Below, piece by piece: positions 1 to 64,000 of a DNA stretch of 64,000 nt. Numbering within the stretch: position 1 is the first letter of the stretch; every line of letters begins with the position of its first letter. The position numbers were made by a program, and so were the translations under genes. Below the pieces are notes generated by a model. The model was not told where the DNA came from. It saw only the letters and a program-made list of their open reading frames with translations, and searched no databases. This stretch comes from a virus, in IMG/VR virus record IMGVR_UViG_3300022204_000004, positions 1 through 64,000 of that record; one strand, given 5' to 3'.

Positions 1-2
1 AG

Positions 3-1091
3 ACAGAAAAACCTATTGATACTCTTAGCATAAAAGATTTTGAACAAGATGAGTTGATATCAGGAATGTTAGGCAATACAGAGTTTAAAGTGCAAGGAAG
101 TAACGATGCAAGTTTTGACTCTATAAAAGGAGGTGGACTCGGTGGTCAAGATTATAGATTAAGATCAGCTGTAGAAGTAAAAGGTGGATTCTCTCAAGAC
201 TTATTAAAACTTCAATATGGAGTAGACGGTTATCAATTTGAAGGTAATAAGATTTTGAAATTTAAACCAAACGATCATTATACAACTATTTATAGAGCAG
301 ACGGTGGTCAATTAGGAAAAGGCGAAGGTATATGGGAAAGGGATTTCAAAGTTATAGGTACTGCCTTTGCTTGGAAAGGTCAATTTGATACCGGACCCGC
401 TTTGATTGTTGACGGTGTGGATGAGAATGGAAATTCTGTGGAAAATGAAATACAAGGTTACAGAACTGAAGGAGATAATCCTGCAACAGCAAAACCAACT
501 TATGTTGTAATGCTTAAAGATGAAAAAAGTGGTTCAATTATTTACCAAGAAATAGACTATTCAACATTACCACAACAAACACAGTTGTCAGGTATATTAG
601 AGGGAAGAAACGACCTATCAGCTGCAAGAGATGAAAGCGCTGAGAAACTAAATACAGTGAACGCTATCAAAATGAAAGAACAAGTAAGGGTTGAAGGAGT
701 TCCTACAAAAGATTTTGAAATGGACACAAGTATCTTTAACGAACCATTATTTGTCGCTCAGGGTGAAGCTTTCAATCCAGAAAACCCAACAGAGGGAAGA
801 CGAAGACACGATTTAAGACAAGCCTATTATATGGCTAGTGCCGATTTTGCTCAAAAATATGGTCAAAGTCAGTTAAATATAAATGAAGCTGTTGCCGGAA
901 ACGCTTTCCAATCAGCTTTAGACCAATTAGGATTGAAGACTATATTCGCAAATCCTAATATTTCTGATTCTATGGCTTTAGATTATTTAGAAGATGCACT
1001 TAATCAAGGAGAAACAGACCAAGAATTGATAAAACAAAATATGATTTTTATTAACATGTTAAAAGGCTATATTAGTAACATAAGAAAATAG
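3..1091 (+). CDS. Unknown virion-module protein, 5' end outside window
   Basis: The frame is open from the first bases of the window to the TAA at 1089-1091, so this is the last ~362 codons of a longer gene; the internal TTG at 54 is not a convincing start. The visible part is rich in Gly, Asp and Gln with no hydrophobic segment and no motif I recognise. The C-terminal third looks helical. It lies 6 bp before the giant protease/RNA polymerase gene on the same strand, so the two are probably co-transcribed. By position it may be another virion or ejected protein, but that is inference only. Confidence 0.75.
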   Translation, partial: TEKPIDTLSIKDFEQDELISGMLGNTEFKVQGSNDASFDSIKGGGLGGQDYRLRSAVEVKGGFSQDLLKLQYGVDGYQFEGNKILKFKPNDHYTTIYRADGGQLGKGEGIWERDFKVIGTAFAWKGQFDTGPALIVDGVDENGNSVENEIQGYRTEGDNPATAKPTYVVMLKDEKSGSIIYQEIDYSTLPQQTQLSGILEGRNDLSAARDESAEKLNTVNAIKMKEQVRVEGVPTKDFEMDTSIFNEPLFVAQGEAFNPENPTEGRRRHDLRQAYYMASADFAQKYGQSQLNINEAVAGNAFQSALDQLGLKTIFANPNISDSMALDYLEDALNQGETDQELIKQNMIFINMLKGYISNIRK

Positions 1092-1097
1092 AACACC

Positions 1098-4000
1098 ATG
1101 CCAAGTATATTAGATCTAATTCAAAAAAATTCTCAGGAAGAAAGCCGTCAAGGTCAAGTCGATAATTCTTTAAACCAAAAAAACAACCTACAGGTTGATA
1201 AAGAAGAACCGCAAGAACCTGAAATGTCAGAAGGCCAAAAAGCCTATATATCCAAAGGCTATGGTTCTCAAGACCCTGTTGCAAAACAAAATCAAGGCAA
1301 TACCATAGAGCTAAATCCTGAAGAAATTGAAGCTGGTAGAAATGGTGAAGGACAAGAACCAAATCAAGAATTAGGTCTAACTCCTGATGAAATAGCACAA
1401 CAACGTATAGCTCAAATCTATACACCTTTACAATATGAAGCAAGTAAAAATGTTTTACATGATTCTCCTGAAACATGGACACCCGAATATACTCAAATGG
1501 GTTTCATTACCAAGACTGTAAAAAATTTAGGGAAAGGTATCGGTGAACAGGTTGTAGGTGGATTTGGCGATGTCGCACAGTTCCTTAATGGTCCAATCCC
1601 AAATATGGATATAGCCGAAGGGAATGTAATATCACGTTTCTTTCAGGATATTGGACAACAGATGTCCGATTCCATGGGAGAGGTTTATATGCTTCCTGAG
1701 ATAAGAGATCCAAAATTTAACTTAAATACATTCATGACTCCTGATTTTTGGTCAGGACATGCGGCTAAACTTCTTCCTAATATGTTGGAGTTTATATTTC
1801 TTTCTCATGGTGCTTCTGCTTTAGCTAAAGGTGGAGCAAAAAGAGCGGCTAAAAGATATGCCACAAAGAATGCAGGTAAAGTTGCTAAAAAAGGAAGACA
1901 AGTATCTGAAAATATAGTCGAACAAGTAGCCAAAGGAGCTGACGAGATATTGACTGAAATCCCTAAAACGGGTAAAGGAGTTCTTGGAAAATTACTTACC
2001 ACAAGAGGTGGTCTTACAAGTTTTGGTGAACAGGCCGCTCAAATGGTCGGTGGTGGTTTTACCATGAATACGCTTGTTGGTTTACAGAATGCTTCAGAGC
2101 TTGTAAATACAGAAAGAGAAAACGGAAATTATACCAATGATGAGATAGCTGAAATGGCAGCACTCACAATGGCTCACAACATGAAATGGATGGGAGTTGA
2201 TATGATTTCTTGGGGAGTTACTTATACCAAAGGAACAGGTAGAGGAACAAGAGCTATAAACAAGCTTAAACATAAAATAGTTCCTAAAGGTAATGCTTCA
2301 GGAAAACGTTTCTTTGGAAAAGATCAACAAATGATTATTGGCGCGTTGTCTTTTAACAACAGAGTTAAACCTGTTACCAAAATGCTTAAGCGAGTAGCAA
2401 AAGCTGGTGGAAAGCCTTTATTTGAGGGAACAGAAGAAATGTTCCAAGAAACTTGGGAAGAATGGTCAAAAAAGAGAGCCAAAGAGCAAGTCTCAGGCAT
2501 ATCTGATGGCTATGATGAATCTTTAGGGGGTTACATGGATTTCTTTCTATCAAAAGAAAATGAAGCCACTAGAACCATTGCATTTGCTTTAGGTGCTATT
2601 GGTGGTTCAATAGGTAATACTATGAACTATATAAATAAGGCAGCTGAAGAAGAATATAAATTAGCCAACAGAAGTGAACTTATCAAGCATCGTGTAGCTG
2701 ATAACAACAGAGGTGCTCTTGAAGTACAGCAAACAGCATTAAGAGAAATTCTTATAGACAATATGCTTTCTGAAGATGCTATTGATAACGTAGAGTTTAT
2801 CAAAACAATGGAGCAATACGAAACGGTCACTCCAGAAGAAGCTGAACAAATGTATGCTATCAATGAGGAACTTCAAAAAGATTATGCCTCAGCTGAAGCC
2901 ATGAACATAAAAGGTAAAGCTACCTTTCTTCAAGCTAAATCAAGAATAGCAATCAACAAACAAAACATTGATACACAGCAAGGATTGTTCAAAGAACGTA
3001 TAGCTGGCATCAATGAAGCAGTACAAGATCCACGAGCCAAAGAAAAAAAGATACAAGAAGAAACAGAGGCTCATGAAAAGTTGATCAAAGCACTTCAAAC
3101 AGAAGTTCTTTTTGACGAACAGAACATTGAAAATATCATTCTAGGTAAGGAAGCTTTTGAATCCAATACAAAAACTTTAAGAGATGAAAATGGTAATGTC
3201 ATAGCAGTCAATTTAGGTAAAGAAGCTTATGACGATTACTATAATAAGACAAACGAAGAAATCTTAGCTGAAGCTAGAAAAAACAGACCCAAAAAAGAAG
3301 AAAGCAAATCTTTTCGGGAAAGGTTAAAAAGTTTTTTTAGTAAAGAAGAAGAAAAAAAAGGTGAGAAACCTGAAGATAATATCAAGGTCTTTAAAGGAAT
3401 GGGGGATATCTTTAATCAGAATCCCGAAAGTGAAGAAGGACTAGGAGAAGAATACTCCGAATCCGTACAAAAGCAAGAGCCTTTAAGACAGTTTACGACT
3501 TCAAACATAGTTGAAGCCGACAAGGCTTATAAGGATGCTTTTGGCAAATCTGCATTGCCAGAGAATTACGAAGAACTATCAGCCGAACAAAAGAAAGCGG
3601 CAATAGAAGAAGCCAACGCTTCAGTAGATAATTTTAATCAAAGGCTTACAAAAGAAAAAGCCAAATACACTAAAGAAAATAAGCCGGCCACAACAGATGA
3701 AACAGATGATGGGTTTGAAGCTACTGAAGATAATGAAGAAGCTACAGAAGAAGCTCCTATTGAATTAACCCAAGAGCAAGTAGAGGATATTCAAAAACGT
3801 TTTAATGTTAGCATAAGTGAGAACAAAGATGGTTCACTTAATATTTCGGGAGATGGCGATATCAATGGAGCAAGTAACGCTATAAACAAAATATTATTTC
3901 CAAACGGACAAACCGATGAAAGTCAAGCTGAACAAAAAACAGATCAAAAAACTGAGCCAAAAGCTAAGCCAAAAGAAAAAACAGCAGAAGAAAAAGCTGA

Positions 4001-7000
4001 AGAACAAAAATTAATTGAGGAAGAATTAAAAAACATATACAATGAGAATGTTTTAAATACAAACACTCTTGAAGCCAATCTTATAGAGGCTATATATGGT
4101 TCTACTAGCGACGAAGAAATCACACAAGATGAAGTCGATGCTTATCTTTCTCTTTCTAAAATGGAGCTTACTGTAGGAGTTACTAATTTAGATAGAGCAA
4201 GAGTTTTGAACAATCATTTAAAAGCTTTGTTTCCTGATCAAAAAATTCAGGCTTATGCTTTTAGAAATCTTGTTTTGGCATTAGGCGGAGAACAAGCATT
4301 AGGTTATGCTTTAGGTTCAGCTATTCTTATTGATGACAAAGTTTGGAACCAAGAAGATATATACATGCATGAATTTGCACACATTTATTATGCAGCCAAT
4401 CCAAATTCTGAAGAAGTAAAAGAACTTATTTCAAAAGCCAGAAGAAACAGAAAGCTTATTCAAGGTCTTTATCAGGATTATAAAGACGACATCAAATATG
4501 AATATACAAGTGGTCTGAACAAAGGAAAAACGTTTTACGGGAGAAGTAAAAACAATACAGATCTAAAGTTGATGTTAGACCAAAATCTAGCTAAGGAATT
4601 ACCTGAAGAACGACAAGACATTATTTTGGAAGAAGCTTTTGTCAATATGCTTCAAGGACCAATGTCAAAAAAATACAGTAAGTATTTTGACTTGAAATCT
4701 GAAAGTTTAAGACAAGCTCGTGCAAAAACTTTTTGGGGAAGGGTAAAAGCTAGATCGGAAAGAGCAAAATTGACCAACAAAAGGCTTCAGGAAAAACTAA
4801 ATGAAGGCACACCAAATACGTTTAGATCCAATGAAGAAAGGATAATGAGCAATTTTGTGGAAAGCATGAAAGGGAAAGACGTTACAAGTGTTGGTCGTCG
4901 TTCTGCTGGTAGGTCTTACAGTATAAGACAGCTACAAGGTCAAGAAAAAATAAAGGAAATGCACAACAAAGAGGTCAAAGGTCTAAGAGCTTTGGGAACC
5001 CCTTTGTTTGATGCTGTTGCGCAAGCTGACCTTGCTAGGGAACAAAAAGCTCAAGGTGTTTATGAGCCTGATGAAGATGGACCAATCATTAACATTGATG
5101 AAGACGAGCCTATAAATCCAAATATGCAAGTCGATGATGATGCTCTTTCTTTAGTTGAAGAAGCTGAAATCAATCCTTACGAAAAAAGATATGAGTATCA
5201 GGAAACGCGAATAGCAAAAAACATATCTTATTTTATTGAAGAAGAAAATAAAAGGGAGAATCGTGAACGTTTAAAATCAGCTGAACAAGGTATCCCTAAA
5301 GGCAGAAGAAGTCCTTACAAATTGAAAGACTTTAAGGATAAGCTTACCCAAATGGCTGTAGAAGAACCATACTATGCTGAATACGTGAGAAGTCTTGTTG
5401 AATCAGAGAACGAACAAGTTAAAAGGTTTGTTAAGTATATGCAAGACAACAACAGTAGTGATTGGGTTTCTAAACTAATATCAGCACATTTCATTTTTAC
5501 CAATTCAGTTGTAGTAAATACTAAAACACACATGGTTGGCGAAAAAGGAGATTATATTTCCAATATAGGTCTTTCAACAAATGAAGCTTTAAATATTGAA
5601 AACATATCAGGTCAAATCATTAAAGATGAAGATATTGTTGCAGAGGCTATAAACCGAATCAAACAATCACAAGATATTAATGTAGAGCTAACTCCCGAAG
5701 AATCTAAAGCAATCATATATGCTTACAGTAACAGTTATTTAGAGCCTGACATAATGATGTCTAAAGATACTTTAAGAATAGACGGAAACAACTATTCTAT
5801 AGAAGGCGGTATCAATTATGCTGTAAAAAAAGGATATCTGGACGTTCAAGAAGATGGTGATTACTTAAGATTATCTCGAAACACAAGATTTATAGAAGTT
5901 TTGACTGAATCATCAAGACCTTATAGTTCTTTAAGTGTCATTGAAGGACCAAGTGGAAATATGATGAGTTCTCGTATGACCAACTTTTTACTTAATAAAT
6001 TGGTTGCTGAAGTCAATCAGGACTTATCACAAATGAGTCGTGATGAATTTGTCAAAAAACATTCATTAAGACCTAAAGATGCACAAAGAGCTATAAGAGA
6101 TGCGAAATCAGTTGGAACAAAATTAGGTGAAGCTTATTTAGGTTCAAACGAATTAGCGGCAAGATGGTGGGATAACTACCATAATTTAGGAATAAAGCCA
6201 AATATCACTATGGATTTAGGTGATATAAATTTGATCAACAATATCCGTACAGATTTCAAAAACTCTACAGCAAGACAGCAAATGTTAAATGAAACATTAG
6301 CGTTTTTGAGCAATTATCAAGAACAGACCTATGATGGTTCTATGGATATTTTTGGCGATTCATCTCGTAAGTTTGGATTGAGTGTTCCAATGTATAAAGA
6401 ACAACTCTTTAACAGAGACAATACACTTACTGCAAATGGAGAGGTATTGTTAAAAAATGCCTATGGTATTTATTTGGCAACAAGAACAAAAGAAGATAGT
6501 CCTAATTATGATGATTTCATGAGACAAAATCCTTTGATTTCTTATGATACATTTAAAAATGGTTTTTATAAATCAGTAAAAACTTGGAAAGAATATCTTA
6601 CTAAAAATGCTGTTGATTTTTCATCTGTAACCCAATTCAGAAATCTTTATAAAACAGATAAAGAAGGAGTGGTTCTTCATGAACTTACACCAATGGCAGA
6701 ACAACAAATGAATGAGTTCTTATATAATAGAATTATTAACTCTTTCAATATTCAACAAATGTTTAGACCAGGTATCTCTTTAGATGCTCGTGTAAAAAGG
6801 AACAAAACTTTAATTGCACCTGTAATGGCTCTTCACAAAAATTTGAGACCTGAAAAGATATTTGTTCCAAACGAATACAAATACAGAGACGGAAGAATGG
6901 TTCAGAATGATTCTGGACAATTTATATTGAGTTCTGTTGGTGATGCTATCCGAAAAAGAACCAATGGCTCTTTGGATTTAGGTCATGGGTTTAAACTTTA

Positions 7001-10000
7001 TTCAGGTGCTATTGAACGTGACAATCCAAATTGGCAAGGTCAGTCAATAATGATGAAAGGTTATACAACTGAACTTAATGACGAAAACACAAGACCCGGT
7101 GGTTCACAACAAGCCCACAGACCATATTATGAAATATTAATTGCTCAAAAAGAGAAATTTATAAAATGGTGGAAAGAACAACCACAAAATGAAGGGAGAG
7201 ATTATATTGAAGAAGATATTTTTCTTGAAGATCCAAACTCTCTTAACCCTGTTTACATGGGTATCATTACTCCCGTAACAGCAGAAAAAGCCGAGTTGCT
7301 TACAAGAAAAAACATTGAAGGTATCAATGCTTTTGGAACATTAGACCAACTTGGAACTAAGACAGGTCGTTTGGTTTACGAGAAAATCCTTGACAAAATG
7401 TACTATTCAAAAGGACAGTACATAGGCACAAACGGTTCTAATTTTGGACCACAACAAGTCATGGATAAAGAAAACAATAGAGCTAAGTTTTCAATTCAAG
7501 CTATGAGTTCTCCTTTAGTGAACCAAAAAGGCGATAAATTAAAAAGAGCTTTAAAAGCACAAGAGTATTTAAGACAACAAAAAATGAAAGTATTGAGAAA
7601 GAAGATACTTTCTAAAATTGAAGGCCCTTGGGATCAAGCTTTCACAAAGCTTATCATTGATACAGCAAATCTTAAAGACTCCGATGCTTTCTCAATTCTT
7701 CAGTTTATTGATAAAAACATCAATGCACTTCCTTATTCCCCAGCAACGGGAACTTGGTCATTAGACCAAATAAGAAAGCTTATCATAAACAACGGAAACA
7801 ATCTTACCGTAGATGGAACTTACGGACAGACCATATCTGATTTGGGATATACGTTCACAAATAAACAAGGAGAGCCTAGATTTAGTGCTAGAGGTGATTC
7901 CGATGGAAATGCTTTACAGGACAGTACCGTAAAACGTAGAGGCAGACTACAAGGGTATCGCGTTGGTATTGATGGTAGAACTATTGCCTTTGAGGGATTG
8001 TTACCACAGTCTCAACAGAAGTCAGGGGTTAGGGCTAGAGAGCTGTTTGATGTTTCTACATTGGGGAATGCCAAAACTGCAAAAGCAGCCGTTACAGCGA
8101 AGCTAAACAACGATAAAGAACTTCGTAATGAATTAGGCTTTAGAAAACAAGTTGTTGATGAAAGAACAGCATTAACAAAAAAAACAGCTGAAATTTCTAA
8201 TTATGGAACGCCTAAAGTTGCTGAAAACTTTGAAAACCTTTCTGATTTTGTGGAACAATTCAAATACTATGATGAAGATGGAAATGTTGCCGGATATTAC
8301 ATTCCTGGTGAAAATGTATTGACAACAAGAATACCGCATAACGGACCCGCATTTATGGGTGTTATGGAAGTTGTTGGATTTACCACTTCGGGAGCTTCGT
8401 CTATTGTAGTTCCGTCAGAATACAAGAATATCATAGGTTCTGATGATGATGGTGATGCTCTATTTGTTTATAGAAAATCACAAAGTGAATTTTACAGTGA
8501 TTGGAATAAGGCTTTTGATATAATGGTAGACCAATGGTTGTCTCCCGAAATGAGAGAAACATTAGATACTGAATTGGATTTTGAAGAAGATACAAACTTA
8601 AGCCTTGACATTATCAATGCAGAGTTAGAATCCAATCAGCCTCTTAAAGATTTGATAGCTACTTATCAAGCTAGTGAACAAACCGAAGAGGATAAAAAAG
8701 CCTATAAAGAGGGAAGAAAAAATGTAGTTAAAAATCAAGAATTCCAAATACCTTTTGGAGTTGAGGAATTTGAATCTAATTTCAACAATTCTGTAGTGTC
8801 TAGATCAACTGTTGGTATAGCTTTTCAAGCCACAAGGGCAATGAACCAAATAGCACCATATAGACCAAGACTACACGTTAGAAGTAAAGAAGGTGTTGCA
8901 AGTCCTGTTGAAATAACATTAAGAGGTGGTCGTCAAGTAGGAAGACAGACTTCAAAAGGACTTATAACAGATAGAGGTTCTGGTAAAACTTCAAGGGTTC
9001 AAAAGAATACAGTTCAAGGAAACCGAGTTTTGGATAGTACCAAAAACAAACATGCTGACGGACTTTATTACAATCCAGCTACAATTATGTCAGCTGTTAT
9101 TTTGGAAGCCGTAGGTTTCAGTACTGAAGCTGTAGGTCTTTTGATGAATCACCCTATATCCAAAAAATACTATAGTGAATTGCTTGATAGTAGAAATGGA
9201 TATATTCCAAGACAATCAGAACAACAAGTGATCAAAAAATTAAGACTTGAAAACAAGGTATTAAATGAAGAATACTATAAAAATAGAGCGTCATTTGAAA
9301 TACAACTTTTTAGTCCTAAATCACCTGAATATCGTTCTGAAGCGAATGAAGCTCAAATTATTCAACTACTTTCTTGGCTACATAAAGTAAGTAATGATTT
9401 TTCTAAAATCAATAATATTACAAATGGTCATAAGGATATTAGTAGAAACCCTATTGTTCTTGAACAACAAATCGATGCTTTAAAGAAGTTTATAAACAAC
9501 CAAGATGAAACAAGCACGATAATCTTTGAAGAAAGAGAGCCTGAATTAAGTATCAGTAACAATCCTGAGCTAAATTCATACTTGGACGTTGCCCAAGAAT
9601 TTATAAAAATCCAAAAAAGAATAAACCTTGTTTTTAACGATAATGTTAGAAGCGTATTGGACTTTGTAAAAGCTGAAATTACTATTGGTGATTTAACGAA
9701 CACGCAAATAGAACATTTTACAGAATTGTTGAAACCGTTTCTTTACAGTAGATTTTTGGGAATTAACAATATTCCCTCAAAAACAATACAAGCAATGTTC
9801 TCTAAAAATGGTTCAAAAAAACTTAATATCGTTCAAGATATTAATGACTATTTTGAAGAATTGGAAGATGAAACATATAATGACACTGGTTCTGACAATG
9901 CTCTTAAGCGTTCAGTATTATGGAATGATGCAATATTGAGATCTGGCACATCTATAAGCTTGAAGCCGGGCTTTATAAACAATGCTCTTACAGCTGAAGA

Positions 10001-12995
10001 TTTAGCCTATGTAAGAAATGAGTTTGAGCAAATGCCAAAAGAAATCCAAGAAAAGGTTATTCTGTATGATTTGGTCATGAACAAATGGGAGCCTGGTGAA
10101 AAAAACAAATCAATGTTTGCACTTTTCCCTGTTAAAGTTCAAAGACAAATCAATGACAATGCTGAAGCTTTTCAAAAATCTCAAAAAGATGGATTGAAAA
10201 CTATACCTCAACGTGTACTTGATGACGTTAATAGCATTTTAATGGATATTGAAGTAAATAGTGATAATACTAATTTAAAGAAAGTATTCATTAGGGAAAG
10301 TAAGTTGGACCAAATGGGAACTAACAGAGCCATTATACAAAGAATAATGGAAGCCGATCCCGACCTAAGAGAAAGGTTGGTCAACAACAAGTCTAGTTTT
10401 GTCTTTGAGGTAAGAACTCAAAACAAAAAAAACGAAACAGTCAAAAAGGAAATTTATAAATATCATCCACATCTTAGTGGAACTATTTCAAATGACCCTG
10501 ACTCGTTCAAGGAACGTTTTAAAAACCTTAAACGAATAGAAAGACTTGGGTTGCCAGAAATTGACACAAGACTTATAACTATTCAAGATAATCCTACTAC
10601 AGAAAACAAAATACCCCTTTTCAGTGAAGTAGTGGAAGAATCTAAAAAAAAAAGAATAGGTAGAGCCTATGTAGGCAATAGGGTAGGAACAGAGTATTTC
10701 CATTATCGAATGTTTGATCTTCTTTCAAGAGAAGAATATGACAATGCTCAAAAGTATTCTGTTCCTGTTTCTGAATTTAAGAAACAACAACTTTTCGAGA
10801 AATATGAAGCTGTAAAAGAAAGAGCAAATACATTTGCACGAAAACTTACACCTCAATATTTAAAAAGCCTTTCTACAAACGAGCTTTTGGAACTCTATAA
10901 CCAATGGGGAAATGAAGATATAGTTGCCTCAGCTGTTGTTCTTTGGCCTGTAACAGAAGAAGCTACCAAAAGATATTCAGCTGACCAATCAAGATTGACA
11001 GACAGATATGAAGATGGAAAAGACAGTGCTTTTCTTAAATCATGGTTTCAAGCAAATAACATTGATAGCAATCACCCAGCGACACAAGCTGCGGCTCGTA
11101 AAGTCGAAACAGAATTCAAGAAATTTGTCAATGAGAGAAAAATATATCTTAGAGAAATCAATGCTATTTCCAATAAGCTATATAAAGAAAAGCTAGGAAT
11201 AAACAGAACGGGATATAAACTGATAGACAACATACAAGCTACGTTTGTCTTATTGTTTAAAAACCGTAAAAATGTCTATGACAAACTTTATGGTGGAATT
11301 GTAGAGACAAAATTTGGAACTGATAGAGAGGGAAGACCTATTAAACGTATTCGTATGTTATCTGACAAAGAACTACAAGCAAAATTAAAAGCTGGTCAGA
11401 TCTCTGCAACAGAATATGAATTTGCAAGTACATTTAAAAAGATAACAAGGGAACTTCATCCCGCAAAATCTTTTGATTTCAATACACGTGGATTTGTTCC
11501 GGCTATTGCTCCAAATAGACTTGAAGCATTAGGCTCAAGAGGTTTATTGGGAATGATTACAAATGCCAAAGAACGTAGCCAAGCTGTTCACGATGTCTTT
11601 ATGAATTACAATGGAAACAAAGTAACTTTTAAATACATTGAAGACGAATTTAGAAATCAAGGTGGAAACAACTTTTCTAAAATTAAAGAATATGTGGCAC
11701 TGAAAGCCAAAGCAAACAAATTACTTAAAGCTGGTGTCAATGAAGATGGAAGCCCAATAGAGTCTTCAAAAGTTCATACAAACACGTTGTTAGGACAAGG
11801 AATGGTAAACCATTTTGCGGGAGAAGGATGGGTAAGAGCTGAAGACATGCTTTCCATGGACTTGAATAAAGCTTTGGTTGATTTTACACATTCATCGTTA
11901 TTTGTTACAGGAAACAAAAACTTTGAAGGGTTTAATAGACTGCAAATGCAAATCGACGGTCTTTATAATCACAATATTGCAAAAGGATATAATCAACAAG
12001 CAAAATTTGTAAAAGGTGTCTATAAAGAATATTTCTTAAAAGCAAAAAAAGAAACAACGAAAACCGATAGGGTTATCGATGCTCTTGTTAGAGGAAACCT
12101 TTTATATATTATGGGGTGGAAGCTTGTAGCTGTTGGGAAAGGAGCTTATATAGTTGGAAATGTTATTGTAGGTAAGTACAATAATATTAAAAATGAAAGC
12201 CCTATAAATTGGGTAAAAGGAGAGAAACGCTTTTGGGGATTGAACCCTAATGGTCCTTTTGGAACAAGAAAAGCGGCCAATGTGCTTGACAATCTTAACT
12301 ACATGGACATAAACCTTTATGACAATGTAAACATCGAAAGAAATTCAGGTCTTGATTCAATTATGGCTGACATAGCTATGATGCCTATGCAGTATTCTGA
12401 AAGATGGATTCAAGGAGTTCATTTCTTAGGATTGCTGACAGACGAGCAATGGAATAAATTTGATGATAATGGAAATTATAAGCCTGGCGTTGATCCGTTG
12501 ACCAATGAAGAAATTGCCGAGCTTGAAAATGAAGTGAAGAATGCACATGGTAAAGGTTATACACCTACTGACCAAAGATTGATCCAGCAGTACTCTTGGG
12601 GTAGAGCCATGATGCAATTTGCTAGATTTATACCAACAATGTACCATGATAGGTTTGCCAAAGAAGATATTGATATATACGGCAAACAGCATATCGGTAG
12701 CTTAAGAGTTGTTGGCGATTTAGTTTATAAAGTAGCAAGTGGACAGATAGCCCCTAAAGACATTCCAGCTTTTAGGAATAATATGACTCCTGAAATTCGC
12801 AAACGTTTTGATGCGGGTCTGAAAGGACTTGCTATGACTTCTCTAGCAATGTTTGTAGGTCAAGCCTACAATGTAGAAACTGCAAATGAACTTACAGGTG
12901 ATGCCAACTATGTTTTCAACACCGAAAAGCTTGAAAGGAAAATTTTCCCTTCTTTTGCAAGAACCATAATTAATTTATTTGGTGGATTGTTTTAA
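1098..12995 (+). CDS. Giant virion protein: zinc metalloprotease plus crAss-like virion RNA polymerase
   Basis: A 3965-residue protein. In crAss-like phages such giant proteins travel in the capsid, are injected, and transcribe early genes (characterised example: phi14:2 gp66). Visible here: (a) residues 1091-1095 read HEFAH, a zincin HExxH, followed by ILEEAF around E1178/E1179, a plausible third zinc ligand of a gluzincin; (b) around residue 2410 an RIPHNGP segment, then VVPSEY and GSDDDGDALF, where D2449, D2451 and D2453 form the DxDxD magnesium-binding loop of two-barrel RNA polymerases. The N-terminal ~900 residues are Glu/Lys-rich with coiled-coil stretches and a few short hydrophobic segments. 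The characterised crAss-like polymerase is far shorter (about 2,200 residues), so this looks like a fusion of proteins that are separate in relatives. The second loop residue is Asp, where relatives usually have Phe. Start ATG follows the previous stop by 6 bp. Confidence 0.85.
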   Translation: MPSILDLIQKNSQEESRQGQVDNSLNQKNNLQVDKEEPQEPEMSEGQKAYISKGYGSQDPVAKQNQGNTIELNPEEIEAGRNGEGQEPNQELGLTPDEIAQQRIAQIYTPLQYEASKNVLHDSPETWTPEYTQMGFITKTVKNLGKGIGEQVVGGFGDVAQFLNGPIPNMDIAEGNVISRFFQDIGQQMSDSMGEVYMLPEIRDPKFNLNTFMTPDFWSGHAAKLLPNMLEFIFLSHGASALAKGGAKRAAKRYATKNAGKVAKKGRQVSENIVEQVAKGADEILTEIPKTGKGVLGKLLTTRGGLTSFGEQAAQMVGGGFTMNTLVGLQNASELVNTERENGNYTNDEIAEMAALTMAHNMKWMGVDMISWGVTYTKGTGRGTRAINKLKHKIVPKGNASGKRFFGKDQQMIIGALSFNNRVKPVTKMLKRVAKAGGKPLFEGTEEMFQETWEEWSKKRAKEQVSGISDGYDESLGGYMDFFLSKENEATRTIAFALGAIGGSIGNTMNYINKAAEEEYKLANRSELIKHRVADNNRGALEVQQTALREILIDNMLSEDAIDNVEFIKTMEQYETVTPEEAEQMYAINEELQKDYASAEAMNIKGKATFLQAKSRIAINKQNIDTQQGLFKERIAGINEAVQDPRAKEKKIQEETEAHEKLIKALQTEVLFDEQNIENIILGKEAFESNTKTLRDENGNVIAVNLGKEAYDDYYNKTNEEILAEARKNRPKKEESKSFRERLKSFFSKEEEKKGEKPEDNIKVFKGMGDIFNQNPESEEGLGEEYSESVQKQEPLRQFTTSNIVEADKAYKDAFGKSALPENYEELSAEQKKAAIEEANASVDNFNQRLTKEKAKYTKENKPATTDETDDGFEATEDNEEATEEAPIELTQEQVEDIQKRFNVSISENKDGSLNISGDGDINGASNAINKILFPNGQTDESQAEQKTDQKTEPKAKPKEKTAEEKAEEQKLIEEELKNIYNENVLNTNTLEANLIEAIYGSTSDEEITQDEVDAYLSLSKMELTVGVTNLDRARVLNNHLKALFPDQKIQAYAFRNLVLALGGEQALGYALGSAILIDDKVWNQEDIYMHEFAHIYYAANPNSEEVKELISKARRNRKLIQGLYQDYKDDIKYEYTSGLNKGKTFYGRSKNNTDLKLMLDQNLAKELPEERQDIILEEAFVNMLQGPMSKKYSKYFDLKSESLRQARAKTFWGRVKARSERAKLTNKRLQEKLNEGTPNTFRSNEERIMSNFVESMKGKDVTSVGRRSAGRSYSIRQLQGQEKIKEMHNKEVKGLRALGTPLFDAVAQADLAREQKAQGVYEPDEDGPIINIDEDEPINPNMQVDDDALSLVEEAEINPYEKRYEYQETRIAKNISYFIEEENKRENRERLKSAEQGIPKGRRSPYKLKDFKDKLTQMAVEEPYYAEYVRSLVESENEQVKRFVKYMQDNNSSDWVSKLISAHFIFTNSVVVNTKTHMVGEKGDYISNIGLSTNEALNIENISGQIIKDEDIVAEAINRIKQSQDINVELTPEESKAIIYAYSNSYLEPDIMMSKDTLRIDGNNYSIEGGINYAVKKGYLDVQEDGDYLRLSRNTRFIEVLTESSRPYSSLSVIEGPSGNMMSSRMTNFLLNKLVAEVNQDLSQMSRDEFVKKHSLRPKDAQRAIRDAKSVGTKLGEAYLGSNELAARWWDNYHNLGIKPNITMDLGDINLINNIRTDFKNSTARQQMLNETLAFLSNYQEQTYDGSMDIFGDSSRKFGLSVPMYKEQLFNRDNTLTANGEVLLKNAYGIYLATRTKEDSPNYDDFMRQNPLISYDTFKNGFYKSVKTWKEYLTKNAVDFSSVTQFRNLYKTDKEGVVLHELTPMAEQQMNEFLYNRIINSFNIQQMFRPGISLDARVKRNKTLIAPVMALHKNLRPEKIFVPNEYKYRDGRMVQNDSGQFILSSVGDAIRKRTNGSLDLGHGFKLYSGAIERDNPNWQGQSIMMKGYTTELNDENTRPGGSQQAHRPYYEILIAQKEKFIKWWKEQPQNEGRDYIEEDIFLEDPNSLNPVYMGIITPVTAEKAELLTRKNIEGINAFGTLDQLGTKTGRLVYEKILDKMYYSKGQYIGTNGSNFGPQQVMDKENNRAKFSIQAMSSPLVNQKGDKLKRALKAQEYLRQQKMKVLRKKILSKIEGPWDQAFTKLIIDTANLKDSDAFSILQFIDKNINALPYSPATGTWSLDQIRKLIINNGNNLTVDGTYGQTISDLGYTFTNKQGEPRFSARGDSDGNALQDSTVKRRGRLQGYRVGIDGRTIAFEGLLPQSQQKSGVRARELFDVSTLGNAKTAKAAVTAKLNNDKELRNELGFRKQVVDERTALTKKTAEISNYGTPKVAENFENLSDFVEQFKYYDEDGNVAGYYIPGENVLTTRIPHNGPAFMGVMEVVGFTTSGASSIVVPSEYKNIIGSDDDGDALFVYRKSQSEFYSDWNKAFDIMVDQWLSPEMRETLDTELDFEEDTNLSLDIINAELESNQPLKDLIATYQASEQTEEDKKAYKEGRKNVVKNQEFQIPFGVEEFESNFNNSVVSRSTVGIAFQATRAMNQIAPYRPRLHVRSKEGVASPVEITLRGGRQVGRQTSKGLITDRGSGKTSRVQKNTVQGNRVLDSTKNKHADGLYYNPATIMSAVILEAVGFSTEAVGLLMNHPISKKYYSELLDSRNGYIPRQSEQQVIKKLRLENKVLNEEYYKNRASFEIQLFSPKSPEYRSEANEAQIIQLLSWLHKVSNDFSKINNITNGHKDISRNPIVLEQQIDALKKFINNQDETSTIIFEEREPELSISNNPELNSYLDVAQEFIKIQKRINLVFNDNVRSVLDFVKAEITIGDLTNTQIEHFTELLKPFLYSRFLGINNIPSKTIQAMFSKNGSKKLNIVQDINDYFEELEDETYNDTGSDNALKRSVLWNDAILRSGTSISLKPGFINNALTAEDLAYVRNEFEQMPKEIQEKVILYDLVMNKWEPGEKNKSMFALFPVKVQRQINDNAEAFQKSQKDGLKTIPQRVLDDVNSILMDIEVNSDNTNLKKVFIRESKLDQMGTNRAIIQRIMEADPDLRERLVNNKSSFVFEVRTQNKKNETVKKEIYKYHPHLSGTISNDPDSFKERFKNLKRIERLGLPEIDTRLITIQDNPTTENKIPLFSEVVEESKKKRIGRAYVGNRVGTEYFHYRMFDLLSREEYDNAQKYSVPVSEFKKQQLFEKYEAVKERANTFARKLTPQYLKSLSTNELLELYNQWGNEDIVASAVVLWPVTEEATKRYSADQSRLTDRYEDGKDSAFLKSWFQANNIDSNHPATQAAARKVETEFKKFVNERKIYLREINAISNKLYKEKLGINRTGYKLIDNIQATFVLLFKNRKNVYDKLYGGIVETKFGTDREGRPIKRIRMLSDKELQAKLKAGQISATEYEFASTFKKITRELHPAKSFDFNTRGFVPAIAPNRLEALGSRGLLGMITNAKERSQAVHDVFMNYNGNKVTFKYIEDEFRNQGGNNFSKIKEYVALKAKANKLLKAGVNEDGSPIESSKVHTNTLLGQGMVNHFAGEGWVRAEDMLSMDLNKALVDFTHSSLFVTGNKNFEGFNRLQMQIDGLYNHNIAKGYNQQAKFVKGVYKEYFLKAKKETTKTDRVIDALVRGNLLYIMGWKLVAVGKGAYIVGNVIVGKYNNIKNESPINWVKGEKRFWGLNPNGPFGTRKAANVLDNLNYMDINLYDNVNIERNSGLDSIMADIAMMPMQYSERWIQGVHFLGLLTDEQWNKFDDNGNYKPGVDPLTNEEIAELENEVKNAHGKGYTPTDQRLIQQYSWGRAMMQFARFIPTMYHDRFAKEDIDIYGKQHIGSLRVVGDLVYKVASGQIAPKDIPAFRNNMTPEIRKRFDAGLKGLAMTSLAMFVGQAYNVETANELTGDANYVFNTEKLERKIFPSFARTIINLFGGLF

Positions 12996-13008
12996 ATAAA
13001 CTGTTGTT

Positions 13009-13042
13009 AAAAAGCCCTCTAGTTAATTCTAAAGGGCTTTTT
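13009..13042. terminator. Bidirectional terminator between convergent modules
   Basis: Perfect 10-bp inverted repeat (AAAAAGCCCT at 13009-13018 and AGGGCTTTTT at 13033-13042), with A-rich and T-rich flanks that supply a U-tract on either strand. It sits between the end of the rightward RNA polymerase gene and the end of the leftward module. Confidence 0.85.
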
Positions 13043-13048
13043 TGTTTG

Positions 13049-13549
13049 TTATATACTAACAAGTTGAAGATTTTCTAAACATTCTTTTTTGATTTCTTCA
13101 GACATTAGTTCAGGATATTTAAACTTATTGCCCAAAGACTGTTCCATAGTGGTCGTTTCATCTGACCAACCTTGAAACTTATTGTCAAATAGAAGAACAT
13201 GTTTTTTGGTTTCAAGTTCATTCATAATGAATTTTAAACCCATAGGTGTTATTCTCCAAACTCCACTTGATTTTCTTATATCATCTTTTTCTATTTTTTC
13301 TTCAAGAAATCCCCAATGTCTTAAAAGAGTCCAATCGTGATTGTTTTGAAATCCTTGTTCTCTTAAAAATGATTTGACATTGACATAACTGAATTTGTTA
13401 TATTTCCAAATCTGATATAATGTTATTGCCATACCGGAATTAAGTTTCCGTTTGTAGAGTTTGACAAATTGACCACAGCACTCACAATGACTGCCTTTAA
13501 TAAAATTAATCCTTAAGCTTTGTTTAGCTTCTTTTAATGTGCGTTCCAT
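13049..13549 (-). CDS. Cys-motif, winged-helix-like small protein, function unknown
   Basis: 166 residues from the chosen start. An upstream in-frame ATG at 13582 would add 11 residues, but the 13549 ATG is preceded by the recurrent leader TTAAAAATCAGAA (13555-13567), so I prefer it. A short Cys cluster (C22, C24, C25) is followed by a region of alternating helices with a terminal strand pair (WRITPMGLKFIM) like a winged-helix fold. A DNA-binding role is possible but unproven. It is the last gene of the leftward module. Confidence 0.7.
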   Translation of the reverse strand: MERTLKEAKQSLRINFIKGSHCECCGQFVKLYKRKLNSGMAITLYQIWKYNKFSYVNVKSFLREQGFQNNHDWTLLRHWGFLEEKIEKDDIRKSSGVWRITPMGLKFIMNELETKKHVLLFDNKFQGWSDETTTMEQSLGNKFKYPELMSEEIKKECLENLQLVSI

Positions 13550-13584
13550 AATTTTTCTGATTTTTAAAGGTATTACTACCATGA

Positions 13585-13698
13585 TTAATAATTGGTTCCA
13601 AATAATATTAAAAGTGATATAATAATAACACTAATAATAAAAGAGAATAAAACATTACTTATTTCATGTCTCCAAAGTTTCTTTATTAATTTTTTCAT
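13585..13698 (-). CDS. Tiny single-span membrane protein (37 aa)
   Basis: ATG at 13698, TAA at 13585-13587. A Lys/Arg-rich N-terminus (MKKLIKKLWR) is followed by one long Ile/Leu/Val/Ser hydrophobic segment, i.e. one transmembrane helix with N-terminus inside. The sequence before the ATG (ACTACTAAAACAATAGAT) is almost the same as that before the next gene upstream, so this belongs to a tandem array of four tiny membrane genes. Function unknown. Confidence 0.5.
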   Translation of the reverse strand: MKKLIKKLWRHEISNVLFSFIISVIIISLLILFGTNY

Positions 13699-13708
13699 AT
13701 CTATTGTT

Positions 13709-13897
13709 TTAGTAGTTAAATATTTCAATAATAGCAATCGTTATAAAACTACTTAAAAAGATAAAAGCAAATATTACGCTTAATACAGCAGATATATCTT
13801 CTTCTTTTTTTGTTTTACATCCATTTGCACATATTAAACCAAATGCCATAAATCCCATCGCACTAAATAATATTATTAATACAAGTATATTTTCCAT
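13709..13897 (-). CDS. Small two-span membrane protein (62 aa)
   Basis: Two hydrophobic helices (about residues 3-24 and 36-59) are separated by a short charged loop (CKTKKEEDIS). The start is preceded by ACAATAGAT, the same junction as its neighbours. Member of the four-gene tiny membrane array; no family recognised. Holin-like topology is possible, but no lysis gene is adjacent. Confidence 0.55.
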   Translation of the reverse strand: MENILVLIILFSAMGFMAFGLICANGCKTKKEEDISAVLSVIFAFIFLSSFITIAIIEIFNY

Positions 13898-13899
13898 AT

Positions 13900-14076
13900 C
13901 TATTGTTTTAGTAGTTGAATAATTATAAATATTGGGAAAAACAGAGGTATTACAATATGTTCCATAAGAACAACTACAAACCTTTGTTCTTCATTTTCTG
14001 CAGGATAAGGATATTTACAATGCACATAATATCCATAAGCTTGTCCAAGAACAATATAAAGTATTAGCCAAATCAT
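13900..14076 (-). CDS. Small membrane protein with two hydrophobic segments (58 aa)
   Basis: MIWLILYIVLGQ starts a first hydrophobic segment; a central loop carries YPYPAENEEQR; a second hydrophobic segment ends in IIIQLLKQ and TAG (13900-13902). The TAG lies two bases before the ATG of the next gene (TAGATATG), so the two are probably translationally coupled. Third member, in transcription order second, of the tiny membrane array. Confidence 0.55.
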   Translation of the reverse strand: MIWLILYIVLGQAYGYYVHCKYPYPAENEEQRFVVVLMEHIVIPLFFPIFIIIQLLKQ

Positions 14077-14078
14077 AT

Positions 14079-14237
14079 CTATTGTTTTCGCTTTTTTCGA
14101 GACCTAATATTTTCAGCCCATTTTGTTAGTTCATCGCTTACGCCAAAACAGATGCGTATCCAATCTATTGCTATTTTTAAAATGATTAAAAACATTGCAG
14201 AACCTATAATAATTAATGCGATTTGAATACCTATCAT
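14079..14237 (-). CDS. Small N-terminally anchored protein (52 aa)
   Basis: One N-terminal transmembrane helix (about residues 3-24) is followed by an amphipathic, strongly basic tail ending RSRKKRKQ. Its TAG is two bases before the ATG of the downstream tiny gene, and it starts 2 bp after the upstream gene ends. First gene of the four-gene array in transcription order. Function unknown. Confidence 0.55.
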   Translation of the reverse strand: MIGIQIALIIIGSAMFLIILKIAIDWIRICFGVSDELTKWAENIRSRKKRKQ

Positions 14238-14239
14238 AA

Positions 14240-14527
14240 TTATTTGGATTTGATTTTTTCGTATAACTTCATATATAACATCATCAAATGATATGTTAGA
14301 TACTTTTGGTCAAAAGGAAGCTCAGCCGACCTTTTTAATTTTCTACGACCATCAGTACCTATAAATTCTAGTTCTATCGTTACCATACTGTTCTTTGAAG
14401 ATTCAAGAACGATAGGATAACATTTAATTCCTTTGGACAAGCATACGCTCATCGCTCGGAACTCTTCCTTGCTAGGACTATAATTGATTTTCATTTTATC
14501 AATCAAATGATCACTTTTGCTTCGCAC
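14240..14527 (-). CDS. Hypothetical protein (95 aa)
   Basis: Not recognised. Mixed alpha/beta, soluble, basic. Its start overlaps the end of the upstream 227-residue gene by 17 bp, which is typical coupling in this operon; an internal ATG (codon 12, MKINYSP) would shorten the overlap. Confidence 0.6.
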   Translation of the reverse strand: MRSKSDHLIDKMKINYSPSKEEFRAMSVCLSKGIKCYPIVLESSKNSMVTIELEFIGTDGRRKLKRSAELPFDQKYLTYHLMMLYMKLYEKIKSK

Positions 14528-15194
14528 TATAGGTATTTTTAAGAAGGTTTTCTATATAGGTTTTTCTTTTCAAGACATATTGTTCCATGCTCTGAATAGG
14601 AAACCTAATTCTTCTTTGTTGTCCTCCGCCATCTGTCAAAAGATAGCGTTGAGGAACAAAGGTCTTGCAAAACAAAGCCACAGTATAACCTGCTCCAGCC
14701 ATAGGAATAGGAATGACCTTATTTATATATCTACGATACCTTTCCCAAATAATCCTTTGTTTGATAGGAAAAGAAACCGCAGAACTGACCTTGCCCCCTT
14801 TTTGTTGAACAGCCGAAATAGGCTTAACATCTACATAAGAGACAACTTCAGGAGGAAAACCCTCTTTCAATACCGATTGGTGTGCTATAAAAACAGGCTT
14901 TCCAAACGAAAATATGCTACCCTCAAGCACCTCTTCATAAAAAAGGTACTCCGCAGTTGTTGCCCATACAATGATATAATCGTAAGTATAGGTTATCTGA
15001 TTGAACAGATTAAAATCCTCTACTTCCTTTTCCTTTCGCTTAAATCGTTTATAACGACCATAAGTTGCCGGACCTATAACAGAGATTGTTTCGGGCTCTC
15101 TCTTATAGTATTTAATATATCCTGCTTGCTGCATTTGGTTTAGCCACCATTGAAAATAGTCCTCAATAGTGTTGGTTTCCGTTTTTTTAGCCAT
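14511..15194 (-). CDS. Hypothetical protein (227 aa)
   Basis: Soluble, rich in aromatics (YFQWWLNQM near the N-terminus) with a YTYDYIIVW strand and a second-half segment VVSYVDVKP. A nuclease fold of the PD-(D/E)XK type crossed my mind because of the D-x-K pattern, but the motif order is not convincing. Located between the coiled-coil protein and small unknown genes, downstream of the replication genes. Confidence 0.65.
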   Translation of the reverse strand: MAKKTETNTIEDYFQWWLNQMQQAGYIKYYKREPETISVIGPATYGRYKRFKRKEKEVEDFNLFNQITYTYDYIIVWATTAEYLFYEEVLEGSIFSFGKPVFIAHQSVLKEGFPPEVVSYVDVKPISAVQQKGGKVSSAVSFPIKQRIIWERYRRYINKVIPIPMAGAGYTVALFCKTFVPQRYLLTDGGGQQRRIRFPIQSMEQYVLKRKTYIENLLKNTYSAKQK

Positions 15195-15198
15195 ATTC

Positions 15199-16224
15199 TT
15201 AACTTAAGTAATCAGTTGCTTTTGTTTGTAATTGGGTTAAATAATCAATCAATTCTTTCTTAATAATCCCTTCTCTTGGTTCTGCTGGGTTCAGATTTGA
15301 AATGCTTTCTATAGCATCATCAAGAATATCTGAAATAGCATTACTAAAGTAATCAGGATTTTCCTGAGTTATTGACGGAGCCACAAAAGATATCCCCGAT
15401 TCATTAACTTCAATATCCATTAGATCCACTGGCTTTGGTGGTGGTGGCAATGGTGGAGCTGAAGAAAGGTCAGGCTTAGAAAAAGCCATTTCCAAAATAG
15501 CAATAGAACTATCTATATTTCTATAGAATGTCTTTTTGATTTCTTCAGCTTGGTCTTCCAACAACAATGCAATATCATCATCATTAAAAGTATATCCTTG
15601 AATTTTAAGCTCTTTTAAAGCCTCTATCTGTTTTGATAAAGCTTCCTTTGAAAAGGTTTGTGCTTTCTCTACAGCATCGGGAACAAAAGAATTCAGTTCA
15701 GCATCAATACGCATTTTAGCGTTCATACGAGCCATTACAAGTTGTTGTTGTATTGTTTCGTCTGATAACTGCTCAATCTTTTCGATTGTAGCCTTGTTCT
15801 TTCTGTCCTCACGCTCTTGTTTCAAACGAGCTTCTTCTTCAATATATGGCTTAAATTCTTCCAATAAAGCCTCAAGAACATCTGTAGCTCTGCCTACAAA
15901 CGTCTTTTCTATAGTATCAAGCTTTTTACCTGTTTCCAATATTGGTTTCTTTAATGCTGATTTAGCACGCTTGGTACTTGCCCTAAAAGATTTAATAACT
16001 TTTGAAGCGTCCTTATACTGTTGTATAGTTTCCGGATCTTCTTCATTGTATTTAATATCCTTGAAGCCTTCAATGGTTATCATTGTTTCTACTAAAGGAT
16101 TGAACAGTTGAAGTTTTTCAACATTCAATTCCTTGCTCAAATCCTTTATAAGTTTTTGAGTCGGTAACGATAGGTGTTTCATAGATTTCTCGTCTATCAC
16201 CGTTAATTCTAATGTTTCTGACAT
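15199..16224 (-). CDS. Long coiled-coil protein, DUF1351-like
   Basis: 341 residues. Residues about 60-170 form a Lys/Glu-rich helix with the pattern seen in DUF1351-type phage proteins that accompany recombination genes (KSALKKPILETGKKLDTIEK). A Pro-rich hinge (PPLPPPPKP) near residue 255 separates an acidic C-terminal part. Start supported by the leader TTAAAAATCAGAA at 16231-16243. It follows the FEN-type nuclease by 2 bp, so a role in replication or recombination is plausible. The family match is by eye. Confidence 0.6.
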   Translation of the reverse strand: MSETLELTVIDEKSMKHLSLPTQKLIKDLSKELNVEKLQLFNPLVETMITIEGFKDIKYNEEDPETIQQYKDASKVIKSFRASTKRAKSALKKPILETGKKLDTIEKTFVGRATDVLEALLEEFKPYIEEEARLKQEREDRKNKATIEKIEQLSDETIQQQLVMARMNAKMRIDAELNSFVPDAVEKAQTFSKEALSKQIEALKELKIQGYTFNDDDIALLLEDQAEEIKKTFYRNIDSSIAILEMAFSKPDLSSAPPLPPPPKPVDLMDIEVNESGISFVAPSITQENPDYFSNAISDILDDAIESISNLNPAEPREGIIKKELIDYLTQLQTKATDYLS

Positions 16225-16226
16225 AA

Positions 16227-17033
16227 TTATTTCTGATTTTTAATTAAACGTAATGTATCAAAGGCATGTTTGTATTTAGAAAGAAAATGTTCCCCTCTAT
16301 TGCCTCTTAATTTTAATAAATTCCAAGCTTCTACAAAACAATCCAAACCCTCTACGAGTCCATGATTCTTCATATAGGCTGTTAATACAGTGTGCCCCAT
16401 AGTCTTAACATTTATATTTGTTAATAAATTGGCCGCACCTACTGGTCCACAGGCTTTTAAACCGCTTATGTTATCAACACTGTCACCTGTTAACATTTGG
16501 GTCATTAGAAAAGAGAAAGCATCTGCTTTACTTACCTCTAAAAACCTTTCTTCTTTAATGTCAAAATGAGTACCTGGTATCTGTAAAAGGTCTTTATCCT
16601 TTGACCAAATAAAGGTTTCTTCATCTTGTAACATTGAAAGAACATCATCAGCTTCCAAGTCTTTGAACTGTAGTGAGGGAAATCGTTCCCTAATGTATTT
16701 GACCACTTCTTGCTTATCTAAAAGCTCTTGTGGATATTTAGGAACATAAGTCCTATTGCCTTTATACTTTTTATCAAAAGCTATATAGCTTCTGAAAGTA
16801 TATTCAGCGGGTCCTGAAAAGCAAAACAAATAACCTTTAGCTTTTACCGTATTCAAAATATGGTCTATTCTTTCTTTAGTGAATTTGTGAACCATATTCT
16901 CATAGATATAGGCTTCCTTGTTATTTTGAGCTTTCATTACACTATCGACAACCAAATATTTGATATAATCAGCATCTACAAGTGCAATCTTGTCTGTCTC
17001 GATAATCTGTTTTGTTGGTGCAACTATTTCCAT
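16227..17033 (-). CDS. 5'-3' exonuclease / flap endonuclease (FEN, T4 RNase H-like)
   Basis: 268 residues with the metal-binding layout of the FEN superfamily: LVDAD (D20, D22), KDLEADD (E128, D129, D130), WSKDKDL (D146, D148) and GDSVDNI (D184, D187), followed by a helix-hairpin-helix signature (GLKACGPVGAANLL, residues 191-204). The expected role is removal of RNA primers and flaps during phage replication. Co-directional with helicase, SSB-like and IHF-like genes. The next tiny membrane gene overlaps its start by 10 bp. Confidence 0.9.
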   Translation of the reverse strand: MEIVAPTKQIIETDKIALVDADYIKYLVVDSVMKAQNNKEAYIYENMVHKFTKERIDHILNTVKAKGYLFCFSGPAEYTFRSYIAFDKKYKGNRTYVPKYPQELLDKQEVVKYIRERFPSLQFKDLEADDVLSMLQDEETFIWSKDKDLLQIPGTHFDIKEERFLEVSKADAFSFLMTQMLTGDSVDNISGLKACGPVGAANLLTNINVKTMGHTVLTAYMKNHGLVEGLDCFVEAWNLLKLRGNRGEHFLSKYKHAFDTLRLIKNQK

Positions 17034-17218
17034 CTTTTGTTTTTATATATTATGATTTCAAATACAATAATCACTAAAGGCCATAACAGAACATCTACAA
17101 AAAACATAAGCACGTTGTACCATTGTTTATTTGTATCGACAGTCGTTATGGAGTGAAAATAAAGTCCACAAGCTACATACAAGAGAACTATTGTTATAAA
17201 TCCATTTATACTTACCAT
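17024..17218 (-). CDS. Small two-span membrane protein (64 aa)
   Basis: Two hydrophobic segments (about residues 5-24 and 36-57) with a polar loop between, ending in KNKRWK. It overlaps both neighbours by a few bases (10 bp with the nuclease start, 7 bp with the upstream gene end), as expected for coupled phage genes. Unrecognised. Confidence 0.5.
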   Translation of the reverse strand: MVSINGFITIVLLYVACGLYFHSITTVDTNKQWYNVLMFFVDVLLWPLVIIVFEIIIYKNKRWK

Positions 17219-17451
17219 GGGCGTTTTTTATTAAAATAATAAAATGGTTTCTTTTCTTTCTTAACCTCTTGTCTTTCTACAACAGCAACCATTTTTCCTA
17301 TTGTAAAGATTTGTTTGCTCTGAAGTTGCTCTCGATTCATCAATGCAAAATATCCAACTATGGACATTGATTGAAAAATTCTCTGTCGTTTTTTGGATTT
17401 TGACCAAACTCTACCGAGCTGACCTACCAATATCATTGAACGTAGCATCAT
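17212..17451 (-). CDS. Small basic protein (79 aa), function unknown
   Basis: I place the start at the ATG at 17451, because the longer frame (to 17514) would begin inside the preceding SSB-like gene and run through its terminator hairpin. The protein has an N-terminal part MMLRSMILVGQLGR and a Lys/Arg-rich C-terminus ending FNKKRPW. A nucleic-acid-binding role is a guess. Confidence 0.5.
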   Translation of the reverse strand: MMLRSMILVGQLGRVWSKSKKRQRIFQSMSIVGYFALMNREQLQSKQIFTIGKMVAVVERQEVKKEKKPFYYFNKKRPW

Positions 17452-17485
17452 TTTAATAAAAAGGCAAGAGCCGAAACCCTTGCCT
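17452..17485 (-). terminator. Terminator after the SSB-like gene
   Basis: On the minus strand AGGCAAG and CTTGCCT form a 7-bp stem around GGTTTCGGCT, followed by TTTTTATT. It probably attenuates rather than ends leftward transcription, since the operon continues. Confidence 0.7.
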
Positions 17486-17497
17486 ATTCTGACTTTA

Positions 17498-18571
17498 TTA
17501 AAATTCAACCTCATCTAAATCCTCACCTTGTGAAACCGGTGGTTGTGGAACCAAAGGAGTTGGTGGTGCGAATTGTGGTTGTGGAACAGCTTGTGGCTGT
17601 GGAACAGATTGTGGAGCTGGTGGAACTGCTTGAGGTGCAGGTGGAACAGGTGGAACAGGAGCGGGAACTACGGGTGCTTCAAAACGAGCATAACCGTTGT
17701 CTACCATTTGCTGAACAGTCCAATTACTGTTTGCAAGTTGCTCTTGCGTGTACTCATTACTTAACCAAACTAATTTTGGTCCAGCCTGTGGAACTGCTTG
17801 TGGCACCGATGGTGCTTGTGGCATTCTTTGAGCGGGTTGTGGAGCACTTTTAGGTATTTGCGGAGCTGAAGGAGTAGTAGTACCATCCCATTCAGCTTTT
17901 GGTGCAAATTTACCACCTCTTGAAGCATATTCTTTAGCTTCATTGCTTTCCATGATTTTATCTCTTATAAAATCAGGCAACTTACTGAAAGTTTCAGATT
18001 GAAAACAGTTGCCTTGTGGATCTATAAGAAATCCAACCAAGTCATTGTGACGTTTAATCAAAGACCAATCAATAGCATACATCTGTTTTACATGCTCAGT
18101 TAAACCCTGAACAGTGGTAATTTTGTTGTAAATCTTTGTTGGGTCTTTTTTAGACACTTGGTCAACAATATTAACCATTACTACTTTGCCCAAGAATTGA
18201 CCTATGTCAAATCCTTTAAGGTATTCATGTGGTTGAAGTGTTCTACCAAGAATGCCATCGGCAATCTTTTTAAGAGTAGATTTTTCAGCCATTTGAAAAG
18301 TCGGTTCCATACTGACTACAGTAGGGCGTGGTTCCGTATCATCAACATTAAATAACTGCATCTTTAGAGGAAATTCAAAAGACAATCTCAATAAGTGAGT
18401 GGTCTTTTTGAAATGCTCATTATAATGCGTTCCTAAATCAATCATAGAATATAAGATACCAACATTTGGTCCTACTTCTAATCTTTGTACGTCATCTCTT
18501 CTTTTGCTCATTTGGGCAGGTGCCGTCATTGCAAATCCATTTTGGGGCGTCTGTGCGCTTTGTGTATTCAT
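17498..18571 (-). CDS. Single-stranded DNA-binding protein-like, Pro/Gln-rich with acidic tip
   Basis: 357 residues. The N-terminal ~215 residues are compact, with strands compatible with an OB-fold and a conserved-looking core (LKGFDIGQFLGKVVMVNIVD). Residues ~225-345 are low-complexity Pro/Gln/Ala/Val, and the C-terminus is GEDLDEVEF, an acidic tail ending in Phe like the partner-docking tip of SSB proteins. Context (FEN nuclease, IHF-like, helicase) supports an ssDNA-binding role in replication. No sequence family is proven by eye. A terminator follows directly. Confidence 0.65.
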   Translation of the reverse strand: MNTQSAQTPQNGFAMTAPAQMSKRRDDVQRLEVGPNVGILYSMIDLGTHYNEHFKKTTHLLRLSFEFPLKMQLFNVDDTEPRPTVVSMEPTFQMAEKSTLKKIADGILGRTLQPHEYLKGFDIGQFLGKVVMVNIVDQVSKKDPTKIYNKITTVQGLTEHVKQMYAIDWSLIKRHNDLVGFLIDPQGNCFQSETFSKLPDFIRDKIMESNEAKEYASRGGKFAPKAEWDGTTTPSAPQIPKSAPQPAQRMPQAPSVPQAVPQAGPKLVWLSNEYTQEQLANSNWTVQQMVDNGYARFEAPVVPAPVPPVPPAPQAVPPAPQSVPQPQAVPQPQFAPPTPLVPQPPVSQGEDLDEVEF

Positions 18572-18573
18572 AA

Positions 18574-18921
18574 TTAAAGTTTTATAAATTTTTCTAAAAA
18601 CATTTTCTTGTCGCGTAAACTCACCATAAAACCTATCTCTAGGAAAAAATATGAGTACACGCTTATCTTTCTTTTTTTCTTTCGGATACTAACTGTTTGG
18701 TCTATTTCATATAGTATATCTATTAAATAATTAGTAATTAACTCATAAGCTAACAAATAGCTGACACGCGTAGAAGTAGCCGTTTCAGATACGTGGTTGA
18801 TAAATTCTTGTTGAGAGAATACATCAGATTCCAAATATTCTTTAACAGCATCTCTATTAGCAAATTGTCTTACGCTTTTGCTTTCAAAAAACTTTATGTA
18901 GGGCTTAACACTCTTGAACAT
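18574..18921 (-). CDS. Hypothetical protein, possibly a degenerate HU/IHF subunit
   Basis: 115 residues with N-terminal helices (FINHVSETATSTRVSYLLAY) and a basic patch RKKKRK before short strands. Its position beside the clear HU/IHF-like gene recalls crAss-like phages, which often carry two adjacent IHF-like genes. The beta-arm signature is not evident, so this is tentative. Confidence 0.5.
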   Translation of the reverse strand: MFKSVKPYIKFFESKSVRQFANRDAVKEYLESDVFSQQEFINHVSETATSTRVSYLLAYELITNYLIDILYEIDQTVSIRKKKRKISVYSYFFLEIGFMVSLRDKKMFLEKFIKL

Positions 18922-19209
18922 TTAATAAACTGTTTTGTCCTTAAGTTGATCAGCCATTTTCTTTGAAGGTCTAAAGCTTAAATAAAAAGACTTTTTGCTC
19001 ATTTCTGTTTTACCTGTTTTTAAATGCAGAAAAGGTCTGGGCTTTCTAATTCTTAATTTAAAAATCCCTATTTCCCTTAACGACACCTCACAACCAAAAA
19101 CCAATTTGTTTTTTAGTCGCTTTGTCAGGAATGTTATAATTTTTCTTGATTGCCTTTCGGAGAACCCGAACTCTTCTGATAAGTCTTTGGTGAAATCTGT
19201 AAAATTCAT
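18922..19209 (-). CDS. HU/IHF-like DNA-bending protein
   Basis: 95 residues from the ATG at 19209 (MNFTDFTKDL); a longer frame from 19251 would add 14 residues and would start upstream of the promoter box at 19226-19233. The pattern is that of the family: two N-terminal helices (FGFSERQSRKIITFLTKRL), then the strand CEVSLREIGIFKLR, an arm with RKPRP, and the C-terminal FRPSKKMADQLK. Likely role: DNA bending in replication, packaging or transcription. Confidence 0.8.
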   Translation of the reverse strand: MNFTDFTKDLSEEFGFSERQSRKIITFLTKRLKNKLVFGCEVSLREIGIFKLRIRKPRPFLHLKTGKTEMSKKSFYLSFRPSKKMADQLKDKTVY

Positions 19210-19225
19210 ATAATAAGCTTTTTTA

Positions 19226-19233
19226 CAAATGTA
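19226..19233 (-). promoter_or_regulatory. Bacteroidota-type -7 box for the IHF-like gene
   Basis: CAAATGTA on the plus strand reads TACATTTG on the minus strand, a full match to TAnnTTTG, 17 bp before the ATG at 19209. No clear TTG at the expected -33 distance. Confidence 0.45.
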
Positions 19234-19255
19234 ACAAAATAATAGTACCATAGTG

Positions 19256-19282
19256 TTGTTTTAAAATATTATACTATATTTG
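19256..19282 (+). promoter_or_regulatory. Promoter of a putative small RNA
   Basis: TATATTTG at 19275-19282 matches the Bacteroidota -7 consensus TAnnTTTG. A TTG at 19256-19258 lies 16 bp upstream, slightly short of the usual 17-23. It points rightward into a region with no rightward gene and a strong rightward terminator about 100 bp later. Confidence 0.5.
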
Positions 19283-19288
19283 TCAAGA

Positions 19289-19403
19289 AGTTTTCTACAA
19301 AAATCGTTTCAGAGAGTTAGGGCCTCTTGCTTACAAACGGTTACTTCGTTTACATAACTGCATTGGGAAAAGAGCTATTTCGTAAGATTTAGCTCTTTTT
19401 TTT
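19289..19403 (+). ncRNA. Putative phage small RNA (~115 nt)
   Basis: A -7 box (19275-19282) and a strong intrinsic terminator (19368-19403) bracket about 110 bp with no ORF on the plus strand. Internal hairpins can be drawn: AGAG/CTCT around 19313-19327 and AAACG/CGTTT at 19335-19351. The segment lies between two leftward genes, and its 3' end is antisense to the last codons of a 51-codon leftward gene. No known RNA family recognised; the call is inference from promoter-terminator spacing. Confidence 0.45.
19368..19403 (+). terminator. Intrinsic terminator of the putative small RNA
   Basis: AAAAGAGCTA (19368-19377) pairs perfectly with TAGCTCTTTT (19390-19399), and the plus strand continues as T8 (19396-19403). 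The minus strand has only four T before C, so it works mainly rightward. Confidence 0.75.
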
Positions 19404-19530
19404 CAATTACCAATTCATTAGGCAAAGCGAACAAAGCAATCCTATAACATCGTTTTTCAAACTCTTCCTTGGATTCATCTGGATAGCTAATAATAGAACC
19501 TCCTTGATAGCCTAAACTTGCTTTAAACAT
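19375..19530 (-). CDS. Hypothetical protein (51 aa)
   Basis: ATG at 19530 overlaps the stop of the methyltransferase gene by 8 bp, which suggests translational coupling. The TAG is at 19375-19377, inside the terminator hairpin of the opposing small RNA. Sequence MFKASLGYQGGSII...; unrecognised. Confidence 0.5.
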   Translation of the reverse strand: MFKASLGYQGGSIISYPDESKEEFEKRCYRIALFALPNELVIEKKELNLTK

Positions 19531-20407
19531 TTTTATCTATCACAATGACTTTAGCACCTACAAGGGTTCCTGAAGATTTAAACGAACCTCTTTCGATGTC
19601 CATGATATGTGCACCAACAGATTGAAGCCAATATCTAAAATCAGATTCTTTTTGATTATTGGAAATTTCCCAATGTTCTGAAGCTACGGAAACCAATCTA
19701 CCATTATTTTCAAGACGATCGTACATATGTTGTATGTGGTCAATGTCCTGATTTTTTGTAAATGGTGGATTAGCTATAATCCTATCAAACTTACTACCAC
19801 TCCATTCAAGAAAGTCAAACTCTCGTTTTATTACAACGTCTTTATGTTGATATTTCTCTTTAAGGATTTCTGTGTTGGTTCCCATTAATTCTATAGCAAA
19901 AATCTCACGATTGCCATGTCTTCTATGGATTGCATCAATAATGGCTCCCTGACCGGCACTTGGTTCAAGAACTGTTGACCAAGGCAGAATATCGGCAAGT
20001 TCTACAAGCCAATCAGCAATTTCATCAGGAGTTTCAAAGAACTGAAATTCTTTCTTTAGATTGATTTTCTCGCCATTTTGAACCCTACCGAGTAACTCAC
20101 TAGGGTCTGTTGGAAATACGTGTGCTTTGGCACTTCTATTCCATTTACCGCCTATACCAACAAGTGCTTTGTTTACTTGTTGATATAAGGCTCTGTCTAA
20201 TTGTTGTGGTAGGTAAACATTGTTACCCTCGATGCGACATGCATCAAATACTTCCTGCGTTGTTTGCATTTTTTTATTTATTAAAAAAGTTAAATAGCTA
20301 GGGAAAGAGTCGCCTTTATTATATCCCAATACCTTGATTTGGTATTCTCGTTCTGCGATAAGCTCAAGTAATGACTTGCCTATACAAATTTCTTCATATT
20401 CAGTCAT
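19523..20407 (-). CDS. SAM-dependent DNA methyltransferase, NPPF type (probably adenine-N6)
   Basis: 294 residues. Motif I is VLEPSAGQGA (residues 146-155), an acidic loop follows at AIELMG, and the catalytic motif is ANPPF (212-216), typical of amino-methyltransferases acting on adenine in DNA. No restriction endonuclease is adjacent, so it is an orphan enzyme that could protect phage DNA or mark it. The N-terminal ~120 residues (GNNVYLPQQLDR, GGKWNR) form an extra domain seen in mobile-element methylases. Start overlaps the upstream 42-codon gene by 1 bp. Confidence 0.85.
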   Translation of the reverse strand: MTEYEEICIGKSLLELIAEREYQIKVLGYNKGDSFPSYLTFLINKKMQTTQEVFDACRIEGNNVYLPQQLDRALYQQVNKALVGIGGKWNRSAKAHVFPTDPSELLGRVQNGEKINLKKEFQFFETPDEIADWLVELADILPWSTVLEPSAGQGAIIDAIHRRHGNREIFAIELMGTNTEILKEKYQHKDVVIKREFDFLEWSGSKFDRIIANPPFTKNQDIDHIQHMYDRLENNGRLVSVASEHWEISNNQKESDFRYWLQSVGAHIMDIERGSFKSSGTLVGAKVIVIDKNV

Positions 20408-20535
20408 TACCTTAAAGCTTTTATAGTTTCCTTAATCAATTCTATAGCTACAGATTTTACGTCTACATGGCTGTTGAATTTATAAGCCGATTCTATTGTA
20501 ACTCGCTTATCTTTAAATTCTACTACTATTCTCAT
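20407..20535 (-). CDS. Tiny hypothetical protein (42 aa)
   Basis: ATG at 20535; its TAA shares one base with the ATG of the methyltransferase (TAATG). It starts 2 bp after the helicase stop. A beta-strand then a helix (MRIVVEFKDKRVTIE...); unrecognised but tightly packed in the operon. Confidence 0.55.
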   Translation of the reverse strand: MRIVVEFKDKRVTIESAYKFNSHVDVKSVAIELIKETIKALR

Positions 20536-20537
20536 TT

Positions 20538-22022
20538 TTAGAATGGTACATTATTGTCCTTATCAGGAACGTTAAGTGATATTTGATTGCTTTGAGGTGG
20601 TGGTGGTGGAACCTTTGCACTTGGTGCTGTTACAGGAATGATGTCATAAGAGCCAGTATAACTGTAAGCACTTATGGTCATTTGAATAGCATCCAAAAAT
20701 ATGTGAATGGTTGTTGTACCCAAATCTCTACCTTTTGCAAATATGAATTCAGTATGGAAAAGTTCAGAATAAGGAATTGTCGCTCCGGGCAAGTCCTTGT
20801 CATAATAAGCTTGTCTATAAAGGAATACTGCAATATCTGCATCTTCCTCAATACTTCCCGATTCTTTTAGATCCGATAGCATTGGTCTTTTATTATGTCT
20901 GCTTTCCACACTTCTGTTAAGCTGAGATAATGCTATGACGGGAATATAATTTTCCTTTGCCATAGACTTACATTCCCTTGAAATAAGAGTTATCAGTATT
21001 CTGGGATCCATTTTACCTTCTTCCGATTTACATCTTTGAATGTAATCTATGAATACGGCTTTGACCCCTTTATCCCTGACATACTCTTCGGTCTTTCTTG
21101 AAATTTCCTCAATGGTCGTTACTTTGTCCAATATGAAGAAATACAAGCTGTCATCAATGAACTTGCTACAAGCTTCTACTCGTTGCAGTTCTTCGTCTGT
21201 AAGCATTCCTGCTTTTATTTTCTTATACGGTATCTTTGTCTCTAATGATATTATTTTAGATTTTAATTGATTCTTAGGCATTTCCAAAGAAAAGAACAGT
21301 ACGGGATTTCCCAACTTGGAAGTTTCCCAAGCGGATATAAGAGCAAAAGTTGTCTTACCCATACCCGGTCTTCCCGCAAGAATAATCAGTTCGCCAGGTG
21401 AATAACCACTCATGAAATCATCAATGACCTCAACAGTGGTCGAAACCCCAACGGATTGTCCTACTCTTTGTTTTGCTACTTTTTGCCTAATTTCAGCGTT
21501 ATAATCGTTTTCCTCTACGGTTTCGTTTCTCTTTAGGTTAATGGTCATTCTCTCGAACAGACTATTGTATTCAGCAATAATATTATCGCTTACCTGAAGA
21601 ACATCTCTACCGTTCCAATTTCCATAAAGCACATCATGAGCATTCCAATTCCAAAAGTCCATTATTACGTATTGCTTTAAAATAAAAATATCATGTTCCA
21701 AAGTGTTTATGGAATATGTACCAGCAAAAAGAACTTTAGCCAATTCAATTTCAAACTCTTTGTAATTATTCAATCTGTATTTCTCAGGTCTAAACTGACC
21801 AACAGCAACAACCGTAGGAACGGCATTTTGTTTATAGCACTCAAAGATCGCAGAACAAATGTCCTTATGGGCTTCTAATCTAAAATCCTTAACCCTAACG
21901 TTATGTGCTTCAACTATACTCCTTACCTCAGTATCTCGGTCAACATTCATTATTGTACCAAGTATCTGTGCCTCGACTTGATATCGATGGTCGATATCAT
22001 AGTTGTTATATTCATTTATCAT
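20538..22022 (-). CDS. dnaB: Replicative DNA helicase, DnaB-like
   Basis: 494 residues, the size of DnaB. The N-terminal domain begins YQVEAQILGTIM. Walker A is GRPGMGKT (217-224), Walker B ends in VFIDYIQ (D326), and the C-terminal LSQLNRSVE and SGSIEEDADIAVFLYR segments are the classical RecA-type helicase motifs. The last residues are Pro-rich. It unwinds DNA at the phage fork. It lies directly downstream of the PRTRC genes in the same transcript direction. Confidence 0.95.
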   Translation of the reverse strand: MINEYNNYDIDHRYQVEAQILGTIMNVDRDTEVRSIVEAHNVRVKDFRLEAHKDICSAIFECYKQNAVPTVVAVGQFRPEKYRLNNYKEFEIELAKVLFAGTYSINTLEHDIFILKQYVIMDFWNWNAHDVLYGNWNGRDVLQVSDNIIAEYNSLFERMTINLKRNETVEENDYNAEIRQKVAKQRVGQSVGVSTTVEVIDDFMSGYSPGELIILAGRPGMGKTTFALISAWETSKLGNPVLFFSLEMPKNQLKSKIISLETKIPYKKIKAGMLTDEELQRVEACSKFIDDSLYFFILDKVTTIEEISRKTEEYVRDKGVKAVFIDYIQRCKSEEGKMDPRILITLISRECKSMAKENYIPVIALSQLNRSVESRHNKRPMLSDLKESGSIEEDADIAVFLYRQAYYDKDLPGATIPYSELFHTEFIFAKGRDLGTTTIHIFLDAIQMTISAYSYTGSYDIIPVTAPSAKVPPPPPQSNQISLNVPDKDNNVPF

Positions 22023-22030
22023 CTCATAGT

Positions 22031-22279
22031 TTATTTGTATTTATGATATTGGCATCTGTAATTACCTTTATCGGTTATTTTATAATTCCAATTCCAACAT
22101 GAACGGATGAGTTTCTCTCTATAAAACATAGAAACATCACCAATACTATTGTGGCGACTATATTGACAGACACGTTTCCAAAACTGTTTAAGAGTTTCTT
22201 CTTTGTATTTGTAATACCTTATTCTCATATTACCAAAATTTGCATGATAATCTAAGTCCTTGTCATCATTCTGGTTCAT
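22031..22279 (-). CDS. Hypothetical protein (82 aa)
   Basis: Rich in Tyr, Lys, Arg and Cys, with a basic C-terminus (CQYHKYK). The ATG overlaps the TGA of the ThiF gene (ATGA), so translation is coupled. Function not recognised; position between the E1-like enzyme and the helicase is its main clue. Confidence 0.6.
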   Translation of the reverse strand: MNQNDDKDLDYHANFGNMRIRYYKYKEETLKQFWKRVCQYSRHNSIGDVSMFYREKLIRSCWNWNYKITDKGNYRCQYHKYK

Positions 22280-23013
22280 ATCTTATTTGTTTTAACGTTA
22301 ATAGGATTTAAGCTAAAATATATCTGACTTTGCAGTATATTGAAATCAAGCAACAGTGATGACAGCATTTCTAAAGCATACACGCCTGTCAGCTTGTTTA
22401 TCATAAAGCTTTGCTCTCTAAGTGAAGCACGAAGAGAACAGCTTGGTTCGTTGACCTTATCTTCCATATTTGGGTGTAGGTCAATAATACTTGGTAATAT
22501 CATTTTTGTTTCTTTACCATAGGCACTTAAAATTATTTGTCCATAATCTCTTGAATTACCACAATCAATCCAATAATGTGTTCTTTGTTGACCATGATAA
22601 TTCCCTTTTTTGCCATTTTTCTTAATGGCTTTATCAATTATCTTTCTTGTCCTGACATTATCAACACAAGAAATAACAATGTTATATTTATCTCTTTCCA
22701 AATCTTCACCTGAAAAGGTTTCATTTCTAAATTCCACATCTGTTCCATAGGCTCTATTGACCCTATTGACCAATGTTTCGGCTTTTGATTTACCAATGTC
22801 AGAGGGAAAGAATTTCTGCCTACCAACATTATGTTCTTCTACAATATCATCATCATAGACAATGATTTTCAGTTCCTTTCTGTCAAGTATCTTCAATGTA
22901 TTTGACAAAGACACCAATTCGGGAAGAACAAAGCTTCCGGTTCCACCCACACCTACAAGAACAACCGTTATTCTATGTACGGGATTTACGATATAATCAC
23001 TTGTGCACAACAT
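22276..23013 (-). CDS. PRTRC system ThiF/E1-like protein
   Basis: 245 residues from the ATG at 23013. An upstream frame (to 23169) would overlap protein B by 173 bp and adds no recognisable sequence, so I reject it. Family signs: nucleotide-binding GVGGTG (21-26), YDDDIVEEHNVGRQ (53-66) that binds and adenylates, SDIGKSKA, ISCVDN, WIDCGN. A candidate thioester Cys is C192 in EPSCSL. E1/ThiF enzymes adenylate the C-terminal Gly of ubiquitin-like proteins. In PRTRC cassettes, found mostly on plasmids and mobile elements, this gene accompanies proteins B and C as here. Confidence 0.85.
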   Translation of the reverse strand: MLCTSDYIVNPVHRITVVLVGVGGTGSFVLPELVSLSNTLKILDRKELKIIVYDDDIVEEHNVGRQKFFPSDIGKSKAETLVNRVNRAYGTDVEFRNETFSGEDLERDKYNIVISCVDNVRTRKIIDKAIKKNGKKGNYHGQQRTHYWIDCGNSRDYGQIILSAYGKETKMILPSIIDLHPNMEDKVNEPSCSLRASLREQSFMINKLTGVYALEMLSSLLLDFNILQSQIYFSLNPINVKTNKI

Positions 23014-23698
23014 TTCTAAGATATTTATTAAGTGGCAACAGTTCTTTTGATGGAAACCGTGTTTGGTTTTCGTCTTTGATAAGACTTTCCAATAACGGTA
23101 GAGTTGGAGATTTCGTTCTTCCAGCAGCGTAATCTGTAGTGAATGTTGAATTGAAGAAACCATCTTCAACCATTCTCATTATTTTTTCATAGCTGTTGTT
23201 GGAAGTGAAATTCTTAATATCCATAGTTCCCCAACATAAGTTTTCGTCTTTCTTAATGTTAGGAAAAGGAGCTTGGAACAAAGGCGTATATTCATCGATA
23301 TTTGTTGTCTTTACAGCATAGATATAAAGCTCATTGTTGCTCAATCTAAATATCAAATGAGGATAGAACAATCTTCCCTTTACCTTTTTGTACTTAATTT
23401 TTCTGAGCATACCTTTACAAAACCAAGTAATTCTTGGAGATAAGGCATTTGGATCAAAGTGAAGTACATTTCTTGGTATCATTCCCGTAAAGACAATCTT
23501 TCGGTCTTCACTTTTGACCAATTTTGTCTTTACTGTATTGAATAGTTGGTCTAATGCTTCATAAGAAACAGGTTTGTAGCTTTGAGCCACATCGTTTACT
23601 ATTTCAGCATATTCAGTATAAAAACCATTTCTACTCTTATAGAACACCATATTGAAGAACGGTTTTAAAGGTTCTTCGTCAATTTGTGAAACAATCAT
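22997..23698 (-). CDS. PRTRC system protein B (E2-like, Prok-E2_D family)
   Basis: 233 residues. Family pattern: ITWFCKGMLRKIKY, then GRLFYPHLIFRL, the strand LYIYAVK, PLFQAPFPNI and LCWGTMD. C155 sits where E2-like members carry the candidate catalytic Cys, followed by the helix EDGFFNSTFTTDY. In this scheme it would accept the ubiquitin-like protein from the ThiF protein. It overlaps the ThiF start by 17 bp and the preceding gene by 20 bp. Family call from memory of the PRTRC/Prok-E2_D pattern; conjugation activity is inference. Confidence 0.75.
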   Translation of the reverse strand: MIVSQIDEEPLKPFFNMVFYKSRNGFYTEYAEIVNDVAQSYKPVSYEALDQLFNTVKTKLVKSEDRKIVFTGMIPRNVLHFDPNALSPRITWFCKGMLRKIKYKKVKGRLFYPHLIFRLSNNELYIYAVKTTNIDEYTPLFQAPFPNIKKDENLCWGTMDIKNFTSNNSYEKIMRMVEDGFFNSTFTTDYAAGRTKSPTLPLLESLIKDENQTRFPSKELLPLNKYLRNVVHK

Positions 23699-24680
23699 AT
23701 TGCTTAAAGTATAATTTAGTTAATTTGTTAATTCTCTCTTTTCTGCTTTCAATAGCTTGTTTGCTTATTTCAACACCAGGTCTATATAACAATACAGAAT
23801 AAGCTCTCTCGGTTATCATGTTTTGCCCCATTTGGTCCATATTGTAATAAATGTATGAATCGTATGCAGAACCCTCAAGGTCTGTATCATATTCATATCT
23901 AAAATGAAACAAGTCCTGAAGAGCTAAATAAGTTTCTTGTCTATCTTCATCAGAAACATTCAATGGAACCATATCATTAAACTTGCAACCACTGTTAAAA
24001 CTGTCCAAGGCATCATAAATAAACTCTTTCCATTTAGGATGTTTCTTGACCATTTTTTTAACGTATTTATCATCAAATTCAAAATAATTCCCTTTAGGAA
24101 TTCTCTTGAGATAAGGTCTAATGATTTTTGTATAAATCTTATAGGCAAAGTAGTCATTGGAATGGTCTTCAAATGCATAATCACTTTTGGGATCTTGTAC
24201 TTCCCAATAGATTTCATAAGCCATTTCCATACAACTTTCATGTATATAGTTGTCAAATAGACTGTGACCACACCAATCAAGATTAGCCAATATCTTTAAA
24301 AGAAAATCTGTAAATTCTTCATCTTTCCTTTCTTTAATAAAAGCTTTGATTGGTATAGAACCACTATCATATTCATTACCGGCATCCAATCCGATAACAA
24401 ATACATTGGCCACATCTATTTCATAGGTATTGTCTTTCTTAACGATAAAACGTGAGAGCAATAAAATACAGTCATTCAAAGAATCATTTTCAAAAAGCAT
24501 AAGGTCATCAATGCTATCATCAATGTCTTTGGCAAATCGATAAAGATTTTTGATAAGACGTATTTTTTCTTCTCGGTCATGGTCTTCAAGCCAGACAACA
24601 CCTTCTTCAGCTCCTAAAGTAATACCCTTATAGAAAGGAATTACGTTAAAACTATTTCGTTTGAAGGTATTTTGTAACAT
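23679..24680 (-). CDS. Probable PRTRC system protein F
   Basis: 333 residues, acidic, alpha-helical, with no catalytic motif that I recognise. The length and the place between protein C and protein B fit PRTRC protein F, which in other cassettes is about this size; the sequence match itself I cannot verify. The start overlaps a 53-codon upstream gene by 40 bp, so a later start is possible, though the next in-frame Met is ~60 codons on. Confidence 0.5.
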   Translation of the reverse strand: MLQNTFKRNSFNVIPFYKGITLGAEEGVVWLEDHDREEKIRLIKNLYRFAKDIDDSIDDLMLFENDSLNDCILLLSRFIVKKDNTYEIDVANVFVIGLDAGNEYDSGSIPIKAFIKERKDEEFTDFLLKILANLDWCGHSLFDNYIHESCMEMAYEIYWEVQDPKSDYAFEDHSNDYFAYKIYTKIIRPYLKRIPKGNYFEFDDKYVKKMVKKHPKWKEFIYDALDSFNSGCKFNDMVPLNVSDEDRQETYLALQDLFHFRYEYDTDLEGSAYDSYIYYNMDQMGQNMITERAYSVLLYRPGVEISKQAIESRKERINKLTKLYFKQYDCFTN

Positions 24681-24802
24681 CCGTCTTTTCTTGTTTTTTG
24701 AAGCGTTCTTAATAGTTCTTCAGCATCTAAATTGCTTGCTACACAATTATCGTTTTTACTGTCTATATTCTCAATATATTCAGCTATGCTTATCTTTTTC
24801 AT
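24641..24802 (-). CDS. Tiny hypothetical protein (53 aa)
   Basis: ATG at 24802, TAA at 24641-24643. MKKISIAEYIENID...; charged, helical, two Cys. Its start overlaps the end of the 119-residue gene (24780) by 23 bp, and its end overlaps the next gene by 40 bp. Real or not, no other frame explains the 100 bp between its neighbours. Confidence 0.4.
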   Translation of the reverse strand: MKKISIAEYIENIDSKNDNCVASNLDAEELLRTLQKTRKDGCYKIPSNEIVLT

Positions 24803-25139
24803 CTATGATTATTTTATATTCATGTATGCCTATGATTTTACCAAACGAATTATTATTAATGAGTTTATCCGTAAAGTGGTCATAAGCTTCCATATTTATA
24901 AATTCATGCCATCGAGTATCGTAAACACCATCTTTCTTAATGGTCATCTTTACTTGCACTCTATTGTTGTCTTTTACTATAATCCTCTTAAATGGAGTAT
25001 AGTTTGTATTCATCCATGAATGACCTTTTGAATGAAGAAAATCCCAAATGGCTTCATCATTCCAATCACTGTCTATTTCGTACACGAATACGTCATCAAA
25101 GTGACTATCGGTAACAAGTATGGTTATCAAATATCCCAT
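24780..25139 (-). CDS. Hypothetical protein (119 aa)
   Basis: Beta-rich start (MGYLITILVTDSHFDDVFVYEID), acidic, soluble. Starts on the last base of the upstream gene's stop. Unrecognised; inside the PRTRC operon. Confidence 0.6.
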   Translation of the reverse strand: MGYLITILVTDSHFDDVFVYEIDSDWNDEAIWDFLHSKGHSWMNTNYTPFKRIIVKDNNRVQVKMTIKKDGVYDTRWHEFINMEAYDHFTDKLINNNSFGKIIGIHEYKIIIDEKDKHS

Positions 25140-25363
25140 CAGTTTTCGTTTAAAATGATTATTTGTTCTAATTCTATTAAAATATTTATCAGTTTTTCTT
25201 TAATCTGATAAAGCCTGATAACATCTTTATCGTTAATTCCCTGTTTCATTGGATCTATGTTGTCATACATCACTTTGCACTGGGCTACCATGTCTTCGCA
25301 GTCAAAGGCATTTCCTAAGCCTCCATATAATTGCGACTCTTTTTCGTTAGCTAAATTTGGCAT
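25139..25363 (-). CDS. Hypothetical protein (74 aa)
   Basis: Two helices, the second a regular Leu/Ile heptad pattern (IRLYQIKEKLINILIELEQII) that looks coiled-coil. It is separated from the upstream DUF932 gene by a terminator hairpin. Unrecognised. Confidence 0.6.
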   Translation of the reverse strand: MPNLANEKESQLYGGLGNAFDCEDMVAQCKVMYDNIDPMKQGINDKDVIRLYQIKEKLINILIELEQIIILNEN

Positions 25364-25386
25364 TTCTTTAATGATGCAATAGGGAT

Positions 25387-25419
25387 AAAAAGATACACCC
25401 CCCTAAAGGGAGGTATATC
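25387..25419 (-). terminator. Terminator after the DUF932 gene
   Basis: On the minus strand GATATACCTCCC pairs with GGGGGGTGTATC around a TTTA loop, followed by TTTTT. A 12-bp stem with one or two wobble positions. Confidence 0.8.
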
Positions 25420-25436
25420 CTATCCTTATCCTTATA

Positions 25437-26513
25437 TTAAATTGAAGCGATTTTTCCAGCTAATTCGTCAAGCTCTTGTTTCCGTCTTTCACCAATGTCA
25501 TTGCTGACAGCTGTAATAGCTTGTGAAAGCTTCCATCTGGTAGGAGCACCTACTACACCTTGACTTGGATCACTTTGAAGTAACTTGGTCTGTACCAAGC
25601 TTGTTTCTTCTTTTGTGAATCCCATTCGTGGAAGTTTAATGATTTCCTTGTCAATGTCAATCATTTCATGACTTGCTTTATACACGTTCTGAACTGTTTC
25701 CATAATTCTGTTTGGAGACAGTACACTTACCATGATATCGTCTATAGCACTTGCCATAGCACGAGTATCTAATGTATAGGTTCGTTCACTGAAATTGATA
25801 TCGTCAGGAAGACGTTTGCCCAAATGTATCTGTTTCAGTAAAGTATCTGTAACCATACCGTTAAGACAAGCAACGTTCATTTGAAAGGCTCTTACACCTA
25901 AAGCACCATCACCATAATCACTATTGCCAATACGAGCACCAAAGACAGAATAAACGTTACCGTTATTCGGTGTCTCAATGGTATATACTCTTGGTATGAT
26001 AGTATGGATATAGCTTTTGGTTTCACTATAATAAGCATCATAAATGACTGCTCCCATATTATGACAGCCTTTGATAAAAGACTCATAAATCTCATTAGAG
26101 TTTAATCGTCTGTACTTGTCACTTAAAACAGCTCTTGTTTCATCTCCAACTGTTCTAACTAACAGTCTGTTACGGTCAATGTTTGCTGAATGTTCCGTAA
26201 GAACATTGTTTAGCAACTGTCTTCCCCAATCGCTTTCGTTTAAATAACCAACATACTTTCTTGGTATATTGAACTTATCACCTAATTGCATTAGGGCATG
26301 CGGGTGTATCTGAAATTGAGAATCATCAAAGTTCATATACATTTTTCCGTTCGCATTGAACGTAACATCCATATTGGAACCCAAGTTCACAATATAATCT
26401 GTCAATAGAGAATTGTCTCTTTCTATTCTTTCCAAAACAGATTGATTTTTCCCTGTTCGCTGACTCAATAAGTGGTCAACTTTGTTCTGAAGAATTTCTA
26501 CTTCTGCATTCAT
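25437..26513 (-). CDS. DUF932 family protein
   Basis: 358 residues. Family pattern visible: a central LLVRTVGDETRAVLSDKYRRLNS, a glycine-rich GARIGNSDYGDGAL, and MNVACLNGM. DUF932 proteins are common on phages, plasmids and conjugative elements; their biochemistry is not settled. Preceded by a TTAATCCTTTAAA-type leader (about 26525-26537) and followed by a strong terminator, so it may be a highly expressed unit within the PRTRC operon. Confidence 0.85.
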   Translation of the reverse strand: MNAEVEILQNKVDHLLSQRTGKNQSVLERIERDNSLLTDYIVNLGSNMDVTFNANGKMYMNFDDSQFQIHPHALMQLGDKFNIPRKYVGYLNESDWGRQLLNNVLTEHSANIDRNRLLVRTVGDETRAVLSDKYRRLNSNEIYESFIKGCHNMGAVIYDAYYSETKSYIHTIIPRVYTIETPNNGNVYSVFGARIGNSDYGDGALGVRAFQMNVACLNGMVTDTLLKQIHLGKRLPDDINFSERTYTLDTRAMASAIDDIMVSVLSPNRIMETVQNVYKASHEMIDIDKEIIKLPRMGFTKEETSLVQTKLLQSDPSQGVVGAPTRWKLSQAITAVSNDIGERRKQELDELAGKIASI

Positions 26514-26515
26514 TG

Positions 26516-26731
26516 TTATTTATTTAAAGGATTAATATTAAATTGATTTTCTACAAATATCAATGCACCGTTTTCTACGGCTTCATCAATTTTGCAGTCA
26601 CATGCATTATCTTCTACATTGAGTTGCCAATCTACCTGATGACTTTCGTCATAAGCAAATACTGCATGTGTTTTCCATACTTTCTTTGCTTCTTCGGGAG
26701 TTATTTCGCTCCATGTACTATGAAATGCCAT
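26516..26731 (-). CDS. Hypothetical acidic protein (71 aa)
   Basis: Acidic, with W and two Cys (NACDCKID). It overlaps the upstream 46-codon gene by 14 bp. No family recognised. Confidence 0.55.
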   Translation of the reverse strand: MAFHSTWSEITPEEAKKVWKTHAVFAYDESHQVDWQLNVEDNACDCKIDEAVENGALIFVENQFNINPLNK

Positions 26732-26858
26732 GTTTTTGTCTTTTAAATTTCTTCATTGCTGCTTTTACTGTCGTACTCCAGCCTTTAGGCTTGTAAGAGC
26801 CATCGGTAATAAGAGTTTCAAGAAACCCTGTACGTTTGCATTTTCTGAATACTTTCAT
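26718..26858 (-). CDS. Tiny basic protein (46 aa)
   Basis: ATG at 26858, TAG at 26718-26720. MKVFRKCKRTGF... with a strongly basic C-terminal half (AAMKKFKRQKH). First gene after a terminator. Possibly nucleic-acid-binding; unrecognised. Confidence 0.5.
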   Translation of the reverse strand: MKVFRKCKRTGFLETLITDGSYKPKGWSTTVKAAMKKFKRQKHGIS

Positions 26859-26878
26859 TGTTTTTGCGAGTTATAAAA

Positions 26879-26912
26879 TTAAAAAAGCCATCTGAATAAA
26901 CAAATGGCTTTG
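26879..26912 (-). terminator. Terminator after the PRTRC C/89-aa pair
   Basis: AAAGCCAT (26884-26891) and ATGGCTTT (26904-26911) form an 8-bp stem; the minus strand continues with T6. It separates the E-C part of the cassette from the DUF932-F-B-ThiF part. Confidence 0.8.
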
Positions 26913-26921
26913 TGTTAAAAC

Positions 26922-27191
26922 TTAGTGAACGACTTTAGTGACATGCAATAAGTTCATCAAATTATCCAATCCACTTCTTGATAAATAAGGATAATTTTTA
27001 GGGTCTTTATGTGGCATTTTAACCATTGCTTCATAAGGAAAAGCAAAGGTTGATTCTGCCATCATTCCTGTGGAAACCCTTATGGATATGCCATTTTCAA
27101 ATGTGAAATCAGCATACTCGTTGAGCTCTGTATAATTCTCTCCAAATTCTGTTGTATATCTTTTGAATGTAAGTCTTTGGAAAAAATTCAT
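26922..27191 (-). CDS. Hypothetical protein (89 aa) behind PRTRC C
   Basis: Start placed at 27191 (MNFFQRLTF), 1 bp after the stop of protein C; a longer frame starting at 27248 would lie inside protein C. Beta-rich (NEYADFTFENGISIRVSTG) with a helical end. Its tight coupling to protein C suggests a functional link, but I do not recognise it. Confidence 0.6.
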   Translation of the reverse strand: MNFFQRLTFKRYTTEFGENYTELNEYADFTFENGISIRVSTGMMAESTFAFPYEAMVKMPHKDPKNYPYLSRSGLDNLMNLLHVTKVVH

Positions 27192-27192
27192 A

Positions 27193-27402
27193 TTAGCCTT
27201 TTGTTCCAAGGTTCTTACTAAACTCATATACAGCTTTATCATTCTCAATCTTTGGACCTGTTACAGATGCATTCAACAGTTCCGGATGTTGATTGGAATA
27301 GATTTCCATAATTGCTTCAGGAGATAATGACGGATCTATATCCAACAAAACTTCCTTGTTGTACTTGAACTCTCTAACGAGTTGTTTAGATGTTACTGCC
27401 AT
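27193..27402 (-). CDS. PRTRC system protein C (prokaryotic ubiquitin-like)
   Basis: 69 residues with the family pattern: REFKYNKEVLLDIDPSLSPE, then MEIYSNQHPELLNASVTGP, and the end FSKNLGTKG. This family (Prok_Ub / PRTRC C) is predicted to adopt a ubiquitin-like fold. The reading frame stops directly after the Gly of GTKG, so the nascent protein would already expose a C-terminal Gly for adenylation by the ThiF protein. It begins 2 bp after the stop of protein E. Confidence 0.85.
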   Translation of the reverse strand: MAVTSKQLVREFKYNKEVLLDIDPSLSPEAIMEIYSNQHPELLNASVTGPKIENDKAVYEFSKNLGTKG

Positions 27403-27404
27403 AT

Positions 27405-28478
27405 TTAAGATTGTTTAACTCCGTTTTGTAATATATGATTTTCTAAGAACTTAAGACTTTCCTCATTCTGTTCATCTGCAATAGAATCAGGATTGAAACC
27501 GTACTCAACAGCAAGTTTCTTTAGGTCAGCAACACGTTCTGCCATAGTTTTAACCTTTGGTGGTTCTGGCATCGCTACAGGTGTAGGCACTGCAACCGGT
27601 GTTGGAGGAACAAATGCGGGAGCAAGTTCCTTCTCTTCACTGAAACTAATGTCATTCCCTAAGTCTTTGAACTCACTGAATGACATTGTTGGTTTTGGTG
27701 CTTGTGGCTCTATAAACTTCGGTTCTACGGGCTGTAACGAACCATTGCTCTTGTTTATATTTGTTTTCAAATCTTGAAAGCCACGTTCAAATTCTGCCAT
27801 TGTTGCTTTCTCTACATAAGCTATCGAAAGTCCAATACCACCTCTTACATATTGTTTCTCTTCTTCTTTTTTAATAAAACCAAGAGCTATAAGCCTTGCT
27901 TCTCTTTCCAAAAAGAGTTTAGATGGTTCCATTGCTTGTTCCTTTTGTTCAACTTCCATAGCTTCAACATCTTCTTTAGGAACAATAACTTCAGTAGCTG
28001 TAAGGGTTGCCGATGTTGTAGACATTCCTTGCACTGGAGCACCACGCTCAGGAACAGTTGCAAACATATCCAATGTTTCAGGTTCTTTAGGTTTTACAGG
28101 TTCTTTAGGTATATCAACTTTAATTTCAGTCTGTTTGGACGTAGTTGTTTTAGCCTCTGTTTTACCTTTAGCCTTTGACTTTGGCTTGGCCGCTGCTTCA
28201 CTAGAAGCTTTTTCTGCTCTTTTCAACGATTCCTCAACAAAGGCTATACGCTCAATAGGAGACAAGCTTCTACTGACCAGCTGTGTAATGGTCGTTAAAA
28301 ATTCAGCATCAATCTCTTCAGGTTTCCCTGAAATACGAATAGGAGCTATGTTCAAGCTTTTGTCGTCTTTATCTTTTACGATAAAGAAAACAATCACTTC
28401 CATAAGTCCATCGTCTTTGGTCTCAATGACCAACTGAACTTTTGCCTTTTTGGCAATAGGATTTAATTCGTTTAACAT
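27405..28478 (-). CDS. PRTRC system protein E with long low-complexity extension
   Basis: 357 residues. The first ~95 residues match protein E by pattern (MLNELNPIAKKAKVQLVIETKDDGLMEVIVFF, then APIRISGKPEEIDAEFLTTI). After that come Lys/Ala, Thr/Ser and Pro/Val-rich linkers (SEAAAKPKSKAKGKTEAK; VPTPVAVP) and a short helical C-terminal segment. The protein is longer than protein E as I remember it (roughly 150-200 residues). Start ATG sits behind TTAACCCTTAAAAAGCAGAA, the best example of the phage leader motif, which suggests strong translation of the cassette. Confidence 0.75.
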   Translation of the reverse strand: MLNELNPIAKKAKVQLVIETKDDGLMEVIVFFIVKDKDDKSLNIAPIRISGKPEEIDAEFLTTITQLVSRSLSPIERIAFVEESLKRAEKASSEAAAKPKSKAKGKTEAKTTTSKQTEIKVDIPKEPVKPKEPETLDMFATVPERGAPVQGMSTTSATLTATEVIVPKEDVEAMEVEQKEQAMEPSKLFLEREARLIALGFIKKEEEKQYVRGGIGLSIAYVEKATMAEFERGFQDLKTNINKSNGSLQPVEPKFIEPQAPKPTMSFSEFKDLGNDISFSEEKELAPAFVPPTPVAVPTPVAMPEPPKVKTMAERVADLKKLAVEYGFNPDSIADEQNEESLKFLENHILQNGVKQS

Positions 28479-28513
28479 TTTTCTGCTTTTTAAGGGTTAA
28501 TAATTAATTTAAT

Positions 28514-28744
28514 TTACCATCCCATTCTGGCTAACAAGCCATCAGGAACAGTTAATGCTACATCTATCAAAGTTGGTCTGTTGCCCAATCTATCTAATAG
28601 TTGATCGTAATAAGCAATCTCATTTTTGTGGTATTTAATAGTTTTAAATTTCCACCAATAAGTCTTGCTCAATCTCTCTTGGTGTTGTCGCCTATATTCT
28701 TTAAGCTTCAACATTGTAAAGTCTACTGACTGTTGTCCTTTCAT
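28514..28744 (-). CDS. Hypothetical protein (76 aa)
   Basis: Basic N-terminal half with a Trp-rich helix (KTYWWKFKTIKYHKNE). Its ATG overlaps the stop of the DUF3268-like gene (28741-28744). Unrecognised. Confidence 0.55.
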   Translation of the reverse strand: MKGQQSVDFTMLKLKEYRRQHQERLSKTYWWKFKTIKYHKNEIAYYDQLLDRLGNRPTLIDVALTVPDGLLARMGW

Positions 28745-29322
28745 TCTTTTTTAGGTTTGTAGAAAAAGATTTTATCCGTATTTATTTCCATACGTTTTTC
28801 ATCTTCGTCAAATTCAACAATACTTGTATGCGGTCCTGTCTGTTTGATAATGGTTATTCTTTTTCTTTTGCCATTTCTAACAGTCATCGGAACACTGAAA
28901 TTACCTGTTTTCTTATATTGAAAATGGTACAATTTCTTTATGCTCCAAGTCTCAGCCCTTATACAATTTTTCTTATTATAGTAAGCAATATCGGCATATT
29001 CAATAGGAACGCCAATATATTCAGACAACTCTTTCAAAGCTTCTTCTTTGGTCATATGCTCTTGTAACCAAATCTTATTAAACTGTGATTGAGCCGCTCG
29101 TCTTTGAAGTAAAAGTTCTTCGTTAGCCAATCTGCCATGTGGTTGTGTAGAATTAGGCAAACTATGTGTAAACGAAAAACATTTTGGAAAGTTTTTACAT
29201 GCTACAAGAAAATCAACACCTACCAACTCGTAAGTTGTACCAGGCACTAATTTTGTAGAGCTCTTGCAGTATGGACATCTTTTACCTTCCAAAATTTCTT
29301 TGTGTAAGGCATTTATTTCCAT
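28741..29322 (-). CDS. DUF3268-like zinc-ribbon protein
   Basis: 193 residues. A four-Cys ribbon (C16, C19, C42, C48; CPYC...CKNFPKC) is followed by PHGRLANEELLLQRRAAQSQFNKIW, which is the pattern of the DUF3268 zinc-finger family. These occur on phages and plasmids and are thought to bind nucleic acid. A second, C-terminal half has strands and basic residues. It ends at the small gene that precedes the PRTRC set. Confidence 0.75.
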   Translation of the reverse strand: MEINALHKEILEGKRCPYCKSSTKLVPGTTYELVGVDFLVACKNFPKCFSFTHSLPNSTQPHGRLANEELLLQRRAAQSQFNKIWLQEHMTKEEALKELSEYIGVPIEYADIAYYNKKNCIRAETWSIKKLYHFQYKKTGNFSVPMTVRNGKRKRITIIKQTGPHTSIVEFDEDEKRMEINTDKIFFYKPKKE

Positions 29323-29324
29323 GA

Positions 29325-29747
29325 TTAAAGCAAATCGTAAAGTCTTTTTAGCTCTTCAAGACTATCTTCATGTGTCCAACCTTTGGCACCCAATAAGGTA
29401 AGCTGTTCAATGTAATAAGCTTTTTGATCCTCTTTGGATTCTTCTTCTTCACGTTTCTCTTTATTGTGAATCTGACCAAAAGCTTTTTTAATGAAGTCCT
29501 GACCTTGTTCCGGTGAGAGTTGTGTTATCTCTATTTTTGCACCAGAACCAAAAGGACTGTTCTCTAAAAACTTGATTTTCATCATAAGCTTAAGGTTGTC
29601 ATGATTGGCTTTCTCTAAAGTGTTTATCAATTCCTTATGTTGTTTAAGGAAAGGTTCTACCCTAAAGTAGTTCACAAGAAGAAATCCAACAATAGCACCT
29701 GTTATGAATATACCTATAAAGCCCAAAATTATGAATGTGGTTTCCAT
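29325..29747 (-). CDS. Membrane-anchored coiled-coil protein (140 aa)
   Basis: One N-terminal transmembrane helix (about residues 4-27, IILGFIGIFITGAIVGFLLV), then a coiled-coil and an acidic Glu/Lys-rich region; the C-terminus is a short helix (EDSLEELKRLYDLL). Next to an outer-membrane-type protein, so an envelope role is plausible. Family unknown. Confidence 0.6.
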   Translation of the reverse strand: METTFIILGFIGIFITGAIVGFLLVNYFRVEPFLKQHKELINTLEKANHDNLKLMMKIKFLENSPFGSGAKIEITQLSPEQGQDFIKKAFGQIHNKEKREEEESKEDQKAYYIEQLTLLGAKGWTHEDSLEELKRLYDLL

Positions 29748-29750
29748 TTG

Positions 29751-30248
29751 TTATAAAATTATTCCAAATTTAAGTCTTAAATACCAAACTGTGTGTGTAT
29801 CCTCACCCCATATTTTACTATCGGCTTTGTAATCAACACCTATTTTGGCTCCATAATACCATTTTTCATCTATATAATTCTCTATTCCAAAGTCATGACC
29901 AAACAATGCGTGTGGTCCACCATCACGAAGAATGAAGCCGGGTCTTAAAACCCCTAAATGTAATCTCCATCTATCCATATTGGTGTGATAATTGAAACCA
30001 AGAACGGTTCCTTGAAAATGTAAATAGTCTATATCATTCAATGCTGGAAACCAATAGACCTCAGCATTAAAATAGAGCAATGTCATTTGATACTCAATTT
30101 GAGTAGCAATATTGAACCCATAATCAAACTTATCGTTATGTGTGTTCTTGTCTGCAAGTTCAGTTCCAACTGAAAGAGTGAACCTTTTGTCCTGTGAATA
30201 TCCCCATAAAACCAATAGCATTAGAGGGATTGCTATTATTCGTTTCAT
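29751..30248 (-). CDS. Secreted outer-membrane beta-barrel-like protein (165 aa)
   Basis: An N-terminal signal peptide (MKRIIAIPLMLLVLWGYSQ, predicted cleavage near Ser18-Gln19) is followed by alternating strands with aromatic girdles (FDYGFNIATQIEYQM, LLYFNAEVYWF, WYYGAKIGVDYK) and a final strand VWYLRLKFGIIL. This looks like a small 8-strand barrel. An envelope protein made during infection could block further adsorption (superinfection exclusion) or help lysis; that is inference from the fold and context. Confidence 0.65.
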   Translation of the reverse strand: MKRIIAIPLMLLVLWGYSQDKRFTLSVGTELADKNTHNDKFDYGFNIATQIEYQMTLLYFNAEVYWFPALNDIDYLHFQGTVLGFNYHTNMDRWRLHLGVLRPGFILRDGGPHALFGHDFGIENYIDEKWYYGAKIGVDYKADSKIWGEDTHTVWYLRLKFGIIL

Positions 30249-30249
30249 T

Positions 30250-30396
30250 TTATCCTATGATTGTATGTATTTGTAATTCATTTAATCGAGAACAAAAATC
30301 AGGTTTTCTAGAGTGCCATCTCTTTCCATAAATATCAATGGCATGTTGCTTGATATTTATCTTTTCATTGATTGTTAACTGATGCCAGGTTCTCAT
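30250..30396 (-). CDS. Tiny hypothetical protein (48 aa)
   Basis: ATG at 30396, TAA at 30250-30252; it starts right after the upstream stop and ends 1 bp before the barrel gene start. Basic, with two Trp and several His (TWHQLTINEKINIKQHAIDIYGKRWHSR). No family recognised. Confidence 0.5.
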   Translation of the reverse strand: MRTWHQLTINEKINIKQHAIDIYGKRWHSRKPDFCSRLNELQIHTIIG

Positions 30397-30759
30397 TTAT
30401 AGCCTAAATATACGAATGATATCTTCAGCTAATGTACTGAGCTTGGCATAGTTGTTCTGACCACCTGTATAATCCTTATAACTACTTGCCGTTCTTACAA
30501 GTATTTGTTCAGGTGCTCTCATGTTCCATCGAACATCACTTAAGCTTATATAATAAGCCTGTTCCCCTACACTGAAAAAGCCACTTATGTAAAAGTGTCC
30601 TTTGTTCAGTTGCAAGGAATGATATCCATCTATTTTCAAAAGCTTTTTATGTATGGCTTTTTTAAAGTCCATATAAAACTTGTTGAACTCAGGTGTAGTA
30701 TGTCCTCCACTTCCGAAGTAATCCTCACCTTGTCTGATTTTTTCAATTAGATCTGTCAT
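30397..30759 (-). CDS. Hypothetical protein (120 aa)
   Basis: Mixed alpha/beta (KGHFYISGFFSVGEQAYYISLSDVR). Its ATG overlaps the end of the next gene upstream by 17 bp. Unrecognised. Confidence 0.6.
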   Translation of the reverse strand: MTDLIEKIRQGEDYFGSGGHTTPEFNKFYMDFKKAIHKKLLKIDGYHSLQLNKGHFYISGFFSVGEQAYYISLSDVRWNMRAPEQILVRTASSYKDYTGGQNNYAKLSTLAEDIIRIFRL

Positions 30760-31186
30760 TTTGTTTTATTAATTCTATTAGTATTGTACTTATTGAATTC
30801 AAAGTGTTGTCCAAGATGTTCTGTTGCTCTGGCGATATGTCACCACTGCATTCATATATCGTTAAAAACTCTTTGAACAAACCCTCTACCACAATCTTTG
30901 TTCTGTGGTTAACTTTTTCGCTCAATCCAAGATACCTTAACTCATCTTTCACATAATCATCCCAAAATATTCTTTCGATTACTTCAAGACTTTCGTTAGA
31001 TTCATCAGTATTACCGTATTGAACATAGTAAGTTCCGTCATTACAGACATCAATGTAAAGTCCATTCACATAGGAATAAACCCTTCTATTGATATCTTCG
31101 TGTTCTGTGTTTATTCCCCATAACTGACAGTGCACAAACCAAGGCAACAATACCTTGCTTCGTTGAAATTCCTTAAATGTTACCAT
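30743..31186 (-). CDS. Hypothetical protein (147 aa)
   Basis: Aromatic-rich N-terminal half (NGLYIDVCNDGTYYVQYG), then a long helix at the C-terminus. Starts on the last base of the upstream stop. Unrecognised. Confidence 0.6.
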   Translation of the reverse strand: MVTFKEFQRSKVLLPWFVHCQLWGINTEHEDINRRVYSYVNGLYIDVCNDGTYYVQYGNTDESNESLEVIERIFWDDYVKDELRYLGLSEKVNHRTKIVVEGLFKEFLTIYECSGDISPEQQNILDNTLNSISTILIELIKQNDRSN

Positions 31187-31452
31187 TATGCATCAACTTT
31201 TTGTAGCAATGATGGATGACAACTGTATCTCACATTCCTTTGTTTATCGAGTATGACAATGTTCTTTGGGTTTATTTTCACAACCTCATAAACTTTGTCA
31301 GCTCCCTCTCTTGTTACAAAAACCTGTGATCCAACACTAAGTTCCTGTACTGCATTTGCGCTCATGATTCTTAAAGCTTCTTTACGAACCAACGCAAGTT
31401 CGTTTGTTGTCAAATCATATAATGACTTGAATACTTCTTTTAAATTACTCAT
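31186..31452 (-). CDS. Small protein with SH3-like beta-barrel pattern (88 aa)
   Basis: An N-terminal helix is followed by a beta segment VGSQVFVTREGADKVYEVVKINPKNIVILD that resembles a KOW/SH3-like barrel (structure inferred). Leader AACCTTTTA (about 31467-31475) before the start is a variant of the phage motif. Function unknown. Confidence 0.55.
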   Translation of the reverse strand: MSNLKEVFKSLYDLTTNELALVRKEALRIMSANAVQELSVGSQVFVTREGADKVYEVVKINPKNIVILDKQRNVRYSCHPSLLQKVDA

Positions 31453-31459
31453 AGATTTA

Positions 31460-31597
31460 TTAATAAAAGGTTAAACATTCATCTTCATCATCATAATCAC
31501 CACTACATTGTGAGCATAATGATTCACTATCTTGTTGGCCACTATAATTGAGACCAATGAATTTTCCACAATTCATACATGTTATCGGTTCCGGCAT
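31460..31597 (-). CDS. Small zinc-ribbon protein (45 aa)
   Basis: ATG at 31597 shares its first base with the last base of the upstream TAA (TAATG). Two CxxC knuckles (TCMNCGK and LCSQCSG) make a compact zinc ribbon; the tail is acidic (YDDEDE). Similar mini-ribbons occur in many phages as regulators, but function here is unknown. Confidence 0.55.
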   Translation of the reverse strand: MPEPITCMNCGKFIGLNYSGQQDSESLCSQCSGDYDDEDECLTFY

Positions 31598-31914
31598 TAT
31601 TTCAAAGTATTAAGTTCTTCGTAAGATTCCCAATCAGATTGCTCCCAAGCATCTCTTGTCAGCCCTCTGCCTTTCTCAAATGATTTCAGCTTGATTTTCT
31701 CAATATGCTCATCATAAATCTTTGGTAGATCAATACCACGAGAAGCGGCCTCGGTCTCCAAATTTTGCAATTTGCCATATCTATGTGGCTCATTGTAGTT
31801 CACAACATGGATAGACGTATCTATCTTATGCCAAAGACCTATAGGAATAGCACTGTCAATGTGCCTTAATTCTTCATCACTATAGATCAGCTTCATTTTC
31901 TGTCCTTTGTTCAT
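31597..31914 (-). CDS. Hypothetical protein (105 aa)
   Basis: A charged soluble protein; an alternative start at codon 7 (MKLIYSDEE) exists. No recognisable motif. Translationally coupled to the zinc ribbon. Confidence 0.55.
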   Translation of the reverse strand: MNKGQKMKLIYSDEELRHIDSAIPIGLWHKIDTSIHVVNYNEPHRYGKLQNLETEAASRGIDLPKIYDEHIEKIKLKSFEKGRGLTRDAWEQSDWESYEELNTLK

Positions 31915-31928
31915 CTTTAATATTTTAA

Positions 31929-32252
31929 TTAATTAATCCCCTTTAATAGCTTACACCTCGGTACCTGTACAAAGCCTGACCTAACAATACCAAGAGGCGA
32001 TGATACAATACCAGCCTCCATAAGAGATGCCAATATTCCTCCATTCTCAGAATAGTCCTTGATGAAAACCTCATCAGACTCCAATTCCCTGTCAGGTAAA
32101 TTCACTGAAGCCATAGCAATAGGTTCTCCACCATCACTATCTACCAACTCCAATGCCTTCCTACCATTTACATATTGTTGTAACAACACATCACAGTTCC
32201 ACTCCCGAAACTTACATGTGCCTATCTTTTTGTTGAAAAAATCTCTTTCCAT
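31929..32252 (-). CDS. DUF4313-like small protein (107 aa), first gene of the leftward module
   Basis: Pattern YVNGRKALELVDSDGGEPIAMASVNLP and ESDEVFIKDYSENGGIL resembles a small family common on mobile elements of gut Bacteroidota (I believe DUF4313; recalled, not searched). It is the first gene transcribed leftward from the control region, so it may be early. Confidence 0.55.
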   Translation of the reverse strand: MERDFFNKKIGTCKFREWNCDVLLQQYVNGRKALELVDSDGGEPIAMASVNLPDRELESDEVFIKDYSENGGILASLMEAGIVSSPLGIVRSGFVQVPRCKLLKGIN

Positions 32253-32284
32253 TTGTTATAATTTATTTATCCTAAAAACCAATT

Positions 32285-32309
32285 AAAAGTGGCTCCCTAT
32301 AACCACTTT
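32285..32309. repeat. Palindrome copy 1 (AAAAGTGG-N10-CCACTTT)
   Basis: AAAAGTGG at 32285-32292 and CCACTTT at 32303-32309 with a 10-base spacer (GCTCCC... type). It lies ~33 bp upstream of the leftward start at 32252, where it could control the leftward genes. Confidence 0.7.
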
Positions 32310-32580
32310 ACAATAATGAGCATAAACGCTGATAAGCCACTCCAAGCCTATCCAAAGCATCTAACAACAACTATAAGCCTACCCGTTAGCAATCAAACAA
32401 GTCTAATTATTAACCAAATAATGAACAGATAAGCAGAGAATAGCAGCGTCTAGACAGTTCGCTTCGTGTGTCTTAGTGTGGCTTAATAGCTATAGAGATA
32501 TAATACTATATATACTCTCTTTAGCTTAAATCAGCGTTAAGCCCAGTGTTTATGAGGGTTTACAGCGATTTAACGGCTTG

Positions 32581-32606
32581 AAAAAGTGGTTCTGTGTGAC
32601 CACTTT
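32581..32606. repeat. Palindrome copy 2 (AAAAAGTGG-N10-CCACTTT)
   Basis: Arms 32581-32589 and 32600-32606, spacer N10. It lies 17 bp before copy 3. Same arms as copy 1 but a different spacer sequence, as expected for a protein-binding dyad rather than an RNA structure. Confidence 0.7.
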
Positions 32607-32622
32607 CTATCCAATATTAGCC

Positions 32623-32649
32623 AAAAGTGGTCCGTAATAACCACTTTTT
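32623..32649. repeat. Palindrome copy 3 (AAAAGTGG-N10-CCACTTTTT)
   Basis: Arms 32623-32630 and 32641-32649. It ends four bases before the TTG -33 element of the rightward promoter, so a bound protein would block or recruit RNA polymerase there. Confidence 0.7.
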
Positions 32650-32652
32650 ATG

Positions 32653-32683
32653 TTGTCTATATCAGTCTAATAATGTATATTTG
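32653..32683 (+). promoter_or_regulatory. Strong Bacteroidota-type promoter for the wHTH gene
   Basis: TTG at 32653-32655, 20-bp spacer, then TATATTTG (32676-32683), full match to the -7 consensus TAnnTTTG. The ATG of the next gene is 22 bp further on. One of the two best promoters in the window. Confidence 0.75.
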
Positions 32684-32705
32684 ACTGTTCGCAAAACAAC
32701 ATATT

Positions 32706-33110
32706 ATGGCAAGTAACCTAGAGATCCATTCTCACATATCGACTTATCTTGAGAGCCAACGTACAGACATCCTAACGGATGACTTCGGTTACTCTACCTA
32801 CACGGCTCCCAATACAATGTTCCACATGCATAATGCAATGCCCGAGATCATGATAGCTATGCCTCCTCGCGTCCTCAAGGTTTGGCTTCGTAGTATCTCT
32901 CGTCTTAAACGAAACCACGACCCTGTTATTGCCTGTACCATTGTCATGGGCTACACGCACTACAAGGATATCGTGTCCAAAGGCTCCTACTACAAAGCCG
33001 TTAAACAGCTTGAAGAGGACAAGTTTCTGATACCTACCCTCAATAAAAAGATTTATATTGTTAATGTTAAGCATGTCAACAAACTTTATAAGCCTAAGTT
33101 TGAGATATAG
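32706..33110 (+). CDS. Winged-helix-like DNA-binding protein, possible initiator or regulator
   Basis: 134 residues. The C-terminal part (YYKAVKQLEEDKFLIPTLNKKIYIVNV) has the helix-helix-wing pattern of RepL-like plasmid initiators and of phage regulators. The gene stands alone rightward, directly behind three palindromes, and is bounded by a hairpin at 33164-33193. Its GC content and codon choice (TCC, CGC, GCC, ACC) are clearly higher than in the phage core. Replication initiator or repressor is inference. Confidence 0.65.
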   Translation: MASNLEIHSHISTYLESQRTDILTDDFGYSTYTAPNTMFHMHNAMPEIMIAMPPRVLKVWLRSISRLKRNHDPVIACTIVMGYTHYKDIVSKGSYYKAVKQLEEDKFLIPTLNKKIYIVNVKHVNKLYKPKFEI

Positions 33111-33114
33111 TTTG

Positions 33115-33122
33115 TATATTTG
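33115..33122 (+). promoter_or_regulatory. TATATTTG box after the wHTH gene
   Basis: Full match to TAnnTTTG just downstream of the wHTH stop, followed by ~40 bp of non-coding sequence and a 10-bp hairpin. No proper TTG at -33 (nearest spacer 12). Possible second small RNA promoter, weak. Confidence 0.25.
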
Positions 33123-33163
33123 ACATGCATAATGATGGTGTTTTTGCGAACAACTTCATAACA

Positions 33164-33193
33164 GAGCCACTTAAACTTCCTGCTAAGTGGCTC
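33164..33193. terminator. Bidirectional hairpin between convergent genes
   Basis: GAGCCACTTA (33164-33173) and TAAGTGGCTC (33184-33193) form a perfect 10-bp stem. It lies between the wHTH gene (+) and the leftward island genes (-). No long T-tract on either side, so termination strength is uncertain. It contains CCACTT...AAGTGG, the arms of the control-region palindromes in inverse order. Confidence 0.6.
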
Positions 33194-33200
33194 TTGTCAT

Positions 33201-33731
33201 TTATCTTTGTTCTGACATTAGATTGGGATTAACTATTCTTAAGTTCTCAGAACAGTCTGCCAATTTCTTGACGTTCTTCACAAGCTCATAGCGTAGCCAT
33301 TCGCCTTTACTACGTGACTCAAACTTCCATCTGTCAAGCTTAACACCTAATGGGTGCATCATCTCCTCTTTCTTGCTGATGGCCTCATTGACCAGCTCTA
33401 GTCGATAATGCTCAGGGATATCACTGTTGCCAGTAGGCACAAAGTGCTTTAGCCTGAAAGGGTTCTCATGGATCTCTTGGCTCATGTTGTCGGAGCAATA
33501 GGTTGTTCCCACATACTCCTGACCAGGCAACAAGTGAGGTGTTGTACCTCGTCTGAGCCTACTGGCCAACTTGTTGCTGAGCTCCACAGTAGCCTGTGTC
33601 CATGGAGAGTTCGGAGGAAACTGAGTCCTCATACAATAGTAACCTGTCAATGGTTCCATACCATCAACCACTTCGTGTGTTGGGTTTGCTTTAACCAAGC
33701 AATACTCAATTCTAACTTCTTTTGCATTCAT
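33201..33731 (-). CDS. Hypothetical protein (176 aa) in GC-richer island
   Basis: Soluble, with GYYCMRTQFPPNSPW and several Cys. No family recognised. Codon use and GC are above the phage average, as in the whole block 32,706-36,255. Last gene of the leftward island block. Confidence 0.65.
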   Translation of the reverse strand: MNAKEVRIEYCLVKANPTHEVVDGMEPLTGYYCMRTQFPPNSPWTQATVELSNKLASRLRRGTTPHLLPGQEYVGTTYCSDNMSQEIHENPFRLKHFVPTGNSDIPEHYRLELVNEAISKKEEMMHPLGVKLDRWKFESRSKGEWLRYELVKNVKKLADCSENLRIVNPNLMSEQR

Positions 33732-33733
33732 AA

Positions 33734-34156
33734 TTAATTATTTGTTTTTGCTGCTCTTTGGCGTACCCAAGGAGCATAGATTAATGTATATCCAAGACCA
33801 GCAACAGTCAATGACGCTGCTATTGTTGGACCTAATTGTGCGGTAGCTATGAGAGAAGCACCAAAGATGATGACATCAACTGTCTTGTTCCCTTTGATGA
33901 TTATGTATCTCACATACTTGTTAGTCTCTGCCAATGCTACCAAGCCGGCTAGAGTTACTATTCCCACGAATAGATATGTGCCTATTGCAGCACCTATTCC
34001 TAGTCCTAGTACTGTCAGGCCACCAAACACAGCCGCCCCTACGGATAGAGGCAATGGCTGTATCTCTGGCACATCAATAGTCCACTTCTTCTTAGGAGGT
34101 GGATCAGTGATACTACCACCCTGTTCCCAAGGTGGTTTCTTCCAATTCAATCCCAT
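33734..34156 (-). CDS. Multi-span membrane protein (140 aa)
   Basis: A Pro-rich cytoplasmic-type N-terminus (WKKPPWEQGG; DPPPKKK) is followed by three or four hydrophobic Gly/Ala/Val/Leu helices between residues ~38 and ~125. Two bp separate it from the neighbour on each side. Function unknown; membrane location clear from composition. Confidence 0.65.
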   Translation of the reverse strand: MGLNWKKPPWEQGGSITDPPPKKKWTIDVPEIQPLPLSVGAAVFGGLTVLGLGIGAAIGTYLFVGIVTLAGLVALAETNKYVRYIIIKGNKTVDVIIFGASLIATAQLGPTIAASLTVAGLGYTLIYAPWVRQRAAKTNN

Positions 34157-34157
34157 G

Positions 34158-35072
34158 TTATGCAGGGATAGGTTCTGAAACTGTTACAGCCTTTGGCATG
34201 ATAGCCTTGACTGTGCTCTTGACTGCTCGCTGTGGAGCTGTAAGTATGGCTTTCGCTCTGTCATCTATAGCTTGTTTGATTTGATCACGATCATCATCGG
34301 TGATATCAAGCTTGTGAATGATAAGGGCTTCGCCATCTCGTAATAGGTCAGTGCCTTTCTGCATCTGTTTCACAATGAACTTACCAATGTTGGTTGCTCC
34401 TTGTGCTGGTGTGTGTAGGCTTGTGCCTAATCCGAATGTTACTGCTCCCGCAGTCTTTCTGCTGTACCAATTCACTTTGGTGAACATGGTTACAGGCTGT
34501 TGTACTTGTTGCTCTTGTGGAGCGGTTGTTTGTTGTTCCATTTCTTTGTGTGTTTTAATGGGTTCAACTATTGGTTGAGGACTTTCCTCAACTTCTTCTT
34601 CGTCTATTTCCAACTGTTCTTCGACAGACTCTATGTCTGCTTCTGATAGTTGTGACTTGGAGTAGACTACTCCATCTGGGTCTACTGCGTAGTCGTCTTG
34701 GTCGTCGTCAGGACCGACATCGTAATGGTCAGTGTATGCCTGTTCATCGGCATACGGATCTTCGTCCGGGTCTTCGTCCTCGACTGTAGCTGTTCCGAAG
34801 TTTGGAACAGGTCCGAATGCATTCTCAAGGTCGTCCTTGATGTCGCTCGGTAGCTCGGCCACGTCTACTGCTTTAGTGCTCATCGTCGGTGGATTCTCTA
34901 CTTTGTAATCATCCCCGAAGTTTGACTTCATAGCTCTGAAGTATTGACCTCTGGTCATCCCGTTATCACGGTCAACTTCTTTACTGTGGATGAAGTGATC
35001 TCTACTTCCGTCCTCGAACTCTAGCATGAAGCCTTTGGCTGTCTCTACTACGATTGCATTTACTTTACTCAT
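34158..35072 (-). CDS. Hypothetical acidic protein (304 aa)
   Basis: The central ~90 residues are extremely acidic (EDEDPDEDPYADEQ; DDDQDDYAVD), flanked by a basic C-terminal third. It carries the leader TTAACCTTTAAA (about 35084-35095) before its ATG. Noticeably GC-rich for this genome (about 53% in the line at 34681). Unrecognised. Confidence 0.65.
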   Translation of the reverse strand: MSKVNAIVVETAKGFMLEFEDGSRDHFIHSKEVDRDNGMTRGQYFRAMKSNFGDDYKVENPPTMSTKAVDVAELPSDIKDDLENAFGPVPNFGTATVEDEDPDEDPYADEQAYTDHYDVGPDDDQDDYAVDPDGVVYSKSQLSEADIESVEEQLEIDEEEVEESPQPIVEPIKTHKEMEQQTTAPQEQQVQQPVTMFTKVNWYSRKTAGAVTFGLGTSLHTPAQGATNIGKFIVKQMQKGTDLLRDGEALIIHKLDITDDDRDQIKQAIDDRAKAILTAPQRAVKSTVKAIMPKAVTVSEPIPA

Positions 35073-35111
35073 TTGATTTATATTTAAAGGTTAATAATTA
35101 TTTATTGTTTA

Positions 35112-35282
35112 CTATTTTGCATGGTGTCTGTAGCTTTTATATGCGGCTACGCCTCCATCTATTATTCCGAATATCCCTGCGACTGCATGTTTGATACCGG
35201 TGTTGATGACATGTTGTGCAACAGCTGTTGTGTTTTCTACTTGTTGCTCTCTCCTTGATTTTGGTGTCTGAATTGTGATCAT
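35112..35282 (-). CDS. Small protein with glycine-rich helix (56 aa)
   Basis: ATG at 35282, TAG at 35112-35114. A basic N-terminus (TPKSRREQQ), then a Gly/Ala/Ile-rich stretch HAVAGIFGIIDGGVAAY that could insert in a membrane. Belongs to the leftward island; unrecognised. Confidence 0.45.
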   Translation of the reverse strand: MITIQTPKSRREQQVENTTAVAQHVINTGIKHAVAGIFGIIDGGVAAYKSYRHHAK

Positions 35283-35385
35283 GACTTGTTGTTTTAATTG
35301 TTTGTTTGTGTCTCCGTTGGTCTTAGGCGGTTGACTATACCTCTTGATGACATATCAAGTATCGCTCTTAATATGTCTGTTTGGG

Positions 35386-35469
35386 TTAATGATTTATAAT
35401 TGATTTTAATAGTTCTTTAATTTCCTTTTTAATAGCCTGATGATTGACAGGCTTAACCTTCTTAAGCAT
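35386..35469 (-). CDS. Possible 27-aa basic peptide
   Basis: ATG at 35469 overlaps the end of the upstream gene by 8 bp; the peptide is Lys-rich (MLKKVKPVNHQAIKKEIKEL). The size makes it doubtful. About 100 bp downstream (35283-35385) I see no gene. Confidence 0.25.
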   Translation of the reverse strand: MLKKVKPVNHQAIKKEIKELLKSIINH

Positions 35470-35734
35470 TGGTTACGGCTTTTAGTTTCTCTGATTTATC
35501 CATGAAATCGACTAGTTTATCTATGACTTTGGGATTGGTATATACCTTGGCCATTAGATCTACCATAGTTTTGACTTGTTGGATGATTGCTTTGAGCTCT
35601 GATTGTTCTTCTTCTGGTGCTCCTAGCTCTTGCATTGTTACTTCTGCTATGACTTCCATTAAGTTTACTCCTGAGTGTACTAAGGGTACTAATGTGTCAC
35701 TGATTTCTGATGTGATTTGTTCTCTTGTTTTCAT
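35462..35734 (-). CDS. Hypothetical helical protein (90 aa)
   Basis: All-helical, with Met and Glu/Lys repeats (EVTMQELGAPEEEQSELKAIIQQ). Two bp after the upstream gene. Unrecognised. Confidence 0.55.
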   Translation of the reverse strand: MKTREQITSEISDTLVPLVHSGVNLMEVIAEVTMQELGAPEEEQSELKAIIQQVKTMVDLMAKVYTNPKVIDKLVDFMDKSEKLKAVTNA

Positions 35735-35736
35735 GT

Positions 35737-35937
35737 TTAATTGTATTTATTTATTAATGATTCGATTTTGCGTTCAAGTATTCCTGTCCTAGCCTGTACC
35801 TTGGTGTGATAATGGAATGATACATACCTTGGTATTTTCTTAATAGCTCTCTTGAAGTTGAACTCGTTTAATAGCTTGTTGTTTGTAGCTATTTGTTGTT
35901 GGTATCTCTCGATACGTTGTTGAATATTTGCATTCAT
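35737..35937 (-). CDS. Hypothetical basic protein (66 aa)
   Basis: Gln/Asn-rich N-terminal helix (NANIQQRIERYQQQIATNNK), then a basic segment FKRAIKKIPRYVSFHYH. Nucleic-acid-binding is possible from charge alone. Confidence 0.5.
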   Translation of the reverse strand: MNANIQQRIERYQQQIATNNKLLNEFNFKRAIKKIPRYVSFHYHTKVQARTGILERKIESLINKYN

Positions 35938-35977
35938 GATTGTTGTTGTCGATTGATAATCTGCTGACCACAGGTTT

Positions 35978-36091
35978 TTAATTGTTAATACAGTTTATAC
36001 ATATTGTTGTTCCAGGCATTAATGGTCCTACGTCGGCATAACAGCCTCCACATTTAGAACATTCTTCAGGGTGATTGCGTGTATCTTCCAT
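35978..36091 (-). CDS. Tiny zinc-ribbon protein (37 aa)
   Basis: ATG at 36091, TAA at 35978-35980. CSKCGGC and CINC provide four or five Cys for one zinc site; otherwise no domain. Second mini-ribbon of the window (compare 31460-31597). Confidence 0.5.
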   Translation of the reverse strand: MEDTRNHPEECSKCGGCYADVGPLMPGTTICINCINN

Positions 36092-36093
36092 GA

Positions 36094-36255
36094 TTAGCGA
36101 TGTATTGCATAAGCACAAGCGGAAGGCAGTGACTTAATGAAGTTAATAATGCAGTGAATACGATGTCTGCGAGCAAGTGTAAGTTGCTCTTTTGATTGCA
36201 AGTAAGCCTCGTATTGAGCTTCAGCAATTTCAGGTAATGATGAGTAATGTCTCAT
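36094..36255 (-). CDS. Tiny hypothetical protein (53 aa), first gene of the leftward island block
   Basis: ATG at 36255, TAA at 36094-36096, 2 bp before the zinc ribbon start. Helical N-terminus (PEIAEAQYEAYLQSKEQL) and a basic, Cys-containing C-terminus. Unrecognised. Confidence 0.5.
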   Translation of the reverse strand: MRHYSSLPEIAEAQYEAYLQSKEQLTLARRHRIHCIINFIKSLPSACAYAIHR

Positions 36256-36501
36256 GATTAAAAAGGATTTAGTTAAAACTTAAAAGACTCTCTTTTAAGC
36301 GATATATTATTTGAGGGGGGCTACCCAAAAACGAAACATCGATGGGGATCAAATGATATAGTGTTCCGCGAGCGAGGCTTTTTTAAAAGGGGGGGCTAGT
36401 TGTGTGCCACACAGAGGCGTGGGGGTATTCTTACGGGTCAAAAAATAATTTTGGATAGGTTATGAAGAATTGTTATATTGTGTGGGGATTAATTAATATT
36501 T

Positions 36502-36554
36502 AACCCTTTCCGGAACTTGTCAGAGAGTATCTTCAAACGGAAAGGGTTTTTTTG
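36502..36554 (+). terminator. Perfect 11-bp intrinsic terminator
   Basis: AACCCTTTCCG (36502-36512) pairs with CGGAAAGGGTT (36538-36548), 25-base loop, followed by a T-run of eight. No rightward protein gene precedes it. Confidence 0.8.
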
Positions 36555-36615
36555 TATATTAGCGGTATTATGAATCAGCTTTAATTAGCTAAGGAGGTTC
36601 ATGGTAGATTTGGGT

Positions 36616-36648
36616 GGTTGAGCGGCAGGGATGTCGCTCACCTTTTTT
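36616..36648 (+). terminator. Second intrinsic terminator
   Basis: GGTTGAGCG (36616-36624) pairs with CGCTCACC (36635-36642) with one bulged T, followed by T6. About 70 bp after the first terminator. Confidence 0.75.
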
Positions 36649-36843
36649 ATATGGGTTTTAAAAAAATATCGCGAACCCTACGGGCTGTATATTAGGGTGT
36701 TGCGGGGGCGGTGTTTGGATTATACATTATTTTTTCATAGTTTTGTTATATAAAATCGATACAACTATGGAGTGTTATTTGAATAACCAAGGATGAAACC
36801 CTTACTTTTGCGAGTAGGGGTTTCTTAGTTATAGTTGTTAGAT

Positions 36844-36975
36844 ATGGAAGAAGAGAAGGAAAAAGAGGGATTTGACATGAGGCACATGTACACCTTTCCA
36901 AAGGAATATATTTTCACACAGAGAGTTTGGTTTGATTACTCAAAATTCTGTAATAATTTAAAAACGTATATTTGA
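36844..36975 (+). CDS. Small hypothetical protein (43 aa)
   Basis: ATG at 36844, TGA at 36973-36975. Acidic N-terminus (MEEEKEKEG) and aromatic C-terminal half (FTQRVWFDYSKFC). Its stop overlaps a TATATTTG box that may serve the next gene. Preceded by a 12-bp hairpin. Confidence 0.4.
   Translation: MEEEKEKEGFDMRHMYTFPKEYIFTQRVWFDYSKFCNNLKTYI
36967..36974 (+). promoter_or_regulatory. -7 box before the holin-like gene
   Basis: TATATTTG, full match to TAnnTTTG, 24 bp before the ATG at 36999. No TTG at standard distance. Confidence 0.45.
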
Positions 36976-36998
36976 TACATAACTTTAAATTTTTTATC

Positions 36999-37352
36999 AT
37001 GAAAAACATTTTTAAGTATTGTTTAATAGGGCTGATTTTGCTCTTCTTTACAACAACGGCCTTTGCGCTATCACAAGACGTTCCTGACGTCGACTATGGA
37101 AACCCTAATTATTGGGTTTTATTATTAACGCCTTTAGTTGTTCTAGGAGCAACGTCTCTTGTCCACAAATACTTGCCTACGATCCCTGATGTGTTGGTTC
37201 TGGCAGTTGTGGGAGTTATATCGGCACTCGTTTCTTTACTTAACAACCTACTTATTGCACCTGATATCAGTTGGCTTGAAAGCTTCTTACTAGGACTATC
37301 GGCTACGTTTGTGCATCAAGTTTATAAGAAGATAACCGAAAGCTCTGCATAG
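36999..37352 (+). CDS. Holin-like membrane protein with signal sequence (117 aa)
   Basis: Start placed at ATG 36999 (MKNIFKYCLIG), which gives a classic signal peptide with likely cleavage after AFA; a longer frame from 36972 would start inside the promoter box. After a short polar stretch come two or three hydrophobic segments (NYWVLLLTPLVVLGATSLV; VLVLAVVGVISALVSLL) and a short charged tail. The topology and place at the start of the late block suit a holin, but no endolysin is visible in the window. Followed by its own terminator. Confidence 0.6.
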   Translation: MKNIFKYCLIGLILLFFTTTAFALSQDVPDVDYGNPNYWVLLLTPLVVLGATSLVHKYLPTIPDVLVLAVVGVISALVSLLNNLLIAPDISWLESFLLGLSATFVHQVYKKITESSA

Positions 37353-37425
37353 ATTAAATTAAAAAGGCTATATTTATAGTCTCTAAAAACCTTTTCTGCC
37401 CTCAAGTAGAATTAATAGCCATTTG

Positions 37426-37454
37426 ACCCTCTTAAGAAATTGAGAGGGTTTTTT
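37426..37454 (+). terminator. Terminator of the holin-like gene
   Basis: ACCCTCT (37426-37432) and AGAGGGT (37443-37449) form a stem followed by T5-6. It lies directly before the promoter of the packaging operon. Confidence 0.75.
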
Positions 37455-37481
37455 GTGTCTAATATTTATTCATTAGATTTG
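37453..37481 (+). promoter_or_regulatory. Promoter of the packaging/late operon
   Basis: TTG (37453-37455), 18-bp spacer, TAGATTTG (37474-37481), a full match to the Bacteroidota consensus. The first late gene starts 28 bp downstream behind the TTAAAAAATCAGAA leader. Confidence 0.75.
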
Positions 37482-37508
37482 TTTATTATTAATTAAAAAA
37501 TCAGAAGA

Positions 37509-38009
37509 ATGGCAAAAGCAAAACAGAACGGTCAGGAAGACACTCCTAAACCAAGAGGCAAAAAACAGATAAAGGATGCAGTCCTTTATGATGCTTCAGT
37601 AAAATCCGAAAATATTCAGGAAAAGATTTCTGAAGAAAACAAAAGGATTTTTCAATCTAACAACACTTTGGATATTGATGAAGGACTTATCAATATGCCT
37701 CCTATCGAACTTTCGGACGAAGAAAACAAAAGACTTGCAACACAGTCTTTGGAAAAGGAACTTCGTGCAATGGAAATTTCCAACTCTACAACAAAGCATG
37801 ATAACGGACTGAATGTTTGGAGACTTGTATCCAAGACAGAGAACAAAATTCTTCAATGGACAAATGTTGTTACTGCAATGAAAATTGGAACAAGTCGTGG
37901 TGTTTTGGTTTGTGTAAAAGAATCTCATAGTGACAAGGTTTCTTTATCTACTACATTTATACAGAATGGGATATTGGAAGAGAAGGACGGACTTTGGATA
38001 TTGAAGTAA
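37509..38009 (+). CDS. Hypothetical pre-terminase protein (166 aa)
   Basis: Lys-rich, disordered N-terminus (KPRGKKQIKD), then helices and a beta-rich C-terminal domain (TAMKIGTSRGVLVCVK). Start supported by TTAAAAAATCAGAA at 37493-37506. First of three genes leading into TerL; one of them may be the small terminase, but none shows a recognisable DNA-binding motif. Confidence 0.65.
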   Translation: MAKAKQNGQEDTPKPRGKKQIKDAVLYDASVKSENIQEKISEENKRIFQSNNTLDIDEGLINMPPIELSDEENKRLATQSLEKELRAMEISNSTTKHDNGLNVWRLVSKTENKILQWTNVVTAMKIGTSRGVLVCVKESHSDKVSLSTTFIQNGILEEKDGLWILK

Positions 38010-38010
38010 G

Positions 38011-38448
38011 ATGAAAAAACTTGATCAACTAACAATAGGACATTTGACTTCTTACGCAGAAATGCTTACTAGGTCAGTACAGGAATTGGATGAATTTGGA
38101 ATGCAGACTACTGAATGTGCAACTAATGGGGGGATAACGGTGAATGAGAGAGATGAGGTACATAAGAAGCTGGTTCAACAAATTCAAATATTTGAGGACA
38201 AACGTATATTGCTCGTTAAAGAGCTTACAAAAAGAATCAAAAGGGATATAGGTGTAAACAGAGGTCCGGGTGATGTCGCAATAATGCTCAATGGCTTAGC
38301 GAAAGATTTTCCGATGATAGGAAGGTCAAAAGCCGAGATAGAACTTTTGAAGAAGAAAGACGAAATCATAGCCAATTCAGAGCCAGAGGTAAAAAAACCC
38401 TCAACAAAAGGAAAGTCATCTGTTAAAGCATCTTTATCTAAAATCTGA
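38011..38448 (+). CDS. Hypothetical pre-terminase protein (145 aa)
   Basis: Helical, with a coiled-coil central part and a basic Ser/Lys-rich tail (KKPSTKGKSSVKASLSKI). Overlaps the next start by 1 bp. Small-terminase candidate by position and size only. Confidence 0.65.
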   Translation: MKKLDQLTIGHLTSYAEMLTRSVQELDEFGMQTTECATNGGITVNERDEVHKKLVQQIQIFEDKRILLVKELTKRIKRDIGVNRGPGDVAIMLNGLAKDFPMIGRSKAEIELLKKKDEIIANSEPEVKKPSTKGKSSVKASLSKI

Positions 38449-39212
38449 TGTATCTAGTAGAATTGGACAAACATACAGGACTTGTCAAAGTTGATGGCGA
38501 ATTCGATGGCGTAAGAGCTATAAAGGAATTTCGTGAAGTTATAAACCATCCCGATCTTGGGGTGGTTTGCTTTACAGCCATAGCCTTAACAGTCGATTAT
38601 CTTACTCCTATCGCTCATTACAAAGAGAGCGACAGACCCTATAAGGCAATGGAGCAAGCTACAAAAGGAAACCGTAGAGCCTTTGTATGGAACCAAGACT
38701 TGATACAGGAATGTTTGATAAAATACAATGAACTACAGTACAATCCCTCTTTAGAAGAAAAGAGGACATTGGACTTTATGTTATTGGAAAAGCTGAAAGA
38801 GATTAAAGAGCTCAAGGATCAGAATGCTACGGAAGGAATGTTGGAAGAGGTTACTGAGGAAACAATCCATGAAGTTCTTATAGATAACCTGGACGTAAAA
38901 AAACTTTTGGGAGACCGAGAATGGACAAACCTTTCGGAAGTGGCACAAAAGTCATTTATAAGAAAGGCGAACACAAGGATTATAGCACCTTACAATCAAA
39001 GGCTAAAAGAGAAAAAGAGTGAGAAAGATGAAGAAAGAATGCTCGTTCTCTTTAAGCAGTTGAATACGATTAAAGCTTTGATAGAGAATTTCAACAAAGC
39101 AAACGAAGACAGTGATTTACTGGCAGATGGTCCTGTTAGGAACGGATATAAGTTAACTAGATTAGAAGAAAAAGCTGAAAATGAAAACTCATTTTATCAC
39201 CAAGAACATTAA
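38448..39212 (+). CDS. Hypothetical pre-terminase protein (254 aa)
   Basis: Begins beta-rich (YLVELDKHTGLVKVDGEFDG), then largely helical and charged. Followed by a hairpin terminator before TerL. Function not recognised; conserved position in crAss-like late operons is the only clue. Confidence 0.65.
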   Translation: MYLVELDKHTGLVKVDGEFDGVRAIKEFREVINHPDLGVVCFTAIALTVDYLTPIAHYKESDRPYKAMEQATKGNRRAFVWNQDLIQECLIKYNELQYNPSLEEKRTLDFMLLEKLKEIKELKDQNATEGMLEEVTEETIHEVLIDNLDVKKLLGDREWTNLSEVAQKSFIRKANTRIIAPYNQRLKEKKSEKDEERMLVLFKQLNTIKALIENFNKANEDSDLLADGPVRNGYKLTRLEEKAENENSFYHQEH

Positions 39213-39263
39213 GCCCTTAATTGGATGCGGTTTTTCTTCTGACTTTTTACTTTGTCCAATTTA

Positions 39264-39293
39264 AAAAGAGGGTCACTTTTGTGGCTCTCTTTT
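39264..39293 (+). terminator. Hairpin between pre-terminase genes and TerL
   Basis: AAAAGAGGGTCAC (39264-39276) folds on GTGGCTCTCTTTT (39281-39293), 13 bp with GT pairs, TTTT loop, then TATTTTA. Probably a partial terminator or RNA-processing site. Confidence 0.65.
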
Positions 39294-39309
39294 ATTTTAT
39301 GATTCAACT

Positions 39310-41625
39310 ATGGCAGAAATATTAAAAAGGTTTAAGAAAAAAGACGTTTTACTCACTAACCAAGATGTTAGGAGCAAGATTTACAACCCTTATTCCAAGA
39401 CAAATTATTTTGAATTTGAGATACCTGTTATTGATGGATTTGATTCAGCCGTATATTCTCCTTTGGTATATCAGGAAATACCACCTCTTGAAAGGGGAAC
39501 ACTTGCCTATGATGATTTTTGGGACGAACAGGATAAGCGTTGCATAGAGGGATATGCCCCTTTAATTGATGGCATACAATATCCACGAATAACTGGCCCA
39601 CATTATTTTTATTTGAACATGGTTCAGATAATGATGCTGAAACAAGGTCAGAACAAAAAGAAACTTAACTATCCTTACTATCGTGTTTTAGACCATATGA
39701 TTTTTCTAGAGATAGAGAAAGCCGAACTGTTGGGCTATGGACTGATAATCGGTAAGGCAAGACGTATGGGATTATCCTATATCGGAGATTGCATGACCAT
39801 ATGGAACTTGTTGTTCCACATGAATGCTGAAACAGCTATCGGTGCCGGTAAAGCCGATAAAGCAAAAGACCTTTACAACAAAGTCGTCAAGTCCTTGGAA
39901 AATCTGAGAGACGAATACAAGGTAAGTTACAAAAGCAAACAGACCAATACAGGTCAGGAACTTAAACTTTCTTACAAGATTACAGAAAACAAAGTTCAAA
40001 AGGATGCGGGTATTGGCAGTAAACTTGAAGTAAAAACATTTTTTTCTGACCCTTCAGCTTTTGAAGGTGGTTCTTATCAGTTTTTCATATTTGAGGAAAT
40101 AGGACTTCAGGACAATCTCATAAAATCCTACAAAGCTTCCGAACCATGTTTCATGGAAGGAGCCAAACAATTCGGAGTACCAATGCTTTACGGTACAGGT
40201 GGTGAAGTTGATAAAGGTTCTCGTGATATGAAGATCATATACGAAAACCCTGAAGCCTACAATATGAAAAAGCTGTTCATACCAGCTTATCTTTACTATC
40301 CCGGAAACCTAGATGTTAAAGAAGACAAAGATGACAAGCGTTCCGAAATGGAAAAAATGGACGATGGCGTAAACTTCTTTGACATCAAGACAGGAAGAAC
40401 CGATCAACTTGCCGCACTTGAACATATTTTAAAAAGAAGAAAAAGAGCAAGTACATCAAGAGAAGGATATATCAAAGAGGTTCAATCAAGACCTACCGAA
40501 GAAGCTCACTTGTTCCTTAAGACTAGTGGAGGTATCTTGGATAGGATAAAACTGAACTCACAGCTACAGAAAATATATGATAAAGAATGTGCCTATGTTC
40601 CAAGAAAAGGACGATTGGAATGGGCATATTCTCCTGAACTTGAAATGAAGCTCATACGTTGCCAATCCCAAAAGGAACGTGACAAAGTGCATATACTTCA
40701 CAAAAGCAAAGTTGATTTTATTGAAGATGAAGACGGAACTGTATATGAAATTGCACCACCAATCAATAGGGCTGAAATGCCTTATGATGCAGATATAGCC
40801 GGAACGGACAGTTATGATGAAGTCGTTCCCGAAGACACGGGATCTAATGGTGCTACTATGGTGTACCGAGTTTTTAATGGATTGAGCAAAGACTACAATA
40901 TGCCCGTTGCACTTGTTTATGAAAGAGGTGATTCTTCCAATGACGATAGTTTTTATGGGAACTCGCTAAAAGTTTGCGTAAGATATAATTGCAAGACCCT
41001 TGTAGAATATTCAAAGATTACCATTATAAATTATTTTGAAGACTGTGGAGCTTCTAACCATTTGACCTTAAAACCTATATTGAGAAATGAAGCGATTGCC
41101 AATAAAGGAAGACAGACCTACGGTGTTCACGTTAAGGGAGAGATGAAAGGTATCATTACAAGACTATTGAAACAAGAGGTTTTGAACCATTACGAAAACA
41201 TATGGCTTGACAAAATCCTTTTGGACCTTATTGAATACGGTGACGGAAATACGGATATAGCTATGGCTTACGGAATGTGCCTGATTACCAAACTGGATAT
41301 GTTTGACGAGATAACCGACGACATAGAAATATACGACGAAGGAGATTTGTTGATGGATATGGCATATTATTCAACAGATGCCAATGGAAATCTTAAAATA
41401 AAAACTTATGGTTCAGACGATTTTGACGATGGAATTGAGACCTTTGACCCTCGAAAACACCTCGAAGGAGTTGATAGAGAAAATTATCTTAACTTTATGG
41501 CAATGAAGAAGAAAAAAATGGAGGAACAAAGAAAGCTTACAGAACAAATTCAACTAGAACGAGAAGTAGACCCTTTTAAAAGAGCAGTGCAATTAGAAAT
41601 AGAAAATAGAAAACGCCATGATTAA
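39310..41625 (+). CDS. terL: Terminase large subunit (TerL)
   Basis: 771 residues. ATPase: variant Walker A GKARRMGLS (148-156) and Walker B FFIFEEIG (258-265, E262/E263). RNase H-type nuclease: AGTDSYDE (D500), then YFEDCG, and NTDIAMA (D649) for the metal site. It cuts and translocates DNA into the prohead through the portal. The C-terminal ~60 residues are charged and helical. It overlaps the portal start by 8 bp, the normal order in crAss-like phages. Confidence 0.9.
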   Translation: MAEILKRFKKKDVLLTNQDVRSKIYNPYSKTNYFEFEIPVIDGFDSAVYSPLVYQEIPPLERGTLAYDDFWDEQDKRCIEGYAPLIDGIQYPRITGPHYFYLNMVQIMMLKQGQNKKKLNYPYYRVLDHMIFLEIEKAELLGYGLIIGKARRMGLSYIGDCMTIWNLLFHMNAETAIGAGKADKAKDLYNKVVKSLENLRDEYKVSYKSKQTNTGQELKLSYKITENKVQKDAGIGSKLEVKTFFSDPSAFEGGSYQFFIFEEIGLQDNLIKSYKASEPCFMEGAKQFGVPMLYGTGGEVDKGSRDMKIIYENPEAYNMKKLFIPAYLYYPGNLDVKEDKDDKRSEMEKMDDGVNFFDIKTGRTDQLAALEHILKRRKRASTSREGYIKEVQSRPTEEAHLFLKTSGGILDRIKLNSQLQKIYDKECAYVPRKGRLEWAYSPELEMKLIRCQSQKERDKVHILHKSKVDFIEDEDGTVYEIAPPINRAEMPYDADIAGTDSYDEVVPEDTGSNGATMVYRVFNGLSKDYNMPVALVYERGDSSNDDSFYGNSLKVCVRYNCKTLVEYSKITIINYFEDCGASNHLTLKPILRNEAIANKGRQTYGVHVKGEMKGIITRLLKQEVLNHYENIWLDKILLDLIEYGDGNTDIAMAYGMCLITKLDMFDEITDDIEIYDEGDLLMDMAYYSTDANGNLKIKTYGSDDFDDGIETFDPRKHLEGVDRENYLNFMAMKKKKMEEQRKLTEQIQLEREVDPFKRAVQLEIENRKRHD

Positions 41626-43915
41626 CAATCAATTTGAACTCCCTAATCAAAGGCATCCTGAGTCCAAGTGGACAAAAAAGATGTATTTGGATCATGCCAA
41701 CAGAATGATTGAATACCTTGGGAACAAGGATTTGACCACAAGAAATGAAATGATTTCAAAACTGTACAGAATTTACAGCTGTCAGTTGAGTAGCAAAGAA
41801 GAAGAAGCCAACAAAACATTGACGGAACAGTACGGATATGATTTAGGAGTTGAATATGTTGTTTACCCTTTAGCTGAAATGGTCGTTGACCAATTAATAG
41901 GCGAATATCTATCCTTGCCACTTAAAAAGAAAACCTATTCAATAAACAAGAAAGCCATTAACGAAAGACTTGATGAAAAGGTCAAATATATAGCTGAAGA
42001 AATATTCAGAGCAGAAAACAAAAAACTTCAGAATGAATTGGGCTTTGAGCCTGAAACAGAAAATCCCGAAATAGATCTGCCTGATGATATTGAATTCTTT
42101 TTCAATAAAACCTACAAGACATTATCTGAAGAACTTTCAGATGATATTGTAACCCACTTTTTAGATGTTCTAAAAGAAAAACGAAAACTTAAAACCTTAT
42201 TGAGAGATTTCCTTATAGGGGAGCAGGCGACAGCTTTACTAGACGAGAAGGACGGACATCCCACTATTAAACGTACCAGGTACGATGAAACATATATCGA
42301 CCTCAACCCAGATGAAGAAGTCCAAACGGATATAAATATCTTTGCCTACTTCCCTTTTAAGACAAAGAACGAAATCCTCAATGATTACATTTTAGACAAA
42401 GACCAACTCAAAAAGATTGATGATATCTTTACAAGAATGCAACAAGGCAAATTATTGGATGAGCCTTTTGCTTTTTCAAATGATGGAGTTGACAGACATG
42501 GTTACGCAAACTGTAAAAATGGTGTTTCCTACAAAGGTTGGTATGAGTCAAATGCGACACACAGACTTCGTGTTCTTGTAATGAAATGGAAATCAAGAAA
42601 GGAAATCAGAGCCAAAGTACACATTGATAAAGCTGGAAAGGAAGTCTATACATTACTCAAAAAAGACGAAAAACCTAGAAACAGAGATGAAGTAAGAACA
42701 GTCTCCATAGAGGTTATTCGAGAAATTGAAATGTTGGGGCCGGATATAGTTTTAAAATATGGCGAATGCAAAGAGCGATTGAGCTATATCGACAACAACA
42801 AAAAAGTAAACTTGCCAGTCATATCCTTAAGGGGAAGAAACACAATGTATTCTACAGAGATACGCTCGGTAGTTGCAAAAGTCGCTCCACTTCAGAAAAT
42901 GGCTTCCGATATCCTTTTTGAACTTCGATTAGCCATAAAAGCAAATAACGGTAGGGTATTGGTTTATGATGCTTCACAAATACCAAAACAGTTTATAGAT
43001 TCTTATGGTCAGGAAAATGCAATCAATAGAATGTTGCACCATATCAAAAAGGACAAAATTTTAATATTCAATTCCAAAGACAAAAAATCAAGAGCAACAT
43101 TCAATCAGTTTACAGCTCTTGATTTGACCAATAGAGGTCTCGTTCAAGATTTGATAAATGCTCTTATGCTCATGGAAGAATTGGGCAGAAAGTTTGTAGG
43201 CATTACAAAAGAACGTCAAGGTGAAGTTGGTCAGTACCAAACGGCACAAGGAACCGATAGAGCTGTACTTGCCTCAAATGCACGTACCGAGATATACTTC
43301 AATCCATTTGACGAGTTTGTTCAAGGTCTATTGAACAAAATGTTGATGAAGGCAAAATCTGTTTATAGAACAGGTCAAGTGTTCTCATATGTCTTTGGTG
43401 ATTTAATGACAAAATTTTTAACTATATTCCAAGAGTTCTTTAATGTGGATATAGGTCTTTATTTTGGAGATAGATTCAAAGACCAAAGGGATAAACAAAT
43501 CATTGACCAAGCTGCGATGCAAGCTTTGGGAAATGCAACTGACAGAGAACAGATATTGGATCTGATAAATGTTCTTGAAGCCGAACACGCTTCTGAAAGT
43601 AAAGCTATCTTGGAAAAAGGACTTAAAGCTTTTGAAAAACTTCAGCAAGAAAATGCTAAAGCGGCTCAAGAAAACCAAATGAAAATGGACCAACTTAAAG
43701 CCGAAGAAGCCGAAAAAGAAAGAGAAGTTAAAAGAGAAGGCTTTCAAAAAGACATTACAGTTGCCAAAATATATGCAGACAATAAAACTTTTAATTCTGA
43801 AGAAGATAGGGTTTCCAATGAAGTACAGACAGCGGCCAAGATTGAAAGTGATTTATTGAAAGCAGAAAAAAGTAGTATAGCAAAGCCTTCAACGGCTTCA
43901 AAAAACAATGAATAA
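41618..43915 (+). CDS. Portal protein
   Basis: 765 residues, directly after TerL (8-bp overlap), size as in crAss-like portals. Helical; a central part with LVQDLINALMLMEELGRKFVGITKERQGEVG resembles the portal stem/wing, and the last ~130 residues are a long Lys/Glu coiled-coil (ENQMKMDQLKAEEAEKEREV). The dodecamer forms the DNA channel and docks TerL. The identification relies on gene order and size together with this pattern. Confidence 0.8.
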   Translation: MINNQFELPNQRHPESKWTKKMYLDHANRMIEYLGNKDLTTRNEMISKLYRIYSCQLSSKEEEANKTLTEQYGYDLGVEYVVYPLAEMVVDQLIGEYLSLPLKKKTYSINKKAINERLDEKVKYIAEEIFRAENKKLQNELGFEPETENPEIDLPDDIEFFFNKTYKTLSEELSDDIVTHFLDVLKEKRKLKTLLRDFLIGEQATALLDEKDGHPTIKRTRYDETYIDLNPDEEVQTDINIFAYFPFKTKNEILNDYILDKDQLKKIDDIFTRMQQGKLLDEPFAFSNDGVDRHGYANCKNGVSYKGWYESNATHRLRVLVMKWKSRKEIRAKVHIDKAGKEVYTLLKKDEKPRNRDEVRTVSIEVIREIEMLGPDIVLKYGECKERLSYIDNNKKVNLPVISLRGRNTMYSTEIRSVVAKVAPLQKMASDILFELRLAIKANNGRVLVYDASQIPKQFIDSYGQENAINRMLHHIKKDKILIFNSKDKKSRATFNQFTALDLTNRGLVQDLINALMLMEELGRKFVGITKERQGEVGQYQTAQGTDRAVLASNARTEIYFNPFDEFVQGLLNKMLMKAKSVYRTGQVFSYVFGDLMTKFLTIFQEFFNVDIGLYFGDRFKDQRDKQIIDQAAMQALGNATDREQILDLINVLEAEHASESKAILEKGLKAFEKLQQENAKAAQENQMKMDQLKAEEAEKEREVKREGFQKDITVAKIYADNKTFNSEEDRVSNEVQTAAKIESDLLKAEKSSIAKPSTASKNNE

Positions 43916-43923
43916 TTATTTTA

Positions 43924-43931
43924 TACATTTG
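43924..43931 (+). promoter_or_regulatory. -7 box before scaffold/capsid genes
   Basis: TACATTTG, full match to TAnnTTTG, 37 bp before the ATG at 43968; no TTG at -33. A TTAAAAATCAGAA leader follows at 43943-43955. Confidence 0.45.
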
Positions 43932-43967
43932 TATTAAACATTTTAAAAATCAGAAAAAATTAAAATT

Positions 43968-44966
43968 ATGGCAGACGAAACTAAACAGTATGATCCTTCA
44001 AATACAGAAATACCTGTAGATTTTTTTGAAAATCAAAAAAGAGAAGAAGAAGATGAATTCATTAACAGTTTTGATGAGAGAACCTACGAAGAAGCAAACT
44101 CTCCAAGAATGACGGACGAGGTTGAAGAGGTCGTAGATCCACAAGACGCAAATGATGAAGAGGACCCAGCTGAACCGTTTAAATTTGACGACACTTTAGC
44201 TGAAGCTGAAAAAGCTGAATTAGCTGAACTTAATGCTAAACTTGGAACCAACTTTGAGGATTTAAAAGAGCTTAAAGAAAAAATCAAACAGACCGATACT
44301 AAAGAACAGATATCTGAAATCGAAGAGGACAGAGATTTTGTTGCTTATTTCCAAAGTGTAATGAAGTACGATGACAAGGATATAGTCATGGAAGATGAGA
44401 AATTAAAAGCTCAACAACTAGGAAAGAATATCAAAGACCCTCGTATTATGGAAGAAATAGAGGAAAAGGTCGAAAGATTGGAACAAAATGAAATGTTGGA
44501 TTATGCGGCTCAGGCTGTACGAAACAATGTTCAGAATGCCATTGACAAACGTCAAAGCAAAATCGATGCTTTTGAAAACAGTCAAAAACAAACATTAGAA
44601 CAAAAAGAAGCTGCCCGAAAAGAGCAACTTCAAGAAAGTATAAACTCTATCTATAAAGCTGGAAAGTTTTTAAACATCACGCCAAAGAAAGAGGATTTTG
44701 TTGAAATCTATAGAGATTTAAGCAAAGGAAAACTTATTGACCACTTGAATGCCGATCCTGCGAGTGCCGTAGAGGTTGCGCTTTATCTTAAGTACAAAAA
44801 CGAAATTAGTAAAAACTTAGGCAAGCCAGGCTTTAAAGCTGGGGTAAAGTCGGCCCTTGAAACCATAGGGATGACAACGACACAACAAACCGGCAAAGGT
44901 GTCACGAAAAATGACAGAAGCGACAATCAGGACGAGCTAAGCTATTTAGATGCGTTTGCAAAATAA
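43968..44966 (+). CDS. Probable scaffolding protein
   Basis: 332 residues, very acidic N-terminal third (EEVEEVVDPQDANDEEDPAE), then extended coiled-coil helices, and a short C-terminal domain ending ELSYLDAFAK. Position between portal and major capsid protein and composition are those of scaffolding proteins. No protease motif in the protein. Confidence 0.65.
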   Translation: MADETKQYDPSNTEIPVDFFENQKREEEDEFINSFDERTYEEANSPRMTDEVEEVVDPQDANDEEDPAEPFKFDDTLAEAEKAELAELNAKLGTNFEDLKELKEKIKQTDTKEQISEIEEDRDFVAYFQSVMKYDDKDIVMEDEKLKAQQLGKNIKDPRIMEEIEEKVERLEQNEMLDYAAQAVRNNVQNAIDKRQSKIDAFENSQKQTLEQKEAARKEQLQESINSIYKAGKFLNITPKKEDFVEIYRDLSKGKLIDHLNADPASAVEVALYLKYKNEISKNLGKPGFKAGVKSALETIGMTTTQQTGKGVTKNDRSDNQDELSYLDAFAK

Positions 44967-45103
44967 CAACGGGCAAAGCTAGTTGTTCAAACAAAATAAA
45001 TAGTGACAAAAAGTAGTCAATATGAGGTAAGTATCCAAAGGCAAAGCTATTGGAAATTAGCCATTTTTTAAATTATTATAAACCCTTAAAAAAAACTTAA
45101 AAA
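44967..45103 (+). other. Leader region of the capsid gene
   Basis: 137 bp with a 10-base direct repeat GGCAAAGCTA (at 44972 and 45034, about 62 bp apart), a CCAA/TTGG hairpin, and AACCCTTAAA at 45081-45090 followed by A-rich sequence before the ATG at 45104. Probably a 5' leader that sets high capsid expression. Confidence 0.4.
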
Positions 45104-46786
45104 ATGGGAACATTATTGAGAGGGGTGTCCGAAAGGTTCAACCCGCAAATTCACACAGAAGACAAGTCTCTTACTGTGAATATGGCGAAACATAACGCCA
45201 TTAAGAACAAAACATTTGATTTGTTCGCTTCCAAAAACAAGTTCATCTCGTTCTTATACGCGACTGGACGTGTAAACATGGGAGTTCAAGCCGGAAAAGT
45301 TATGAAAGCAAGTGGATCTATCCACGATAACGCTTATCGTATTGCTTATAAAGGCTCTTTGTTTATTCCATCGTATGCCTTTGGAAAAACATTATTTGCT
45401 GACAATGCAGCTGAAGTTCAAGCTATCACAAACTTGACAGCTCAACCGTTAGCTGTAAACTACGGAACAGGTGTAGCCGCAGCGGCTGACATCATTCACA
45501 ATGTCTATGTTGCTCTTGGAGTTAAACATGACCCAACCAACAACGTATTTGGAGACAAATACAACGAGGGTGACGTTATCTGTTTAGGAAACTACGAGGG
45601 AACCAACATCATTGTAATGGGGAAACCTGTTAAGTCGGTTTCAGGTGATCATTATGTTGTTTATGGAAAAGTAAACGGCAAAACAGGACTTTTCGTTGAA
45701 GCTCATTTAGCGGCTGACGAATTGTTATCTGAAGGTGGTAACAGATTTGGCGAAGGATCTGAAAGAGGTTATCAAAGAGAACGTAGAACAAAATGGAGAA
45801 TTAACTATTCTTTCATTTCTCGTGCTACGCTTACGATGACCGGTTCAGCCATGAGTCAAAAAGTTGCCGTTATCTACAATAGCGAAACAAGAGCCACTAT
45901 GTGGGAATTGGAAGCTGTTATGGATTTACGTGAGAAACACGCTATCGACATGGAATTGGGTGCTCGTCATTCAAGAATGTCAATGGATCCAAGTTCTCAC
46001 TTATGGTATGAAAATTACGGAACAAACCTACTTACCCTTGATGGCTTTACTGCTGACTATGGTATCGTAGCACCTGTCATCGGTGATGGATGGCTTCCTC
46101 AATTAGAGGATTCTTTGACCGTAAGCTATGACCCGAATAACGATTTAGATATTCAAATCATAGAATTAATGATTACTATTTTGGCGCAACGTGCTCCTAA
46201 CGGAAGTACAGGAAACACTTTTGTCATTCTTGGAGACAAGTTGGCTCACATGAAAGTGGACAAAGCGCTGAAATTATTAATAGGACATTCTTCAGACGCT
46301 ACTGTAGTTACAAACAACAACACTAATTATGTTGTCAATGTTCGTACAGGTGAGAAAAACAAAGTTGGCTTTACTGTTGATAGATATCACTATCTTGAAA
46401 ACGAAGTCATCTTTATTGAAGATGAATTGTCCAATCATCCTGCTTTTGCCCCTCAAAACGGTGGTATCGTTGGTACAGGTTCAATGTATATCTTAAACGC
46501 TTCTATGGTGAACGGTGTTTCAAACATCGATTTATTGTCACGTAGTGACAGAGCTTTAAGAGCTAAATACATTGACGGTATGCACTCATTAGATCCAAAA
46601 AGAAATGCTTCTCCGGTTGCTTTCTCAGGATTTGACGGTGGTCGATTCGACTTATTAAGCGAAGTTCTTCCTATCATCTATTCAACTGAAAGTTGTGGTA
46701 GATTATTGGCAAGTGCTAAGTTTGCTGGCGGTGCATTATCAGGAGCTCCTGTTGCAAGTGAAATTGCTCCAGTTTGGCATTATTAG
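45104..46786 (+). CDS. Major capsid protein (HK97-type, crAss-like)
   Basis: 560 residues. The segment SEGGNRFGEGSERGYQRERRTKWRINYSFISRATLTMTGSAM resembles the conserved core of crAss-like capsid proteins as I remember it, and the gene follows portal and scaffold. No coiled-coil delta domain is evident at the N-terminus. Start behind AACCCTTAAA and an A-rich spacer. A hairpin follows the stop. Confidence 0.85.
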   Translation: MGTLLRGVSERFNPQIHTEDKSLTVNMAKHNAIKNKTFDLFASKNKFISFLYATGRVNMGVQAGKVMKASGSIHDNAYRIAYKGSLFIPSYAFGKTLFADNAAEVQAITNLTAQPLAVNYGTGVAAAADIIHNVYVALGVKHDPTNNVFGDKYNEGDVICLGNYEGTNIIVMGKPVKSVSGDHYVVYGKVNGKTGLFVEAHLAADELLSEGGNRFGEGSERGYQRERRTKWRINYSFISRATLTMTGSAMSQKVAVIYNSETRATMWELEAVMDLREKHAIDMELGARHSRMSMDPSSHLWYENYGTNLLTLDGFTADYGIVAPVIGDGWLPQLEDSLTVSYDPNNDLDIQIIELMITILAQRAPNGSTGNTFVILGDKLAHMKVDKALKLLIGHSSDATVVTNNNTNYVVNVRTGEKNKVGFTVDRYHYLENEVIFIEDELSNHPAFAPQNGGIVGTGSMYILNASMVNGVSNIDLLSRSDRALRAKYIDGMHSLDPKRNASPVAFSGFDGGRFDLLSEVLPIIYSTESCGRLLASAKFAGGALSGAPVASEIAPVWHY

Positions 46787-46806
46787 TTTAGTTAGTTAAT
46801 TGAGAT

Positions 46807-46842
46807 AAGGGCTGTGAGTTGAAAGCCATGGCCCTTTCTTTT
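46807..46842 (+). terminator. Terminator after the capsid gene
   Basis: AAGGGC (46807-46812) and GCCCTT (46831-46836) form the stem, an inner GGCT/AGCC can extend it, then TTCTTTT. Read-through into the connector genes is likely. Confidence 0.6.
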
Positions 46843-46860
46843 AAAAAATCAGAAACACAA

Positions 46861-47664
46861 ATGGAAGTAGCACAAAAACAAAAAGTATGGCATAATGTCG
46901 AAATTACGGGCAGATGGCTTTTGACTTATGAAATCAAAAACAATCAAGGTCCAATGGCTTTCGGTGGAAAGCATTTAAGTCCTTACCCAAACCCTTACAC
47001 GCAACAAAAGACGTGGAGAAAATCTGTAAATGGTACAGCCTTAAACGGACTGATGATGGACAGACTTTCTAAAATTTATTTACCTGACGAATATCCACAG
47101 GACAAACTAGATGTTAATTGGTTAATCATGCACCCAGAGGTTAAAGTCGAGGGAGTAAAAGATTTAGATCCAAAGATTGTTTCCGCTAAAACCGGAATGC
47201 AAATCACATTGAAATGTTTGGATTATGTCGTTATGCAGGATATTGAAGACGAAGATTTTATTGATAGAGTTATTGGAAGGCTTACACTTGATGGTGGAAC
47301 CCAAGCAATAGGTCTTGAAAAACTAAGATATGTATTGGCCGCTCTTGGACAAAGTTATTACGATAACAGATATGAGGGTGCTGCCGAAAAGAAAATGCTC
47401 CGTTCAAAATTAAAAACTTGGACACGTAAATCTATTGAGAACGCTAGATTGGTACAAGAAGCCATAGACTCAATGGACGAATCGCAAGACAATTATTATT
47501 TCAAAGAAATGTTGCGTTTCAAGGTATTGGTGCCTTCAAATGGTGTTTACAAATTTCAGAACACTCCAATCGGAGCGAATGAATCAGCTGTAAATGCTTT
47601 CTTTTCAAATCACCCTGATACCAAAGCCGCAGCAATGGAAGCCCTAATGAAACTGTTAAAATAA
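46861..47664 (+). CDS. Post-capsid virion protein (267 aa)
   Basis: Start placed at 46861 (MEVAQKQKV), behind TTAAAAAATCAGAA; the longer frame from 46819 begins inside the terminator. Basic protein with a beta-rich first half and a helical second half. By position a head-tail interface protein, but I do not recognise the family. Confidence 0.65.
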   Translation: MEVAQKQKVWHNVEITGRWLLTYEIKNNQGPMAFGGKHLSPYPNPYTQQKTWRKSVNGTALNGLMMDRLSKIYLPDEYPQDKLDVNWLIMHPEVKVEGVKDLDPKIVSAKTGMQITLKCLDYVVMQDIEDEDFIDRVIGRLTLDGGTQAIGLEKLRYVLAALGQSYYDNRYEGAAEKKMLRSKLKTWTRKSIENARLVQEAIDSMDESQDNYYFKEMLRFKVLVPSNGVYKFQNTPIGANESAVNAFFSNHPDTKAAAMEALMKLLK

Positions 47665-47671
47665 ATTTATC

Positions 47672-48319
47672 ATGGCTTATACAGTAAATCATCTTTATCA
47701 AAAAGTATTGGAAGGAACCGACAAAATGGGAAGTGACTTCTATACGGTGGACTATGTAATGAACAGGCTTGAAGCCGCTGTTTATGATTTCATAGGTGAA
47801 ACCGTAAAATACATGGAGAACACCCAAGAAATCAGAGATGATATCAGAACACTGTATAAGCCATATAAATTGGCTGTCATTCCGGACCCCTCTGGAAATG
47901 GCAAATTTTTAGCATCCTTACCTACAGATTACCAACATTTGATGTCGGGAAAAGTTCTTGACCAAAATGTTACAACAAGAAAGACAAGGATATTGAGACA
48001 TGGACAGCTCGATATTTTTGAAACAAACCCGAACACCAAAGCAACCGCTGAATACCCTACAGTAGTTGTTTACGAAGATTATCTACAGATAGTCAGTACG
48101 GGAACACCTGAATTCATTGAGGGTTTCTATGTAAAGAAACCTGTCTTTGGAAACCACGACATACATCATGACGATTTAGATGTCGAAATTGCAGTTAATC
48201 TACCTGACCATGCAGTTGACAAGATTATAAAAACGATTATAAGAGACATATTTACAGCTGTTGGAGATCCAAGAGTTCAAATACAATCAGCATCAGTAGA
48301 AGACTACCGTAATAGATAA
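47672..48319 (+). CDS. Head-tail connector (ring) protein, probable
   Basis: 215 residues: helices at the N-terminus (YTVDYVMNRLEAAVYDF), a beta segment in the middle and a C-terminal helix. crAss-like phages have several ring proteins in this place. Assigned by synteny. Confidence 0.6.
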   Translation: MAYTVNHLYQKVLEGTDKMGSDFYTVDYVMNRLEAAVYDFIGETVKYMENTQEIRDDIRTLYKPYKLAVIPDPSGNGKFLASLPTDYQHLMSGKVLDQNVTTRKTRILRHGQLDIFETNPNTKATAEYPTVVVYEDYLQIVSTGTPEFIEGFYVKKPVFGNHDIHHDDLDVEIAVNLPDHAVDKIIKTIIRDIFTAVGDPRVQIQSASVEDYRNR

Positions 48320-48324
48320 GCCCT

Positions 48325-49020
48325 ATGATTACTACAGAAGAAAACATATTATATCAGCTGTTAAGCTCTATCAGGTCAAGTGAACTTATCAATGATGAGG
48401 TCATTGACGAAAGAGAAATTAGGTCAATGATGCGTGTACATCGCAATGAATTGATCTATAAATATTCAAACAAAGGTGTGGATATTCAGGATATTTGCTT
48501 TCAGATGCTTCCAATTATAAACTTAAGCGTTCTGAACGCAAACGAGTATATTGCAAGCCTTCCTAATATAGTTCAGCTTCCCCACAATTTAGGCACATAC
48601 CTACAAACTTTGGAGTTTGGAAATATACCTATTCTGTCAAGTGAGACCTATGAGCTATCAAAAAGAAACCTTATTGATAAGTATCAGCCAAAAGCAACTA
48701 TTCAAAATCAACAACTCAAGGTTTATATCAATGGTGTCAGTCCACAAGCAATAGCTAATGGTACAAGGGTAAACAGTAGAAATGCCAGTATAATGACCAA
48801 ACAGGTTCAAATGAGAGCCGTATTGGACAACCCTGATGATGGTTACAATTATGATTGGACTACAAGTCAATATCCTTTACCAAATGAAATCGTAAATGAG
48901 TTAAAGGTAAATCTTTTGAAAAGAGATTTTAATATTATACTAAGTTCAAAGTCAGACCAAGTTCCTAATATGAAAAACGACACATTGAGATACCATGACC
49001 AAGGACAAGTACAGCGATAA
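48325..49020 (+). CDS. Head-tail connector protein, probable
   Basis: 231 residues: N-terminal helical hairpin (EEREIRSMMRVHRNE type), a beta domain (QLKVYINGVSPQAIANG) and a polar tail. Overlaps the next gene by 26 bp. Assigned by position. Confidence 0.6.
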   Translation: MITTEENILYQLLSSIRSSELINDEVIDEREIRSMMRVHRNELIYKYSNKGVDIQDICFQMLPIINLSVLNANEYIASLPNIVQLPHNLGTYLQTLEFGNIPILSSETYELSKRNLIDKYQPKATIQNQQLKVYINGVSPQAIANGTRVNSRNASIMTKQVQMRAVLDNPDDGYNYDWTTSQYPLPNEIVNELKVNLLKRDFNIILSSKSDQVPNMKNDTLRYHDQGQVQR

Positions 49021-49501
49021 TGAAATCATACGAATTGACTATTTCTATAATCTTTTTGTAAGCCGTAAACGGTTATTCTTTCCGTCTATGTTTTTGTTCC
49101 CTACCAATACCAGGAACAAGAAGATCCCTGTTGACTTTCAACTTTTCAAGAGAATAATTCAAAAGTATTTTGAGATATACTTTAATGAACTATATTTCAA
49201 TGACACACCCAAATACTTTCCACTGTCAGGAAAGATAAAAAAAGCAAAAGGTTCCAATTTTTTTGTAAACAGTAAAAAGAAAGTAAGAAGACTTGGAAGA
49301 AGTCTGACTTGGATATGGTACGATAGACCTTCAATATCTTTTTGCTCTAATGTGAAATTAATTAAATTAAAAGGCTCGACAAGTAGAGTTGGATTATTGG
49401 ACAAAAAGTACAAAGAACAAAAAGACATTGAATTGTTACCAAGTGCAAATTCAGCTTTAATGGAGTTAGTTAACAATAATAAAATGTTTAGAAATGGTTA
49501 G
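48995..49501 (+). CDS. Hypothetical connector-type protein (168 aa)
   Basis: Basic protein (KKKVRRLGRSLTWIWYD), mixed fold. Overlaps both neighbours (26 bp and 8 bp). Virion assembly role inferred from position. Confidence 0.6.
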   Translation: MTKDKYSDNEIIRIDYFYNLFVSRKRLFFPSMFLFPTNTRNKKIPVDFQLFKRIIQKYFEIYFNELYFNDTPKYFPLSGKIKKAKGSNFFVNSKKKVRRLGRSLTWIWYDRPSISFCSNVKLIKLKGSTSRVGLLDKKYKEQKDIELLPSANSALMELVNNNKMFRNG

Positions 49502-50924
49502 TGGAATAGTATATTTTGAAGAAATTGTTGAAAACATAAAAGACATTACAGGATATGAAAATATGCGTCCGCTATATTCTAAAATCCGTCGTTTTATTTT
49601 CAACGCAGAACAAGAAATTGCAGCTGGTGGTCTTATCGTAAGAAAGAAAAGAAAATACACCAAAGGCGATGGTTGGTATGATGGCACGAACATTACAATG
49701 CCCGAAGACTTTATAGGAGAGTATTCTTATAGAGACCTTTCGCTTGGCGTTATCAATGGCAATGTCATGACCCTACATTGTGATGGGCCAGACGAAATAG
49801 AACTTTACTATTTAGGTTTTTTATTGGACAACAATGGCAATCCTTTTACTACTAGAAATCATTTGTTGGCTGTTTGTTACTATGCAAGACAGAGAATGTA
49901 TTCTGCAAGTGTCTTTATGAAACAAGGGAATGTAAACGCTTACAGACTCTTTACTCAGGAATGGGAAGATGAATGTTTAGCGGCTAGAGGAAATGACGCT
50001 TTCCCTTCAGAAAAAGAATGGGAAGAAATAGGAAGGACATTGAACGGTGGAATGTTTGAGGCTCTCACTAATTGTGGAATCAGAAGCATTTATAATGGAT
50101 GTAATGATACTACTGCCGAAGATGGAGGTGTAACTCCTCCCGATACAGGTGGTGATTTATTGCCTTGCAACCTTGTAGAGATATTCAATGCATCTTTGAT
50201 AGATCCTTATGTATATACTCCGCTTCCTACGACAACACCAAGTGTTCAAGGTGGATCGACTGTTACAGGGGCTTTAACATATCAGGAATTTCAACTGACT
50301 TCAGGACAGACAACATTAACAGGAACACTTACCATTAGTTCTTTATGGCTATGCAACAATAGTGAACTGGAATTGGCTTCGGCAAGTTCTCCAAACTATA
50401 ATTGGGCTCCGTTCCATGAGTATTCCGGAGGTTCATTAAATCAAATAATGAAAGTTTCAGTAAATGGATATATTCAGAAAATAGGTATAATAACAAGAAT
50501 TTTAGGTAATGCTTCAGCAGACATAAAACTTGATATATACAGTACTTTTGATGCTGGTCAACCACCTCAAAGTGGTGTGCTTAAAGCATCTGTTACTGTT
50601 CCTTTTGCCAATATAAAAAATGAACTTGAAACAATATTTGAGTTTTTTGATGTTCCTGCAACCGGAGAAGTTTATTTGGTATTTACCGCTATAAATCCTC
50701 TTAATTGGGATTTCTTCAACAATATGGGTATTAAATTTGTCAATGACGACCCTCAAGCTGACGGAAAATATTCGTTCTATTATTTTGATGGAACTTATTA
50801 CGGAGATCTAAGCGATACAAACAATAACGCTTGGGTAGGTAAATTATGTTATTCAAACACAATGCTTGGAACAATAGGTTCTTTATCTGGTGAAGCTAAT
50901 GGTTCAACAACATTAAACCCTTAA
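49494..50924 (+). CDS. Connector protein fused to a fibre-type C-terminal part
   Basis: 476 residues. The first ~205 residues (IKDITGYENMRPLYSKIRRFIFNAEQEI...; AVCYYARQRM) look like another connector protein. After a Thr/Pro/Gly linker come two GGSTVTGALT / GQTTLTGTLT units of the fibre repeat, a jelly-roll-like domain (VSVNGYIQKIGIITRI...) and a last repeat unit GSLSGEANGSTT. It therefore joins neck and fibre functions and shares repeats with the downstream fibre genes. Confidence 0.7.
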   Translation: MVSGIVYFEEIVENIKDITGYENMRPLYSKIRRFIFNAEQEIAAGGLIVRKKRKYTKGDGWYDGTNITMPEDFIGEYSYRDLSLGVINGNVMTLHCDGPDEIELYYLGFLLDNNGNPFTTRNHLLAVCYYARQRMYSASVFMKQGNVNAYRLFTQEWEDECLAARGNDAFPSEKEWEEIGRTLNGGMFEALTNCGIRSIYNGCNDTTAEDGGVTPPDTGGDLLPCNLVEIFNASLIDPYVYTPLPTTTPSVQGGSTVTGALTYQEFQLTSGQTTLTGTLTISSLWLCNNSELELASASSPNYNWAPFHEYSGGSLNQIMKVSVNGYIQKIGIITRILGNASADIKLDIYSTFDAGQPPQSGVLKASVTVPFANIKNELETIFEFFDVPATGEVYLVFTAINPLNWDFFNNMGIKFVNDDPQADGKYSFYYFDGTYYGDLSDTNNNAWVGKLCYSNTMLGTIGSLSGEANGSTTLNP

Positions 50925-50928
50925 TATT

Positions 50929-51423
50929 ATGGCAAACCCTACCACAAACGAACAGAATATAAAAATATTAAAACAGTGCATTGATGCTTTAGCTGTCGAG
51001 ATAGGAAATCAGTTTCAGAGAATAAATACTGTTTCTTCAGGAAATCCTGAATATGATATTACTCATTTAGAAACGACTATCAAAACAGATTTAGTTGCAG
51101 CAATCAATTCTTTAGTAACGATAAAAAATCCTCAAAAGATTGTTGTATCAGCTCGAAACTTTGCTGAAGATGATAATTGCTATGATTTAATATTCAGATC
51201 ACCGACAGATATTACAATGACTGTTCCTCAATTTTTAGTAGAACGTTTTGAATGTGGAATGTATAACGAAGGACCTGGGAATGTTTCTTTTGCTGTTGCA
51301 AACGGAACGGTAAATTTAGATTTACCTGACGGCTCTGTTCTTCCTCCTAAAAAAGTAGCGACACTTTTTAAAATATTAGACGAAAACAATCAAATTATAA
51401 AAGGTGAACTCGTTACTCCATGA
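50929..51423 (+). CDS. Hypothetical tail protein (164 aa)
   Basis: Helical N-terminus, then a beta-rich C-terminal domain. Its TGA overlaps the ATG of the next fibre gene (ATGA). No family recognised. Confidence 0.6.
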   Translation: MANPTTNEQNIKILKQCIDALAVEIGNQFQRINTVSSGNPEYDITHLETTIKTDLVAAINSLVTIKNPQKIVVSARNFAEDDNCYDLIFRSPTDITMTVPQFLVERFECGMYNEGPGNVSFAVANGTVNLDLPDGSVLPPKKVATLFKILDENNQIIKGELVTP

Positions 51424-53525
51424 GCCAAATCATAAGATACATATGGCGGAAAGGTGAAACAAATCCTCAATCAAAAGGCCAATTACAATCGAACGTAACC
51501 ATAACTTGTGGTTCTTCGGAAGTAACAGGAACATTGATTTGGCAAGGTTTCCTTTTTGCAAATATTTGGGGAACCTCAACAGTTACTGGAACCCTGTCTT
51601 CATATGTATCGGTTGAAGCCGAAAGCAATGGTGTTGCAACAGTAACAGGAACTCTTACAGCCGTAGGGGATCTAGAAGCTCTTACAAACGGAACAGCTAC
51701 CGTTACAGGAACTTTATTGGCTACGGGATATATGTATGTAGAGGTTTTAGGTTCTTCTTTGGTAACAGGGTTACTGACTTCCAAAAAACTTACCGATGGC
51801 TCTACCGATGGCTCGACTACGGTTACAGGTACGCTTACAAACGGAACTGTCTATATCAATAAAATGATTGGAATAACCATAAATGAAGCAAATCTTGTTG
51901 GCTCACAGACAGGAGCTATAAATTGGAACAGTGCTTCATCAGGACAATGGTATTTTTCAGATCCACCACCGTTAGCAATACCACAGCCTACATCTTATCA
52001 ATCATATACATTCAATAGCACTTCAGCGGCTTCACCAAAAATAATAGGAGAGCCAGTAACATTGTCACACCTTTCAATACCATTGTTTGGAGATATTGCT
52101 TTTGATCCGTCACAAGGGCACAAGTTTCATTATCTCATTTCTGCTACGGAATATTCAGCACTACAACTGACAGATATCCTTAACAATATGATAGAGATAT
52201 TTGGGCTTGTAAATGATGGAACGTACTATAAAGGCATATTTAATTGGGATGTTCAACAAAATGGAAGTGACAATTATATTTATATGATTTATGACTTCAG
52301 AAGAAACGTTTCTGAGATGGATGTAGTAACAGATGGAAGTGCCACAACTCAAGGAACATTGATAGGACATGGAGAACTTAGCGGGGCAATAAATGGTCTG
52401 ACAACAGTTATACCCGACCTTACAGCAATCAATTTCTTATTTGGTGGTGTAGCTGATAAATATCCTACAAAAGCCTTATTTGCGCCTCAACTTGATGCTG
52501 GAAATTTTCAAGGTTCTTCTGTTGCCTATTGGAACACAACGGGAATGGTAAGGTTTGAAAGACATTATAAAAATGGACCATGGAAATACTCACATGAACT
52601 TGGAATAATGGTAAGGCTTCCAAAAGCCATGTTTTATGTTGATTCATTTTTTGCAGACACAAGAATTACCTACGTACTTGATATAGATGGAAGATGTACA
52701 CTTATAAATCAGGGAGTGCTTCGTCAAGCTTCAAACCTTGAACGTATGCATTTTCCGGGAGCAACACATATTTCAAGTCCAAGTGGTTATTTTACATTCT
52801 TAAGTCTTACAAAATTAAAGGGTCATATTATCTTTCCAAAGCTTACGGGAGAGCTTTATAATATGAACCACATATTTAATAATGCAGTTCTCGTCGAAAC
52901 ACTTGAAATGCCATTATTGACAAGGATAGCATTACAGTTGGCTTCGCGTTCCAATTTCCAAAATATGAATGGACTAAAACGTGTCTATATGCCTTTATGT
53001 GTTACGTTTGTTTATGCAACAGGAGGGGTTCCTTCAATATTTGGAAATATACCAGCGGGAACAATCATGTATTTGCACCCAAGCCTTGAAACTTCAGATG
53101 GAGGATTAAGACATGCTTCAGTAGTGTATTGGGAAGATACAAGAGGGGCTGTAATAAGATATGTAAACGAATTTACCGCTCCAAATACAGTCAATGACCT
53201 TTCGGCAAGTTCTGTAACTGAAACAAGCTTTAATCTTGACTTTACTGTTCCAAGTGTTACTGTAAACGCAATCGAATATTATGAAGTTTGGATCTATGAT
53301 GATATAAACAGATGGAGATATTTTACATCACACCAAGAAATTGTAACAACAGGCGGAACAATATTAGGTCTTGAATCAGGAACAACTTATCGAGTTGAAA
53401 TAAAAACAGTAGATATTCTATTCAATAAGTCATCTTTTAGCAATCAGATAACAGTTAGAACACCTGGAATTAGAGGTGAAATAGTCCAAAGGACGTCTGT
53501 TGTAGGAGTGTTACAGAGCGTCTAA
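51420..53525 (+). CDS. Tail/adhesin protein: fibre repeats, LRR-like and FN3 domains
   Basis: 701 residues. Residues ~25-145 hold six copies of the STVTGTLT fibre repeat, with another unit near residue 310. Residues ~145-300 form a beta domain; ~400-580 show LRR-like surface repeats (NLERMHFPGATHISSP; LVETLEMPLLTRI) of the kind in Bacteroidota adhesins; the last ~100 residues are a fibronectin type III domain (TAPNTVNDLSASSVTETSFNLDF... type). Probably binds host surface glycans or other virion fibres. Confidence 0.7.
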   Translation: MSQIIRYIWRKGETNPQSKGQLQSNVTITCGSSEVTGTLIWQGFLFANIWGTSTVTGTLSSYVSVEAESNGVATVTGTLTAVGDLEALTNGTATVTGTLLATGYMYVEVLGSSLVTGLLTSKKLTDGSTDGSTTVTGTLTNGTVYINKMIGITINEANLVGSQTGAINWNSASSGQWYFSDPPPLAIPQPTSYQSYTFNSTSAASPKIIGEPVTLSHLSIPLFGDIAFDPSQGHKFHYLISATEYSALQLTDILNNMIEIFGLVNDGTYYKGIFNWDVQQNGSDNYIYMIYDFRRNVSEMDVVTDGSATTQGTLIGHGELSGAINGLTTVIPDLTAINFLFGGVADKYPTKALFAPQLDAGNFQGSSVAYWNTTGMVRFERHYKNGPWKYSHELGIMVRLPKAMFYVDSFFADTRITYVLDIDGRCTLINQGVLRQASNLERMHFPGATHISSPSGYFTFLSLTKLKGHIIFPKLTGELYNMNHIFNNAVLVETLEMPLLTRIALQLASRSNFQNMNGLKRVYMPLCVTFVYATGGVPSIFGNIPAGTIMYLHPSLETSDGGLRHASVVYWEDTRGAVIRYVNEFTAPNTVNDLSASSVTETSFNLDFTVPSVTVNAIEYYEVWIYDDINRWRYFTSHQEIVTTGGTILGLESGTTYRVEIKTVDILFNKSSFSNQITVRTPGIRGEIVQRTSVVGVLQSV

Positions 53526-53545
53526 AAGAATAAAAAATAAATTAT

Positions 53546-53553
53546 TAACTTTG
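53546..53553 (+). promoter_or_regulatory. -7 box before the small tail protein
   Basis: TAACTTTG, full match to TAnnTTTG, 42 bp before the ATG at 53595, with AACCCTTAAA at 53574-53583 in between. No TTG at -33. Confidence 0.45.
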
Positions 53554-53594
53554 AATAATATAAAATTTTATATAACCCTTAAATATTTTAAATC

Positions 53595-54047
53595 ATGAGT
53601 AAGAGTAATTCTTTTGAAACAGATTTGTTAGAATTGATTTTTAACAATGTAGCAATCACAAATGTAGGAGACGCGGGAGGTATATTGCCTTCAGTAGCTC
53701 CGGGCGATCTTTACATTCGTCTTTATACCGATGCAGTAGTTGTTGACGATGCAACCATTGGAACTGAAGCGGCCTATACAGGTTATTCTGCGGGTGGAAT
53801 CGCTGTTGCACGTAGTGGTGCAGGTTGGACTATCGCGGGTAACAACGCATCAAATGCTGCTGCAATCACTTTCGGTGCTTGTTCAGCTGGTTCTGAAAAC
53901 ATTCGTTATTTTGCTATTTGGAAAGATGGTGCCACGGGAACAGATTCTCACAGACTTTATTGGGGTCAGTTGACTTCTGATTTGGCTGTTAGCTCTGGTA
54001 TCACTCCTGAATTTGCCATCGGAGCATTGGACGTTAACGAAGACTAA
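53595..54047 (+). CDS. Small tail-fibre-associated protein (150 aa)
   Basis: Pattern NSFETDLLELIFNNVAITNVGDAGGI, then LYIRLYTD, EAAYTGYSAGGIAVARSGAGW, AITFGACSAGSENI and a C-terminal GALDVNED. I recall this pattern from a widespread family of small phage tail proteins encoded beside fibres in many siphoviruses. It has its own promoter-like box, a strong leader and a terminator, so it is probably abundant. Confidence 0.7.
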   Translation: MSKSNSFETDLLELIFNNVAITNVGDAGGILPSVAPGDLYIRLYTDAVVVDDATIGTEAAYTGYSAGGIAVARSGAGWTIAGNNASNAAAITFGACSAGSENIRYFAIWKDGATGTDSHRLYWGQLTSDLAVSSGITPEFAIGALDVNED

Positions 54048-54072
54048 TTCCAACGTCATTTAAGACAATTTG

Positions 54073-54104
54073 ACCTCAACGCAAGTTGGGGTTTAGTTGT
54101 TTTT
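54073..54104 (+). terminator. Terminator after the small tail protein
   Basis: ACCTCAAC (54073-54080) and GTTGGGGT (54085-54092), GCAA loop, one GT pair, followed by TTAGTTGTTTTT. Confidence 0.65.
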
Positions 54105-54123
54105 ATTAATCATATCTTAAAGC

Positions 54124-54681
54124 ATGAAATTGTTACAAAAAGAAGAATACAATATCAGTTATTTTGACGGAAAGCTTTCAAGAATAAAGCATAATGCTGG
54201 ATATGATTTTTATAATAAATCAGAAGTCTTCAACAAAAGAGCAAAATATCTTTTTGAAAAATACAACCTTAAAGACAAAAAAGTATTGGATATTGGTTGT
54301 GCCAAAGGGTATTTGGTTGAAGAATTAAGAAATATGAAAGTCGATGCGTATGGTGTTGATTTTTCAGAATATGCTCTATTAGAAGCCCCAAGCTCTATCT
54401 CAAAATATTTGTTCAATGGCGATCTTAAAGATTGCTTAAAAACATTCAATAAAAACCACTTTGATTTAATATGTTCAAGATTCGTTCTTTCATGCTTTGA
54501 TGACAAACAAATTGAAGATTTGGTTAAAGATTGCAACAGTGTGAGTGTGTTTCAAAATCATTTGATATCACACGAGCCAAACATTAAATTTTATAATTCA
54601 AAGACATTGGAAGAATGGGAAATCTTTGATTGGAAAAAAGGAACAGAGTTAAGTACAATATATAAAACCATAGTAAAATAA
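54124..54681 (+). CDS. SAM-dependent methyltransferase inside the fibre module
   Basis: 185 residues, class I Rossmann fold: motif I VLDIGCAKGYL (54-64), acidic end of strand 2 in AYGVDFSEYA, and LICSRFVLSCFDD as motif IV. It lacks NPPF, so DNA-amino methylation is unlikely; small-molecule, glycan or protein methylation is more probable. The stop overlaps the start of the giant fibre gene (54681), so the two are coupled, which suggests it modifies the fibre or its target glycan. Substrate unknown. Confidence 0.75.
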   Translation: MKLLQKEEYNISYFDGKLSRIKHNAGYDFYNKSEVFNKRAKYLFEKYNLKDKKVLDIGCAKGYLVEELRNMKVDAYGVDFSEYALLEAPSSISKYLFNGDLKDCLKTFNKNHFDLICSRFVLSCFDDKQIEDLVKDCNSVSVFQNHLISHEPNIKFYNSKTLEEWEIFDWKKGTELSTIYKTIVK

Positions 54682-57600
54682 TGGCTACCACTATTCTTAC
54701 ACTTGCAAATGCAATAGGCAGAGACACGGGTTCGTGCCTTGTAAGAGATAATGCTGGTATCCCATATTTTATAGGTGCAAATGGCGTTCTTTATGAGGGA
54801 AATGCTGTTGTTCCTACAGGTTGGACTTCAAGGGGAACTTTTGGAAACGGTGTCATTCCTCCGGCAATGTGTATGGTTACAGCCACTACCATTGGAATGA
54901 TTGGAAGTGAAACGCAGGGAATGGGTACCAATCTCGTTTATGCGATATTTAATTGTGCCACTAATACTATTGGTTCTTCTACAACTATTGTTGCCATTGA
55001 CGGACTTTCAGCTGCAAACAGTTGGGATATTGCCAGAGATGGAAATGGGGACGTCCATGTTGTTTTTAGAGACAATGCGGCCAATATGGGAACGGATTAT
55101 TTTACCGTTTATTATACAAACAATATTGGAGGAACATTCAAAACCCCTGTAGAAATATATGGTGTAGCGCAACAGGTATTCTGTCACGATGTTTCTATTT
55201 TTATAAACACAGGCAACATTCCAGAGATAAGGTTCGACACCAACGGGTCTCCGACTTATGAAGAGAAAATAGGTGTTGGAAACTTAACTAACGCAACGAG
55301 TTTTACAATTCATGATGGAAGTGGAGATATTTCAAACTCGTCTGGTCGGCATATTATTTCTACATCACTTGGTGATACTATTACGATAGGGGATGTAACA
55401 AATGGAAGAGATGTTGGTTTTTATAAACATAGAGCCGGAGACGCATGGTCTTCTTGGGAAGCGACCATCGATAATACATATACAAATTATGGTAATGGTT
55501 GGGCAGGTGTTCCTTATGGAGATGGCACTGTTTTTTATATAGGAGATAGAGATCTATCAACGGATATGGTCATTACTCAAATAGACCATTCAACTACACC
55601 GGGCGTAAATGCCTCTTTTTCTGCTCCAGTACAAATTCAAGCTGAAAACGCTTCTCGTATAATAACAAAAAGAGCAAGATATCTCAATTACGGAAGTGAT
55701 GGGGTTGATCATGGTGTTGCAGATACTCAGACTGAAATTGATTATGTTTATTTAGTTGGCAGTAGTTTAAAATTTGACAGTTTTACCATAAACAAAAGAC
55801 CTACTATTGTTCCAAATACAGCAGAAGCTAATAATTTTGGAGCTGATTCAACTCCTACTTTAGAATTTACGGGTACCGATGACGATGGTGATGATTTAGA
55901 ATATGAAATTCATATTACAGATACCTTATCAACTATTTGTGATGAACATCCTGTAAGTGAAGCTAACGATTTTCTTACCCTTACAGATGGCGGAATAGTG
56001 TTTGTAGGACAGTCTTTTACGGGAAACGGAGAAAAAATTAAACAAGCAAAGCTTTATTTAAGAAAACAAGCAGGATTAACATCCACTGTTGGTTGTCAAA
56101 TTTATGCTCATAGTGGAACATTTGGAACAAGCAGTATTGCTTCGGGAAATGAAATAGCACACGCAAGTGTTCCCGCATCGGCATTAACTACATCGTTTAC
56201 CGAAATAACTTTTGATTTTGTTGGAGACGAAAGCATAACGTTGGTGAACGGAACAAAGTACTGCGTATTGATTGCTTCATGGACTTTGGGAGGAAATATA
56301 GATGTACAGTCTGATACAGGTCAAACATCGCCTCACAATGGTAATGCTTCAACATATCCTACGCCAACAGCTTTACCTAATGAAGATTTAATTTTTCAAA
56401 TTCTTACAGAAGGAGCGGCTATTATCAATAAATTTTCTGAGACGCCAGATGCAGGATTTTTAAATACAGTAAATGGTGGAGACACACATCCGTTTACTGA
56501 AGCTGAAAAAATAAGCTATACCGTTCAAGTAGGAGACGCTTTAGATGCTGGAACCTATTATTGGAAAGCAAGGGCCAATGATCCCTTGGGAACAGATTTA
56601 TGGTCTGACTGGACAACTCAAAGAAGTTTTATTATTGAAGATCCTGCTGGCAGTATTTTTGGTACTACCGATCCTATTTTAAGGCAACAACTTGATGAAA
56701 CTGGTTTGGCGTCAAATAGTGGAACAATATCAAAAGTAGGTCAGCTTATAACAGGCTATAATGCTCAAGTTAATAATTTCTCATTAAAGTTAAAAGAACT
56801 TGTAACGGATATACCTTCTTTTCTAATTAAAGCTGAAATATGGTCTATAAGCGGAGGTGTTCCAAATACTCTTTTAGAAACAAGTATCAATTCATTAGAT
56901 ACAGCAGACCTTACCGCAAGTTTTGTATGGTATGACTTTTATTTTAGTGGTACAAAGTACAATCAAGATATTTGGATTGGTATAGATGTTCAAGCTTTTG
57001 GTTCAGGACAGATGCAACACAGACGTTCTACAGCAAGTGTTGTTGCTGGAGAAACTGAGACATTATATTTTTCAAGTAATTGGTTCAATCAATCGACAGA
57101 TCTTACCTATAAGATTAATTCGATTAATGGTCTTAAATCATTAGGAACAATAATTGGAATAGGAGAACTTGCCGGAGCAAGTAATGGTGTCGCAACTGAA
57201 GAAGCTATTTTAAATAAAGTTTTTATTTCAGGAACTATAAACGGTTCTACCACAACTTCAGTTTATGTTATAAAAACAGTAAATATATCTGGCACAAGTT
57301 TCGGAGGGCAGGATATTGTTTTAAATACAGAAGACCAGCTAACAGGAAACAGAGCCATTGTTAGTGCTGTACCTTCATTAAAAACCCAAGCTGCTTCTGC
57401 CACTATTATATTTGGTTTTACTGGAAGAATACACAGTTTTGCCCTTTCACTTATACAAGTCGGAGACCCTATTAATCCTTCAAATTTAGCTTGGTCTGCC
57501 ACTATACGTTCAGTTATAGGTGGTCTTGCAACAAATGATGTTGATATAGGTTCTATTTTAGAGACTTCACCAACAACCCATGTTGCTAATGACCATCCAG

Positions 57601-58148
57601 CTACAGGGCCAAATTTTGAAACGTTTTTGTTTAATGGAAATTATTATAGTGGTAATATAGCTATTGTAGTTGAAATTGATGGTTATACAAGTGGAGGAAA
57701 CGCACAAGTACAAGGAGAGACTCGAATAACAGATCCCGATATTGATAATGTTAGAGTGCTTGTACAAACAAATGATGCAGCATGGAACGATTTCTATCTT
57801 GACGACCCTAGAGGAACTGCGGTTTATAGATTAAATTATCAACTTACAGCAGGAAATGGCAGTGTAAATGGTTTTTTAAGCTACACAGTTGATTTGGCTG
57901 GAATTTCAAATGGTGTTGCAACTGTTCAAGGACTATTAACAAAAAAAGTTTCAATAAAAGGAGTAAGTAATCCTACTTTATATAGAGAGCAACTTACTAA
58001 AGACTTTAATAGTTCTTTAGGTCAATTAGACGAATATGGACAAAAATTTATAGATTTTCAAGGCGCAATTCATGACTTTACTACAATCTTCAATAGAAGT
58101 TCTGGTGCTGTAGATTATTCTATAGAAGCTCGTATTTATTCTTGTTAA
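54681..58148 (+). CDS. Giant tail fibre, N-terminal part (1155 aa) ending at an in-frame TAA
   Basis: Residues 1-~375 have the repeated Asp/Trp strands of a beta-propeller (TGWTSRGTFGNG; DIARDGNGDVHVVF), sialidase-like but with no catalytic set that I could assign. Then come an FN3/cadherin-like segment (TFTGTDDDGDDLEYEI type), jelly-roll carbohydrate-binding-like domains at ~430-570, ~660-810, ~870-1080 and the start of a further one, joined by GASNGVATEE-type repeat units. The TAA at 58146-58148 falls in the middle of a jelly-roll, exactly where the earlier copy has Ser (TCA would be one base away). Confidence 0.8.
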   Translation: MATTILTLANAIGRDTGSCLVRDNAGIPYFIGANGVLYEGNAVVPTGWTSRGTFGNGVIPPAMCMVTATTIGMIGSETQGMGTNLVYAIFNCATNTIGSSTTIVAIDGLSAANSWDIARDGNGDVHVVFRDNAANMGTDYFTVYYTNNIGGTFKTPVEIYGVAQQVFCHDVSIFINTGNIPEIRFDTNGSPTYEEKIGVGNLTNATSFTIHDGSGDISNSSGRHIISTSLGDTITIGDVTNGRDVGFYKHRAGDAWSSWEATIDNTYTNYGNGWAGVPYGDGTVFYIGDRDLSTDMVITQIDHSTTPGVNASFSAPVQIQAENASRIITKRARYLNYGSDGVDHGVADTQTEIDYVYLVGSSLKFDSFTINKRPTIVPNTAEANNFGADSTPTLEFTGTDDDGDDLEYEIHITDTLSTICDEHPVSEANDFLTLTDGGIVFVGQSFTGNGEKIKQAKLYLRKQAGLTSTVGCQIYAHSGTFGTSSIASGNEIAHASVPASALTTSFTEITFDFVGDESITLVNGTKYCVLIASWTLGGNIDVQSDTGQTSPHNGNASTYPTPTALPNEDLIFQILTEGAAIINKFSETPDAGFLNTVNGGDTHPFTEAEKISYTVQVGDALDAGTYYWKARANDPLGTDLWSDWTTQRSFIIEDPAGSIFGTTDPILRQQLDETGLASNSGTISKVGQLITGYNAQVNNFSLKLKELVTDIPSFLIKAEIWSISGGVPNTLLETSINSLDTADLTASFVWYDFYFSGTKYNQDIWIGIDVQAFGSGQMQHRRSTASVVAGETETLYFSSNWFNQSTDLTYKINSINGLKSLGTIIGIGELAGASNGVATEEAILNKVFISGTINGSTTTSVYVIKTVNISGTSFGGQDIVLNTEDQLTGNRAIVSAVPSLKTQAASATIIFGFTGRIHSFALSLIQVGDPINPSNLAWSATIRSVIGGLATNDVDIGSILETSPTTHVANDHPATGPNFETFLFNGNYYSGNIAIVVEIDGYTSGGNAQVQGETRITDPDIDNVRVLVQTNDAAWNDFYLDDPRGTAVYRLNYQLTAGNGSVNGFLSYTVDLAGISNGVATVQGLLTKKVSIKGVSNPTLYREQLTKDFNSSLGQLDEYGQKFIDFQGAIHDFTTIFNRSSGAVDYSIEARIYSC

Positions 58149-61100
58149 GCACTTATTCCAGATGCTCTCTTAGAAACTTCTACTAATTCTATTACAGCCT
58201 CTTCATTAACACCAACAAATCAGGATATTGAAGTAAAATTTCTTTTTACAGGAAAATCATATGCTGGAAATATAGCAATAGTTATAGCGGTTACAAATTG
58301 GATTTCTGGAACTACTGCTTCTTTCAAATTTACTACTCCAAGTACCGTTTCAAATGAAAACATAGTTGGTAATGAAACCGGAAGCGGCTGGAATGATCTT
58401 CCTACTCAAGACTTTTATTATAAACTTAATTCAGATTATAAAGTTAGTGGAACTGTAACAGGTACTCTTTCGGCAAAAATAGGAATAGCAGCAGTATCAA
58501 ATACAACTTTTTCAGCATATAAAGAATCTATAACCGGCGGTTCTAATAGATTTTTGGGGGTTTGGGATACTAAATATGCAGGACAATTAATGATTGGTTT
58601 TGAATCAAGAGTTTCATCTTTAGTTGTTCAGTTAAGAAAAACCGGAAGTCCTGTTTCAGATATAAGAGCTAAAATATTTAAAAGAGAAAAGGATAGTTTA
58701 ATATTTACTGATTATACTTTAAAAGAAACTTCAACCAATACAATATCTGCTTCTTCATTAACTGCAAGTTATGCAAGTTATACATTCAATTTTAGTGGTA
58801 ATGCTTATGTAAATGGAGATATTTTAATTGCTTTAGAGTCTTTCAATGAAACCGTAGGAGATATTTCTAATTATGTTGTTTTAAAAACAGACAACGCAAA
58901 TCCTATAGCTAATGAAAATTATATAGCGACAATAAGTGGTGTTACAACTCTTTTCACTAATTATCCAAACGATGATTTTTGGTATCAATTAACTTATACT
59001 GTTGAAACCAATGGAACACTTAGAGCTTTAGGATCTTTATTAGGCACTATCAATGGTGTCACAACAAAAAATGCTGTTTTAACTGCTGTTGATTTAGGAG
59101 GTATATTAGGAACCATAAACAACAATGCCACCACTTTAGGTGTATTGACGGCTAAAGGCTCTCTTACTGGGGCAATCAATGGCACAGTCACAGTAACGGT
59201 AAGTTCCATTACTTTAAAAGTGGATGCCAATATTAATGGTGTTGCTACGGTTACAGGTCTATTGCATGCAGATGCCAAAGCTTTTGGAACATCAAACGGA
59301 GTTGCCACAACAACTTCTATATTGACCGGTTTAGGAGATTTGTCAGCATCAATAAACACTTCAACCACAACTGTAAGTGTTTTAACTGGAAAAGCATCTC
59401 TGATAGGAATAATAAATACTACAACGACGACATTGAGCGATTTGACCAATGGCGTTACGATTCAACCAATAGCCGTAATCGTAAATGGTGTGGCTACGGT
59501 AAGTGGTATTTTGACTGCAAATGGAACGCTTCAAGGTATAATCAATGCAGTCGCAACTGTTGATGGCACAGCTTCAGCAAGAGCCGATTTGTTGGGTGTA
59601 ATCAATATCACAATTACCGTAACAGGAACGTTGTCAGCTAACGGTGAACTAGCTGGAGCTTCAAACGGTATTGCTTCCACTTCAGGACTGCTGAACAGTA
59701 ATCTACAAGGTTCGGTAATAGTAAATACCACAACACTCACAACAGGTACACTTACAGGTCAAGGGGCTCTTTTAGGGGCTTCAAATGGTATTGCAACCAC
59801 AGATAGTTCTTTATCTTCGACACAGCTTATTGCCGGTATTATAAATGGTGTAGCCACAGTATCGGGCACACTTAGTGCAAATGGTGTATTGGCTGGCAAC
59901 TCAAATGCTTCAGCAACTACAAGTGGAGTATTGACATCTAATGGTTTATTATCAGGAGAGTCCAACGGTGTCGGTTCTACCACGAGTGTATTAACAGCTA
60001 TTGGAACATTATCGGGTTCTTCTAATGGATTAGCTTCTCTTTCAGGATTATTAAATAGTAATTTACAAGGTTCCGTAATTGTAAATACAGACTCTTTAGT
60101 TACAGGTACTCTTACCGGAAGTGGTGCGTTACTTGGAACAAGCAATGGCTTGGCTACTACACAAGGAAATTTAGTTGGTGAAACATCTATAAGTGGAACA
60201 ATAAACGGAAGTGTTGTAACGAGCGGAACATTGACAGCCAAAGGAAGTCTTGTTGGCATAATCACAACAAGTACAACTGTACAAGGTCTTCTTATTAGTA
60301 ATTTTATGTTTGGAACTTCCGATGGAGTGGCAACAGTCCAAGGAACGCTTACAGCTAATGGAAGCCTTTTAGGTGTTTCAAATGGAACATCGATACTTTC
60401 AGGTCTATTGAACAGTAATCTTCAAGGCTCTGTTATTGTAGACACATCCACGCTTACTACGGGAACATTGACCGGAAGTGGAGCTTTAGTAGGAACGTCT
60501 AATGGTTCTGCTACTACGCAAGGAATATTAAGCGGACAGACATCTATTGTTGGAATTATAAATGGTGTAGCTTCCACAAGTGGAACATTAACAGCATTAG
60601 GTAATTTATCAGGTTCTTCTAACGGTGTAGCCACGGTACAAGGAAATATAATAACCGATGCGCTTAACGGAACTTCAAATGGAGTTGCAACCGTTCAGGG
60701 CATATTGACAGCTAACGGTTCTTTAGTTGGTCAATCTAATGGTTCTACTACTGTTCAAGGTGCTCTTGTTTCAGATGCAATGCTTGGAACAAGTGACGGA
60801 ATAGCTACAACACAAGGTACATTAACCGCAAACGGTTCATTAATAGGAGTTGTAAACACTACAACAACAACACAAGGTACATTAAACGCTAAAGGTTCTC
60901 TAGAAGGAACTTCCAACGGTTCTGCGACAGTACAAGGTGCTTTGATCAGTGACGCAATGATTGGAGTTTCCAATGGTATTGCAACTACAAGCGGAACATT
61001 GACGGGCAACGGTTCGTTATCGGGAATTGTTCTTGGACAGGCCACAACAGATGGTAGCCTGATTAGTGATGCTATGGCTGGTGTCACTAACGGTACAGCC

Positions 61101-63338
61101 ACGACACAGGGAACATTGACCGGTAACGGTACATTGCTTGGAACAATAAATGGAACAACAACAACATTAGGAGCTTTACAGTTAGGTTTATCTGGTACTA
61201 TAAATACCTTAACAATAGTTTCAGGAACTCTTACAGCAATAGGGTTATTAAGTGGAGCTTCTAATGGTTCTTCTTCGACTTCAGGCGTATTAACTTCGTC
61301 TGGAGTCCTTGAAGGACAATCAAACGGAATTGCTACAGTTCAAGGAACGTTGAGTGCCAATGGTTCTTTAATTGGTGTTATAAACACATCGACTACCACA
61401 CAAGGTATATTGGTGTCAAATGCTATAAACGGAACATCCAACGGAACGTCCATAACAAGTGGAACGCTTACGGGTCTTGGAAATCTTGTAGGTGTTGTCA
61501 CAACCTTAACAACAACCCAAGGAACACTTAGTTCAAATAATTTAGCGGGAACTTCTGATGGCTCGGCTACGGTTCAAGGAACACTTACAGCCGCAGGATT
61601 TATAATAGGAGTATTAGAGGGATTGGCTTCAGGAGAAAGCTTATTGGATTTGAACGAACTTACGGGATTAGGTGCTTTAGGTGGTTCTTCAAATGGATCT
61701 ACAACCTCTACAGCCGGAGTATTTTCTTCAGGTCAAATAGCGGGAATATCCAATGGTTCTAGTGACGCTATAGGTTCTACACTTACGGGTACAGGCGCTT
61801 TAGTTGGAGTAATAGAGAAAGAGCCAATTTATTTTGATTTAGCAGAAGGCTCTCTTATTGCCAAGTTCTTTGTATTTGATGAATCTTATGGAGAGACAAT
61901 AGATATAAGAAACAAAGCCGTAGAATATATTGAATTCTTTATGGGCAAAGTTGGTAATCCAAACTTTGCTATGAGAGCTGAGATATGGTCATTAGATGGT
62001 TCAAGATTACCTCAATCTTTATTACAAGTTTCCACAACTGTAATTCAAGCCATTAATGTTCAAAGTGGAATATTATCTTATCAGAGATTTTACTTTGATA
62101 CAATAGGTGCAAACTATAATCAAGAGGTTGGTATCGTTGTCCACATATTCAATCACACTGTTGGTGATGACGCAAATTATATAGAAAGGATTTATGGCGA
62201 TCAAAACCATTTCAAAAAAGGAAATATACTCTATAATTTCACAGGTGCTCTATGGAGTGAAAATTTAGATCAAGATATAAACGGAGCAATACAACTTGTC
62301 AAATCTGTTAGTGGAAACATTTCAGGTACAATGTATGGCAACGTCTTCGGAACAACTACTGTAACCGGAACATTAAATGCGAATGGAGTATTATCGGGAA
62401 CGATAAACGGAGATTCTTCGGCTATAGGCATCCTGTCAAACCCTCTAGTTGGAAACGTATCAGGGGTTTCAACTGTGACAGGAACGCTTATAGGAATAGC
62501 TAATTTGATTGGTGATTCTAACGGAACTGCAACTGTCATTGGTACTGTTTTAAGCGACGGAACCATGCTTGGCGAAATCAATGGCAGTTCTTCTGTTAGT
62601 GGAACTCTTTTGGGCAAAGTTCAAATGGAAGGCAATACAGATACGCTTTCCATTGTAACAGGAACATTATCAGGAATAGGAAATCTTGTAGGAACTTCCA
62701 ATGGCTCATCTACTGTAACATTAGAAAACTCAGGTTCTATAGGAACACTTGCGGGAATTATAAATAGTGTTACAACTGTAACGGGCAATATATCCTATCA
62801 AAGTGGAGCAAGTTCAAATGGTTCTACAACGACAAGTGGAACGCTTACAGCCATAGGCTCTCTAAGTGGAACGTCCAACGGATCTACAAGTACTCAAGGA
62901 ACTTTCCTAAGTCCTATAGCTGGGGAAAGCAATGGTTCTACTGTTGTAACGGGAACGCTTAATGCCAAAGGTGTACTTGAAGGAGTTATAAATGGATATG
63001 CAGTGACTTCTGCAAGGGAAACAGGTATTGTTTCTATTTCGGGAATTATAAATGGCTCTGCAACCGTAACAGGTTCAATATATTCAAAAGGCACATTGAT
63101 AGGTGTTATCAATACTTATAGCCAAACATCTGCAACGATTGTTCCCGATGTTGATTATGTTGTAAAAATATCAGGAATATCTAACGGTAGTTCAACGGTT
63201 ATAGGCTACATGTCAGACCAAGCTTCAGGTTATATGGATACTTCATGTTTCTATGAAGTCATATATTTGGAACCGACATGTTATCCTGTTGAATATGAGT
63301 ATGAAAAATATTATGTAAATTATAACTGTAAAATTTAG
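58149..63338 (+). CDS. Giant tail fibre, C-terminal part in frame after the TAA
   Basis: Open in the same frame directly after the TAA. It continues the interrupted jelly-roll (ALIPDALLETSTNSITASSLT, parallel to GGVPNTLLETSINSLDTADLT in the N-terminal part). The first in-frame ATG is at 58590 and a TTG is at 58554, neither near a leader, so this is probably the rest of one ~2,885-codon gene. Contents: the jelly-roll remainder, another jelly-roll (to ~58990), ~47 fibre repeats of ~20 residues, another jelly-roll (~61,830-62,290), ~15 more repeats and a short Cys/Tyr-rich C-terminus (SCFYEVIYLEPTCYPVEYEYE) that may be the tip or an attachment site. Confidence 0.75.
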   Translation, partial: ALIPDALLETSTNSITASSLTPTNQDIEVKFLFTGKSYAGNIAIVIAVTNWISGTTASFKFTTPSTVSNENIVGNETGSGWNDLPTQDFYYKLNSDYKVSGTVTGTLSAKIGIAAVSNTTFSAYKESITGGSNRFLGVWDTKYAGQLMIGFESRVSSLVVQLRKTGSPVSDIRAKIFKREKDSLIFTDYTLKETSTNTISASSLTASYASYTFNFSGNAYVNGDILIALESFNETVGDISNYVVLKTDNANPIANENYIATISGVTTLFTNYPNDDFWYQLTYTVETNGTLRALGSLLGTINGVTTKNAVLTAVDLGGILGTINNNATTLGVLTAKGSLTGAINGTVTVTVSSITLKVDANINGVATVTGLLHADAKAFGTSNGVATTTSILTGLGDLSASINTSTTTVSVLTGKASLIGIINTTTTTLSDLTNGVTIQPIAVIVNGVATVSGILTANGTLQGIINAVATVDGTASARADLLGVINITITVTGTLSANGELAGASNGIASTSGLLNSNLQGSVIVNTTTLTTGTLTGQGALLGASNGIATTDSSLSSTQLIAGIINGVATVSGTLSANGVLAGNSNASATTSGVLTSNGLLSGESNGVGSTTSVLTAIGTLSGSSNGLASLSGLLNSNLQGSVIVNTDSLVTGTLTGSGALLGTSNGLATTQGNLVGETSISGTINGSVVTSGTLTAKGSLVGIITTSTTVQGLLISNFMFGTSDGVATVQGTLTANGSLLGVSNGTSILSGLLNSNLQGSVIVDTSTLTTGTLTGSGALVGTSNGSATTQGILSGQTSIVGIINGVASTSGTLTALGNLSGSSNGVATVQGNIITDALNGTSNGVATVQGILTANGSLVGQSNGSTTVQGALVSDAMLGTSDGIATTQGTLTANGSLIGVVNTTTTTQGTLNAKGSLEGTSNGSATVQGALISDAMIGVSNGIATTSGTLTGNGSLSGIVLGQATTDGSLISDAMAGVTNGTATTQGTLTGNGTLLGTINGTTTTLGALQLGLSGTINTLTIVSGTLTAIGLLSGASNGSSSTSGVLTSSGVLEGQSNGIATVQGTLSANGSLIGVINTSTTTQGILVSNAINGTSNGTSITSGTLTGLGNLVGVVTTLTTTQGTLSSNNLAGTSDGSATVQGTLTAAGFIIGVLEGLASGESLLDLNELTGLGALGGSSNGSTTSTAGVFSSGQIAGISNGSSDAIGSTLTGTGALVGVIEKEPIYFDLAEGSLIAKFFVFDESYGETIDIRNKAVEYIEFFMGKVGNPNFAMRAEIWSLDGSRLPQSLLQVSTTVIQAINVQSGILSYQRFYFDTIGANYNQEVGIVVHIFNHTVGDDANYIERIYGDQNHFKKGNILYNFTGALWSENLDQDINGAIQLVKSVSGNISGTMYGNVFGTTTVTGTLNANGVLSGTINGDSSAIGILSNPLVGNVSGVSTVTGTLIGIANLIGDSNGTATVIGTVLSDGTMLGEINGSSSVSGTLLGKVQMEGNTDTLSIVTGTLSGIGNLVGTSNGSSTVTLENSGSIGTLAGIINSVTTVTGNISYQSGASSNGSTTTSGTLTAIGSLSGTSNGSTSTQGTFLSPIAGESNGSTVVTGTLNAKGVLEGVINGYAVTSARETGIVSISGIINGSATVTGSIYSKGTLIGVINTYSQTSATIVPDVDYVVKISGISNGSSTVIGYMSDQASGYMDTSCFYEVIYLEPTCYPVEYEYEKYYVNYNCKI
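59013..61820 (+). repeat. Coding repeat array 1, ~47 units of about 60 bp
   Basis: Each unit reads roughly LTANGSLxGxSNGxATTxGT (19-21 residues). A special unit LNSNLQGSVIVNTxxLxTGT occurs three times. The DNA of matching units differs mainly at synonymous positions, so the protein repeat is old and maintained. Probably a beta-solenoid or string of small beta units in a fibre shaft. Confidence 0.85.
62311..63210 (+). repeat. Coding repeat array 2, ~15 units
   Basis: Same repeat type as array 1 (GTINGxSSxxGxLxxxxxL), after a jelly-roll insertion at about 61,830-62,290. Confidence 0.8.
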
Positions 63339-63342
63339 CATT

Positions 63343-63705
63343 ATGGCGAAAATGAAAATAATAAGAGTTCACAGAGACGAAAGCGATATTTGCTTTGTGA
63401 TTCGATTTCCAAAAGGGAAAACCATTTTGGATATACAAGACATCAAATTTCTTGTGAAAGAAAAAGACGATACAGCTCTTCCTAGTGCTATCATTACAAA
63501 AACTAAAAGCGGTGGAGATATTACATTATCGGGAAAAGATGTAGCTAAAGTAAAGATGAATGTCAGTAATTACAATAACATTGTTATAGGAAATCTTTAT
63601 AGATCAGCTTTATTTGTCAAGTGGACAGGCAATACGGATTTTGATGAAAACGTAAAATATTTGTTTGATTTTCAGACAAAACAAAACTTTGATAACGACA
63701 ATTAA
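63343..63705 (+). CDS. Small beta-rich tail protein (120 aa)
   Basis: Strand-rich Ig-like pattern (DESDICFVIRFPKGKTILDIQDIKFLVKEKDD; NLYRSALFVKW), reminiscent of the N-terminal domain of baseplate/receptor-binding components. Starts 4 bp after the fibre stop. Family tentative. Confidence 0.6.
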   Translation: MAKMKIIRVHRDESDICFVIRFPKGKTILDIQDIKFLVKEKDDTALPSAIITKTKSGGDITLSGKDVAKVKMNVSNYNNIVIGNLYRSALFVKWTGNTDFDENVKYLFDFQTKQNFDNDN

Positions 63706-63706
63706 A

Positions 63707-63982
63707 ATGGGTAAAAAAATAAAAAATGCAGTTAAAAAAGTCAAGGAAGGAGCAATAGTTCCGGTCATTGACTTGGTTCTGGGTAGGACCATGAGCAAAA
63801 AGCTTATGGTCTTTATGATTGCTTCAGCATATTTAATGGCTAAATATCTACAACCTGACCAATGGGTCACAGTTGCAGAATGGTATATAGGAGGACAGGC
63901 CGCTGTTGATGTAACAGAAACAATAGTACAAAAGTTTAAGCACCAAAAAACGAATGTGGAATCTGACGAAGAACTACGATAA
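63707..63982 (+). CDS. Small membrane protein behind the fibre gene (91 aa)
   Basis: Start placed at ATG 63707 (MGKKIKNAVKKVKEG), 1 bp after the previous stop. A basic N-terminus, then one hydrophobic stretch (KLMVFMIASAYLMAKYL) and a polar C-terminus with a second amphipathic helix. Could be a holin-type or membrane-anchoring protein; uncertain. Confidence 0.6.
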   Translation: MGKKIKNAVKKVKEGAIVPVIDLVLGRTMSKKLMVFMIASAYLMAKYLQPDQWVTVAEWYIGGQAAVDVTETIVQKFKHQKTNVESDEELR

Positions 63983-63983
63983 A

Positions 63984-64000
63984 ATGAGTGATGAACAGTT
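63984..64000 (+). CDS. Start of the next gene, cut by the window end
   Basis: ATG at 63984, 1 bp after the previous TAA, reads MSDEQ and continues beyond the window. Too short to identify. Confidence 0.4.

Follow-up and report, generated by a model that had tools for sequence, protein, structure and literature searches.

How could a ubiquitin-like gene set operate in a phage without a protease to mature its modifier, and what would it modify? The question is raised by a PRTRC region within positions 1 to 64,000 of IMG/VR record IMGVR_UViG_3300022204_000004 (this stretch is the window; the whole record is 76.9 kb and possibly a fragment). To our knowledge, PRTRC has no settled function so far. 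The explanation we favor, at a probability of roughly 55%, is that an A-less set would make its ubiquitin-like protein C in mature form, that ThiF and protein B would conjugate C to other proteins, and that replisome components would be the likeliest targets.

Gene content of the PRTRC region

By its terminase and portal proteins, the criterion for Crassvirales, the phage is a divergent crAss-like phage with an A-less PRTRC set. Both the large terminase (39310–41625, plus strand; phrog_6681, 5.6e-63; tblastn to cr1_1 and others) and the portal protein (41618–43915, plus strand; phrog_6547, 1.8e-42; tblastn to cr131_1 and others) are of the crAss type and have crAss-like phages as their best tblastn matches. 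A search with a 560-aa ORF as the possible capsid protein gave no match. The minus strand encodes an HU/IHF-like DNA-binding protein (18922–19251; PF00216, 1e-12), a replicative DnaB-type helicase (20538–22022; DnaB_C, 5e-68 in Pfam; phrog_19) and all the PRTRC-region genes.

The region opens with PRTRC protein E (357 aa, 27405–28478), in which an E domain at residues 1–105 precedes a long low-complexity stretch, followed by protein C of the Prok_Ub family (69 aa, 27193–27402). Searches with NCBIfam models placed E (TIGR03741, 44.9 bits, cut-off 37.95, E = 8.7e-12), C (TIGR03738, 77.3 bits, cut-off 45.95, 7e-22) and the E1-like ThiF (245 aa, 22276–23013; TIGR03736, 182.6 bits, cut-off 144.75, 8e-54) above their cut-offs, confirming three assignments made in a preliminary description of the locus. 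Pfam models also match E (PRTRC_E, PF19556, 36.3 bits, cut-off 26), C (Prok_Ub, PF14454, 79.4 bits, cut-off 25; 1.7e-22) and ThiF (ThiF, 70 bits, cut-off 28). Protein B (233 aa, 22997–23698), also named in that description, lies in the right position and matches Prok-E2_D (PF14460) at 79.5 bits against a cut-off of 25 (3.3e-22), but its TIGR03737 score (70.4 bits, E = 1.3e-19, NCBIfam) falls below the cut-off of 131.45. The description had made its reading depend on a family match for B or C, and both have one. A ThiF start at TTG 23169 was rejected because the added 5′ part would pass through the B gene in another frame; homologues agree with the ATG at 23013, which gives a 17-nt overlap with the end of B.

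Gene X (89 aa, 26922–27191), found by reading the sequence, starts 1 nt past the protein C stop codon and is conserved only in sister phages L002 and L003; its own profile matches only these two, the window, and L001, which has the same sequence as the window. Beyond it lie a 71-aa ORF for which family searches gave no match (26516–26731), a 358-aa protein of phrog_1362, function unknown (25437–26513; 1.8e-64), and a 333-aa F candidate (23679–24680). The genes share one strand, as a proposal of a single leftward operon had it, but we reject a single operon because two terminator-like hairpins separate the units. The first (26884–26911, minus strand) has an 11-bp stem and a T run (−14.1 kcal/mol, z −4.3) and the second (about 25391–25420, minus strand) a 13-bp stem (z −3.8); together, they delimit three units: E-C-X, a pair of genes, and a third that includes F-B-ThiF. 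Nor does DnaB follow ThiF directly, as had been stated: an 82-aa ORF of unknown function (22031–22279, minus strand), with no matches in other PRTRC loci, intervenes.

The reported lack of JAB protein A, ParB, and protein D holds across the 76.9-kb, possibly partial record, in which TIGR03735 and PF14464 (protein A), TIGR03734 (ParB-like), and TIGR03739 (D) gave no match; the PRTRC_A control matched nowhere. Protein A is also absent from many accepted PRTRC sets (Alteromonas, Pseudomonas, Bacteroidota), and ParB and D are missing from several. The F candidate occupies the F position, as proposed, but its identity as F is unproven: it does not match TIGR03742, a model that the tested Bacteroidota F-position proteins also miss, and hhalign matches it weakly to those proteins (probability 57.6%) and not to Proteobacterial F (0.1%). 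A PDB fold search with the candidate gave no informative match.

Known PRTRC sets (TIGR03734–TIGR03742) of plasmids and integrative elements, such as Paraburkholderia sabiae pPs24235_2, have the E, C, (F), B, ThiF order and strand in common with this one. The set here differs in its phage genome, in that A, ParB and D were not found, in an F unrecognizable by HMM, in a tailless C, in its two gene groups with hairpins between C and F, and in having DnaB next door.

Protein A and the C terminus of protein C

We compared the C termini of protein C over 183 PRTRC loci. Wherever protein A is absent, the window included, C stops at the ..KG position (121 of 121), with a terminal glycine in all but one; wherever C is tailed beyond the ..KG end, by 3 to over 100 aa, protein A is present (58 of 58). 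Four loci have A and no tail, and none has a tail without A. In the window, C ends exactly at ..NLGTKG, with the glycine encoded at the terminus. In most A-less loci, B and ThiF adjoin or overlap; in A-bearing loci, at least about 570 nt lies between them.

That a tail occurs only with A, and never without it, argues that protein A probably trims C and that the phage makes C pre-trimmed, which is the likely answer to the missing protease. Protein C would then be a small ubiquitin-like modifier, made mature with a free C-terminal glycine and so needing no protease. In A-bearing sets, the JAB protein would cut the tail off a C precursor and probably also strip conjugates, and without A, modification by C would probably be one-way. 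By the tail rule, the trimming of C falls to protein A, which makes PRTRC function testable, and the A-less versions that occur naturally in phages should need C, ThiF, and B alone.

Strong as it is, the pattern lacks statistical independence, because there are few switches on the tree: the association rests on only 5 to 7 changes, and an independent-pairs sign test cannot reach 0.05. A Fisher test of the first 157 loci gave 5.6e-40, a value we set aside as evidence because the loci are related. Few changes and a nonsignificant independent-pairs test are also what lineage history would produce, with one old split between A-bearing tailed and A-less tailless sets and no functional link. We consider this unlikely: both traits switch jointly at L063, L194/L195, and L009 relative to their A-less neighbors, and tail lengths vary widely, yet none occurs without A.

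A-less sets in Bacteroidota genomes and on Alteromonas and Pseudomonas plasmids have the same E, C, F position, B, and ThiF, with C ending at Gly, but belong to cellular replicons, the plasmid ones often with ParB, whereas the window proteins branch apart with L002 as a deep separate branch on the tree. Burkholderia phage BgVeeders33 (OK665841) also has genes for E, C, F, B, and ThiF, whose annotations read hypothetical protein and dinucleotide-utilizing enzyme; unlike the window, it has protein A (TIGR03735, 224 bits) and a 62-aa C tail, and it is not crAss-like by the matches seen. Operon type 6d of Iyer, Burroughs and Aravind (2006) likewise combines a ubiquitin-like protein with a C-terminal Gly, an E1-like, and an E2-like protein, with the JAB gene, by their account, always adjacent or fused (PMC1779556), whereas the phage set lacks JAB and has Thr at the predicted downstream catalytic His of its E2-like protein.

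Gene neighborhood and candidate targets

PRTRC sets had been described as mainly a feature of plasmids and integrative elements, but they are recurrent phage cargo, and in IMG/VR their presence on phages is common rather than exceptional: of 50 long viral contigs bearing PRTRC, at least 28 encode a large terminase. Among the open-access titles and abstracts that our searches listed, none reports PRTRC on a phage.

DnaB lies near PRTRC in 27 of the 183 loci; it shares the strand in 25 of them and is no more than 3.5 kb downstream of ThiF in 19. A nearby dnaN occurs in 25 loci, always co-directional, and in 19 of these it falls in the 3.5 kb upstream of E. Three loci, L019, L030, and L148, have both, and about 73% have neither nearby at the sensitivity used. 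By raw counts, roughly one locus in four thus has a helicase or sliding clamp close by, almost always co-directional with the set. Phage replication genes cluster and run co-directionally anyway. When 134 flanking genes were tallied by Pfam family, DnaB and DNA pol III beta came out on top. The recurrence of DnaB or the sliding clamp next to PRTRC in other phages, plasmids, and genomes lends gene-order support to a replication target; the host targets that had been proposed alongside it gain none.

The likeliest targets would be proteins of the element's own replisome, namely the DnaB helicase and sliding clamp, a speculative assignment that would parallel eukaryotic PCNA modification, and gene order makes this testable by singling out these two candidates. 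If it is true, PCNA modification would have an equivalent in bacteria and phages, and phages themselves, not just bacterial defense systems, would use ubiquitin-like conjugation. More tentatively, PRTRC may in general be a ubiquitin-like pathway by which mobile elements modify the replisome: C on the clamp or DnaB would switch replication mode or exclude host factors, and many phages would have a one-way version with a pre-trimmed modifier and no deconjugase.

C might instead be conjugated to host defense proteins or to structural proteins of rival phages or plasmids, as a counter-defense or exclusion weapon with Bil-like action. PRTRC sets sit on mobile elements, where such systems are common, and ThiF weakly matches the PADLOC E1-E2 (1e-07) and BilD (1e-04) models. 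Protection against invasive replicons was suggested by Iyer et al. 2006 (PMC1779556). We nevertheless hold this role to be improbable, as C, B, E, and F have no PADLOC match and the stable neighbors are replication genes, not defense genes. Bil and CBASS Cap2/Cap3 are alike in their E1, E2, and (Bil) ubiquitin-like logic, and ThiF is weakly similar to their E1 domains, but they are separate families with JAB present and an anti-phage role in bacteria, whereas PRTRC here is phage-borne. None of their ubiquitin-like, E2, or DUB proteins was found among C, B, E, and F, and ThiF gave only weak E1-type matches.

Candidate catalytic residues of ThiF and protein B

ThiF carries a GVGGTGS motif, Arg65, Lys77, Asp118, and a candidate catalytic Cys192 (PSCS; codon 22440–22438), with the Cys conserved in 181 of 182 proteins of the 183-locus set and the Arg and Lys in 180 each. 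The PRTRC ThiF profile matches NEDD8 E1, UBA6, UBA1, UBA5, and Cap2 chains, the nearest solved chains being eukaryotic E1s and Cap2. In protein B, the loop FPNI-x6-LCWG presents a candidate catalytic Cys155 (codon 23236–23234) and Asn147, conserved in 181 and 180 of 181 proteins, as an active-site Cys in the (H)PN..C loop of E2 enzymes. This loop aligns in register with the yeast Ubc4 active site (hhalign profile score 31.1; best of 60 shuffled decoys, 23.9). A downstream His proposed as the E2 His substitute is Thr in the window B and His in 152 of 183 loci.

Together with the family matches, these universal residues and the Ubc4 alignment support the earlier view of a phage-borne E1/E2/ubiquitin-like set. 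Its proposed fold check on B came out mixed: the AlphaFold model (pLDDT 88) has strands, then the Cys loop, then helices, an element order that, like the active-site profile, fits E2, but Foldseek against the PDB returned nothing significant, and its 50 best matches include no E2. A BFVD fold search with B was uninformative, and protein C, compared with ubiquitin, ThiS, and MoaD for a beta-grasp fold, did not score above decoys with these as single-sequence hhalign targets.

The genes present, the conservation of their residues, the tail rule, and the gene neighborhood are directly observed, whereas we infer every chemical step of the favored pathway, conjugation included. ThiF would adenylate the C glycine and then bind C through a thioester at Cys192; B would take C over on Cys155 and pass it to target proteins.

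The lack of an E2 match for B in the fold search would also suit sulfur transfer, in which ThiF, the family namesake that also matches thiamine ThiF models, makes a C thiocarboxylate that serves to thiolate nucleotides, cofactors, or tRNA, and B has no conjugating activity. This is quite improbable: the set has no rhodanese or sulfurtransferase, C ends in KG and not the usual GG, and B is always present, with its universal Cys and Asn in a loop that aligns with the E2 active site. Least probable is a plasmid-derived partition or maintenance module that became inert or vestigial in the phage once ParB, D, and A were lost. Many plasmid sets do have the ParB that was not found in this record, but the catalytic residues are all intact, cellular Bacteroidota sets are also without A and yet widespread, and F, B, ThiF, and C persist in unchanged order beside DnaB in sister phage L002, whose ThiF is 61% identical.

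PRTRC genes of a divergent crAss-like phage

The window covers 64 kb of a virus record in IMG/VR that totals 76.9 kb and is possibly incomplete. Because its large terminase and portal match the PHROG profiles phrog_6681 and phrog_6547, respectively, and have crAss-like phages as their best named relatives, the phage is, judging from these proteins, a divergent crAss-like phage. A single 3965-aa ORF occupies positions 1098 to 12995 (plus strand); giant virion proteins of crAss-like phages reach such a size.

The PRTRC region runs from 28478 down to 22276 on the minus strand and encodes E, C, gene X, small or unknown genes, a protein in the F position, B, and ThiF, followed downstream on the same strand by an 82-aa ORF and the DnaB helicase. 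Window E, C, and ThiF exceed their NCBIfam cut-offs, upholding these three assignments of the preliminary description; B lies above the Pfam Prok-E2_D cut-off and below that of TIGR03737, and the probable F of that description, a 333-aa protein, found no HMM support. The ThiF start was corrected to 23013, where the gene overlaps B by 17 nt. The genes had also been described as one leftward operon, which is split by terminator-like hairpins at 26911 to 26884 and about 25420 to 25391 that fold far more strongly than shuffled sequences; the genes are therefore co-directional and probably form three transcription units. The preliminary description saw no JAB protease (protein A), ParB, or protein D, and profiles for JAB, PRTRC_A, ParB, and D likewise found no match in the 76.9-kb record.

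Gene X (26922 to 27191, minus strand; 89 aa), which begins a single nucleotide past the end of C, is kept only in the sister phages L002 and L003 and is a possible lineage-specific partner of C. Also inside the region, a 358-aa protein (25437 to 26513, minus strand) matches phrog_1362, of unknown function, and has no match to Pfam DUF932; DUF932 proteins adjoin two other sampled PRTRC loci. Just past DnaB, a 294-aa protein (19523 to 20407, minus strand) shows methyltransferase-domain similarity (MTS, 5.9e-06).

Protein A and the C terminus of C

Iyer et al. 2006 (PMC1779556) described this operon type as row 6d, stated that the JAB gene is always adjacent, and predicted that JAB processes the Ub-like protein and strips it from targets. 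In sets that include A, whether on plasmids or phages, C runs 3 to over 100 residues beyond the conserved ..G-x-K-G; in sets without A, it terminates exactly there. Among 183 viral, cellular, and plasmid loci, 58 have both tail and A, 121 have neither, none has a tail without A, and four have A but no tail (L077, L153, L178, and L191); the C end points of L013, L196, and L197, all of them divergent plasmid sets without A, were placed by eye. In most A-less loci, ThiF directly adjoins or overlaps B, and A, where present, separates the two by about 570 nt or more, so A is truly absent from this position. The link between tail and A supports the predicted processing role of JAB and explains how sets lacking A, that of the window phage among them, can work. 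All four exceptions have A without a tail, as would be allowed if A also served to remove conjugates. One of the main rival explanations is that tail and A reflect lineage history alone: A changes only about 5 to 6 times on the tree and the tail about 7 times, and significance was out of reach of an independent-pairs test.

A candidate conjugation pathway

ThiF retains the nucleotide-binding GxGGTGS motif, Arg65, Lys77, Asp118, and Cys192 (PSCS; 181 of 182 sequences), and the PRTRC ThiF profile matches solved chains of NEDD8 E1, UBA6, UBA1, UBA5, and Cap2. A beta-grasp fold is predicted for C from its Pfam family; in an hhalign comparison with single sequences of ubiquitin, ThiS, and MoaD, C scored no better than decoys. 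In B, Cys155 is invariant (181 of 181 sequences), and an Asn within an (H)PN-like motif is nearly so (180 of 181). The best local match of the B profile to three E2 sequences, among them a yeast Ubc4 identical to PDB 1qcq, exactly spans the active site (TPLFQAPFPNIKKDENLCWG versus TKIYHPNINANGNICLDI) and scores 31.1, against 23.9 for the top of 60 shuffled decoys. However, an AlphaFold model of B (pLDDT 88) matched no PDB entry significantly, its 50 best hits included no E2, and window B has Thr at the site of the downstream His that Iyer et al. 2006 (PMC1779556) called absolutely conserved. Judged from its sequence, B is thus likely an E2-like enzyme.

Most likely, ThiF would activate C and B would conjugate it, a modification that would be one-way in A-less sets; we put the probability of E1-E2-Ub-like chemistry at roughly three in four. 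The other main rivals are a counter-defence or exclusion function, a sulfur transfer pathway, and a vestigial plasmid module.

Our own DnaB and DnaN profiles located DnaB in 27 of the 183 loci; it shares the strand of the set in 25 of these and lies no more than 3.5 kb downstream of ThiF in 19. DnaN occurs in 25 loci, co-directional with the set in every one and no more than 3.5 kb upstream of E in 19, with the order dnaN, PRTRC, dnaB in L019, L030, and L148. DnaB (8) and DNA polymerase III beta (7) also top a Pfam tally of 134 immediately flanking genes from 36 chosen loci, and dnaN or ssb occurs near plasmid PRTRC sets as well. Since many loci are related and the counts were not scored against a random background, this proximity is a lead rather than proof. 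That replisome proteins are the main target of C is a possibility that we rate below even odds.

Distribution of PRTRC sets

The PRTRC families were already known; what is new is an A-less set on a crAss-like phage. Titles and abstracts searched in an open-access library contained no account of PRTRC on phages, and, judged from this limited search, the link between tail and A and the clamp/helicase gene order also appear new. Phage-borne PRTRC is common among metagenomic viruses: an IMG/VR scan with the ThiF alignment gave 189 relatives, of which 80 were retained, nearly all with B and most with C and E. Among 50 long PRTRC-bearing records, nine carry the crAss-type terminase phrog_6681, 21 phrog_2, two both, and 28 at least one. 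The window phage and L002 pair on a deep branch of the ThiF+B tree, and because other phrog_6681 phages branch separately (L032, L071, L075, L018/L026, and L057), the tree suggests several acquisitions or an old divergence. PRTRC ThiF is rare in sampled bacterial genomes, occurring, with seed genomes left out, in 4 of 397 from the phylum to which a Paraburkholderia belongs and in 9 of 295 from that of Phocaeicola vulgatus.

Only three records in a named phage collection matched ThiF. One of these, Burkholderia phage BgVeeders33, carries a full, unannotated set including A. L014 (Bacillus phage KLEB27-3, 217 kb; 162803 to 173354) has a divergent set of C, B, A, and ThiF on the longest tree branch. 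L011 (MT839883, human faeces, Mexico; 6.6 kb, labelled Bacteriophage sp.) encodes E, C, F, and B along with a broken ThiF; because its PRTRC genes adjoin an integrase-like gene and one for a histidine kinase, this record probably represents a mobile element of Bacteroidota rather than a phage. L095, the Deinococcus proteolyticus plasmid pDEIPR02, carries two tandem B-ThiF pairs with an adjoining HU gene.
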